Shown one piece after another: positions 1 to 46,601 of a stretch of DNA of 46,601 nucleotides (position 1 is the first letter of the stretch; each line of letters begins with the position of its first letter). A program made the position numbers and the translations under genes. Below the pieces are notes generated by a model. It had not been told where the DNA came from and ran no database searches. It worked only from the letters and a program-made list of their open reading frames with translations. The stretch covers positions 1-46,601 of the forward strand of contig JACRIX010000069.1 in assembly GCA_016215645.1 (NCBI GenBank), read 5' to 3'. This DNA is from Rhodocyclales bacterium. Lineage in GTDB: Bacteria; Pseudomonadota; Gammaproteobacteria; Burkholderiales; Rhodocyclaceae.

Positions 1-1
1 C

Positions 2-583
2 GGCTCGAACTCGCTGGTGGAATTGCTGGTGTTCGGCCGCCGCGCGGCGCTTTCCGCCATCGAGCACGTCCAGGGTCTGCCGGCCGCGAACACGGCTGCA
101 CTGAACGCCCGCGCAGGAGAAACCGAAAAGCGAATCGGCGATCTCTTCTCGCGCAGCGACGGCATCGAATCGATGTCCGCGTTGCGCCGCGAAATGATGG
201 ACACCATGGAAAAGAACGTGGGCATCTACCGCACCGAGGAAGGTCTGCAGGAAGGCGTGAGCAAGATTCACGAACTACGGCAGCGCTACCGTCAGGTCAA
301 GCTCACCGACAAGAGCAGCGTCTTCAATACCGACCTGTTCCAGGTGCTCGAACTCGGTTCCATGCTCGACTGCGCCGAAGCAGTGACCGTCGGTGCATTG
401 GCCCGCAAGGAGTCACGCGGCGCCCACCAACGCCTCGACTACGTCGAACGCGACGACAAGAATTTCCTGCGTCACACCATGGTCTACCATCAGGGCCTCG
501 ACGTGCCGCGCGTCGATTACCTCGACGTGGTCATTACCAAATCGCCACCCGGCGTACGCGACTATTCCGGAGACCACAAATGA
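2..583 (+). CDS. frdA: Fumarate reductase flavoprotein subunit FrdA, C-terminal part
   Basis: The 5' end lies outside the window, so only about the last 193 residues are present. They match the helical C-terminal domain of fumarate reductase/succinate dehydrogenase flavoproteins: the ...SLVELLVFGRRAA stretch near the start of this fragment is the end of the FAD domain, followed by the capping helices with the family motif around MMDTMEKNVGIYRT and the closing R-x-Y-LDVVITKSPPG segment. The enzyme reduces fumarate to succinate at the cytoplasmic face of the inner membrane, taking electrons from FrdB. The stop codon overlaps the frdB start (ATGA), as expected for coupled translation of an frdABCD operon. 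The FAD-binding histidine and the active-site arginine are upstream and cannot be checked. Assignment as FrdA rather than SdhA rests on the frdB-frdC-frdD genes that follow. Confidence 0.93.
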   Translation, partial: GSNSLVELLVFGRRAALSAIEHVQGLPAANTAALNARAGETEKRIGDLFSRSDGIESMSALRREMMDTMEKNVGIYRTEEGLQEGVSKIHELRQRYRQVKLTDKSSVFNTDLFQVLELGSMLDCAEAVTVGALARKESRGAHQRLDYVERDDKNFLRHTMVYHQGLDVPRVDYLDVVITKSPPGVRDYSGDHK

Positions 584-1365
584 AAGAGCGTCTGGTCCAG
601 CTGGAAGTACTGCGCTACAACCCGGATACCGACACCGAGGCGCACTTCCAGCGCTACGAAGTGATGTGCCAGGAAGAATGGGTGGTACTCGACGCCCTCA
701 ACAAGGTCAAGGAAAGCATCGACCCGACACTCAACTACCGCTGGTCCTGCCACATGGCGGTCTGCGGTAGCTGCGGCATGATGATCAACGGCGAGCCGAA
801 GCTTTCCTGCCATGCCTTCCTGCGCAGCTATGAGGGCGTTATCCGCGTCGAACCGCTGACCCATTTCCCCGTGGAACGCGATCTGGTGACGGCGCCGGAC
901 GATTTCATGGAGAAGCTCAAGCGGGTCAAGCCGTATGTGATCACGAAGCAGAAAAAACCGATCGAGGAAGGCGAGTACAAGCAGACACCGGCCCAGTTGA
1001 TGAAGTTCCGCCAGTATTCGATGTGCATCAATTGCATGCTCTGCTATGCCGCCTGCCCCGAATACGGGCTGACCCCGCATTTCGTCGGACCGGCGGCATT
1101 GACCCTGGCCCATCGCTACAACCTCGATTCGCGCGATGAGGGTCGCAAGGAAAGGATGGAGGTGGTCGCAACCAGGGAAGGGGTGTGGGAGTGCACCTTT
1201 GTCGGCGCCTGCTCCGAGGTCTGCCCCGCCCACGTCGATCCGGCGAGCGCCTTGCAGCAGTTGAAGATCGTCGGTTCGATCGACTGGATCGTCGAGCACC
1301 TGTTACCCGGAGGCAAGTCCGCAGGGGATACCGTCTCCCGCAAGAATGCAGGAGACATACCATGA
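580..1365 (+). CDS. frdB: Fumarate reductase iron-sulfur subunit FrdB
   Basis: 261 residues. It carries electrons from quinol to FrdA through three clusters. The ligands are visible: Cys57, Cys62, Cys65 and Cys77 for [2Fe-2S] (the same numbers as in the E. coli protein), Cys149-x2-Cys152-x2-Cys155-x3-Cys159-Pro for [4Fe-4S], and Cys205, Cys211 and Cys215-Pro for [3Fe-4S]. Length is somewhat longer than the roughly 245 residues of the E. coli protein; the C-terminus is extended. Start and stop overlap the neighbouring frd genes by 4 and 4 bases, which points to translational coupling. The arrangement with two separate small membrane subunits downstream supports quinol:fumarate reductase rather than succinate dehydrogenase; the enzyme could still run in either direction. 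Confidence 0.95.
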   Translation: MKERLVQLEVLRYNPDTDTEAHFQRYEVMCQEEWVVLDALNKVKESIDPTLNYRWSCHMAVCGSCGMMINGEPKLSCHAFLRSYEGVIRVEPLTHFPVERDLVTAPDDFMEKLKRVKPYVITKQKKPIEEGEYKQTPAQLMKFRQYSMCINCMLCYAACPEYGLTPHFVGPAALTLAHRYNLDSRDEGRKERMEVVATREGVWECTFVGACSEVCPAHVDPASALQQLKIVGSIDWIVEHLLPGGKSAGDTVSRKNAGDIP

Positions 1366-1754
1366 GCAGAAATCCGCTGATCCGCGAAGTTCCGCCGACC
1401 ACCTGGTTTTTCCGCCATCCGCGTTACGTGCGCTATATGGCGCGCGAGGTGACGAGCCTGTTTGTCGGCGCCTATTGCGTGTTGCTGGTGGTCGCCATGC
1501 AACGCCTTTCCGCCGGACCCGCGGCATGGCAGGGATTCCTCGACGCGCTGCGAGGGCCTGCCGGGATCGTTTTCCACCTGCTCGCCATGGCCGCCGCTTT
1601 CTATCACGCCGGAACCTGGTTCAATGCCACACAGAAAGCCATGCCATTGCAGATCGGCGAGGAATTCGTGAACGGGAGCTATATTTCGGGCGCCCACTAC
1701 CTGGTCTGGGCAGTACTTTCCGTGGCCGTGCTGTTTTTCACGGGAGTGTTCTGA
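1362..1754 (+). CDS. frdC: Fumarate reductase membrane anchor subunit FrdC
   Basis: 130 residues with three hydrophobic membrane spans, the length and topology of FrdC. It aligns with the E. coli protein through the N-terminal TTWFFRHPRYVRYMAREVT region, which places a glutamate at position 29 and a histidine at position 82, both the positions known in E. coli FrdC to be needed for quinol oxidation and proton transfer. This supports a working menaquinol-type site. Start overlaps the frdB stop (ATGA). The anchors of this class bind no haem. The subunit holds FrdAB to the cytoplasmic face of the inner membrane. Confidence 0.92.
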   Translation: MSRNPLIREVPPTTWFFRHPRYVRYMAREVTSLFVGAYCVLLVVAMQRLSAGPAAWQGFLDALRGPAGIVFHLLAMAAAFYHAGTWFNATQKAMPLQIGEEFVNGSYISGAHYLVWAVLSVAVLFFTGVF

Positions 1755-1756
1755 TC

Positions 1757-2098
1757 ATGGCCAAGTCGAACAAGCCCGTCGTCTGGTTTCCCTTCGCCGC
1801 CGGTGGCACCGTCATAGCGTTCTGCATGCCGGTGATCGTCGTCCTCGGCCTGCTTGCCGCTCTCGGTCATGTGCCGCCCGGCTTGAGCTATGAGCGTCTG
1901 CATGCCTTTGCCGCCAATGGCCTGGGCAAACTGGTGCTGCTTGGCGTGATCGCACTTTCGCTGTGGAGTTCCGCGCACCGCATCCGCTGTACCTGCTACG
2001 ATTTCGGCCTGCGCGCCGACACGCTGATCGCGACGGTACTTTACGTCGCGGCCCTTGCCGGCAGCATGGCAACGGCGCTTTTCCTTTTCCGGATCTAG
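1757..2098 (+). CDS. frdD: Fumarate reductase membrane anchor subunit FrdD
   Basis: 113 residues, three predicted membrane spans, starting 2 bases after the frdC stop. Similarity to E. coli FrdD is seen in the N-terminal PVVWFPFAAGG block, the LSYERLHAFA loop and the LW-x3-HR motif before the last span. The histidine-rich segment that follows HR in the E. coli protein (HHAMHD) reads RCTCYD here, so the loop is diverged. With FrdC it forms the quinol site. Last gene of the frd block proper; the methyltransferase gene begins 38 bases later, close enough for co-transcription. Confidence 0.9.
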   Translation: MAKSNKPVVWFPFAAGGTVIAFCMPVIVVLGLLAALGHVPPGLSYERLHAFAANGLGKLVLLGVIALSLWSSAHRIRCTCYDFGLRADTLIATVLYVAALAGSMATALFLFRI

Positions 2099-2136
2099 GG
2101 CGCCGACAGACAACAACAAACGCACCAGGGAACGAC

Positions 2137-2892
2137 ATGGCACCACCCCCACCGGCCTCGCGCGAGGCCGTCCGTGAAGCGCGTCTGGGCGACGTATGGA
2201 GCAATGAATTGAATGACGTCTTCGCCGACGTCGCGCCCTATTACGACCGCGCCAACAACATTGCGGCACTCGGCCAGTTCGACAATTTCCTGCGCCGCTT
2301 CATGCAGCTTGTGGAGTTGGAGCCACGGCAGAAAGTCCTTGACGTCTGCGCCGGCACCAACGCCATCGGCATCGCCCTGCTGAGGCGAGAAAAGTCACTC
2401 GACGTGCACGCCATGGATCGCAGCGCGGCGATGCAGACGGTCGGCCAACAGCGGGCGGCGGAGCTTGGCTTCCAGATCAAGAGCAGCATCGGCGACGTAC
2501 ACACCCTGCCCTTCCCGGACGATCACTTCGACATCGTGACCTTGCAGTTCGCGTCCCGTCACCTGCGGGTGCGCGAGGTGTTCGGCGAAATACGCCGCGT
2601 GCTGAAGCCCGGTGGCCGCTTCTACCACTCGGACATGCTGCGCCCGCGTAATCCCATTGTGAAGCAGCTTTACTACAGCTACCTGCGTGGTTGCCTTGGT
2701 ATCACCGGACTGCTCGTCGGCAGCGGCCCGGCGGCGGTGCAGGCCAAGCAGTATTTCATGGATGCCCTGGAGCTGTTCTATACCGCCGAGGAACTGTCGA
2801 TCCTGCTGCGCGAGCTGGGATACATCGAAGTCCGTGCCGACACGGTATTCCACGGCATGATCGGATTCCATCGCGCGGCCAAACCGGCCTGA
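2137..2892 (+). CDS. UbiE/MenG-like SAM-dependent methyltransferase
   Basis: 251 residues, class I SAM methyltransferase of the UbiE/COQ5 family, which methylates the ring of ubiquinone or menaquinone precursors. Motif I reads VLDVCAGTNAIG instead of the usual D-x-x-G-G-T-G-D; the acidic motif (SIGDVHTLPFPDDHFD) and the VLKPGGRF post-motif are normal, and the end (HGMIGFHRA) resembles the UbiE tail. The region that in UbiE contains YRYLAES-I-x-P-D is replaced by YFMDALELFYTAEEL, so this is a diverged paralogue. The ATG is preceded by GGGA. Its position after frdABCD suggests a role in making the low-potential quinone that fumarate reduction needs; that is inference. The reaction cannot be settled from sequence. 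Confidence 0.75.
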   Translation: MAPPPPASREAVREARLGDVWSNELNDVFADVAPYYDRANNIAALGQFDNFLRRFMQLVELEPRQKVLDVCAGTNAIGIALLRREKSLDVHAMDRSAAMQTVGQQRAAELGFQIKSSIGDVHTLPFPDDHFDIVTLQFASRHLRVREVFGEIRRVLKPGGRFYHSDMLRPRNPIVKQLYYSYLRGCLGITGLLVGSGPAAVQAKQYFMDALELFYTAEELSILLRELGYIEVRADTVFHGMIGFHRAAKPA

Positions 2893-2906
2893 GTCGCGCA
2901 AGCACG

Positions 2907-3548
2907 GTGAAGCGGGCACGCCAACTCGCCAGGCTCAACGGCCGCATTCTTCGCCTGTTCAGTCAGCGAACGCTGGTGGCGCTTCGCGCTGCGCTGCCAA
3001 TGCGCCTCGCGCTGCCGCACCTTGAGCCGGTACTGATACTCAATGTCGCCAAGGAAGTGGAAAAGGACACAGCCATCATCCTGGATGCCGGCCTGCCGGC
3101 GACACCCGGGATGGATGACGAACCACGGCTGACCGCCCTGCTGCAAGTCACCAAGGACATCGATCGTCGCTTTCTCGACAAGGTGGGACGCTTCCCGGTG
3201 GAAATCGTTGTCCGCTACGATGAAATCATCCCTTTCCGCACCCGGCGCATTCGACTTTTGCACGATGCCGCGACGCGCATCCTTGGTGGCCAAAGCCAGT
3301 CCTCGCGGCTACGCGAAGCGCTCGGCGCGGCCTACAGCCCGGAAGACCTCGCCCGGCTGCTCCACGAACTCTTCCGCCTGTATGCCGAAGAGGTACGTTC
3401 GCTCAGCCATTCGGTGCGCCTTCCCGGCCCTCTGGTACCGCTGCGTGAAATGATCGCCCGGGAACTGCTCGACGTCATGCTTCGGGTTGCCTGGCCGTTG
3501 GCACAGGAAATTGCAACGCGGGTGTTCTCCCGGCGTTCCGGCGATTGA
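2907..3548 (+). CDS. Conserved-looking protein of unknown function in the frd operon
   Basis: 213 residues from a GTG start 15 bases after the methyltransferase stop; an upstream open frame runs back into that gene but has no better start. Not recognised. The protein is soluble-looking and mostly helical, rich in Arg and Leu, with an N-terminal basic stretch (KRARQLARLNGRILRLF) and an amphipathic C-terminal helix. No signal peptide, membrane span or metal motif is evident. The spacing suggests the same transcript as frd and the methyltransferase. A role in assembling the reductase or in quinone supply would be a guess. Confidence 0.65.
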   Translation: MKRARQLARLNGRILRLFSQRTLVALRAALPMRLALPHLEPVLILNVAKEVEKDTAIILDAGLPATPGMDDEPRLTALLQVTKDIDRRFLDKVGRFPVEIVVRYDEIIPFRTRRIRLLHDAATRILGGQSQSSRLREALGAAYSPEDLARLLHELFRLYAEEVRSLSHSVRLPGPLVPLREMIARELLDVMLRVAWPLAQEIATRVFSRRSGD

Positions 3549-3640
3549 CGTCGGCGCACACGGGTCACATACTTGCCGGGGCATGCTTCAGGCTCCAAGC
3601 TCCGTCACGACCCTGCATCCATGGCCCAGGAGGTTTACCC

Positions 3641-4510
3641 ATGAATCGCTTGCCACGAGGCACCGCCGCCGGACCCGCGTTGGCGCACCTGATTGCGCCG
3701 CTCTGTCTGGCCTTGTGTCTGCCGGCGACCGTACTCGCCGCCGACCCGACGATGCCCATCTTCGATGCCCATATCCACTACAGCCACGACGCCTGGGAGA
3801 GCACGCCTCCCAAGACCGCCATCGCCATCCTGCGCAAGGCGGGACTAAAACGCGCCATGGTCTCCAGTTCGAGCGACGACGGCACGCAGAAGCTCTATGC
3901 CGAGGCTCCCGATCTCGTCGTACCGTCGCTGCGGCCGTATCGCAAGCGTGGCGAAATTTCTAGCTGGGTGCGCGATGAAACCGTGATTGCCCACGTCGAG
4001 GAGCGGCTGAAGAAATATCGCTATGCCGCGATCGGCGAGTTTCACGTCTATGGCGCGGATGCCGACTTGCCGGTGATGCGGCGCATGGTGCAGCTCGCCA
4101 AGCAGTACAAGCTCTGGCTGCATCTGCACGGCGACAGCGACGCCGTCGATCGCGTGATGAAGCAGGATCCCGATGCGCGCATCCTCTGGGCCCATTCCGG
4201 CTTCGACCGTCCGGACGTCGTGCGCGCCATGCTGCGCAAGCATCGAAGGCTCCACGCCGATCTCGCCTTCCGCAACGATCACGCCTCGGGCGGCAAGCTT
4301 GATCCAGCGTGGCGCGAGGCCTTCCTCGAATTTCCCGACCGCTTCCTGGTCGGCACCGACACATTCACGCCGGAGCGCTGGCATTACATCGTCGAACACG
4401 CCGAATGGTCGCGCGGCTGGCTGAGCGATCTGCCCCCCGAGATCGCCGAGCGCATCGGCTGGCGCAATGGTGAAGCCCTTTTCGCCTCGATGATGGCGAA
4501 AGCGCCATGA
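3641..4510 (+). CDS. Exported amidohydrolase/TatD-like metal-dependent hydrolase
   Basis: 289 residues with an N-terminal signal peptide (hydrophobic core about residues 12-30, cleavage near VLAAD). The mature part is a TIM-barrel amidohydrolase: the metal-binding H-x-H is in FDAHIHYS, later ligand candidates are in GEFHVYG, LHLHGD and WAHSGF, and the catalytic aspartate is in LVGTDTF. A clear ribosome site (AGGAGG, 3629-3634) precedes the ATG. The stop overlaps the next start (ATGA), and that gene overlaps the di-haem peroxidase, so the three exported proteins are probably made together. The substrate is unknown; periplasmic members of this superfamily are poorly characterised. Confidence 0.8.
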   Translation: MNRLPRGTAAGPALAHLIAPLCLALCLPATVLAADPTMPIFDAHIHYSHDAWESTPPKTAIAILRKAGLKRAMVSSSSDDGTQKLYAEAPDLVVPSLRPYRKRGEISSWVRDETVIAHVEERLKKYRYAAIGEFHVYGADADLPVMRRMVQLAKQYKLWLHLHGDSDAVDRVMKQDPDARILWAHSGFDRPDVVRAMLRKHRRLHADLAFRNDHASGGKLDPAWREAFLEFPDRFLVGTDTFTPERWHYIVEHAEWSRGWLSDLPPEIAERIGWRNGEALFASMMAKAP

Positions 4511-4977
4511 CCAGCGTTGCGGCAAGGCCAGCACAGAAGAGTCGGCGCTGGCGCCACGCCGAAATCCTGTTTTGGCTTCTGGCGCTGGCATCGCCGGGCG
4601 CCTTGGCCGGCTGCCCTGCCGGTACCGATGACGGAATCCTGATCCGCCAGGGCGAACTGACGCTGGCCTGGCGACCACTACTTGCCGCGGACAGGCCGGC
4701 ACCCTCGAACCGGATACCCATGGCGAAGCACTTTGTGCTGGACGTACAACTGTGCGACAAGGACGGCATCTCGGCGGCGCAATTGATCAAGGCCGACGCG
4801 AGCATGCCGGCGCATCGCCATGGCATGAACTACAAGCCGGTGATCAAGCCGCAAGGCAATGCTCGCTTCCGCGTCGAGGGCATGATGTTTCACATGGCAG
4901 GCCAGTGGCGCCTTGCCTTCGAGGTGCAATCCGGCAAGGAGACCCTGCGTCTAAACCATGACGTCCAGGCGGACTAA
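4507..4977 (+). CDS. Exported YtkA/FixH-like protein
   Basis: 156 residues with an N-terminal hydrophobic export or anchor segment (about residues 19-34, ending ALAGC, which may act as a lipobox). The C-terminal half fits the YtkA-like/FixH fold: a MPAHRHGMNY loop followed by FRVEGMMFHMAGQW. This His/Met-rich layout is often linked to copper or haem-protein partners. Two cysteines are present (ends of GALAGC and VQLC). It overlaps the upstream amidohydrolase by 4 bases and the downstream di-haem peroxidase by 20 bases. Possible roles are a metal-binding partner or a protein substrate of the peroxidase; neither is shown. Confidence 0.7.
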   Translation: MTSVAARPAQKSRRWRHAEILFWLLALASPGALAGCPAGTDDGILIRQGELTLAWRPLLAADRPAPSNRIPMAKHFVLDVQLCDKDGISAAQLIKADASMPAHRHGMNYKPVIKPQGNARFRVEGMMFHMAGQWRLAFEVQSGKETLRLNHDVQAD

Positions 4978-6205
4978 AGGCCTCCGGCGGCGCGCCGGGC
5001 TGGCCCTTGCACTGCTCGCCGTCCTGGCATCCGCCGGCGCCGATGTCGGCATCGAACTCAGCGCCGAGGAGCTCGACCGTATCGCTTCTCATGGCCCGTG
5101 GCCTCTCCCCTGGTCGGCTGATCCCGGAAATCGCGTTTCGGGCAATGCCGCGGCGATCTTTCTCGGCCACGGCCTGTTTTTCGACGAGGCGTTGTCGGCG
5201 AACGGCAAAGTCGCCTGCGCCACCTGCCACAATCCGGCGCGCGGATTCCAGGACAGCCGCAACGTAGCGAAGGGCCTGGCTCCGGGCACGCGCAATACCC
5301 CGGGCCTGTTCAATGTGCGGCACCAGCGCTGGTTCGGCTGGGACGGTGCCCATGACAACCTCTGGTCGTCCAGCCTCAGACCGATCCTCGATCCCGGCGA
5401 GATGGGTGGCAGCGCCGCGCGCAGTGCCCGCCGGCTGAAGGCATCGCCAGCGCTGCACTGCCATTACCGCGCAGCCTTCGGCAAGCCCGCCATGGCGGAC
5501 GATCCGGAACTGCTGGTCAATCTCGCCAAGGGCATCGCCGCCTGGCAGGAAACGCTGGTTTCGCCACCGGCCCCGTTTGATCGCTTTCGCGACGCGCTGG
5601 CGCGCAAGGATGCCTCGACCGCCGCCGAGTACCCTCCGGCAGCGCGTCGCGGATTGCGCCTCTTCCTCGGACGTGGGCAGTGCGCCACCTGTCACGCCGG
5701 CCCGATGTTCAGCAACGGCGAATTCGGCGACATCGGCATACCCTTCTTCGTCAAGCCGGGCGGTGTAGATCCGGGACGCCAGGGCGGCATCAAGCGCGTG
5801 CAGTCCAATCCCTACAATCTGCTCGGTGCCTTCAACGATGACGTCACGCGCGAGAACGCCACCGGGACGCGACACCTGCGCCCAGAGCACCGCAACTTCG
5901 GGGAATTCAAGGTACCCAGTCTGCGTAATCTGAGGCTGACTGCGCCCTACATGCACAATGGCAGCATCGCCAGCTTGCACGATGTCGTGCGCCACTATTC
6001 GGAATTGAATGAAGACCGACTGCACAGCGATGGCGAGCGCATACTCAAACCACTGGGTCTCACCGCTGCCGAAAGCAAGGATCTGGTCGCGTTTCTGGAG
6101 TCGCTGTCGCCAACCGAACCGATATCGGTCGCTGTCAAACCAATGCCGATTCGAGACTGCCTGCCAGCGACCCGAAACTCACGCATCCCCGCCGCAGGTC
6201 GTTGA
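4958..6205 (+). CDS. Di-haem cytochrome c peroxidase/MauG-family protein
   Basis: 415 residues, exported (signal peptide about residues 10-28). Two c-type haem motifs are present, CATCHN (N-terminal domain) and CATCHAG (C-terminal domain), with the family's flanking GHGLFFDEALS, NTPGLFN, GRGQCATCHAGPMFSNGEF and PSLRNLRLTAPYMHNGS segments. Bacterial cytochrome c peroxidases reduce peroxide in the periplasm, while MauG and MbnH relatives oxidise residues in partner proteins. The PYMHNG segment keeps a methionine where MauG has its tyrosine ligand, which favours a peroxidase-like C-terminal haem. Translation start lies inside the preceding YtkA-like gene. The tail after the domain (about 20 residues) is unstructured. 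Confidence 0.88.
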   Translation: MTSRRTKGLRRRAGLALALLAVLASAGADVGIELSAEELDRIASHGPWPLPWSADPGNRVSGNAAAIFLGHGLFFDEALSANGKVACATCHNPARGFQDSRNVAKGLAPGTRNTPGLFNVRHQRWFGWDGAHDNLWSSSLRPILDPGEMGGSAARSARRLKASPALHCHYRAAFGKPAMADDPELLVNLAKGIAAWQETLVSPPAPFDRFRDALARKDASTAAEYPPAARRGLRLFLGRGQCATCHAGPMFSNGEFGDIGIPFFVKPGGVDPGRQGGIKRVQSNPYNLLGAFNDDVTRENATGTRHLRPEHRNFGEFKVPSLRNLRLTAPYMHNGSIASLHDVVRHYSELNEDRLHSDGERILKPLGLTAAESKDLVAFLESLSPTEPISVAVKPMPIRDCLPATRNSRIPAAGR

Positions 6206-6376
6206 GCGCAACGACGGACTTGGCACCCGACCCATATACCATTGAGCTGAATGTCTGCACCAACGTCGATGCAAGTCCTTGGCCAAATTGATCGGTCCAC
6301 CCCGCATCCGCGCAGGAATTCCGAGTGCATCTTCTTACCCAGAACCGCGGCATTACCCATGCATCCGCGGACTGCG

Positions 6377-6613
6377 CTACTTGGTTCGCCTGGCCTCGCG
6401 CTGCGAAAGCTCTTCCCAGCGCTGGCGCCATTCGTTGAGTTCTTCATCTTCAAGCTGAAGTTGCAACGCAACGGCATCGAGTGAGTCGATTTTTTCGTTC
6501 TCGAACCGGCGCGCCAGCTTTCCGCGCATGCGTGAAAACAATCGCTCCACGTCCTCACGGCTGAGGGTTGCCGCTCTTTCAAGGTACTCGGGTGAGGCCG
6601 ACTTGAGTTTCAT
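6377..6613 (-). CDS. Small helical protein of unknown function downstream of pstB
   Basis: 78 residues, charged and strongly helical (EYLERAATLSREDVERLF, then a Glu/Arg-rich second half). No signal peptide or membrane span. An AGGGA lies 7-11 bases before the ATG. It starts 48 bases after the pstB stop on the same strand, so it is probably the last gene of the pst operon, in the place where phoU is commonly found, but it is far too short and unlike PhoU. I do not recognise a named family. The 170 bases beyond it (6206-6376), between two converging genes, show no clear gene or terminator. Confidence 0.7.
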   Translation of the reverse strand: MKLKSASPEYLERAATLSREDVERLFSRMRGKLARRFENEKIDSLDAVALQLQLEDEELNEWRQRWEELSQREARRTK

Positions 6614-6661
6614 GTTTGTGATCCCTGGACAAGGAGATTCAGCGCCGACTCTCCGGCAATA

Positions 6662-7465
6662 TCAGCCGAAGCGACCCGTGATGTAATCCTCGGTCGCCTT
6701 CTTCTGCGGCTTGATGAAAATCTGATCGGTAACGCCGAACTCGACCATCTCGCCCAGGTACATGTAGCCGGTGAAATCAGAAATGCGCGCGGCCTGCTGC
6801 ATGTTGTGCGTGACGATGAGGATGGTGACCTTTTCCTTGAGTTCGGTGATCAGTTCCTCGATGCTGGCCGTGGCGATCGGATCGAGCGCGGAGGTCGGTT
6901 CATCGAACAGGATGATTTCCGGATCGGACGCCAGGGCGCGCGCGATGCAGAGGCGCTGCTGCTGGCCGCCGGACAGGTTGGCGCCGAGTTCCTTGAGGCG
7001 GTTGCTGACCTCGTTCCAAAGGGCGGCACCTTTCAACGCCGATTCGACGCGGTCGTCGAGTTCATTCTTGTTGCTCATGCCACGCACCCGCAGACTGTAG
7101 GCGACGTTCTCGTAGATCGATTTGGGAAAAGGATTGGGCTTCTGGAACACCATGCTGATGCGCATGCGCACTTCGATGGGATCGACCCCGGGCGCCAGCA
7201 AATTGGTGTCGTCGGGATACAGCACGATGCCGCCACCAGCATAGCGGTTGCCGGGATACAAGTCGTGCATGCGGTTGAAACAGCGCAGCAGGGTCGATTT
7301 GCCGCAACCCGAAGGCCCGATCAGCGCTGTGACCCGGTGATCGTAGATCGGCATCGACACCCGCTTCAGCGCATGGAAGGCACCGTAGTAGAAGTCCAGG
7401 TCGCGCACATCGGCCTTGAGCAGGGCGCCCTCGACGCCCGCCTCCAATCCGGTTTGAATTTGCAT
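6662..7465 (-). CDS. pstB: Phosphate ABC transporter ATP-binding protein PstB
   Basis: 267 residues from the ATG at 7465 (in-frame GTG codons at 7477 and 7474 are alternatives that overlap the pstA stop). Walker A is GPSGCGKST, the signature is LSGGQQQR, Walker B is [14 protein letters not shown] and the switch histidine is in VTHNM. The NRM-x-DLYPGNRY stretch after Walker A is typical of PstB. It powers high-affinity phosphate uptake through PstA/PstC and, in PHO systems, takes part in phosphate signalling to PhoR. It follows pstA directly. Confidence 0.96.
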
Positions 7466-7470
7466 GGGGT

Positions 7471-8397
7471 TCACCACTTGATGTTTTTGCGCAAACGATA
7501 GCGCACGTAGATGGCCAGACCGTTCATGGCCAGGGTCATGAAAACCAGGACAAAGCCCGCCGCCGCCGCATTGATGGAAAAGGCCGCCTCGGGACGCGAG
7601 GTCCAGTTGAACATCTGGATCGGCATCACCGTGAAGGGAGCGAAGATCCAGTCGAACAGACCAGCCGGCGGATCGCCGGAAAAAGGCGCGGTCGGCAGGA
7701 AGGCGATGAAGGTCAGCGCGCCGATGGTAATGATAGGTGCCGTCTCGCCGATCGCGCGCGCCATGCCGATGATCACGCCGGTCAGGATGCCAGCACTCGA
7801 ATACGGCAGGATGTGGTCACTGACCGTCTGCCAGGTGGTCGCGCCGCAGGCGTAGGAACCCTCGTGGATGGACTGCGGGATGGCGCGGATGGCCTCGCGC
7901 GTGGCGACGATGATCACCGGCAGGATCAGCAGCGCCAGGGTCAGGCCCGCGGAAAGGACGCTCTGGCCGAAACCGAAGTAATACACGAACAGGCCGAGGG
8001 CCAGCAGGCCATAGACGATGGAAGGAATGCCGGCCAGGTTGCTGATGTTGATTTCGATGATGTCGGTGATCCAGTTTTTCGGTGCGTATTCTTCAAGGTA
8101 GACGCCGGCGGCGACGCCCAGCGGCACCGCAGACAATGCCGTCACCAGCATCACCAGCACGGTGCCGACCCAAGCCGAGAGGATGCCGGCATGCTCCGCC
8201 CGGCGCGAGGGAAACGAGGTGAAGAAGTCCATGCTCAGTCGCGGCACGCCCTGGATCGCCATGTCGACAAACAACACGGTAAAGGTGAGGACACCCACCA
8301 TCAACGACAGGATGCCGAGCAGGGAGAAGAACAGGTCCCAGCGCTTGGCGCGCGTGATGATGGCGCGGATGGCGGCCAGGTCAGCGGGTTTCAACAT
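7471..8397 (-). CDS. pstA: Phosphate ABC transporter permease PstA
   Basis: 308 residues with six membrane spans. The inner-membrane permease signature for docking with the ATPase is seen in [29 protein letters not shown]. The [14 protein letters not shown] motif is typical of PstA. It starts one base after the pstC stop, and its stop touches pstB. With PstC it forms the phosphate channel of the Pst transporter. Confidence 0.96.
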
Positions 8398-8398
8398 A

Positions 8399-9352
8399 TC
8401 AATAGACCTCGCGGAAGCGCTTGCGCAGCCAGTAGCCGAGCAGGTTGAAGGCCAGCGTCATCAGCAACAGCGTCAGGCCGGCGGCGAAGATCGTCTGGTA
8501 GCCGATCGAGCCGTGCGGCAGGTCGCCCAGCGCCACCTGCACGATATAGGACGTGATGGTCGCACCCGGCTCGGTCGGATTGAAGGTCAGGTTGGGCTGC
8601 ATGCCAGCGGCGACGGCAAGGATCATGGTCTCGCCGACGGCGCGCGAAATACCGAGGATGTAGGCCGACGCGATGCCTGAGGTCGCCGCCGGCGTCACCA
8701 CCCAGAGCGCCGTCTGCAAGCGCGTCGCGCCCATGGCATAGGATCCCTCGCGCAGGGCCATCGGCACGGCGCGCATGGCGTCTTCCGATAGCGATGCAAC
8801 GTAGGGAATGATCATGATGCCCATGACGAGCCCGGCGGAGAGCAGGTTGAATCCGGGCAAGTCGGGGTAGATCTTCTGCAGGATCGGCGTCAGGAAGGTC
8901 AGGGCGAAGTAGCCATAGACGATGGTCGGCACGCCGCCCAGCAGTTCGAGGAAGGGTTTGGCGATTTCGCGCACCTTGAAGCCGGCGAACTCGGACAGGT
9001 AGATCGCGATGATGGTACCCAGCGGGATGGCCACCAGCAGGGCGACGGCGGAACTGGTCAGCGTGCCGGAGAGCAGTACCATGATGCCGTAATGGGCGTC
9101 GTCGAACAGCGGCGTCCATTGCGTGTCGAAGAGGAAATCCGACAGCGGCACGGTCTCGAAGAACACCCAGGATTCCTTGACCAGCACATAGACGATGGCA
9201 ATGGTAACGAATACCGAAAACGCCGCCGCACTGAACAGCAGGCCCTCGATGATGCGCTCCTTGACGTGGCGCGAGGCCTTCTTGCTCAGCCGGTCGCTGA
9301 TACCACTGCCGAGCGGCCGCGGTTGGGAAGACAGGGTTGCGCTAGCGGTCAT
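8399..9352 (-). CDS. pstC: Phosphate ABC transporter permease PstC
   Basis: 317 residues with an extended N-terminus and six membrane spans. The ATPase-docking loop is in REGSYAMGATRLQTALWVVTPAATSGIASA and the GISRAVGETMILAVAAG motif identifies PstC. It is separated from pstS by about 110 bases that contain a hairpin, and from pstA by one base. Inner-membrane partner of PstA. Confidence 0.96.
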   Translation of the reverse strand: MTASATLSSQPRPLGSGISDRLSKKASRHVKERIIEGLLFSAAAFSVFVTIAIVYVLVKESWVFFETVPLSDFLFDTQWTPLFDDAHYGIMVLLSGTLTSSAVALLVAIPLGTIIAIYLSEFAGFKVREIAKPFLELLGGVPTIVYGYFALTFLTPILQKIYPDLPGFNLLSAGLVMGIMIIPYVASLSEDAMRAVPMALREGSYAMGATRLQTALWVVTPAATSGIASAYILGISRAVGETMILAVAAGMQPNLTFNPTEPGATITSYIVQVALGDLPHGSIGYQTIFAAGLTLLLMTLAFNLLGYWLRKRFREVY

Positions 9353-9413
9353 TGCGGGATTCCGGACTAGTGAACACAGTGTATTGCGTCATTCTAAAGG
9401 CGCGGCATGACCC

Positions 9414-9446
9414 GAACGGACACCACCGCGACGGCGGCGTCCGTTC
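9414..9446 (-). other. RNA hairpin between pstS and pstC
   Basis: Arms GAACGGAC (9414-9421) and GTCCGTTC (9439-9446) are perfectly complementary over 8 bp, and the stem continues inward with CC/GG and CCG/CGG pairs separated by two mismatches. No U-run follows on the minus strand, so it is a poor terminator. A hairpin at this place could protect the pstS message from 3' decay or partly stop transcription, so that the binding protein is made in excess over the permease. Confidence 0.5.
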
Positions 9447-9462
9447 TGTCCGCAAGGGAGTA

Positions 9463-10449
<987 letters not shown>

Positions 10450-10488
10450 AGGCAAACTCCTTTGTGCGGTGCGGTATAAGAAGTTCGC

Positions 10489-10522
10489 AGTCTAGGCAGC
10501 GAATGTTACAAACAGGTGAAAC
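10489..10522 (-). promoter_or_regulatory. PHO-box promoter of pstS
   Basis: On the minus strand the order is GTTTCAC-CTGT-TTGTAAC (10522 down to 10505), then exactly 10 bases, then TAGACT (10494-10489) as the -10. Two half-sites on an 11-bp pitch, 10 bp before a -10 and with no -35, is the known layout of PhoB-activated promoters. The start point would fall near 10482, giving a leader of about 33 bases with a good ribosome site. The half-sites are imperfect matches to CTGTCAT/CTGTAAC. Confidence 0.65.
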
Positions 10523-10548
10523 CTGGTCGGCCAATCCGTCCGGTCAGC

Positions 10549-10582
10549 GATTCATCGACGCGTAACACGGAGCGACTAGGCT
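10549..10582 (+). promoter_or_regulatory. PHO-box promoter of the olsA operon
   Basis: GATTCAT (10549-10555), 4 bases, GCGTAAC (10560-10566), then 10 bases and TAGGCT (10577-10582) as the -10. This mirrors the pstS promoter 27 bases away on the other strand. Only 6 bases separate the -10 from the olsA ATG at 10589, so transcription would begin at or beside the start codon, giving a leaderless message. The first half-site is weak (4 of 7), so confidence comes mostly from the spacing. Confidence 0.5.
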
Positions 10583-10588
10583 CCGGCA

Positions 10589-11386
10589 ATGCCTGCCGTT
10601 TCCCCATCCGCCACCCTGCGCCTGATTCGGGTCGGGCTCCACCTGCTCGCCGGTGGCGTTCAGATCGCCCTTCTGTTCCCGCTTGCGGGACCCCCATGGC
10701 GAGATTCGCTCAAGCGCCGCTGGTCGCGCCAGCTGCTGCGTTTGCTGTTGATCGAAATCGAGGCAGTGGAGCCGGCACTCCTGGGATTGGACAACGGACT
10801 GCTGGTCGCCAACCATGTGTCGTTTGTCGACATCTTCGCGATCAACGCTCTGCTCCCCGCCGGCTTTGTCGCCAAAAGCGACGTCGCCGGTTGGCCCCTG
10901 ATCGGCTGGATGAGCCGCCACAACGACACGGTATTCATTGAACGTGGCAGTCGCAAGGCGGCGCATCACACCCAGCAACAAATGCTGTCGATTCTCGCTT
11001 CAGGCCGACGTCTGGCGATATTTCCCGAGGGCACCACCACTGCCGGCGAAGGCGTGCTTCCCTTTCACGGCGCCTTGTTTCAAGCTGCCATCGACGCCGG
11101 CGCCTCTGTAACCGCGCTGGCCATCGAATACGTCGATGCCAAGGGCTGCCTGACCGCGGCCCCGGCATACATAGGTGATGTCAGCCTTCTCGATTGCCTG
11201 CTGAACATCATCGGCAGCAACGGCATACGGGTCCGCATCACACTCGCGGCCCGATTCGCCCCTCCGCTCCAGGATCGCCGTCGGCTTGCCCATCACGCCC
11301 ATCAGGCCGTGGCCGCCGCGCTGCGAACACGTCGTAGCAGCGAACTGCCGAAATCCCTCCGTAACACTGCGGCAATCATCGCGTAA
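10589..11386 (+). CDS. olsA: Lysophospholipid/lyso-ornithine lipid acyltransferase (OlsA/PlsC family)
   Basis: 265 residues, PlsC-type acyltransferase. The catalytic H-x4-D is NHVSFVD (His76, Asp81) and the acceptor-binding motif is FPEGTTTAG. A hydrophobic N-terminal segment (about residues 10-35) would anchor it to the inner membrane. The family adds a second acyl chain to lysophosphatidate (PlsC) or to lyso-ornithine lipid (OlsA). The OlsB-type gene 49 bases downstream favours OlsA: OlsB would make 3-hydroxyacyl-ornithine and OlsA would complete the lipid. First gene of a long operon divergent from pstS and under a likely PHO promoter. No ribosome site is seen, in keeping with a leaderless transcript. 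Confidence 0.78.
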   Translation: MPAVSPSATLRLIRVGLHLLAGGVQIALLFPLAGPPWRDSLKRRWSRQLLRLLLIEIEAVEPALLGLDNGLLVANHVSFVDIFAINALLPAGFVAKSDVAGWPLIGWMSRHNDTVFIERGSRKAAHHTQQQMLSILASGRRLAIFPEGTTTAGEGVLPFHGALFQAAIDAGASVTALAIEYVDAKGCLTAAPAYIGDVSLLDCLLNIIGSNGIRVRITLAARFAPPLQDRRRLAHHAHQAVAAALRTRRSSELPKSLRNTAAIIA

Positions 11387-11435
11387 CGCCACCCCCCAAC
11401 AATGCAGGCGAACCCAGAGAAAAAAGGAGAACGCC

Positions 11436-12224
11436 ATGCAAAGCAAAATACAGAACATCCACCAGACCCCGACGCCGGCACCGGCATCACGCACTACCTA
11501 TCGCGTCACCCTGGCGCGCAGCGAGGAAGAGGTCCTCGAAGCCCAGCGCCTGCGCTACAAGGTCTTCGTCGAAGAACTCGGTGCCCACATACCTACCCGC
11601 CTGCCCGACCACGACATTGATCACTATGACCGCTTCTGCGAGCACCTGATCGTGCGCGATACCGACTCCGAGCGCATCGTCGGCACCTATCGCATCCTCC
11701 CGCCGTCGGCGGCGCGCCGCGTGGGCAACTATTATTCGGAAAACGAGTTCCACATCAATCGGCTGCATCACCTGCGCAATCGCCTGGTGGAAGTCGGCCG
11801 CTCCTGCATCCACCCGGACCATCGCAGCGGCGCCGTGATCACCCTGCTTTGGGCCGGCCTGGCCGACTACATGGTGAGCAACAATTACGACCACCTGATC
11901 GGCTGCGCCTCGATCGGCATGGCCGACGGCGGCCACAATGCGGCCAATCTGTTCCTGCAAATCAGCCCGGAACACACGGCGCCGGCCGAATACCGGGTCT
12001 TCCCCCAGCACAGACTGCCCTTCGAGCGCCTGGCCAACGGACAGCCGGCACTGGTACCCCCGCTGATCAAGGGCTACTTGCGCGTCGGCGCCTGGATTTG
12101 CGGCGAACCGGCATGGGATCCGGACTTCAACACCGCCGATCTACTGATGTTGCTGCCGATGTCGCGCATGAACAAGCGCTACATGCGACACTTTTTGAAG
12201 AACACCGACAGCGCAGCGGCATGA
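11436..12224 (+). CDS. olsB: L-ornithine N-alpha-acyltransferase family protein (OlsB)
   Basis: 262 residues, GNAT-fold N-acyltransferase of the OlsB group. Typical blocks are LRYKVFVEELGA, the DHYDRFCEHLIVRD segment, IVGTYRILPP and VEVGRSCIHPDHRSG. OlsB transfers a 3-hydroxyacyl chain from acyl carrier protein to the alpha-amino group of ornithine, the first step of ornithine-lipid synthesis; related enzymes use glycine, lysine or glutamine, so the amino acid is not certain. AAAAAGGAG gives a strong ribosome site. The stop overlaps the next start (ATGA). Ornithine lipids replace phospholipids under phosphate limitation in several proteobacteria, which fits the location beside pst. Confidence 0.85.
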   Translation: MQSKIQNIHQTPTPAPASRTTYRVTLARSEEEVLEAQRLRYKVFVEELGAHIPTRLPDHDIDHYDRFCEHLIVRDTDSERIVGTYRILPPSAARRVGNYYSENEFHINRLHHLRNRLVEVGRSCIHPDHRSGAVITLLWAGLADYMVSNNYDHLIGCASIGMADGGHNAANLFLQISPEHTAPAEYRVFPQHRLPFERLANGQPALVPPLIKGYLRVGAWICGEPAWDPDFNTADLLMLLPMSRMNKRYMRHFLKNTDSAAA

Positions 12225-13513
12225 TCAGGCAAGACCGGTTGCTTCGACAGACTCAGCCGGTGGATGCCATCGCACAGAAACCATACCCGGCGCGTCGCCT
12301 CAAGGTCCTGATGGTCAGCGATGTCTGCCATCCTCGCGTCAACGGCGTCTCCACCTCCATCGAAACTTTCTCCGGCGCCCTGTCCCGTCTCGGCCTGCGC
12401 ATCACGCTGGTAGCACCCGACTATCCGGGCGCCAATCCGGCCGTTGACACGGCCGCCGCCAGTTGCGCCGACGTCCTGCGCATCCCATCACGCGCCGTAC
12501 CCTTCGACCCGGAGGACAGGCTGATGCACTGGGGCGATCTGGCGGCCCTCGATCGCCGTCTTGCCAGCGCCGACTTTGACCTGGTCCATGTGCAGACGCC
12601 GTTTGCCGCCCACTATGCCGGGATGCGTTTCGCGCGCAAGCGCGGCATTCCCTGCGTGGCGACCTACCACACGCATTTCGAGGAATACCTCTTCCACTAC
12701 ATCCGTATCCTGCCGCGCGCCGTCTTGCGCCTGGCCTCACGCGGCCTGGCGAGGCACCAATGCAACAGCCTCGACGCCGTGGTGGTGCCCTCGAATCCGA
12801 TGGCCGAAACCTTGCAAAGCTATGGCGTTTCAGTACCACTTCACGTCATCCCCACCGGTCTGCCGGACAGTCAGTTCCTTCGCGGCAACGGCGCCCGCTT
12901 TCGCCAGCACTGGGGTATTGCACCGACGCGCAAGATTGCCCTCTTCGTTGGACGCGCCGCATTCGAAAAGAGCATCGATTTCCTGCTCGACGTCATCACC
13001 ATTGCACGGCGCAAGCTACCGCACCTGATGCTGGTGGTCGCCGGCGAAGGGCCGGCCCTCGCCGCATTGCGCAGGCAAGCCGAGGCCTTGCGCATCGACG
13101 ATCACGTTCGCTTCGTTGGCTACCTGCCGCGCCATGATGGGCTGCGGGATTGCTACGCCGCGGCCGACATATTCACCTTTGCATCGAAAACCGAAACCCA
13201 GGGCCTGGTGCTGCTGGAAGCCATGGCAATCGGCTTGCCGGTACTTGCCATCCCCGCACTGGGAGCGGCGGAAATCATCAATCCGGCGTGCGGCGCCTTG
13301 CCCGGCGCCGATACCCCGGCCGCCTTTGCATCACAGCTCGTTGAACTGCTCGGCGCCCCGGATCGACTTGCCGCCATGTCCGGGGAAGCGATCCGCTTTG
13401 CGCGCCAATGGGATGCCGGTTCCCAGGCGGTACGGCTGGCCTCGCTCTACCGATCGCTGTTACGCACACCGGTCGCCGCAATTGGTCAGCAAACCGTGGC
13501 CGCACCCCGATGA
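12221..13513 (+). CDS. GT4-family glycosyltransferase, probable diacylglycerol glycosyltransferase
   Basis: 430 residues with a GT-B fold. The N-terminal domain begins after about 28 residues with KVLMVSDVCHPRVNGVSTSIETF; HTHFEEYLFHYI is a block seen in bacterial 1,2-diacylglycerol glucosyltransferases. The C-terminal nucleotide-sugar domain has GRAAFEKSIDFLL, AGEGPAL and the E-x7-E motif in TETQGLVLLEAMAIGLPV. It would transfer a sugar from a nucleotide donor to a lipid acceptor at the inner membrane. The acceptor call rests on the neighbours (olsAB, dgkA, plcP-type gene) as well as on the HTHFEEY block. Overlaps olsB by 4 bases and dgkA by 4 bases. Confidence 0.75.
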   Translation: MIRQDRLLRQTQPVDAIAQKPYPARRLKVLMVSDVCHPRVNGVSTSIETFSGALSRLGLRITLVAPDYPGANPAVDTAAASCADVLRIPSRAVPFDPEDRLMHWGDLAALDRRLASADFDLVHVQTPFAAHYAGMRFARKRGIPCVATYHTHFEEYLFHYIRILPRAVLRLASRGLARHQCNSLDAVVVPSNPMAETLQSYGVSVPLHVIPTGLPDSQFLRGNGARFRQHWGIAPTRKIALFVGRAAFEKSIDFLLDVITIARRKLPHLMLVVAGEGPALAALRRQAEALRIDDHVRFVGYLPRHDGLRDCYAAADIFTFASKTETQGLVLLEAMAIGLPVLAIPALGAAEIINPACGALPGADTPAAFASQLVELLGAPDRLAAMSGEAIRFARQWDAGSQAVRLASLYRSLLRTPVAAIGQQTVAAPR

Positions 13514-13896
13514 GCCACGAACCGGCCATCGAAGAGAGCCCCTTCAAAGGCCAGACGGGCCTGCGCCGCGTCTGGAACGCACTCAACTATTCACTGTCCG
13601 GATTGCGCGCGGCGTATCGCAACGAGGATGCGTTCCGCCAGGAGACCCTGCTTGCCTCGCTGATGATTCCTCTGGCCCTGGTGCTGCCGACCGGCGGAAT
13701 CGGCAAGGCGATCATGATCAGCAGCGTGCTGCTGGTGCTGGTTGTTGAATTGCTCAACTCGGCGGTCGAGGCTGCGGTGGATCGCATATCCCTTGCCCAT
13801 CACCGGCTTTCCAAACGCGCCAAGGATATCGGCAGCGCCGCGGTACTGATCGCGCTGATCAATGTAGTCGTGACCTGGGCCCTGGTACTGATCTGA
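13510..13896 (+). CDS. dgkA: Diacylglycerol kinase DgkA
   Basis: 128 residues, three-span integral membrane kinase. Family motifs are present: RAAYRNEDAFRQE near the N-terminus, the catalytic VELLNSAVEAAVDR, and SKRAKDIGSAAVLI. It phosphorylates diacylglycerol to phosphatidate with ATP, returning diacylglycerol to phospholipid synthesis. It lies between two lipid-type glycosyltransferase genes and upstream of a phospholipase-type gene, so it competes with them for diacylglycerol. Start overlaps the preceding stop by 4 bases; the next gene begins one base after its stop. Confidence 0.93.
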   Translation: MSHEPAIEESPFKGQTGLRRVWNALNYSLSGLRAAYRNEDAFRQETLLASLMIPLALVLPTGGIGKAIMISSVLLVLVVELLNSAVEAAVDRISLAHHRLSKRAKDIGSAAVLIALINVVVTWALVLI

Positions 13897-13897
13897 A

Positions 13898-15088
13898 ATG
13901 GGCGATTCGCTGCATATCGCCGTCGTCAGCGAAACCTTTGCTCCCGAAGTCAATGGTGTGGCCATGACGCTCGGCCACGTGGTCGCCGGCCTGCACGCTC
14001 GCGGCCATCGGATTAGCCTGGTGCGACCACGGCAATCCGCCGAAGATTGCAGCACCTACGAGACCGGATTTCAAACCCTGCTGGTCCGAGGATTGCCAAT
14101 CCCGGGCTATCCAGGCTTGCGCTTCGGACTGCCGGCGGCACGCACACTTAAACGCCGGTGGCGGGATGATCGTCCCGATGTCGTTCAGGTGGTAACCGAG
14201 GGTCCGCTCGGCGCGTCGGCGGTCGGCGCGGCTCGGGCGCTGGGCATTCCCGTGGTCACCGAGTTTCATACAAATTTCCACGCCTACAGCCACCACTACG
14301 GGTTCGGCAATCTGGAGCGTCTGGTTTCGCTGCACCTGCGCCGCCTGCACAATCGTGGCGACCTGACCGTCGTGCCATCGCATCAACTCGGGATCGACCT
14401 GCTGCGCCGCGGCTACAACAACATCCGCGTGGTGGCCCGCGGTGTCGATACCGCACTGTTCAACCCGGGCCGACGCAGCGCAGAACTACGGGCCAGGTGG
14501 GGGACGAAAGGCGAGGATATCGTTGTTGCCTGCGTAGGCCGACTGGCACCGGAGAAAAACCTCGACCTGGCAATGACTACCTTTGCCGCGATTCGGCGTT
14601 TCGCACCCGGTGCGCGACTGCTCATGGTCGGTGACGGACCCGCCCGGAAACCCTTGGAGCGCGCCTATCCAGAACACATTTATGCCGGAACGCGTCATGG
14701 CGAGGATCTGGCGGCGCACTATGCTTCGGCGGACCTGTTCCTGTTTCCCAGCCTGACCGAAACCTACGGCAATGTGACACTGGAGGCAATGGCCAGCGGA
14801 CTGCCCGTGGTGGCCTTCCGCCTGGCGGCAGCGGCCGAATTGATTCATCACGGGCACAACGGCATGCTCGCCGAGCCGGGAGTGAATGCCGCTTTCGTTC
14901 GATCCGCCCTCGATTTGATTACCCGGCCGGGAACACGCTCGCGTATTTCGGCATGTGCGGCGGAAAGTGTCGCTACCCACGACTGGGAACGCATCCACGA
15001 ACGCATGGCGTGCGTGCTGCGAGAAGCCGTCCGGCGAACCAAGGTGCAGGCCGCCAACGGCCCAGCCTTCCATCTCATGCCGGATTAG
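13898..15088 (+). CDS. GT4-family glycosyltransferase, Agt-like glycolipid synthase candidate
   Basis: 396 residues, GT-B fold. The N-terminus is IAVVSETFAPEVNGVAMTL, followed by HTNFHAYSHHYG, GRLAPEKNLDLAM, GDGPARK and the E-x7-E motif in TETYGNVTLEAMASGLPV. The gene sits 8 bases before the PlcP-type gene. In other proteobacteria a GT4 enzyme (Agt) encoded beside plcP makes monoglucosyl- or glucuronosyl-diacylglycerol during phosphate starvation; the pairing here suggests the same. Which sugar is used cannot be read from the sequence. It is only a distant relative of the other glycosyltransferase in this operon and not a recent duplicate. Confidence 0.72.
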   Translation: MGDSLHIAVVSETFAPEVNGVAMTLGHVVAGLHARGHRISLVRPRQSAEDCSTYETGFQTLLVRGLPIPGYPGLRFGLPAARTLKRRWRDDRPDVVQVVTEGPLGASAVGAARALGIPVVTEFHTNFHAYSHHYGFGNLERLVSLHLRRLHNRGDLTVVPSHQLGIDLLRRGYNNIRVVARGVDTALFNPGRRSAELRARWGTKGEDIVVACVGRLAPEKNLDLAMTTFAAIRRFAPGARLLMVGDGPARKPLERAYPEHIYAGTRHGEDLAAHYASADLFLFPSLTETYGNVTLEAMASGLPVVAFRLAAAAELIHHGHNGMLAEPGVNAAFVRSALDLITRPGTRSRISACAAESVATHDWERIHERMACVLREAVRRTKVQAANGPAFHLMPD

Positions 15089-15096
15089 GTGCGCCA

Positions 15097-15954
15097 ATGC
15101 ATGTCCGCTCAATTTTCATTTCCGACGTACATCTGGGCACCCGCGGCTGCCAGGCCGACCGATTGCTGGATTTTCTGCGCGACTATGAGAGCGAGCACCT
15201 CTACCTGATCGGAGACATCATCGACTTCTGGTCGATGAATCGGGGCATCCACTGGACATCCGCCCAGAACACGGTGGTGCAGAAGATACTGCGCAGGGCG
15301 CGCCACGGCCAGAAGGTAATGCTGATTCCCGGCAACCACGACGAAGCGATGCGCGAGTATGACGGCATTTTGTTCGGCGATATCCTGGTGAAGCGAGAGC
15401 ACGTCCATGTCACCGCCACCGGCCAGCGCTTTCTGCTGCTGCATGGTGACGAATTCGACCAGGTGACACGCTACCACCGCTGGCTGGCGATCATCGGTGA
15501 CGTCGGCTATGACCTGCTGGTGCGCCTCAATGCCGTGCTCTCGCGAGTGCGCCGCGCCCTGCGGCGCCCAGGCTACTGGTCGCTGGCCGGCTATGCCAAG
15601 ACACGCGTGAAACGCGCGGTCTCGTTCATTTTTGACTTCGAGGACTCGGTTATCCATGCGGTGCGCGACCGCGGACTCGACGGCGTAATCTGCGGACACA
15701 TCCACAATGCAGCGCTGCGCCGGGTCGACGGCATCACCTACATCAACTGTGGCGACTGGGTCGATAGCTGCACCGCCATCGTTGAACACCTTGACGGCGA
15801 ACTTGAACTGATCCGGGCGTGGCACCCCGTGGCCAGTTCCGTCACCAGCGATCCCGCGACACGCCCGATCACGTCTTCCGTCAGCCCGTTGCCTCAAGCC
15901 GGTCCCGGCCTGGCCTCCAGCCAAATTGAGCGTGCGGTTGCCATACGCCGGTAA
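15097..15954 (+). CDS. plcP: PlcP-type metallophosphoesterase (phospholipase C-like)
   Basis: 285 residues with all calcineurin-type metal motifs: ISDVHLG (Asp10, His12), GDIIDFW (Asp40), GNHDE (Asn80, His81), LLHGDEFD and GHIHN. It is often annotated as UDP-2,3-diacylglucosamine diphosphatase (LpxH). However, LGTRGCQADRLLDFL, YWSLAGYAKTRVKRAVSFI and ITYINCGDWVDSCTAIVEH are, as I recall the family, typical of PlcP, which removes head groups from phospholipids to give diacylglycerol under phosphate stress. The Agt-like gene just upstream and the PHO setting agree. The C-terminal 35 residues are a low-complexity tail. LpxH activity is the main alternative. Confidence 0.72.
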   Translation: MHVRSIFISDVHLGTRGCQADRLLDFLRDYESEHLYLIGDIIDFWSMNRGIHWTSAQNTVVQKILRRARHGQKVMLIPGNHDEAMREYDGILFGDILVKREHVHVTATGQRFLLLHGDEFDQVTRYHRWLAIIGDVGYDLLVRLNAVLSRVRRALRRPGYWSLAGYAKTRVKRAVSFIFDFEDSVIHAVRDRGLDGVICGHIHNAALRRVDGITYINCGDWVDSCTAIVEHLDGELELIRAWHPVASSVTSDPATRPITSSVSPLPQAGPGLASSQIERAVAIRR

Positions 15955-15971
15955 CAATTCATGCATCTTGA
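15938..15971 (+). promoter_or_regulatory. Possible PHO-box promoter before the CYTH-CHAD gene
   Basis: TTGCCAT (15938-15944), 4 bases, CGGTAAC (15949-15955), overlapping the end of plcP. The half-sites fit (5 of 7 and 6 of 7), but the hexamer 10 bases on, TCTTGA (15966-15971), is a poor -10. If active it would support the downstream start at 16012 over the ATG at 15961. Confidence 0.3.
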
Positions 15972-16011
15972 GAAGATAGCCTCCGACCGATCGACTACCG
16001 GTTTCGACTCC

Positions 16012-17529
16012 ATGCAGCACCAAATCGCCCTCAAGCTGGCTGTCGCCGAAGACCGACATTCAGCGTTGCAGCGACATCCGCTACTGGCGGGCGCTGGCGC
16101 TCGCGAACAACAGAACCTGGTCAGCGTGTACTACGACACGGGGCGCCTGGCGCTGCGGCGCGAAGGTCTCCTGTTGCGCCTGCGGCGCCAGGGGGCTTCA
16201 TGGATTCAGACGATAAAGCGCCAGAGCGAATCGGGCAGCGGATTGACCATCCGGCCGGAATGGCAGGCGCCCTACCTGAATCATTTCGACTTCATGCAGG
16301 TTGACGACGCGGAACTCCGTGACTGGCTGCAGCAGGAAAAGATAGCCAGCCGGATAGCCTCGGTGTTTGAAACCAAATTCCGACGCACCAGCTGGCATAT
16401 CGAGCGCACCCACGGGGTACGAATCCTGGCCAAGCTGGATCGCGGCTGGATCGCGTCCGACGGGCGCCGCGAAGCCCTTTCCGAGCTGGAATTGCAGTTG
16501 TTGTCGGGCACGTTTGACAACCTTTACGAGGTCGCCCTGGAGCTGGCCCGCAATCAGTCCCTGCCGCCACTGCCGCTGTCGAAGGCGGAACGAGGCTACC
16601 GACTGTTTCGGAACACGCCACGGCGACCCGTGCGGGCCTCCGAAATCGATGTTCGAAAACTGCAGACACCTCTGGCGGCCTTTCGTCTCATTGCCCTGGA
16701 TTGCCTGAGCCACCTTCAATCGAACCATGCCGGAGCGAGCGACGCCGACGATCCGGAATATGTGCACCAGATGCGGGTTGCCACGCGTCGCCTGCGTGCC
16801 GCATTGCGCATGTTTCGTCCGGTATTGCCTGCGGGCCTTGAAGACACGCTGGCCGGTCCATTGCGCGACCTGATGAACAGCCTCGGTCAAGCCCGTGACC
16901 TTGACGTGCTGGTCGCCGAGATCGTCAGTCCCGTGGTCCGAGCGATACCCGATGACCCGCGTTTGACTGATCTGGCCGGCGCCATCACCAATCGCCAATA
17001 TGCAGTGCGAAACGCCATACGTCACGCACTCAAGCAGCCGGCGTACGGCCGGCTACTGCTGACGGCCAGCCAACTCTTGCATCAGTCGCCGTTCATCGAT
17101 CTGCCCACTCCCAAAGACGATGCGCCTGCCCTTTTGCCGTTTGCCGATCGTCGCCTGCGCAGGCTGCTGCGGCGGATCCATGAGCTCGCGGAATCGGTGC
17201 GCGTGGAACACCCGCCAACGCTGCACGAATTGCGCATCGCGATCAAGCGCCTGCGTTATGCCGTCGAGTTCTTCGGCGCGGCAATTCCCGGCAAAACGGG
17301 AAGCACCGTGGTCAAGCGACTATCCGGACTGCAGGAAGAACTCGGGCAGCTGAACGATTTGTCCAGTGCCGGCAACATGCTGATGGTCTGCGCCGGTCGC
17401 GAGCAGCACCTGCGCGAAGCAGTGACTTTGATCGGCGGCTGGCACGGCCAGCGCCATGCGGCACTGCTGGCGGCGATACCGGACCACCTGGAAACCGTGC
17501 GCGGCCTGAAGCTGCCCAAACTCTTGTAG
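16012..17529 (+). CDS. CYTH-CHAD domain protein with a degenerate CYTH signature
   Basis: 505 residues from the ATG at 16012; an upstream in-frame ATG at 15961 would add 17 residues, but the CYTH domain begins right at residue 4. CYTH (about 1-205) normally opens with ExExK; here it reads QIALK, so both metal-binding glutamates are missing, although later Arg/Lys/Glu positions such as LLLRLRRQ, TIKRQ and ELELQL remain. CHAD (about 215-500) has two histidine/arginine-rich helices, VHQMRVATRRLRAALRMF and LHELRIAIKRLRYAVEFF. CYTH enzymes split inorganic triphosphate; CHAD domains bind polyphosphate. Loss of the glutamates suggests a binding or regulatory role. End of the olsA operon. Confidence 0.85.
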   Translation: MQHQIALKLAVAEDRHSALQRHPLLAGAGAREQQNLVSVYYDTGRLALRREGLLLRLRRQGASWIQTIKRQSESGSGLTIRPEWQAPYLNHFDFMQVDDAELRDWLQQEKIASRIASVFETKFRRTSWHIERTHGVRILAKLDRGWIASDGRREALSELELQLLSGTFDNLYEVALELARNQSLPPLPLSKAERGYRLFRNTPRRPVRASEIDVRKLQTPLAAFRLIALDCLSHLQSNHAGASDADDPEYVHQMRVATRRLRAALRMFRPVLPAGLEDTLAGPLRDLMNSLGQARDLDVLVAEIVSPVVRAIPDDPRLTDLAGAITNRQYAVRNAIRHALKQPAYGRLLLTASQLLHQSPFIDLPTPKDDAPALLPFADRRLRRLLRRIHELAESVRVEHPPTLHELRIAIKRLRYAVEFFGAAIPGKTGSTVVKRLSGLQEELGQLNDLSSAGNMLMVCAGREQHLREAVTLIGGWHGQRHAALLAAIPDHLETVRGLKLPKLL

Positions 17530-17584
17530 TGCCCGCTCATGGACAGGTTTGCGCGAATACCACACATTTCTTGATGTAGCAAAA

Positions 17585-17618
17585 CTGTAACAGGTCAGTA
17601 ACCTGGGTCCGGGATGAT
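17585..17618 (+). promoter_or_regulatory. PHO-box promoter of the porin gene
   Basis: CTGTAAC (17585-17591), 4 bases, CAGTAAC (17596-17602), then 10 bases and GATGAT (17613-17618) as a plausible -10. These are among the best half-sites in the window. The transcript would carry a leader of about 80 bases before the ATG at 17704. Confidence 0.65.
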
Positions 17619-17703
17619 TGCGCAAGCGCCGCTCGGATCGACCTGTGCCGGTATTGGGTCTCCGAGGGCGATGATTTTGATGTCCCAATCCAATGGAGAA
17701 ACC

Positions 17704-18819
17704 ATGAAACACAAGCTATTGGCAATCGCTGTCGCCGGCATCTCTGGCGCCTCATTTGCCCAAACCAACGTCACCATCCAGGGCGCCTTCGATTCCGGCG
17801 TGCAGATGTTCAGCACGGAAACTGCCGGTGTCAAAACCCGCACCAATCGCTGGGGATCGTCGAGCAATTCCACCACGTCGAACATTACCTTTGTCGTTAC
17901 CGAGGACCTCGGCGGTGGCATGAAGGCCGGCCTGTTCCTCAAGACCGACCCGACTGCGGGAACTGCAAACGCTGCTGCCAGCCTGTGGAACAGCCAAAAC
18001 TATCTTTGGGTCTCCGGCGGCTTCGGCAAGGTTTCGCTCGGCTTCATGGACAACTTTGCCAATACGACGGCAACCACCGCGCAACCCTATGGCACCGCCA
18101 TGGGCGGCGGCTGGTCGAGTGCCTTCGGTCGCCTGAACGGAGTCGGCACCTCGTCCGCCGGCGCCGTGGCAAACGTCGCCGTCGCAACCGCAGCGACGGC
18201 GGGCACCTTCGCCGGTGCCCGCGACATCCGCGTTAACAACTCCATCAAGTGGGACAGCCCCAACTGGTCGGGTTTCACCGCCGGATTGCTCTATCGGGCG
18301 CCCAACTCGGGTAGCGGCAACGCCGCAGCAGATGCCGACGGCCAGACCCAGGTCGGCATGAACTACAACAATGGGCCCTTGAACCTTTCCTACACCCATT
18401 CCAACTTCATGACCAACGTCGCCAGCCTGAACAAGGGCGTCGCCACCCACAACCTGCTGGCTGCCAACTACAAGTTCGGCGACGTAACGATGTACGGTGG
18501 CTGGACGTCATCCAAGGCAACGGGGAACGGTGCCGTTGCCGGCGCCACGGCTTCGGTCGACGCACGCTCATGGAACGTCGCGCTGAAGTGGCAGGCAACG
18601 GCAACGATGGCCATAATGGCCAACGTCCTGCGCTCGGACGACAAGCTGATCGCCGACCAGGATCGCTCGCTGAACTCGCTCGGCCTGGACTACGCACTGA
18701 GCAAGCGCACCGTAGCCTATGCGCGCTGGGAAGGCGGCGACAACGACAAGTCAGTCACCACCGGAGCCAGCGGCGGGAAATTCAACCGCACCGCGTTGGG
18801 CCTGCGTCACAGCTTTTGA
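17704..18819 (+). CDS. Outer-membrane porin, betaproteobacterial type
   Basis: 371 residues. Signal peptide of 19 residues (cleavage at SFA-QTNVT), start of the first strand as NVTIQGAFDSGVQ, an NITFVVTEDLGGGMKAGLFLKT block typical of the Gram-negative porin family, and the closing aromatic LGLRHSF needed for outer-membrane assembly. It should form a trimeric 16-strand channel. The loops are unusually rich in Ala, Gly, Ser and Thr (about residues 145-175). A strong PHO box upstream suggests it is made in phosphate shortage, like PhoE or OprP, although the family differs. A terminator follows, so it is monocistronic. Confidence 0.9.
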   Translation: MKHKLLAIAVAGISGASFAQTNVTIQGAFDSGVQMFSTETAGVKTRTNRWGSSSNSTTSNITFVVTEDLGGGMKAGLFLKTDPTAGTANAAASLWNSQNYLWVSGGFGKVSLGFMDNFANTTATTAQPYGTAMGGGWSSAFGRLNGVGTSSAGAVANVAVATAATAGTFAGARDIRVNNSIKWDSPNWSGFTAGLLYRAPNSGSGNAAADADGQTQVGMNYNNGPLNLSYTHSNFMTNVASLNKGVATHNLLAANYKFGDVTMYGGWTSSKATGNGAVAGATASVDARSWNVALKWQATATMAIMANVLRSDDKLIADQDRSLNSLGLDYALSKRTVAYARWEGGDNDKSVTTGASGGKFNRTALGLRHSF

Positions 18820-18864
18820 TTTCCCGCTCCACGTCGGCGCAATGCCGACGTTTTGCATAGCCTG

Positions 18865-18890
18865 GGCCACTCTTCGGAGTGGCCTTTTTT
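18865..18890 (+). terminator. Rho-independent terminator of the porin gene
   Basis: Perfect 8-bp stem GGCCACTC/GAGTGGCC with a TTCG loop, followed by six T. It ends the porin transcript 46 bases after the stop. The 177 bases from here to the next gene contain no recognisable gene. Confidence 0.95.
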
Positions 18891-19067
18891 GCGGTCTTCG
18901 AATACATCGGGCTGATCGACTGCCGCGCCAGGCGGCCTTGGCCGTGCAGCGGAGGCCATTCACCCTGTCCAATTTGCAATCTGCCGGACATGGACATGAA
19001 ACATCTCCGCCCTAGCATCGCAAACGTTCTTTTAGCCTGCACCAGGCCTTAAAAATTCGACGTCGGG

Positions 19068-20876
19068 ATGACCCCGTCACGGCGACCACCGGGCGTCACC
19101 GCCCGTTGGCTTGAAAACTACTTTGGTATCCCTGCAATGAGTCACGGAATAGATGAGCTCGCGCAATCGAAAGAGGACGACCCACGGTCGGAGGATGTCC
19201 ACGAGGCAGCCCCCATCGCCGCGGATGTGCTTAGCCAATGTAGGCCCGTCGATGCCCGCGCAAAGACCATCGACGTCATGCAGCGCTTCTTCGCCGAACC
19301 GAGCCTGAGCAGCCTTCCGGTGATTGACGAGGCCAACGGACGCCCGGTGGGACTGATCAATCAGGCGATGTTCCTGAGCGATCTGGCCAAGCCCTTCCAC
19401 AAGGAAGTCTATTCGAACAGAAGTTGCCGCAGCCTGATGGATCGGTCACCGATCATCGTCGATATACAGGAACCGCTGGCCGAGGTGTCAGCGCGACTCG
19501 CCGAATCCAGGTCGAAAGGAACGGCAGACGGATTCATCATCATTTCCGGCGGCCGCTACCAGGGCATCGGACGCACCCAGGACGTGCTGCGAATCATGGC
19601 CGAGACGCATCGGCTGCACTCGCAACGAATCGCGATGAGTCGTGACCGGCTGGAAGAAATGGTGCGCATCCGCACCCGGGCGTTGACGGATGCGCGAGAC
19701 GCCGCCAACGCGGCCAACGTTGCAAAAAGCGCCTTCCTCGCCAACATGAGTCATGAAATCCGGACGCCGATGAACGGCATACTCGGCATGGCCCATCTGA
19801 TGCGGCGTGGCGGAGTTTCCCTCAAACAGGCGGAACGCCTGGACACCATCGAAAAGTCCGGCCTGCACCTGCTGGCGGTCATCAACAACATCCTCGATAT
19901 CTCCAAGATCGAGGCACGGAAGATTGTCCTCGAAGAAACGCCAATGAGCGTCTCCGGTGTGCTCGACAACGTCAGGTCCATGCTCATGGAGCAGGCCCTG
20001 GAAAAGAACCTCGATCTCATGCTGGACCTGGGAGCGTTGCCGGAACCCCTGAGCGGCGACCCGACCCGTCTACAGCAAGCGGTCCTCAACTTCGCCAGCA
20101 ACGCCATCAAATTTACCGACCAGGGCTCCGTCACCCTGCGTGCGTTCGAACTTGCGCAAACCACCGACAGCGTGCTGGTGCGCATCGAGGTTCAGGACAC
20201 GGGCATCGGCATCGCCGCCGAGGCGATTCCGAGGCTGTTCAACGCCTTTGAACAAGCCGACAACTCGACGACGCGCAAATATGGAGGCACCGGGCTCGGC
20301 CTGGTAATCTCGCGCCGCCTTGCGGAAATGATGGGAGGTGAAACCGGCGTGGTCAGTCATGTCGGCCGCGGCAGCACCTTCTGGCTTACCGTACGCCTGA
20401 AGCGGCTATCGCCGGCCGACGAAAGCACTCTGCGCCCTGCCGGCGTCGGCAATACGGAGGCCGAATTGAAGCGACTGCACAGCGGCAAGCGTGTCATGGT
20501 GGCCGACGATGAACCAATCAACCGGATGGTGGCGCGGATTCAACTGGAGGATATCGGCTTCGCGGTAGACACCGCTGAAAACGGCGCCGAAGCGGTAGCC
20601 CTGGCGCTGACAACATCCTACGCAGCGATATTCATGGACATGCAGATGCCGGAGGTCGATGGCCTTGAAGCCACCCGGCGAATTCGCGCGATTCCCCTGC
20701 ACAGGCACACGGCAATCATCGCCATGACAGCCAATGTGTTCGCCGAGGATCGGGCCCGTTGCTTTCATTCGGGAATGGATGATTTCCTGATGAAGCCGAT
20801 TTCCCCGGAAACGCTCTTCGGAATGCTCTTGAAGAGACTTGGACGGCAGGAAGCCCCGGCCACCCGAGTGGCGTGA
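19068..20876 (+). CDS. Hybrid sensor histidine kinase with CBS pair and receiver domain
   Basis: 602 residues from the ATG at 19068; an ATG at 19137 is an alternative since the first 23 residues look non-domain. Order: two CBS repeats (about 50-180), a coiled linker, a HisKA domain with [14 protein letters not shown] (phospho-acceptor His229), an ATPase domain ([22 protein letters not shown]), and a receiver (DDEP, phospho-acceptor Asp524 in [10 protein letters not shown], then MTAN and KP). No membrane span is seen, so it is cytosolic. CBS pairs usually sense adenine nucleotides, which suggests an energy or nucleotide signal. No separate response regulator gene is adjacent. Lies in the PHO island but no PHO box was seen before it. 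Confidence 0.9.
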
Positions 20877-20918
20877 ATGCGAAGCACCTGTCACCCATCC
20901 GGCCCCGCATAGTGCACC

Positions 20919-21677
20919 TCAAATACTCACGCCGAGCCAACGTTTGACCTGCTGAACTACCCAATCCGGGTCATCGAGCGGAAGATCGTGCCCTGCATCG
21001 GGATGAATTTGCAGCGGAATTTGCCATTGTTTGGCGAGGCGCCGGGAACAGGCGGATGCGACCAGGCCATCGCACTCCGAGGCCAGCAGCAGCACCCGCT
21101 CGACGGGCCGTGCCGTCGGCGCACGATAGGTGCTGGCGGCGAACAGCTGAACCAGCGCATTGCGCCGCGACACCGGATTTTCGGTACGCCAGACAGTCCA
21201 TTGCCCGATCACCGTATCGGCGGCACCGCGGCTCGTCATGCGAAAAATCGCCGCCTCGATCCGGCGCTCGCTCGCTGGCAGGGCCAGCAGCCCCAGCACG
21301 CGGAAATAGTTGCGCGGCAGCAGGCGTTGGTAAAACGCGCTGAACGGACGCAGACTGGTGTTGATCAGCACCGCCCGCTCGACATCCTGCGGATGACGCT
21401 CGGCCCAGGCCACCGCCACCATGGCGCCGAGAGACATGCCCAGAATTGCGCAGGGGCGCGGAACTCCGGCACCGACGATTTCCATGTGGCACCAATCGGC
21501 CATCGCCTCGACGGTGGCGGGACTGCGCATGTGATTGCGGCGGCCATTTCCCGGCAAGTCGAGACAGAGTACCTTTGCGCCCAATGCTAGCTCCATGCGC
21601 CGCGGAAAGTCCCCCCAGTGCCTGGCCTCGCGAGTCAGGCCGCGCAGCATCACCCAATCCGGCGTCGGTCCGGTCAT
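20919..21677 (-). CDS. Alpha/beta-hydrolase fold protein
   Basis: 252 residues. Nucleophile elbow GMSLGA, an acid candidate in SECDGLV, and the catalytic His in AGHDLPLDDP, all in the correct order. The opening MLRGLTREARHWGDFPRRM has the oxyanion-type loop of esterase-like hydrolases. No signal peptide. Substrate unknown. The start overlaps the stop of the upstream carboxypeptidase gene by 4 bases, so the two are translated together. Confidence 0.82.
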   Translation of the reverse strand: MTGPTPDWVMLRGLTREARHWGDFPRRMELALGAKVLCLDLPGNGRRNHMRSPATVEAMADWCHMEIVGAGVPRPCAILGMSLGAMVAVAWAERHPQDVERAVLINTSLRPFSAFYQRLLPRNYFRVLGLLALPASERRIEAAIFRMTSRGAADTVIGQWTVWRTENPVSRRNALVQLFAASTYRAPTARPVERVLLLASECDGLVASACSRRLAKQWQIPLQIHPDAGHDLPLDDPDWVVQQVKRWLGVSI

Positions 21678-22699
21678 CTGCCGCCATCCTCGTACCAGCG
21701 CCGCATCGCGGCGGCACGATGCCGCTCGCGCGCTTCGTCACGCGGCAGCCAAAGCGAATAGCCGCTGGCCGCTCTTGCCATGAAGTCCAGCCAGGATAGG
21801 TGGCGGCGCAGCACACGCTGGCGCCTATGCTCGATCAGCGGGTTGAATATCCCGTGCCGCGAAAAAATCTGCCGGGGATTCTTCTTGACCCACAGCCACG
21901 AACCCATTTCCAGCGTCAGGGGCAGGAAGGGGCTTTGGCCACGGCTCAAGGACCGCAAGTAAAGGTGGTCCCACAAATCGCCATGGGCAAGATATTGCCG
22001 GCTCTGCGGCTCGAATACGTAGCGATGATGACTGTGCGTCTGGTCGAGGATTTCCATCAAGGCATGCATCTCGGGCAGATGCCGCATGGGCGCGCTGGAG
22101 TGGGCATAGGGAAACCAGATTCGATCGCTCAGGCCGAATCCCGAATGACAATCGACAGCGATGCTGAAGGCATGGCCCAGCAGTTCCTGCTCGACCAGTT
22201 CGCACAGAGCGCGGCTTTCGATTTCCATGGGCTCGCGCTCCGGTCCGCGATACCAGGGTAGACGCGGACTGATCCGATGACCGCCGATCAGTGCAGGCGG
22301 CCTGTCGATCGCATCCAGCGGCGCGTTGCGCATCAGATCCACGCCATTCGGATTGGCACGCGTACGCAGCAGCATGCCGCCAGGATTGACCACCGGCACG
22401 AACACCATGCGCAGATTCTCCAACTGGGCATGCAATGTCGTATCCCAGCGCAGGCGTTGGACAATGCTCTGGAGATAGGCAATCACCACTTCCGCACCAA
22501 TGCGCTCCAGTCCGTGCACGCCCCCGAAGAATCCGATGGCAGGCGCCGCAGGATCGCTGCTGCCGAGAATGAATGCCCGCAAGGGCAGCGTAGTTCCAGC
22601 GCAAGGAACCCGGCACAGCGTGCGCGTTTCGACCCGCGCGCCCCCTTCGGCGGCGATTCGCTCCAGTTCGTCTAGTTCGCTAGCTTGATTGTCGATCAT
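21674..22699 (-). CDS. M14-family zinc carboxypeptidase-like protein
   Basis: 341 residues, cytosolic. Zinc ligands His62 and Glu65 in GGVHGLERIG and the third histidine in VDCHSGFG are present; NPNGVDLMRN is the usual substrate-binding block and the general base is the glutamate in LTLEMGSW. Related enzymes trim peptidoglycan peptides or deacylate amino acids (succinylglutamate desuccinylase/aspartoacylase branch). The HGLERIG pattern could fit either. The partner alpha/beta hydrolase overlaps it. Divergent from the small-ORF/phoX unit. Confidence 0.82.
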   Translation of the reverse strand: MIDNQASELDELERIAAEGGARVETRTLCRVPCAGTTLPLRAFILGSSDPAAPAIGFFGGVHGLERIGAEVVIAYLQSIVQRLRWDTTLHAQLENLRMVFVPVVNPGGMLLRTRANPNGVDLMRNAPLDAIDRPPALIGGHRISPRLPWYRGPEREPMEIESRALCELVEQELLGHAFSIAVDCHSGFGLSDRIWFPYAHSSAPMRHLPEMHALMEILDQTHSHHRYVFEPQSRQYLAHGDLWDHLYLRSLSRGQSPFLPLTLEMGSWLWVKKNPRQIFSRHGIFNPLIEHRRQRVLRRHLSWLDFMARAASGYSLWLPRDEARERHRAAAMRRWYEDGGR

Positions 22700-22783
22700 G
22701 ATCCCCGTCCGCCACTTCGTGGCGCGCCGGAGGATAGCGCATGTCTGGCATCGGATGAGAACTCAATGGCGCGACCACTCGAA

Positions 22784-22828
22784 CTGTCATCGACATGAAA
22801 ACTGCCTGCAACACTTGCCCGCTAAGGT
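22784..22828 (+). promoter_or_regulatory. PHO-box promoter before the small ORFs and phoX
   Basis: Three 7-mers on an 11-bp pitch: CTGTCAT (22784, a perfect half-site), ATGAAAA (22795, poor) and CTGCAAC (22806, 6 of 7). Ten bases later comes TAAGGT (22823-22828) as the -10. Transcription would start near 22835, just ahead of the first small ORF. Confidence 0.55.
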
Positions 22829-22865
22829 ATCCGGATCGCCACCGTCAATTCGTGGAGCAGGCCAG

Positions 22866-22955
22866 ATGCAATTCCTATTCGATCGCTTGTTTTGCGTCAT
22901 CGATCACTACTTTGATCACGAATGGACCGTTATCTGGCCGATCGACGACCTGTGA
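22866..22955 (+). CDS. Possible 29-residue small protein upstream of phoX
   Basis: ATG at 22866 with GGAG at 22854-22857, 8 bases upstream. The peptide (begins MQFLFDRLFCVIDHYF) is aromatic and acidic with almost no lysine, which is not what a random high-GC frame gives. It lies about 30 bases after a predicted PHO start point. No family recognised; too short for homology by eye. May be a real small protein or an upstream leader ORF. Confidence 0.4.
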   Translation: MQFLFDRLFCVIDHYFDHEWTVIWPIDDL

Positions 22956-23001
22956 GTCGCCCGGATCACACTGCCACCCCCGTTGAACCAGAGGACCCGC
23001 C

Positions 23002-23127
23002 ATGAATCACCACCTCTCACGCCATTCCATTTTTGTCCTCGGAAACACCCTGATCTGGGGAATCATTGAGGTGATCGCGCTGTTCCGCTCGCGCTCGGAG
23101 AACACTCGCCACCCGCAGCAGCGGTGA
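23002..23127 (+). CDS. Possible 41-residue single-span membrane protein upstream of phoX
   Basis: ATG at 23002 with AGAGGA 6 bases upstream. The peptide has a basic N-terminus, one hydrophobic segment (about residues 9-28, IFVLGNTLIWGIIEVIALF) and a charged tail, the layout of a small inner-membrane protein. It is 46 bases after the 29-residue ORF and on the same putative PHO transcript. No name can be given. Confidence 0.5.
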   Translation: MNHHLSRHSIFVLGNTLIWGIIEVIALFRSRSENTRHPQQR

Positions 23128-23131
23128 TCGA

Positions 23132-23227
23132 ATGCCCGCGCGCGCAAAATCCGAAGCCAACCGCCTGTTGGCACGCCGTGCCATGGAACACTTCAACAAA
23201 AATCGCGCTCTGCTCGTCGACGGCTGA
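23132..23227 (+). CDS. Possible 31-residue basic small ORF upstream of phoX
   Basis: ATG 4 bases after the previous stop; the peptide begins MPARAKSEANRLLARRAMEHF and is basic and helical. No clear ribosome site, so translation would rely on coupling. The stop codon falls inside the weak PHO box of phoX. It could be chance. Confidence 0.35.
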   Translation: MPARAKSEANRLLARRAMEHFNKNRALLVDG

Positions 23228-23241
23228 CACATGCCTTGCAC
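23224..23241 (+). promoter_or_regulatory. Possible PHO box of phoX
   Basis: CTGACAC (23224-23230), 4 bases, CTTGCAC (23235-23241): 6 of 7 and 5 of 7 matches to CTGTCAC on the 11-bp pitch. The hexamer 10 bases downstream (GAGCAT) is a poor -10; TATTGA slightly earlier is possible. phoX may instead be read from the promoter at 22784. Confidence 0.4.
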
Positions 23242-23283
23242 GGGGGGTATTGAGCATTGATTCGACCAAGGACAACCAAAGCA

Positions 23284-25203
23284 ATGAAATGCCATGACGA
23301 TGACTTGACCAGCAATACCACCACGACTGCAAGCTTCGGCGAGATTGTTGACCGGCGCCGGCGGTCGCTGCTGACGGGCGCCATTGCCGGCGCAATGCTT
23401 GGCGCCATGCCACCGGGCACATTTGCCGCACCACGGGCGCGACGCGGGGGCGGGCCGGTGATCGGATTCAAGGGCATTGCCGCATCGTCCGCCGACGAAC
23501 TGCGCGTGCCCCAAGCGTATGCGGCCCAGGTGGTTTTCGCCTGGGGTGATCCGGTTGGCGACGGACCGGAGTTCTTGCCGGATGCTTCCAATACCGCTGC
23601 CGATCAGCGTCGGCAGGCCGGGATGCACCATGACGGCATGCACTTCTTTCCACTTGCCGGAAGCTCGGTGCACGGTCTGCTTTGCGTAAATCACGAATAC
23701 ACCGATGATGGGCTGCTGCACAGCGACGGCATGAGGCAATGGAGTGCGGAGAAGGTGGCGAAGGCGCAGGCCGCACATGGTGTCTCGATCATCGAAATTC
23801 GACGCGAGCGCGACTCCTGGCAACTCGTCCGCGGCTCGCGCTACGCTCGACGCATCACCGCGGAAACGCCGATTGCCATCGCCGGGCCGGCGGCGGGCAA
23901 TGCCGCCATGCATACCGCCGCCGATCCGCGAGGCAGGTTAGTACTTGGCACGATCAACAACTGCGCCATAGGCGTAACACCCTGGGGAAGCTACCTCACC
24001 TGCGAGGAAAACTTCAATGGCTATTTCAGAGCGCCCGGGGATGCCACACCGGAACAGCGCCGCTACGGCATCTCGGCAAAGACCGCCGGTTACCGCTGGC
24101 ACGAGCACGACGAGCGCTTCGACCTGGAGAAACACCCGAACGAGGCCAATCGCTTCGGCTGGGTCGTCGAAATCGACCCAATGCAACCGGACAGCATGCC
24201 GGTCAAACGCACGGCGCTGGGTCGCATCAAGCACGAAGGCGCGTTTGTCACGTTGGCGCGCGACCGCCGTGTCGTGGTCTACATGGGCGACGACGAGCGC
24301 TTCGAGTACATCTACAAATTCGTATCGACGCGTCCCTGTGTCACCGGCCAAAGCACCTCCGGGCTGCTCGACGAGGGAACCCTCTATGTGGCCCGCTTTG
24401 GTGAAGATGGAACCGGCCGCTGGTTGCCTCTCACGCACGGCGAGGCCCCGTTGACGGCAGACAACGGGTTCGTCGATCAGGCCGACGTGCTGATACGGAC
24501 CCGCCAGGCCGCCGACAAACTCGGGGCGACGCGCATGGATCGCCCGGAGTGGATCGCAGTCCATCCCCAGACCGGCGAGGTGTACTGTTCGCTGACCAAC
24601 AACGCCAAACGGGGAAGTAGTGACGTCCCTGGCTTGAACGCCGCCAATCGCCGGGCGGGAAACCTTTTCGGCCACATCCTGCGCTGGCGCGAAGCCGGCG
24701 GCGACGCGGCCGCCGCAGCACTGTCCTGGGAGGTCTTTGTCGAGTGTGGCGATCCTGAGCTCGGCGGCGCCAACCTGACGGGCAACATCAAGGGCGACCT
24801 GTTCGCCAGTCCCGACGGGCTCTGGTTCGACCGTGGCGGCCGGCTCTGGATTCAGACCGACGTATCGACCTCGGTGCTTGGCGACCGCAATCACGCTGCC
24901 TTCGGCAACAATCAGATGCTGGTGGCGGATCCGGTCAGTGGCGATGTGCGGCGCTTTCTTACGGGGCCGCGCGGCTGCGAAATCACCGGCATCACCTCGA
25001 CACCCGACCGACGTACGCTGTTCGTCAACGTCCAGCATCCGGGAGAAACGGCCTCCGAGCGCAGCAATCCGGACCAGCCGCTGGCCGTCAGCGCCTGGCC
25101 GGGAAACCAGTTCCCGGCGCTAGGCAATGGCCGGCCGCGTTCCGCGACCGTCGCCATCCGGCGTCTCGATGGTGGGGAAATCGGCGCGGTCGGGAAGGCG
25201 TAG
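23284..25203 (+). CDS. phoX: PhoX-family secreted alkaline phosphatase
   Basis: 639 residues from the ATG at 23284 with AAGGA 11 bases upstream. A twin-arginine signal (RRRRSLLTGAIAGAML, about residues 24-40) directs folded export. Family blocks include FAWGDPV, LLCVNHEYTDDGL, GTINNCAIGVTPWGSYLTCEENFNGYF, IKHEGAFVT, YMGDDERFEYIYKFVS, RPEWIAVHPQTGEVYCSLTNN and SPDGLWFDRGGRLWIQTDVS. PhoX is a calcium- and iron-dependent monoesterase that frees phosphate from organic esters outside the cytoplasm. It is a standard PHO-regulon member. The wider DUF839 family contains proteins of unknown activity, but the acidic and cysteine-containing metal blocks are kept here. Confidence 0.9.
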   Translation: MKCHDDDLTSNTTTTASFGEIVDRRRRSLLTGAIAGAMLGAMPPGTFAAPRARRGGGPVIGFKGIAASSADELRVPQAYAAQVVFAWGDPVGDGPEFLPDASNTAADQRRQAGMHHDGMHFFPLAGSSVHGLLCVNHEYTDDGLLHSDGMRQWSAEKVAKAQAAHGVSIIEIRRERDSWQLVRGSRYARRITAETPIAIAGPAAGNAAMHTAADPRGRLVLGTINNCAIGVTPWGSYLTCEENFNGYFRAPGDATPEQRRYGISAKTAGYRWHEHDERFDLEKHPNEANRFGWVVEIDPMQPDSMPVKRTALGRIKHEGAFVTLARDRRVVVYMGDDERFEYIYKFVSTRPCVTGQSTSGLLDEGTLYVARFGEDGTGRWLPLTHGEAPLTADNGFVDQADVLIRTRQAADKLGATRMDRPEWIAVHPQTGEVYCSLTNNAKRGSSDVPGLNAANRRAGNLFGHILRWREAGGDAAAAALSWEVFVECGDPELGGANLTGNIKGDLFASPDGLWFDRGGRLWIQTDVSTSVLGDRNHAAFGNNQMLVADPVSGDVRRFLTGPRGCEITGITSTPDRRTLFVNVQHPGETASERSNPDQPLAVSAWPGNQFPALGNGRPRSATVAIRRLDGGEIGAVGKA

Positions 25204-25218
25204 CGCCGACGATGCCGG

Positions 25219-26559
25219 CTACGGATTGAGTCCGGCGACGTGACGTGCCGCATGCAGCTTCTGCCGCTCACGGCGCTCGAAATGGCGCAGACCAAAGTAG
25301 GCGCCAAAGCCGATGACCAAAGTCATTGCCAGAAAGGCACCATACGCTGCCTGCCAGGGGAATTCCCGCGTCATCATCGAAAACTCGGACATCCCGCCGA
25401 TTCCGGCAACGATGTTGATCGGTGTGAATACCACGCTGATCGTAGTCAGCCTCGACACCCGCCGGTTCTGGTTGATGTTGATGAAGCCGATGGTGGCATC
25501 CATCAGGAAGTTTATCTTCCCGAACAGAAACGAGGTGTGCGCATCCAGCGATTCAATATCGCGGAGAACCTGTCGCACGTCTTCCTGCTGGCCGGCCGCG
25601 AGCAACTTGCCCCGCATCAGGAACGACAGGGCACGCCGCGTATCAAGCACGTTGCGCCGTATCCTGCCGTTGAGATCCTCGCCGCGCGCAATCTCGGCGA
25701 GAATTCTTCCGGCCTCTTCGTCGCTTGCCCGCGGGTCGAGGACGCGCCTTCCCAGAGACTCGACCCTGGAATAGATTTCCTCCAGCGAATCCGCCGAATA
25801 CTCGACGTCCGCCGCGTACAGGTCGAGCAGAACTTCCCTGCCTTCCGTGACATAGCCGGTCTGGGTCCGCGCTCGCAGGCGCTGCAGGCGAAACACGGGC
25901 AATTCCTCCTTTCGGATTGAGAACAGCATGTCCTCGCGCAGGACGAAGGCAACCGCCACATTCCGAGACATGCCGTCGGCATTCAGCAGAAAGTCCGAAT
26001 GCAGATGCACATCTCCCTGTTCATCGACAAAAAATCGCGCGCTGGTTTCGATGTCGGTCAGTTCATCCGGATCGGGAAGGGCAAGGCCGAAATGCTTTCC
26101 GACCCAGGAGCGCACCGCCGCCGTCGGCGCAACCAGATCAACCCAGATGGGACCCAGTTTGTCGAAGTCGGCCCGCGTATCCACCGGAATCTGAACCAGG
26201 CGGCCATCCTTGAGTTCAAAGGCGTTGAGCATGTTGCGCACGGACGGCGACGGCCGCACCCCGAGCAGTTCCTCGCGCATGCCATCCGGCATCAGTTCCA
26301 GCACCGAATCGCAGGCCTGTTCGTCGATCTGCCTCCAGGCCAGAATCCGGTCATCGCCGGAAAGAGTCTCCAGCAGGCGGGCTGCTTCGGCAACCGAAAG
26401 CCGTCGCAAAAGAGTTTGCAGTTCGACGAGATGCTGGCGCCGAACCAGACTTTCGACCAGTTCATGACGCGCCATGCGTTGATGATGCACCAGGCCGGAG
26501 ACGCGTCGCTGGCGATTCAGGAGGCGTCGCACATCAACGAGATATTTTTCAAAGCTCAT
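25219..26559 (-). CDS. CorA-like divalent cation transporter with MgtE-like N-terminal domain
   Basis: 446 residues. The N-terminal 120 residues form short helical repeats (VESLVRRQHLVELQTLLRRLSVAEAARLLETLSGDDRILAWRQI and so on, described here in part) like the MgtE N-domain. The rest is CorA: the cytoplasmic funnel, the long stalk helix with RALSFLMRGKLL, the first membrane helix ending VFTPINIVAGIGGMSEF, and a second span before a basic tail. CorA's pore motif GMN reads GMS here. Mg2+ is the likely substrate, other divalent metals possible. It converges on phoX, and its start lies 168 bases from sixA on the other strand. Confidence 0.85.
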   Translation of the reverse strand: MSFEKYLVDVRRLLNRQRRVSGLVHHQRMARHELVESLVRRQHLVELQTLLRRLSVAEAARLLETLSGDDRILAWRQIDEQACDSVLELMPDGMREELLGVRPSPSVRNMLNAFELKDGRLVQIPVDTRADFDKLGPIWVDLVAPTAAVRSWVGKHFGLALPDPDELTDIETSARFFVDEQGDVHLHSDFLLNADGMSRNVAVAFVLREDMLFSIRKEELPVFRLQRLRARTQTGYVTEGREVLLDLYAADVEYSADSLEEIYSRVESLGRRVLDPRASDEEAGRILAEIARGEDLNGRIRRNVLDTRRALSFLMRGKLLAAGQQEDVRQVLRDIESLDAHTSFLFGKINFLMDATIGFININQNRRVSRLTTISVVFTPINIVAGIGGMSEFSMMTREFPWQAAYGAFLAMTLVIGFGAYFGLRHFERRERQKLHAARHVAGLNP

Positions 26560-26666
26560 CGTCGCGCCGAATTACGGGAAGTGGCCGATTGTAGTCAGCA
26601 TCCAACCCACAAGTGTTACGTCCAAATGACAGACGCGATGGAGAGTTCCTGGCACGAGGTGACACC

Positions 26667-26700
26667 CTTTCATCCCTCGGTAACATACCGGGGCTAGGCT
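26667..26700 (+). promoter_or_regulatory. PHO-box promoter of sixA
   Basis: CTTTCAT (26667-26673), 4 bases, CGGTAAC (26678-26684), 10 bases, then TAGGCT (26695-26700), the same -10 as the olsA promoter. Both half-sites match the consensus at 6 of 7. The start would be near 26707, 21 bases before the GTG and with GGAGG in between. Confidence 0.65.
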
Positions 26701-26727
26701 GTAGCCCTTGATGAATTGGAGGGGCAT

Positions 26728-27180
26728 GTGGACTTGATCCTTTGGCGCCACGCTGAAGCAAAGGACCCGGAAGGTCCGGTCGCCGATGCGGAAAGGGAAC
26801 TCACCACGCGCGGCAAGCGCCACGCCGAAAAGATCGCGGGATGGTTGCGGGAGCAACCCTTGCGCAATGTCGTCGTGATTTCAAGTCCGGCAAAACGCGC
26901 CTTGCAAACTGCCCAAAGTCTGGGCCTTCCGGTGAAGGTCAAAACCCAGCTGGGCGTCGGCGCGAATACCGTCGATCTGCTTGGAGCGGTCGGCTGGCCC
27001 GACTACTCCGGGGCAGTTGTTGTTGTCAGCCACCAACCGGTCCTGGGACGTCTCGCCTCGCTGCTGTTGGCCGGCTCCGAGGCCGACTGGACGATCAAGA
27101 AAGGCGGCGTCTGGTGGTTCACCAACCGCGTGCGCCAGGACGAAACGCAGACGGTGCTGCGTGCGGTGCACTGCCCGTAG
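26728..27180 (+). CDS. sixA: Phosphohistidine phosphatase SixA
   Basis: 150 residues from a GTG start with GGAGGGG 3 bases upstream (26718-26724). Histidine phosphatase motif LILWRHAEAKD at the very N-terminus (catalytic His), a conserved arginine region at SSPAKRALQTAQ and the second histidine in VVSHQPVLGRL. SixA removes phosphate from histidine in proteins, known for ArcB and for the nitrogen phosphotransferase system in E. coli. The family is short (about 160 residues) and this fits. A PHO box directly upstream is unexpected. Converges on glmM, 7 bases apart. Confidence 0.88.
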   Translation: MDLILWRHAEAKDPEGPVADAERELTTRGKRHAEKIAGWLREQPLRNVVVISSPAKRALQTAQSLGLPVKVKTQLGVGANTVDLLGAVGWPDYSGAVVVVSHQPVLGRLASLLLAGSEADWTIKKGGVWWFTNRVRQDETQTVLRAVHCP

Positions 27181-27187
27181 CGTTTGC

Positions 27188-28543
27188 CTAGCCCTCGAAC
27201 GCCGTTCGCACCGCTAGTGCAATCGCCTCCGCCTGCGCCATCACGATGGATGGCTCACGCCCTTCCACCATGACACGCAACAGCGGTTCCGTACCGGAGG
27301 GCCGCAGCAGCACCCGGCCGGCACCGTCGAGCGTGGTCTCCGCGGTCTTCACCGCGGCCTTGATGCCGCCATCGGCGGACCAATCGAATCCCGACGGCAT
27401 GCGCACGTTAATCAGCTTCTGCGGATACAGTTGCAGATCGCTGCATGCCTCGGCCAGAGTTTCATTTCCGGCCCGCAGCGCGGCAAGCACCTGTAGCGCG
27501 GCAATGATGCCGTCACCGGTGGTATGGCGATCGAGGCAGATGATGTGTCCGGAGTTTTCGCCGCCGAAGAGCCAAGCCTGCTCCTGCATCATTTCCAGAA
27601 CGTAGCGGTCGCCAACCTTGGCGCGCCCAAGTTCGATACCGAGCCGCCCGAGCGCATGCTCGAAGCCGAGGTTGCTCATCAGCGTGCCGGCAACGCCGCG
27701 GATTTCCTGGCTGCGCGCGCGGTGGCGGGCAATCACAAAGAGCAGTTGATCACCGTCGTAAAGTCTGCCGGCAGCGTCCACCATCACCAGCCGGTCGCCA
27801 TCGCCATCGAGTGCGATCCCGCAGTCCGCGCGTGTCTCGATCACGGCACTACGTAGCGCCTCTGGCGCTGTCGCACCGACCTCATGATTGATGTTGAGCC
27901 CGTTTGGCGAGTCGCCAACGCCGACTACCTCGGCCCCGAGTTCGTGAAATACGTTCGGCGCGACGTGATACGCCGCACCATGGGCGCTGTCCACCACGAT
28001 CTTGAGGCCTCGCAGGTCCAGCTCGTTGGGAAACGTGCTCTTGCAGAATTCGATATAGCGGCCGGCCGCATCATCGACGCGCCTTGCCTTGCCCAGCTTC
28101 GCCGACTCCATGCATACCATGGGCTGCTCCAGCCTGGCCTCGATCTCGAGTTCGACCGCATCGGGCAGCTTGGTGCCCTGCGAGGAGAAGAACTTGATGC
28201 CATTGTCGTCGTAGGGATTGTGCGAGGCCGAGATCACGACGCCGGCCTGCAATCGCAACGCACGAGTCAGGTAGGCCACCGCCGGTGTCGGCATCGGACC
28301 ACACAACATCACATCCACACCGGCGGCGGAAAACCCCGCTTCCAGCGAAGCTTCCAGCATGTAACCGGATATTCGCGTGTCCTTGCCGATCAGTACCGTC
28401 GGCCGGTCTTGCGGCTTCAGGCCATCGCGCGCCACCAGCGCGCCGCCGGCGGCATAGCCCAGGCGCATGACGAAATCCGGCGTGATCGGCGCCTTGCCCA
28501 CCCGTCCGCGCACCCCGTCGGTGCCGAAATACTTTCGTGCCAT
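27188..28543 (-). CDS. glmM: Phosphoglucosamine mutase GlmM
   Basis: 451 residues, normal length. Start [16 protein letters not shown], the active serine in [14 protein letters not shown], the metal loop [11 protein letters not shown], sugar-binding GGENSGHI and the phosphate-binding [15 protein letters not shown] are all present. It converts glucosamine-6-phosphate to glucosamine-1-phosphate on the way to UDP-GlcNAc for peptidoglycan and lipopolysaccharide. The start overlaps the folP stop by one base, the usual ftsH-folP-glmM order. Confidence 0.97.
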
Positions 28544-29373
28544 CAGTAGTCCTCCACGGCCTGCACCACGGCCAAAGCGTCGCGCGTTGCGGCGACATCG
28601 TGCACCCGCAGGATGCGTGCGCCGCGCAGCACGGCCAAGATATGCGCGGCGATGCCGGCGGAAACCCGTTCCGACGCCGTGCGACCGGTAATCAAGCCCA
28701 GCATCGACTTGCGCGACATGCCGACGAGGAGCGGAAGTCCCGGCACCAGCAATTCGTCAAGGCGACGCAACAACGCGATATTGTGCTCCAGGCTTTTGCC
28801 AAAGCCGAACCCCGGATCGACCACGATCCGGTTCAGCGGTATGCCGGCGGCTTCGGCCGCCGCCACCCGTTCGCCTAGAAACTCGGCGACCTCGGCAACC
28901 ACGTCGCCGTAACGCGGATCATGCTGCATGCTTGCCGGTTCACCCTGCATGTGCATCAGGCAAACGCCGGCCTTGCTGGCCGCAACCGCAGCCAGCGCAC
29001 CCGGCGCACGCAGCGCGTTGATGTCGTTGATCATGTCGGCACCGGCCGACAATACGGCCTGCATCACTTCGGGCTTTACGGTGTCAATGGACAGGGGCAC
29101 ACCACAATTGCGCAGTGCTTCGACAAAGGGCAGGAGGCGGGCGATTTCCTGTGCGGCCGGTACCGGCTGTGCGCCGGGTCGCGAAGACTCAGCGCCGACA
29201 TCGAGAATGTGGGCGCCCTCTTCAATCAGGCGCAGACCCTGGGCAACGGCCGCCGAGGTATCGCCATGCAGGCCATCTCCGGAAAACGAGTCGTCGGAAA
29301 GATTGACGATGCCCATGATCAATGGGCGTTCGGCGTTCAGGACGAAACGGCCGCAGTGGAAGTTCTGGTTCAT
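28543..29373 (-). CDS. folP: Dihydropteroate synthase FolP
   Basis: 276 residues. Motifs: [74 protein letters not shown] and [12 protein letters not shown]. It joins p-aminobenzoate to the pterin pyrophosphate in folate synthesis. No ribosome site is visible just before the ATG at 29373, where a hairpin ends 10 bases upstream, so expression may depend on read-through from ftsH. Confidence 0.96.
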
Positions 29374-29375
29374 GA

Positions 29376-29413
29376 AAAGAACAGGCCGCCGAGTTCGTAC
29401 TGCATCGGCGGCC
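29376..29413 (-). terminator. Terminator-like hairpin between ftsH and folP
   Basis: Read on the minus strand, arms GGCCGCCGA and TCGGCGGCC (29413-29405 and 29392-29384) form a 9-bp perfect stem with a 12-base loop, followed by TGTTCTTTT. It would act as a partial terminator or a block to ribosomes just before folP. Confidence 0.6.
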
Positions 29414-29432
29414 TTTCGCGAATGTATTGGCC

Positions 29433-31313
<1,881 letters not shown>

Positions 31314-31356
31314 AGCAACGCCTCTCTTTCCCTCGGTCGGGGGTGTACATCAAAAC

Positions 31357-31385
31357 ATTGTAGTGCCGTTCGTCACGTCCTGCAA
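31357..31385 (-). promoter_or_regulatory. Sigma-70-type promoter of ftsH
   Basis: On the minus strand TTGCAG (31385-31380), a 17-base spacer and TACAAT (31362-31357). The start would be near 31350, leaving a leader of about 37 bases with the GAGAGG ribosome site. Confidence 0.55.
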
Positions 31386-31452
31386 ACCGCAAACCCGTGA
31401 TTCAGACACGTTTTAGTTACGGCCGCTACGCTTGACGCCGACATGGCCGGCG

Positions 31453-32106
31453 TTAGCCTTCACTGAGGCTTCGCTTTCCCTGCGCCAGCAGATAGATTTC
31501 AGCGCTGCGGTCACGCGACGCCGCCGGCTTTCTCAGGTGCAATTTTTCGAACATTTCCTGCATCGCCTTGCGCAACTCCATGAACCCTTCTCCCTGAAAT
31601 ACCTTGACCAGCAATGCGCCGCCAGGTTTCAGGTGCTCGCGACAAAATTCCAAGGTCAGTTCCGCCAGCAGCATCACCCGCGCCTGATCGACAGCGGCGA
31701 TACCTGACATATTGGGGGCCATGTCCGACAAAACAAGGTCAACCCGCCGGCCTGCAAGGGCATCGACCAAGCTTTTGAGGATATCGTCCTCGCGAAAATC
31801 CCCCTGGATGAAATGGACGCCATGCAGGGCATCCATGGCCAGCAGGTCGAGCGCGATCACACGTCCGCCCGGGGCTACGCGCTTGACCGCAACCTGCGAC
31901 CAGCTTCCCGGCGCGGAGCCCAGGTCGACCACGGTCATGCCCTGTCGCAGCAGGTGGTCCTTGTCGTCGATTTCGCTCAGTTTGAAGGCGGCACGCGAGC
32001 GCAGACCGCCGGCCCTGGCCCGCTGCACATAGGAATCGTTGATGTGCTCATGCACCCAGGCCTTGTTGCTCTTGTTCTTCTTGTTGCTTTCTACCTTGCC
32101 GCTCAC
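31453..32106 (-). CDS. rlmE: 23S rRNA 2'-O-methyltransferase RlmE (FtsJ/RrmJ)
   Basis: 217 residues from a GTG start. FtsJ family features: N-terminal [30 protein letters not shown]-binding [11 protein letters not shown], acidic QGDFRED, the catalytic [12 protein letters not shown] and the lysine in [11 protein letters not shown]. It methylates U2552 of 23S rRNA. It precedes ftsH on the same strand by 139 bases and is divergent from yhbY, with only 14 bases between start codons, so each promoter must lie in or beside the other gene. Confidence 0.96.
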
Positions 32107-32108
32107 GC

Positions 32109-32114
32109 TACAAT
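32109..32114 (+). promoter_or_regulatory. -10 element of yhbY with no room for a leader
   Basis: TACAAT ends 6 bases before the yhbY ATG, so transcription would begin at or next to the start codon. A TTGCTT at 32084-32089 is a possible but widely spaced (19 bases) -35. Confidence 0.4.
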
Positions 32115-32120
32115 CCCGCC

Positions 32121-32498
32121 ATGATTGAAATCTCCCCGACCGAGCGCCGCGCCCTGCGCGCCGCCGCGCACCACCTCAAGCCCGTCGTCTCGATCAGCCA
32201 GAAAGGCCTCACCGCCTCCGTCCTGGCGGAAATCGACCGCTCGCTCAAGGCCCATGAACTCATCAAGCTGCGACTTTACGGCATCGAGCGTGAAGACCGC
32301 GGAGCGCTTATTGCCGAGATCTGCGGCACGCTTTCCTGCGCCGAAGTGCAGCATATCGGCAATTTGCTGGTGCTGTGGCGCGAAAACCCCAAGGACGCGG
32401 CGGGAGAGTCGGCATCCGCGAGACGGCGAAAATCGACTCCACCAGCGAACAAGAAGCAGGCCGCCGCCCGCACCGAAGCGCGCAATCGCCGCAACTGA
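32121..32498 (+). CDS. yhbY: YhbY-family RNA-binding protein (CRM domain)
   Basis: 125 residues. The CRM/YhbY domain (about 1-95) has [40 protein letters not shown] and ends in [13 protein letters not shown]; described here by its two ends. A basic Lys/Arg/Ala tail follows. YhbY binds pre-50S ribosomal particles. Its partner rlmE, also a 50S maturation gene, is divergent from it, a common neighbourhood. No ribosome site, consistent with a leaderless start. Confidence 0.92.
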
Positions 32499-32502
32499 CG
32501 AA

Positions 32503-32964
32503 TCAGTGGCCGCGACCGCGATCCTGTAGCAGCAGCAAGACGATCCCGAGCAGCGACTGCACCAGGTAGAGGATGCTCGACACCCCGTGCCAAGTGGCAA
32601 ACCGATCGCGCATCGCACTTTCCATTACCTGCCGTGGCAGGGCGTCGGCCTTGAGCTGCTCCAGGATTGGCTGTACGCCAAAATGCCCTGCCAGCGTCAG
32701 CGCCAACATCAGCAGCACGATCCAGAACATGCCTGACTTCACCGCACGCCAGCCCTTGAGCGCAAGCAGGTAAAACGACAGGTAGGTAGCACACGCGATC
32801 CCGACCCAGGCGACGGCGGCAAACATATGCCCCGCCAGGTGGCCTGCCAGCGCCCGATCCGCCAGCTGGGCAAACAGGATCGGCGCAACAAGGTAGCCCA
32901 CGGCAAGCAATCCGCCGACCCAAATTGTGATGCAGAGGCTGTACAGCGCGTCGGCGAAGCGCAT
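32503..32964 (-). CDS. DUF4149-type small integral membrane protein
   Basis: 153 residues with four membrane spans (about 7-30, 45-68, 75-97 and 126-146). A conserved-looking opening WVGGLLAVGYLVAPILFA. Commonly encoded beside greA in Betaproteobacteria; function unknown. The start overlaps the greA stop (ATGA), so it is translated with greA. Confidence 0.8.
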   Translation of the reverse strand: MRFADALYSLCITIWVGGLLAVGYLVAPILFAQLADRALAGHLAGHMFAAVAWVGIACATYLSFYLLALKGWRAVKSGMFWIVLLMLALTLAGHFGVQPILEQLKADALPRQVMESAMRDRFATWHGVSSILYLVQSLLGIVLLLLQDRGRGH

Positions 32965-33443
32965 CAGAGGTACTTGACGTCGAGTATCTCGTATTCGCGC
33001 CTGCCACCGGGAGTCTGCACCTCGGCCACGTCGCCGGCGAACTTGCCGATCAGCGCACGGGCGACGGGCGAGTTCAGCGAAATCTTGGCGGCCTTGATAT
33101 CCGCCTCGTCATCGCCCACGATCTGGTAGGTCACAGTATCGCCACTGTCCATGTCCTCGAGGTCGACGGTGGAACCAAATACCACGCGGCCGTCGGCATC
33201 CAGCGAGGCGGGGTCGATGATCTGGGCGTTGCCCAGCTTGCCTTCGATATCCTTGATGCGACCCTCAAGAAAACCCTGGCGTTCCTTGGCGGCGTCGTAC
33301 TCGGCGTTTTCCGAAAGGTCGCCATGTGACCGGGCTTCGGCGATGGCGGCGATCACCGCCGGACGGTCAACGCTTTTCAGGCGCTGCAGTTCCACGCGCA
33401 GCATCTCTGCCCCGCGCAGGGTGATGGGAAATTTGGCGCTCAT
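32964..33443 (-). CDS. greA: Transcription elongation factor GreA
   Basis: 159 residues from the ATG at 33443; longer readings upstream run into non-coding sequence. The N-terminal coiled coil carries [16 protein letters not shown], whose acidic tip lies in RNA polymerase's secondary channel; the C-terminal FKBP-like domain ends with YEILDVKYL. It rescues backtracked polymerase by stimulating transcript cleavage. It follows carB on the same strand, with two hairpins between. Confidence 0.96.
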
Positions 33444-33495
33444 GCCGTCGTCTCTGCAGGGCCGCCCCAAGGGGACGACAAGCCAACGAACCGGA

Positions 33496-33543
33496 GCGGG
33501 CACAGCCCGCGAACCGTTGTCACCCCCTTCTTCGAGAAGGGGG
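33496..33543. repeat. Two tandem hairpins between carB and greA
   Basis: GCGGGC/GCCCGC (33496-33510, 3-base loop) and CCCCCTTCT/AGAAGGGGG (33523-33543, 3-base loop). Neither is followed by a clear T-run in the carB direction, so they may be a message-stabilising or dispersed repeat element, or a weak terminator. Confidence 0.55.
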
Positions 33544-33561
33544 ATGGGGGAAAGTGGGTGT

Positions 33562-36789
<3,228 letters not shown>

Positions 36790-36791
36790 GA

Positions 36792-37934
36792 TTATTTGCG
36801 CTCCATCGACTTGATGAAGCGGTCGAACAGGTAGGCGACGTCATGCGGGCCGGGGCTGGCCTCGGGGTGCCCCTGGAAACAGAAGGCCGGCCGGTCGGTC
36901 CAGGCCATGCCTTGCAGGCTGCCGTCGAACAGCGAGATGTGCGTCACCTTGACGTTGGCGGGCAGCGTCGCCGGATCGGCGGCAAAGCCGTGGTTCTGGC
37001 TGGTGATCAGCACCTGGCCGGTTTCGAGGTCCTTGACCGGGTGGTTGGCGCCATGGTGGCCGAACTTCATCTTCATCGTCTTGCCGCCGGACGCCAGCGC
37101 CATCAGCTGGTGGCCGAGGCAGATGCCGAAGGTGGGCAGCTTCTTGTCGAGGAAAACCCGGATCGCGGCGATGGCGTAGTCGCAGGGCTCGGGGTCGCCG
37201 GGGCCGTTGGAGAGGAACACGCCATCCGGATTCAGCGCCAGTACCTCCGCCGCCGGCGTCTTGGCCGGCACCACCGTCAGCTTGCAGCCGCGCGAAGCCA
37301 GCATGCGCAGGATATTGCGCTTGACGCCGAAATCGTAGGCGACGACATGGAAGCGGGTCTTGTCCTGTTGCACGTACCCGCTGCCGAGCTTCCATTCGCC
37401 CTCGGTCCAGGCGTAGGCCTTGTCGACCGTCACCACCTGCGCCAGGTCCATGCCGGCCAAACCGGGGAAGGCGCGGGCCTGGGCCACGGCGGCATCGGCG
37501 TCGAGCTCCTCGCCGGCCGCAGTGGCAGACACGAGGCAACCAGCCTGGGCGCCCTTCTCGCGCAGGATGCGCGTCAGCTTGCGGGTGTCGATGTCGGCCA
37601 GGCCGAGCACGTTCTCGGCGCGCAGGTAGGTATCGAGCGTCTGCTCGCTGCGGAAATTCGAGGCCAGCAACGGCAGGTCGCGGATCACCAGCCCGGCGGC
37701 ATGGATGCGCGCCGCTTCGCAGTCTTCGCGATTGATGCCGTAATTGCCGATGTGGGGATAGGTCAGGGTGACGATCTGCCGGGCGTAGGACGGATCGGTG
37801 AGGATCTCCTGGTAGCCGGTCATGGCGGTGTTGAACACCACTTCGCCGACGCTGCTGCCGGCGGCACCTATGCCCTTGCCCCTAAACACCGTTCCGTCGG
37901 CCAGGGCGAGAAGGGCAGGCGGAAAGTGCGACAC
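36792..37934 (-). CDS. carA: Carbamoyl-phosphate synthase small subunit CarA
   Basis: 380 residues from a GTG start with GGGAG 7 bases upstream. The N-terminal CarA domain ([22 protein letters not shown]) is followed by a class I glutamine amidotransferase: nucleophile in FGICLGHQ, and the HGANHPV and catalytic His/Glu in QGHPEASPG. It hydrolyses glutamine and passes ammonia to CarB through the internal tunnel. Confidence 0.97.
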
Positions 37935-38015
37935 GATGAGGCTCCCGGGAACAAGGCACGACGTCTATCGGAACCGGACGCGGCTTGTTTCACATGGCGT
38001 TCGGCAAACCTGCCG

Positions 38016-38044
38016 ATTATACCTGCGCAGGCCCTTCCACGCAA
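38016..38044 (-). promoter_or_regulatory. Sigma-70-type promoter of carAB
   Basis: On the minus strand TTGCGT (38044-38039), 17 bases, and TATAAT (38021-38016), a perfect -10. It is 82 bases before the carA start; the leader shows no clear attenuator. Confidence 0.55.
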
Positions 38045-38076
38045 CGCGAAAGGATGGCGAAACGGACGATGCCCCG

Positions 38077-38886
<810 letters not shown>

Positions 38887-39309
38887 TTACTTCTTTTCCT
38901 GTGGGTCAGCGCCAGCGGGCGCCGGACCCGGGATGTCGATGACCTGGGCAGCCGGTTTGGGCGCCTCGGCCTTGTTGGGATCGTCCGCGACGACATCACC
39001 GGTAACGCGCAGCAATTTGTTGTCCTGAAAGAATACGGTCAGGACGCGCTGCTGTGCGTCACCACGACCGGGCTGGAAGCGGTAAACGTAGTCCCAGCGG
39101 TCGGCATGGAACATGTCGGCCACCAGTGGCGAACCGAGGATGAAACGCACCTGCTCGCGGCTCAGGCCGGGTTTGAGCTGTGCCACCATTTCCTGGGTAA
39201 CCATATTGCCCTGTCGCACATCGACACGATAGGGCGTAAGGTAAGTGGTAATCTGGGGAGTGCTGGAACAGGCCGCCAGCAAGGGCAGTAACAAAAGGGT
39301 TCGCTTCAT
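38887..39309 (-). CDS. bamE: Outer-membrane assembly lipoprotein BamE
   Basis: 140 residues. A lipoprotein signal with lipobox LLAACSS (Cys at about 15), then the BamE fold: [39 protein letters not shown] is described here by its ends, with the conserved G-x-P-x-x-D and the FF-x-DN near the end. Part of the Bam complex that inserts beta-barrels. The Pro/Ala-rich tail after about residue 105 is an extension of the compact domain. Divergent from fur. Confidence 0.93.
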
Positions 39310-39451
39310 CGGGAATTTCCGGGGAGTCGCTCAGGTGGCTGGCACTCGTGGTGGTGGTATGCGGCGCCATGTCCCGGCGGCAATATCCCAACCGGGCTGC
39401 GAAAACTATATCATAGCCGACCGGCCTACCTCGCGCTCGCCCCCTTGCCTC

Positions 39452-39892
39452 ATGACCCATCCCGACGACCTCAAGAGCATCGGCCTCAAGGCCACCTATC
39501 CGCGACTGAAGATCCTCGACCTGTTCCACAAGTTGCAAGACGACGGGGCGCCGAGGCACGTCACCGCCGAAGATGTCTATCGCCACCTGATTGCCGATGG
39601 CCTCGATATCGGGTTGGCAACGGTCTACCGGGTACTGACCCAGTTTGAGCAGGCAGGGCTGTTGCAGCGCCATCACTTTGAGTCCGGCAAGTCGATCTTC
39701 GAACTCAACGAGGGTACGCATCACGACCATCTGGTCTGTCTGGATTGTGGCCGCGTCGAAGAGTTCTACGATGCCGAGATCGAAAAGCGCCAGCACAAGG
39801 TCGCCGCCGAGCACGGCTTCACCGTCCGCGAACACGCCCTCTACCTCTATGTCGAATGCAAGAAGGCTGACTGCCCGAGCCGCAAGTCCTGA
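39452..39892 (+). CDS. fur: Ferric uptake regulator Fur
   Basis: 146 residues from the ATG at 39452. The N-terminal winged helix has [14 protein letters not shown] and the recognition helix [20 protein letters not shown]; the metal sites are in [16 protein letters not shown], and a second Cys pair closes the protein (ECKKADCPS). Uses Fe2+ to repress iron uptake genes. The bamE-fur divergent pair is common in Betaproteobacteria. An AT-rich stretch near 39405-39416 (ACTATATCATAG) may provide overlapping -10 elements for both directions. Confidence 0.95.
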
Positions 39893-39910
39893 CCTGACGC
39901 ACCCGTAGCA

Positions 39911-40483
39911 GTGGAAGCCTTTTTCACCTCGACCGTGCTGGTCGCGATCGCCGAAATCGGCGACAAGACGCAGCTGCTTTCGTTTGTGCTGGCGGCCCAG
40001 CTCCGCAAGCCCATGGCGATCATCGCCGGCATTTTCGTCGCCACGGTGCTGAACCATGCGCTCGCCGGTTCTGTCGGCGTCTGGCTGGCGCAGCTGATAT
40101 CGCCGCTCTGGCTGCCCTGGACCACCGGTGCCGTGTTCATCGCCTTCGGCCTCTGGGCCCTGCATCCCGACTCGCTCGACGAGGATCCGAAAATCCATCC
40201 GGCCGGTGCCTTCGTCACCACCACGATCGCCTTCTTCATTGCCGAAATGGGCGACAAGACTCAGTTCGCCACGGTCGCCCTGGGCGCGCAATTCGCCGGA
40301 TCGCTGTTCGCCGTGATCATGGGCACGACCATTGGCATGATGCTGGCCAACGTGCCCGCCGTGCTGATTGGCGAAAAACTGGCGCAGCGCCTGCCGCTGA
40401 AATACATCCGCTGGACCGCCGCTGCCGTATTCATCGGCACCGGCGTGGCAGCAATGTGGGGCGCGCCGAGCCTGCCCGCTTAG
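39911..40483 (+). CDS. UPF0016/GDT1-family divalent cation exporter
   Basis: 190 residues from a GTG start 18 bases after fur. Six membrane spans in two homologous halves, each with the family's E-x-G-D-K-T-Q motif: AEIGDKTQ near the N-terminus and AEMGDKTQ in the second half. Bacterial members export Mn2+; plant and yeast members move Ca2+ and Mn2+. The close spacing to fur suggests a shared transcript. The stop overlaps the recN stop on the other strand. Confidence 0.87.
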   Translation: MEAFFTSTVLVAIAEIGDKTQLLSFVLAAQLRKPMAIIAGIFVATVLNHALAGSVGVWLAQLISPLWLPWTTGAVFIAFGLWALHPDSLDEDPKIHPAGAFVTTTIAFFIAEMGDKTQFATVALGAQFAGSLFAVIMGTTIGMMLANVPAVLIGEKLAQRLPLKYIRWTAAAVFIGTGVAAMWGAPSLPA

Positions 40484-42132
40484 CCGAGCCCGAGCATCTC
40501 CGCCGCGTGGCGGCGCGTGGTCTCGGTGATCGTCTCGCCGCCCAGCATGCGGGCGATCTCGCCGATGCGCGCCTCCCGGTCGAGGACGCTGACCGAAGAC
40601 GTCGTCGTCCCGTTGCGCATTTCCTTGGCGATCGACCATTGCCAGTCGGCCTGGGCTGCCACCTGCGGCAGGTGCGTCACGCACAACACCTGGCGGCTCG
40701 TGCCCAGCTGGCGCAGCATGCGCCCCACTATCTCGGCGACACGGCCGCCGATGCCGACATCGACTTCGTCGAAGATCAGGGTACCGGCAGCATTGGCCTG
40801 GCTGGCGATGACCTGCAGCGCCAGGCCGATGCGCGACAACTCGCCGCCCGAGGCAACCTTGGCCAGCGGCCGCAGTGGCTGGCCGGCATTCGCCGTGACC
40901 AGGAATTCGATGCTTTCGGAGCCGCCCGCGGAACCGTCGGCCAGCGGTTCCAGCGCCACCTCGAAGCGGCCGCCGGCCATGGCCAGATCCTGCATGCCGG
41001 CGGTGACCGCCGCCGACAGCGCCTTGGCGGCCTTTGTCCGCAGTGCCGACAGCTTCTTCGCCTTGTCGCGATAGGCCGCCTCGGTCATGCGTTCGCGTTC
41101 CGCCAGCGCCTCGGGATCGGCACGCAGAACCAATTCGGCCAGCCGTGCCTGCAACCGGTGCAGCAAGTCCGGCAGTTCTTCGACGCTTACGCGATGCTTG
41201 CGCGCCATCTGCATCACCGCGTCGATGCGCGCATCGAGTTCACCCAGGCGCGCGGGATCGAGCTCCAGCCGATCCTGATAACGCCGTAGCGCCAGCGCCG
41301 ACTCTTCGAACTGGATCAGCGCACTGTCATAGAGCTGCGCCGCCTCGTCGAGCGCCAGATCGCAGGCCACCAGTTCGGAGAGCCTGGCCCCGGCATGCCG
41401 CAAGGCCGGCAAGCCGCCGGACTCGCCTTCTTCCAGCGCCGCCAGCGCCTGGCCAACGGCCTCCAGCAAAGCATTGGCATTGCCCAGGCGACGCTGTTCC
41501 TGTTCGGTTTCCTGCCAAGCGGCCGCGTCGAATGCCAGCGCGTCGAGTTCCTTGACTTGCCAGTCGAGCAGTTCGCGTTCGCGCTGCGTTGCCTCGACGT
41601 CCTTTTCCGCCACCGCACGCGCCTCGCGCGCGGCACGCCAGACGGACCACGCGCTGGACACTTCCCGGGCGATGCCTTGCGCACCGCCATGGGCGTCGAG
41701 CAGCCCGCGTTGCGCGTCGGCGCGCAACAGCGAGTGATGGGCGTTCTGGCCATGGATGTCGGCGAGGAAATCGGCAACCTCGCGCAACTGCCCGAGCGTC
41801 GCCGCGGCACCGTTGATGTAGGCGCGCGAACGCCCCGCGGCATCGATGACCCGGCGCAGCAGGCAAGCGTCCAGATCGAAATCGCCGGCACGCAGCCAGG
41901 ATTCGAGCGGGCTGTCCGGTGTCACCTCGAACTCGGCGGAAATCTCGGCGCGCTCGGCACCGCTCCTGACCACCGCCGCATCGGCGCGCTCGCCCAGCGC
42001 CAGTGACAAGGCGTCGACCAGTATCGATTTGCCGGCGCCGGTCTCGCCGGTCAGGGCGCCAAAGCCGGCGTCGAACTCCAGCTCAAGCCGGTCGACGATG
42101 ACGAAATCACGGATGATCAGGCGCAGCAGCAT
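40480..42132 (-). CDS. recN: DNA repair protein RecN
   Basis: 550 residues from the ATG at 42132; the open frame upstream overlaps nadK and is not used. SMC-like: Walker A GETGAGKSILVDAL near the start, a long coiled coil in the middle, and the C-terminal signature VASGGELSRIGLAL with Walker B TLIFDEVDVGIGG. It acts early in double-strand-break repair. It starts 4 bases after the nadK stop; nadK-recN is a common pair. Confidence 0.95.
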   Translation of the reverse strand: MLLRLIIRDFVIVDRLELEFDAGFGALTGETGAGKSILVDALSLALGERADAAVVRSGAERAEISAEFEVTPDSPLESWLRAGDFDLDACLLRRVIDAAGRSRAYINGAAATLGQLREVADFLADIHGQNAHHSLLRADAQRGLLDAHGGAQGIAREVSSAWSVWRAAREARAVAEKDVEATQRERELLDWQVKELDALAFDAAAWQETEQEQRRLGNANALLEAVGQALAALEEGESGGLPALRHAGARLSELVACDLALDEAAQLYDSALIQFEESALALRRYQDRLELDPARLGELDARIDAVMQMARKHRVSVEELPDLLHRLQARLAELVLRADPEALAERERMTEAAYRDKAKKLSALRTKAAKALSAAVTAGMQDLAMAGGRFEVALEPLADGSAGGSESIEFLVTANAGQPLRPLAKVASGGELSRIGLALQVIASQANAAGTLIFDEVDVGIGGRVAEIVGRMLRQLGTSRQVLCVTHLPQVAAQADWQWSIAKEMRNGTTTSSVSVLDREARIGEIARMLGGETITETTRRHAAEMLGLG

Positions 42133-42136
42133 GCGG

Positions 42137-43015
42137 TCAATGCCTTGGCGTCGCACTCCAGTGCAGCTTCTCGCGCAACATGGCGAAATAGCTGTAGCCC
42201 GGCGGATGCAACAGGGTAATGCTGTGGCGCGAGCGCGCCACGCGCAGGATGTCTCCGGCGCGGGCATCGAAGCGGCCCTGACCATCGAAATGCAGGCGCG
42301 CATCGTGGGGCGGCAGCAGGCCGATGTCGATGCGGCTGCTGTCGCTGACCGTGATCGGCCGATTCGACAGCGCGTGCGGACACAGCGGCACGATGGCGAT
42401 GCCGGCCACCGAAGGATGCAGGATCGGCCCGTTGGCCGAGAGCGCATACGCCGTCGAGCCGGTAGGCGTGGACAGGATCAGACCGTCGGCGCGCAGCACG
42501 TGGATCAGTTCGCCATCGACCTTGACGTCGAGCTCGATCATGCGCCCCGTTTCGCCCTTGTTCACCACCACGTCGTTGAGCGCCAGGGTCGCAAATTCGC
42601 CGTTGCCGTCGCGGAGGACTTCCGCATCCAGCAGGAAACGCTGCTCACGGATGAACTTTCCGGCCAGCAAGGCCTCGATGCTGCCCTCCATCGCGTCCAG
42701 CGCGATGTCGGTCATGAAACCCAGGCGACCCTGGTTGACGCCGACCAGGGGCACGTCGAAACAGGCGAGTTGGCGCGCGGCATTCAGCATGGTGCCATCG
42801 CCGCCAAGCACGATGGCCAGCTCGGCCTTCGCCCCTATCGATGGATAGTCGGCGACGGCATAACCATGGCTGCCGATGGCAGCGGCCGTCGCCTCCTCAA
42901 GCAGCACTTCACGGCCCTGCGAACGCAGCAAACCGGCGAGCGTGAGCAGGGACTCCGCGATCTCCGGGCTGCGGTACTTGCCGATCAGGGCAATGCTGCG
43001 AAATGCGCCATTCAT
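42137..43015 (-). CDS. nadK: NAD kinase NadK
   Basis: 292 residues from the ATG at 43015. GGDGTML is the ATP/NAD loop, LNDVVVNKG and [18 protein letters not shown] are the conserved inner motifs. It phosphorylates NAD to NADP. Divergent from hrcA with a 128-base gap, in which I see no gene. Confidence 0.96.
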
Positions 43016-43131
43016 GGAATGATTAAACCATACCCGGAGCCCGCGCAAGGAGTGCCATCGGCAGATTTTTTCCGCCGGTCCGACGTGATCCGGCGGCGCG
43101 GGACCGTCCGCCATCCGTCCGCCGAAATGAC

Positions 43132-43137
43132 TACAAT
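43132..43137 (+). promoter_or_regulatory. -10 element of hrcA with no room for a leader
   Basis: TACAAT ends 6 bases before the hrcA ATG, the same spacing as at yhbY. No good -35 is seen at 16-18 bases upstream. Confidence 0.4.
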
Positions 43138-43143
43138 CGGCCC

Positions 43144-44163
43144 ATGCTCGACCACCGCGCACAAACACTGCTCAAAACCCTGATCGAACGCTACATCGCG
43201 GAAGGTCAGCCGGTGGGCTCGCGCACCCTGTCGAAATACTCGGGCCTGGAGCTGTCGCCGGCAACGATCCGCAATGTAATGTCCGACCTCGAAGAAATGG
43301 GCTTCATCGCCAGCCCGCACACCTCGGCGGGTCGCATCCCGACGCCACTGGGTTACCGCCTCTTCGTCGACTCGCTGCTGACCGTCAAACCCCTGCGCGG
43401 CAACGAACTCTCCGAGATCAAGGAGGCGATTCATCCCGACCAGCCACAACTGGTGATCAGCCACGCCTCGCAACTGCTGTCGCAACTGACGGCCTTTGCC
43501 GGCATCGTCGTCGCCCCGCGCCGCCAGCAGCCGCGCATCCGCCAGATCGAGTTCCTCGGCCTGTCCGAAAAGCGCGTGCTGCTGATCATCGTCACCGCCG
43601 ATGGCGACGTGCAGAACCGCATCCTGTTCACCCAGCGCAATTACAGCCCCTCCGAACTCACGGAAGCCGCCAATTACCTCAACCAGAACTGCCTCGGCCT
43701 GGATTTCGACCAGGTGCGCGCCAGGGTCGTCGAGGAACTCCGCCAGTTGCGCACGGACATGTCCGAACTGATGACGGCCGCGCTGGAAGTCGGCAACCAG
43801 GCGGTAGCCGATACCTCGACGCAATACGTGATCAGCGGCGAGAAGAACCTGCTCGGCATCGAGGACCTGTCGTCCAACATGACCCGGCTGCGTCGGCTGT
43901 TTGACTTGTTCGAGCAGCGTACCGGTCTGGCGCAGTTGCTCGAACTGTCCAGCCGTGCCGAAGGCGTACAGGTCTTCATCGGCGGCGAATCGGGCATCGC
44001 GCCGCTCGACGAGTGCTCGGTGGTCGCCGCCCCCTACGAAGTCGATGGCGAGATCGTCGGTACCATCGGCGTCATCGGCCCGACACGAATGGCTTACGAG
44101 CGCGTGATCCCCATCGTCGACATCACCGCCAAGCTGCTTACCTCCGCCCTTTCCGCTCCCTGA
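43144..44163 (+). CDS. hrcA: Heat-inducible transcription repressor HrcA
   Basis: 339 residues. N-terminal winged helix ([30 protein letters not shown], described by its start and end, with the recognition segment [19 protein letters not shown]), then the GAF-like and dimer domains with HTSAGRIPT and the closing [18 protein letters not shown]. It represses groE and sometimes dnaK through the CIRCE operator, depending on GroEL. No CIRCE repeat is found upstream of hrcA, grpE or dnaK here. Its stop overlaps the hemH start. Confidence 0.96.
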
Positions 44164-45248
44164 TGCCGCGCTACGCCCCCGAACCCGCGCCGACCCACGG
44201 CGCCGCCCGCCGCACGGCTGTCCTGCTGGTGAATCTCGGCACCCCCGAGGCGCCAACCAGATCCGCGCTGCGCCGCTATCTCGGCGAATTCCTCTGGGAC
44301 CCGCGCATCGTCGAGATCCCGCGGCCGATCTGGTGGCTGATCCTGAACCTGTTCGTGCTGAACATCCGACCGGCCAAGTCGGCCGCCAAGTACGCCAGGA
44401 TCTGGCTGGCGGAAGGCTCGCCACTGAAGGTGCATACCGAGCGCCAGGCCACCCTGCTCAGGGGCTGGCTGGGCGACTCCGGCAACTCCGGCATCGCCGT
44501 GGCCTGGGCCATGCGCTACGGCCGGCCTTCGATCGCCGACATCCTCGACCGCCTCAAATCCGAGGGCGCCGAGCGCGTGCTGGTGGTACCGGCCTATCCG
44601 CAATATGCCGCCAGTTCCTCGGGCAGCGTGATGGACGATGTCGCCGACTGGATCAAGCACACGCGCAACCCGATGGAAATCCGCTTCATCAAACATTTCC
44701 ACGACGACCCCGGCTACATCGCCAGCGTCGTTGCCACAATCAGGGAATACTGGGCCGCCCACGGCCGCCCGGACAAACTGCTGATGAGCTTCCATGGCCT
44801 GCCGCGGCGCTCGCTCGACCTCGGCGACCCCTACTACTGCGAATGCCAGAAGACCGGCCGGCTGATTGCCGAAGCCCTCGGCCTCGCCACCGAGCAGTAC
44901 CTGATCACTTTCCAGTCGCGCTTCGGCAAGGCCGAGTGGCTACAGCCCTATACCCAGGCCACGCTGGAAAAGCTGGGCCACGAAAAGACCGGCCGCGTCG
45001 ATGTGATCTGCCCCGGCTTCGTCGCCGACTGCCTGGAAACCCTGGAAGAGATCGCCATGGATTGCCGCGATGATTTCCTTTCCTCCGGCGGCGGCGAGTT
45101 TCACTACATTCCGGCGGTCAATGAGCGGCCGGACTGGATCGCCGCGCTGGGCGACCTGGTAAGTCGCCATCTTGGCGGCTGGCAACTGACAGCGAGCCGC
45201 GACGCACAAGCTCCGCAACGCGCCAAGGCACTCGGCGCGACGTCTTGA
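44163..45248 (+). CDS. hemH: Ferrochelatase HemH
   Basis: 361 residues from the ATG at 44163, overlapping the hrcA stop by one base. Starts with [13 protein letters not shown]; the metal-binding active-site His is in [11 protein letters not shown], and [15 protein letters not shown] and [16 protein letters not shown] are the standard late motifs. It inserts Fe2+ into protoporphyrin IX to give haem, needed here by the di-haem peroxidase. The hrcA-hemH pair is usual in this class. Confidence 0.96.
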
Positions 45249-45266
45249 ATTGACCGGACTCAACCT

Positions 45267-45288
45267 TATATCAGCTTGAACTGATATA
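45267..45288. promoter_or_regulatory. Perfect palindrome upstream of trxC
   Basis: TATATCAG and CTGATATA (8-bp arms) flank CTTGAA; the whole element is 22 bp and ends 11 bases before the trxC ATG. Its size and T/A ends suit a LysR-type dimer site such as OxyR. GGAG at 45290-45293 is the ribosome site. Confidence 0.6.
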
Positions 45289-45299
45289 CGGAGCCCGCC

Positions 45300-45734
45300 A
45301 TGGCTGAAAGCCTGATCGTCGTCTGTCCGCATTGCCACGCCCCCAACCGCCTGTCCGCCGAACGACTGGCCGATGGCGGCACTTGCGGCAAATGCAAGTC
45401 GCCATTGTTTCTCGGCGAGCCGCTGCAACTTGACGCGGCGAGTTTCGACAAGCACGTCGGGCGCTCCGGGATACCGGTACTGGTTGATTTCTGGGCTCCC
45501 TGGTGCGGCCCCTGCCGGTCGATGGCGCCCGCCTTCGCCGCTGCCGCGCGCCAGCTGGAACCCGAGTTTCGCCTGGCCAAGGTGAATACCGAGGAAGATC
45601 AGCAACTGGCGGCGCGCTTCGGCATCCGCTCGATCCCCACCCTCGCCCTGTTCAAGGGTGGCCACGAAATCGCCCGTCAGACGGGGGCGATGGATACGGC
45701 GAACATCCTGCGCTGGGTACGCAGCCACGCCTGA
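45300..45734 (+). CDS. trxC: Thioredoxin 2 (TrxC)
   Basis: 144 residues. An N-terminal zinc ribbon (VVCPHCHAPN and GTCGKCKSP) precedes a thioredoxin domain with the WCGPC active site in DFWAPWCGPCRSMAP and the cis-proline in IRSIPTLALF. This zinc-finger form is TrxC, which reduces disulfides and is induced by OxyR in E. coli under oxidative stress. A palindrome just upstream may serve such control. Confidence 0.95.
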   Translation: MAESLIVVCPHCHAPNRLSAERLADGGTCGKCKSPLFLGEPLQLDAASFDKHVGRSGIPVLVDFWAPWCGPCRSMAPAFAAAARQLEPEFRLAKVNTEEDQQLAARFGIRSIPTLALFKGGHEIARQTGAMDTANILRWVRSHA

Positions 45735-45753
45735 TTTTTTCTTCGCTTCGGGG

Positions 45754-45781
45754 CTTGAAGCGTCGGAAATCGCCCTCATCT
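45754..45781 (+). promoter_or_regulatory. Sigma-32-type heat-shock promoter of grpE
   Basis: CTTGAAG (45754-45760), 12 bases, CCCTCATCT (45773-45781), close to the heat-shock consensus CTTGAAA and CCCCATNT. It is 28 bases before the grpE ATG, which has TGAGGAG at 45795. Confidence 0.65.
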
Positions 45782-45809
45782 GCGCCGGGTTTCTTGAGGA
45801 GCCCGACCC

Positions 45810-46601
<792 letters not shown>

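Follow-up and report, generated by a model that had tools for sequence, protein, structure and literature searches.

The stretch of DNA analysed here (the window, 46,601 nucleotides of one contig from a Rhodocyclales bacterium) carries what is likely a phosphorus-sparing island of the Pho regulon, in which ornithine lipid would be made and phospholipid converted into glycolipid through diacylglycerol. Most of its components are known, but the arrangement as a whole looks new. We infer its regulation, enzyme reactions and lipid products, as well as the roles of DgkA and of the CYTH/CHAD protein, from known families.

Architecture and predicted Pho control

The phosphate uptake genes pstSCAB and a seven-gene run, olsA-olsB-GT1-dgkA-GT2-plcP-CYTH/CHAD, diverge from a single gap, which the ATG of pstS at 10449 and the ATG of olsA at 10589 set at 139 bp; pstC, pstA and pstB come after pstS. 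Open reading frames and family assignments bear out this back-to-back layout, which the initial annotation had described, together with its overlapping or very close genes: the olsB/GT1 and GT1/dgkA junctions are ATGA overlaps, and spacings of 1 bp and 8 bp separate dgkA from GT2 and GT2 from plcP. Such overlapping start and stop codons suggest a single transcript. Downstream of the run lies a porin gene with Pho-box-like repeats of its own. The features are as follows.

6662..7477 (-): pstB, phosphate ABC transporter ATPase (ORF, homology and the conserved pstS-C-A-B order in the closest loci)
7471..8397 (-): pstA (ORF; tblastn 93-97% in L032-L034, L092-L094, L096 and L097)
8399..9352 (-): pstC (ORF; tblastn 94-98% in the same loci as pstA)
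9463..10449 (-): pstS, phosphate-binding protein (TIGR02136, 308.7 bits, cut-off 206.6)
10489..10494 (-): candidate -10 hexamer of pstS (TAGACT), 10 bp after the Pho-box-like site, similar in relatives
10505..10522 (-): Pho-box-like site towards pstS, GTTTCACCTGTTTGTAAC (matrix score 20.7, the window's best; conserved in relatives)
10549..10566 (+): Pho-box-like site towards olsA, GATTCATCGACGCGTAAC (matrix score 12.4, fifth of 93,168 positions)
10577..10582 (+): candidate -10 hexamer of the olsA run (TAGGCT), 10 bp after the Pho-box-like site
10589..11386 (+): olsA, lyso-ornithine lipid O-acyltransferase-like (PF01553, 81.9 bits)
11436..12224 (+): olsB, ornithine N-acyltransferase-like (PF13444, 126.8 bits)
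12221..13513 (+): GT1, GT4-family glycosyltransferase of its own clade (Pfam; tree)
13510..13896 (+): dgkA, prokaryotic diacylglycerol kinase (PF01219, 114.4 bits, cut-off 22.3)
13898..15088 (+): GT2, GT4-family glycosyltransferase of its own clade (Pfam; tree)
15097..15954 (+): plcP, intracellular phospholipase C-type metallophosphoesterase (PF00149, 46.9 bits)
15961..17529 (+): CYTH-CHAD protein (PF05235, 191.5 bits; PF01928, 53 bits)
17574..17602 (+): tandem Pho-box-like repeats preceding the porin (matrix scores 13.8 and 16.0, the window's fourth and third)
17704..18819 (+): porin, a separate unit of the same island (PF13609, 124.7 bits)
18864..18885 (+): terminator-like hairpin after the porin (9-pair stem and T run); such matches overall were at chance level (10 vs 8.8)

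Pho-box-like sites were scored over 93,168 window positions with a position weight matrix trained on the pstS promoters of relatives. The score of the olsA-side site was attained in 0.2% of 1000 shuffles. At a threshold of 12, chosen after the window's own 12.4 was known, sites were found in 55 of 181 distinct module runs, the corresponding figures being 9 of 669 for control ORFs and 0.5% for shuffles, and in 48 of 164 runs after removal of the training loci and those nearly identical to them; 43 of the 69 distinct plcP runs fell below it, including runs of L052, L062 and L079. Searches with a plain consensus (0 matches vs 2.6 expected) and a degenerate one (26 vs 24) gave nothing above chance, so that the signal is visible only with the relatives' matrix. 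The genome encodes PhoB (352 bits, cut-off 296), which, together with the predicted sites, places the locus in the putative Pho regulon. At low phosphate, phosphorylated PhoB would bind both predicted sites in the gap, switching on pstSCAB uptake in one direction and the seven-gene operon in the other.

Recurrence of the cluster among relatives

The seven-gene order is kept in L092, L094, L095, L096, L097 (the same locus as L033), L032 and L039, and as far as plcP in L034, where no CYTH/CHAD match was found within that stretch. In these eight distinct relatives (Sulfuritalea and kin) the olsA-side site scores at least 12 in six; the remaining two reach 10.9 and 11.8. All eight retain the ATGA overlap between GT1 and dgkA; the overlap between olsB and GT1 is ATGA in six, GTGA in L094 and missing in L039. 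A neighbourhood search for co-occurring olsAB, dgkA and plcP, proposed with the initial annotation, returned recurrent clustering: of 100 genomes from the same family that have both genes, 32 place olsB no more than 12 kb from plcP, against about 0.6% expected. In the closest relative, genes of betaine-lipid type, one btaA-like and one for a methyltransferase, occupy the slot held here by the porin, and no btaA-like gene was found in the window or in its draft genome.

Such clustering might be a mere neighbourhood of independently regulated Pho genes, with olsAB and GT1-dgkA-GT2-plcP as separate modules that need no joint membrane exchange. Gene orders are commonly shuffled in other genera, in 68 of the 100 genomes (some of them drafts) olsB and plcP are more than 12 kb apart or on different contigs, and in L093 pst and olsA-olsB are followed directly by glmM, with plcP not found in that genome. 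The start/stop overlaps kept at GT1/dgkA (8/8) and olsB/GT1 (7/8) argue against separate modules, however, and common Pho control would still link both functionally; we consider this explanation very unlikely. Given the conserved order, the sites on both sides of the gap, the recurrent ols/plcP/GT/dgkA clustering and the btaA-like gene in a close relative's island, the run beside pst is probably one Pho-controlled unit with one lane for aminolipid and another leading from phospholipid to glycolipid.

Predicted enzymes of the two lanes

For the aminolipid lane, Pfam matches and adjacency identify an OlsB GNAT acyltransferase beside a PlsC-like OlsA with the HX4D and FPEG motifs. The best NCBIfam models are indeed OlsA (124.7 bits) and OlsB (182 and 178 bits), yet the curated equivalog cut-offs of 300 for OlsA and of 320 and 350 for OlsB were missed by a wide margin, which lowers certainty but does not exclude the function, since the model names indicate narrow groups. 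In the draft genome olsB is the sole PF13444 match found, and other plsC-type genes exist. OlsB and OlsA would turn ornithine and acyl-ACP into ornithine lipid; according to the available text of PMC3972451, OlsBA use these substrates and not diacylglycerol. The two lanes would thus run in parallel, and the earlier proposal of one operon carrying out the whole exchange has to be qualified accordingly.

The glycolipid lane would begin with PlcP, which has the five metallophosphoesterase motifs, adjoins genes for non-phosphorus lipids under a predicted Pho box, and would cleave phospholipid headgroups to give diacylglycerol and a phosphoalcohol. Assignment of plcP as LpxH was rejected (51 bits vs a cut-off of 190), the true lpxH (222 bits) lying elsewhere in the genome. 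GT1 and GT2 would then attach sugars to diacylglycerol, or act on one another's product, yielding glycolipids free of phosphate. Both carry the EX7E motif, and their fold models (pLDDT 77 for GT1 and 88 for GT2) match GT4 structures. In a tree in which characterised Agt, Agt1 and Agt2 sequences are absent and the label boundary at L174 was set after an earlier result, GT1 (100/100) and GT2 (100/94) are separate from 23 plcP-following GTs of L174-L199, from other proteobacterial families. The initial label "Agt-type" is therefore not supported in that form: both enzymes are GT4, yet they form two clades outside the main plcP-linked Agt-like clade, and their products cannot be inferred from sequence. 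On these data GT1 and GT2 would represent two lipid glycosyltransferase clades that look new, although they may be orthologous to an Agt2-type enzyme without plcP linkage. GT1-like enzymes adjoin plcP outside the family in L172 and L173. An NDP-sugar dehydrogenase was not found at E <= 1e-40 in the module-bearing genome G001, so not every member can depend on glucuronate, unless a different route supplies it.

For both GTs the best NCBIfam model is the GpgS-type GlcN-PG synthase (NF053787; 112 bits for GT1, 148 for GT2), which raises the alternative that GT2 or both glycosylate phosphatidylglycerol, with phosphatidic acid from DgkA feeding PG synthesis, in a cluster that tunes membrane charge and saves no phosphorus. 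Several loci fit this. DgkA accompanies both GTs in 24 of the 29 loci that hold the two (60 loci fetched); dgkA and GT2 lie near olsAB in five loci without plcP (L138, L143, L150, L163 and L168); and L138, L161, L163 and L168 contain a gene that clusters with a PAP2 phosphatase of L163 (Pfam on the L163 member only). Moreover, in L105 pst diverges from GT1 and dgkA, with olsA, GT2 and olsB farther on, and PlcP was not found in the 2.3-Mb genome, indicating that the GTs can occur without it. On the other hand, the scores are far under the cut-off of 480, and a phospholipid-destroying plcP shares the run. The gpgSDF operon of P. aeruginosa (glucosaminyl-phosphatidylglycerol) likewise has a GT4 lipid glycosyltransferase, weakly echoed in the best NCBIfam model, but GpgS works together with deacetylase and flippase partners, as far as the accessible text of PMC12713373 goes, and the window's run has neither gene. 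We regard glycosylation of phosphatidylglycerol as improbable.

DgkA recycles diacylglycerol, and on the preferred phosphorus-sparing reading it would convert surplus diacylglycerol into phosphatidic acid. The protein has the ExxNSAVExxVD motif of prokaryotic DgkA, and its gene is the only copy found in the draft genome. A role in controlling diacylglycerol flow is plausible; it is less likely that DgkA, instead of acting as an overflow valve, serves in biosynthesis, or is simply a diacylglycerol kinase for general use in the cell that has settled in the cluster. Of 17 genomes selected for the search, 6 yielded no PF01219 gene besides the module dgkA, so that this copy must do any housekeeping there. 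Canonical DgkA (>117 bits) occurs in G003 and G010, where PlcP was not found, and, away from the module, in G005, G026, G060, G113 and the genomes of L100 and L104; DgkA is thus not tied to PlcP. Against this, dgkA often adjoins the GTs (24/29 loci), the close relative L093, in which plcP was not found, has only a divergent 73-bit DgkA copy (one draft genome), and recycling fits a surplus driven by PlcP. A further, doubtful reading takes GT1-DgkA-GT2 as an undescribed enzyme unit of two non-Agt lipid GT families with DgkA as a working step: diacylglycerol would be split, one GT glycosylating it directly and the other using an acceptor made via phosphatidic acid, to yield glycolipids other than glucosyl- and glucuronosyl-diacylglycerols.

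The last protein of the run more likely starts at 16012 than at 15961, because it aligns with E. coli YgiF, a TTM-CHAD polyphosphatase, from there. It shares the order CYTH/TTM then CHAD with YgiF; the CHAD assignment (191.5 bits) agrees with matches to solved CHAD domains. Unlike in YgiF, both glutamates of the catalytic ExExK are replaced in the window protein (QIALK) and in 12 aligned relative rows (Q/N-I/L/V-A/S/V-L-K), and a YgiF-type polyphosphatase was accordingly rejected. The protein is probably not a lipid enzyme; with this motif missing, it is most likely to bind polyphosphate and leave it uncleaved.

Known systems and significance

Co-regulation of PlcP, DagK and OlsAB is not new. 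The consulted part of PMC5082522 reports that all four proteins increase at low phosphate in Pseudomonas putida, and that PlcP and OlsAB are absent from a phoBR mutant; in strain BIRD-1 olsAB (PPUBIRD1_0974-0975) and plcP (PPUBIRD1_1390) lie at separate loci, unlike in the window. Operons of plcP and agt under Pho boxes serve glycolipid synthesis (available portions of PMC8528852 and PMC4796936). Those of SAR11, Erythrobacter, Methylosinus and P. aeruginosa (PA3219-PA3218) resemble the window in having plcP beside a GT4 gene for converting diacylglycerol to glycolipid, and an upstream Pho box is described for P. aeruginosa and several marine clusters (PMC4796936, PMC8528852 and PMC9239053, likewise in part). 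The window differs from them in its two GTs of other clades flanking dgkA, the olsAB genes in the run and the divergent pst. In the Type 1 plcP-btaAB cluster of Phaeobacter MED193, plcP adjoins genes for phosphate-free diacylglycerol lipids; the L092 island has a btaA-like gene, unlike the window.

In the literature consulted, accounts of membrane lipid renovation concern marine bacteria, rhizobia, methanotrophs and Pseudomonas, whose genes for it are spread over several loci. Here, in a betaproteobacterial group with several members recorded from lakes and groundwater, a near-whole programme apparently sits in one Pho-controlled island. The source of the window is a lake-type bacterium. The locus highlights two lipid glycosyltransferase clades with DgkA as a frequent partner, and offers a compact, testable unit for studying how cells divide their diacylglycerol among glycolipid, betaine lipid and the way back to phospholipid. 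If GT1-DgkA-GT2 did prove to be an undescribed unit, Rhodocyclaceae and their relatives would remodel their low-phosphate membranes with glycolipids beyond those known.

The divergent locus and its occurrence in relatives

The divergent layout read in the initial annotation was borne out: from a 139-bp gap, the pst genes (pstB, pstA, pstC, pstS) extend leftward and olsA-olsB-GT1-dgkA-GT2-plcP-CYTH/CHAD rightward, GT1 and GT2 being two GT4-family glycosyltransferases. ATGA overlaps join olsB to GT1 and GT1 to dgkA, GT2 follows dgkA after 1 bp, and plcP follows GT2 after 8 bp. The window, contig C49, belongs to a 3.4-Mb draft genome with an estimated completeness of 79.6%; Sulfuritalea and further beta-proteobacterial genome bins are its closest named relatives. 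A gene for a MauG-like di-haem cytochrome c peroxidase (4958-6205) adjoins pstB.

The neighbourhood search in relatives that the initial annotation had proposed was run across 150 same-family genomes, with PlcP found in 104 and OlsB in 122. Both were present in 100 genomes and lay within 12 kb of each other in 32 of these, against about 0.6% predicted by chance for a genome size of roughly 3.8 Mb. Sixty of the 104 plcP loci were retrieved, for most genera a single locus and for some genera several; these carried GT1-like (n = 35), GT2-like (n = 37), DgkA (n = 27), OlsB (n = 19) and OlsA (n = 9) genes, with Pst genes at 55% identity or more in 13. Named loci selected by OlsB (the best 80 of at least 572 relatives, many of them interrupted by contig ends) contained OlsA in 69, DgkA in 30, GT2 in 23, and GT1 and PlcP in 11 each.

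All six lipid genes occurred in one stretch at 12 loci, representing 11 genomes (L033 and L097 come from the same one). The window's gene order recurred in eight distinct genomes: an uncultured beta proteobacterium (L092, with an OlsB 91% identical to that of the window), Sulfuritalea sp. (L094), S. hydrogenivorans sk43H (L096), and those of L032, L033/L097, L034, L039 and L095. The pst set beside the L095 run differs from the window's, and CYTH/CHAD had no match within the fetched stretch of L034. The GT1/dgkA ATGA overlap was present in all eight, and the olsB/GT1 overlap was ATGA in six, GTGA in L094 and absent in L039; with the start codon taken as the one nearest to the preceding stop, some junctions were wider, such as dgkA-GT2 in L032 (123 bp) and plcP-CYTH/CHAD in L092 (155 bp). 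A search for recurrent genes around the modules (the lipid genes of such runs in relatives) gave clusters to which loci beyond the Rhodocyclaceae module set contributed most; of nine proteins scanned, seven drawn from these neighbours, none resembled a further constant member.

Pho-box-like sites and the porin slot

In the window, the plain Pho-box consensus (CTGTCATNNNNCTGTCAT, three mismatches allowed) gave 0 matches against 2.56 expected, and a degenerate form 26 against 24. These untrained searches showed no excess and were replaced by an 18-position matrix built from 13 of the 16 pstS-side sites found; training excluded the window itself, L092 as near-identical to it and L033 as a duplicate.

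Pho-box-like sites and associated genes in the window (positions, strand where assigned, feature)
10505, minus: Pho-box-like site, pstS side; score 20.7, best of 93,168 window positions
10549, plus: Pho-box-like site, olsA side; score 12.4, fifth-best in the window
17574-17602, plus: tandem 11-bp Pho-box-like repeats before the porin; scores 16.0 (17585) and 13.8 (17574)
17704-18819: porin, the window's occupant of a slot shared with L092, preceded by the tandem repeats
26667-26684, plus: Pho-box-like site before the SixA-like histidine phosphatase gene; score 17.9, second-best in the window
26716-27180: SixA-like histidine phosphatase gene (PF00300)

Of 1000 shuffles, 0.2% reached the olsA-side score, and a -10-like hexamer (TAGACT, TAGGCT; read from the sequence) lies 10 bp beyond each gap site. 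The genome encodes PhoB (352 bits against a cut-off of 296), and sigma-70 and terminator scans of the window stayed near chance level. At a score of at least 12, a threshold set after the window had been seen, sites preceded 56 of 183 module runs over 140 loci (55/181 without duplicate upstream regions, and 48/164 after omitting 15 loci that were part of the training set or nearly identical to it), compared with 0.5% of shuffles and 9 of 669 other ORFs as controls. The olsA side reached this score in six of the eight same-order relatives, the others being L094 (10.9) and L095 (11.8), and 43 of 69 distinct plcP runs, among them those of L052, L062 and L079, fell below it. A gene for a 446-aa CorA-like transporter (25219-26559), whose MgtE_N match is below threshold, stands back to back with the SixA-like one and is preceded on its own strand by CTGTCATTTGGACGTAAC at 26615-26632. 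For two ORFs at 23017-25038 (298 and 366 aa), neither Pfam nor NCBIfam gave a match at E 0.001.

One slot is flanked on both sides by sequence shared between the window (17001-17523 and 19123-20671) and L092. The window's porin is possibly a phosphate-limitation porin forming a separate Pho unit. The L092 slot (12270-14811) holds, on the opposite strand, a 431-aa DUF3419 protein (389.6 bits), a SAM methyltransferase in the position of BtaB, and a gene resembling low-molecular-weight phosphatases. We take DUF3419 to be the BtaA family; betaine lipids, too, are diacylglycerol lipids free of phosphate. The btaA-like gene is preceded by CTGAAAY repeats spaced 11 bp apart, which scored 10.1 and 8.9, under the threshold. 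A DUF3419 protein was found in one of ten further genomes searched (G001); the nine with no such match include the window's own draft genome, which is about 80% complete. PMC4796936 describes btaAB beside plcP as a type 1 arrangement; the L092 island likewise has a btaA-like gene beside the run, whereas the window has a porin there. Together, the btaA-like gene and its neighbours in the L092 slot and this known arrangement support a reading, from gene content, of the region as a putative collecting place for phosphorus-sparing genes.

Enzymes of the run

The initial annotation had called the glycosyltransferases Agt-type, after the plcP-linked diacylglycerol glycosyltransferase, and this label was not supported by the tree comparison. 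GT1 and GT2 share 31.5% identity. In a tree of 77 sequences (the window's GT1 and GT2, 26 of 45 GT1-like and 26 of 55 GT2-like proteins, and 23 GTs encoded next to plcP in L174-L199; one row has an internal stop), GT1, GT2 and the plcP-adjacent GTs formed three well-supported groups, so that both window proteins stand apart from the third group, here represented by plcP neighbours. The group label line at L174 was drawn by us after the GT comparison. Among 28 further phylum-wide loci, a third-group GT lay beside plcP in 23, L172 and L173 had a GT1-like gene, and L177, L187 and L193 showed no GT beside plcP; the GT of L050, from the window's own family, also fell into the third group. GT1 or GT2 may still be kin of an Agt2-type enzyme encoded away from plcP. 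Fold models of GT1 and GT2 (mean pLDDT 77 and 88) had generic GT4 structural neighbours, and solved structures and the fold search, with generic matches only (MshA, BshA, PimB', WaaG), gave no clue to acceptor or donor. An NDP-sugar dehydrogenase was present in nine of ten genomes checked and not found in G001, which carries the full run; a glucuronate donor would thus be dispensable in some members unless another route exists.

PlcP was ruled out as a second LpxH by its 51 bits to the LpxH model against a cut-off of 190; a true LpxH (222 bits) is encoded on a different contig. OlsA and OlsB matched their own models best, yet well under the equivalog cut-offs. The genome has eight further PF01553 proteins, and OlsA therefore need not be a general PlsC.

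At its N terminus, the CYTH/CHAD protein (15961-17529) reads HQIALK where E. coli YgiF keeps an ExExK-type QEIELK, and both glutamates are also absent at those positions in 12 aligned relative rows, in which two genomes are represented twice and one row is incomplete. CHAD domains bind polyphosphate, according to PMC6537752; combined with the degenerate ExExK, this leads us to expect polyphosphate binding without hydrolysis. The aligned relatives could represent a non-catalytic polyphosphate-binding subfamily.

DgkA as a partner of the glycosyltransferases

DgkA was present in 24 of the 29 plcP loci (among the 60) carrying both GT1 and GT2. In a PF01219 census of 17 hand-chosen genomes, 11 had a single such gene, inside the module stretch in six (G000, G001, G023, G038, G101, G148) and outside it in five (G005, G010, G026, G060, G113). 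Canonical DgkA occurred in G003 and G010, where PlcP was not found, and outside the module in the genomes of L100 and L104; these genomes without a PlcP match and these non-module copies speak against canonical DgkA tracking the GT-plcP module. The same observations, with the outside copies of G005, G026, G060 and G113, raised the weight of an alternative that we still consider rather unlikely, in which DgkA in the run is a biosynthetic step or a general diacylglycerol kinase that settled in the cluster. At L093 (9167-12247), glmM comes immediately after pst, olsA and olsB, and the segment GT1-dgkA-GT2-plcP-CYTH/CHAD is missing; in this one draft genome of a close relative, PlcP was not found and DgkA was present as a divergent copy only (73 bits). 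L105 (2847-10714) joins pst, GT1, dgkA, olsA, GT2 and olsB in a single stretch, and PlcP was not found in its 2.3-Mb genome. From this pattern, DgkA is therefore a frequent partner of both GT1 and GT2, without a tie to PlcP.

Loci L138, L143, L150, L163 and L168, several of them assigned to Gallionellaceae, have olsA-olsB near dgkA and GT2, with L161 showing another order; plcP had no match in these six stretches. Members of one protein cluster lie in L138, L161, L163 and L168, the L163 member being a PAP2-type phosphatase (Pfam run on that member only).

PMC4796936, PMC8528852, PMC9239053, PMC3972451, PMC5082522 and PMC9804370 already describe operons joining plcP to agt or to btaAB, several of them preceded by Pho boxes, and Pho-controlled OlsBA. 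In P. putida BIRD-1, low phosphate raises a DagK protein together with PlcP and OlsAB (PMC5082522), and the partnership of these functions is therefore not new. In the open-access papers searched, we found no description of a single run beside pst that combines olsAB, plcP, dgkA and two GTs, the accessible parts of PMC11631085 and PMC13086504 included, and it is this joining that appears new here. The interest of the cluster lies in its compactness as a unit, in DgkA as a frequent partner, and in two unassigned GT clades.
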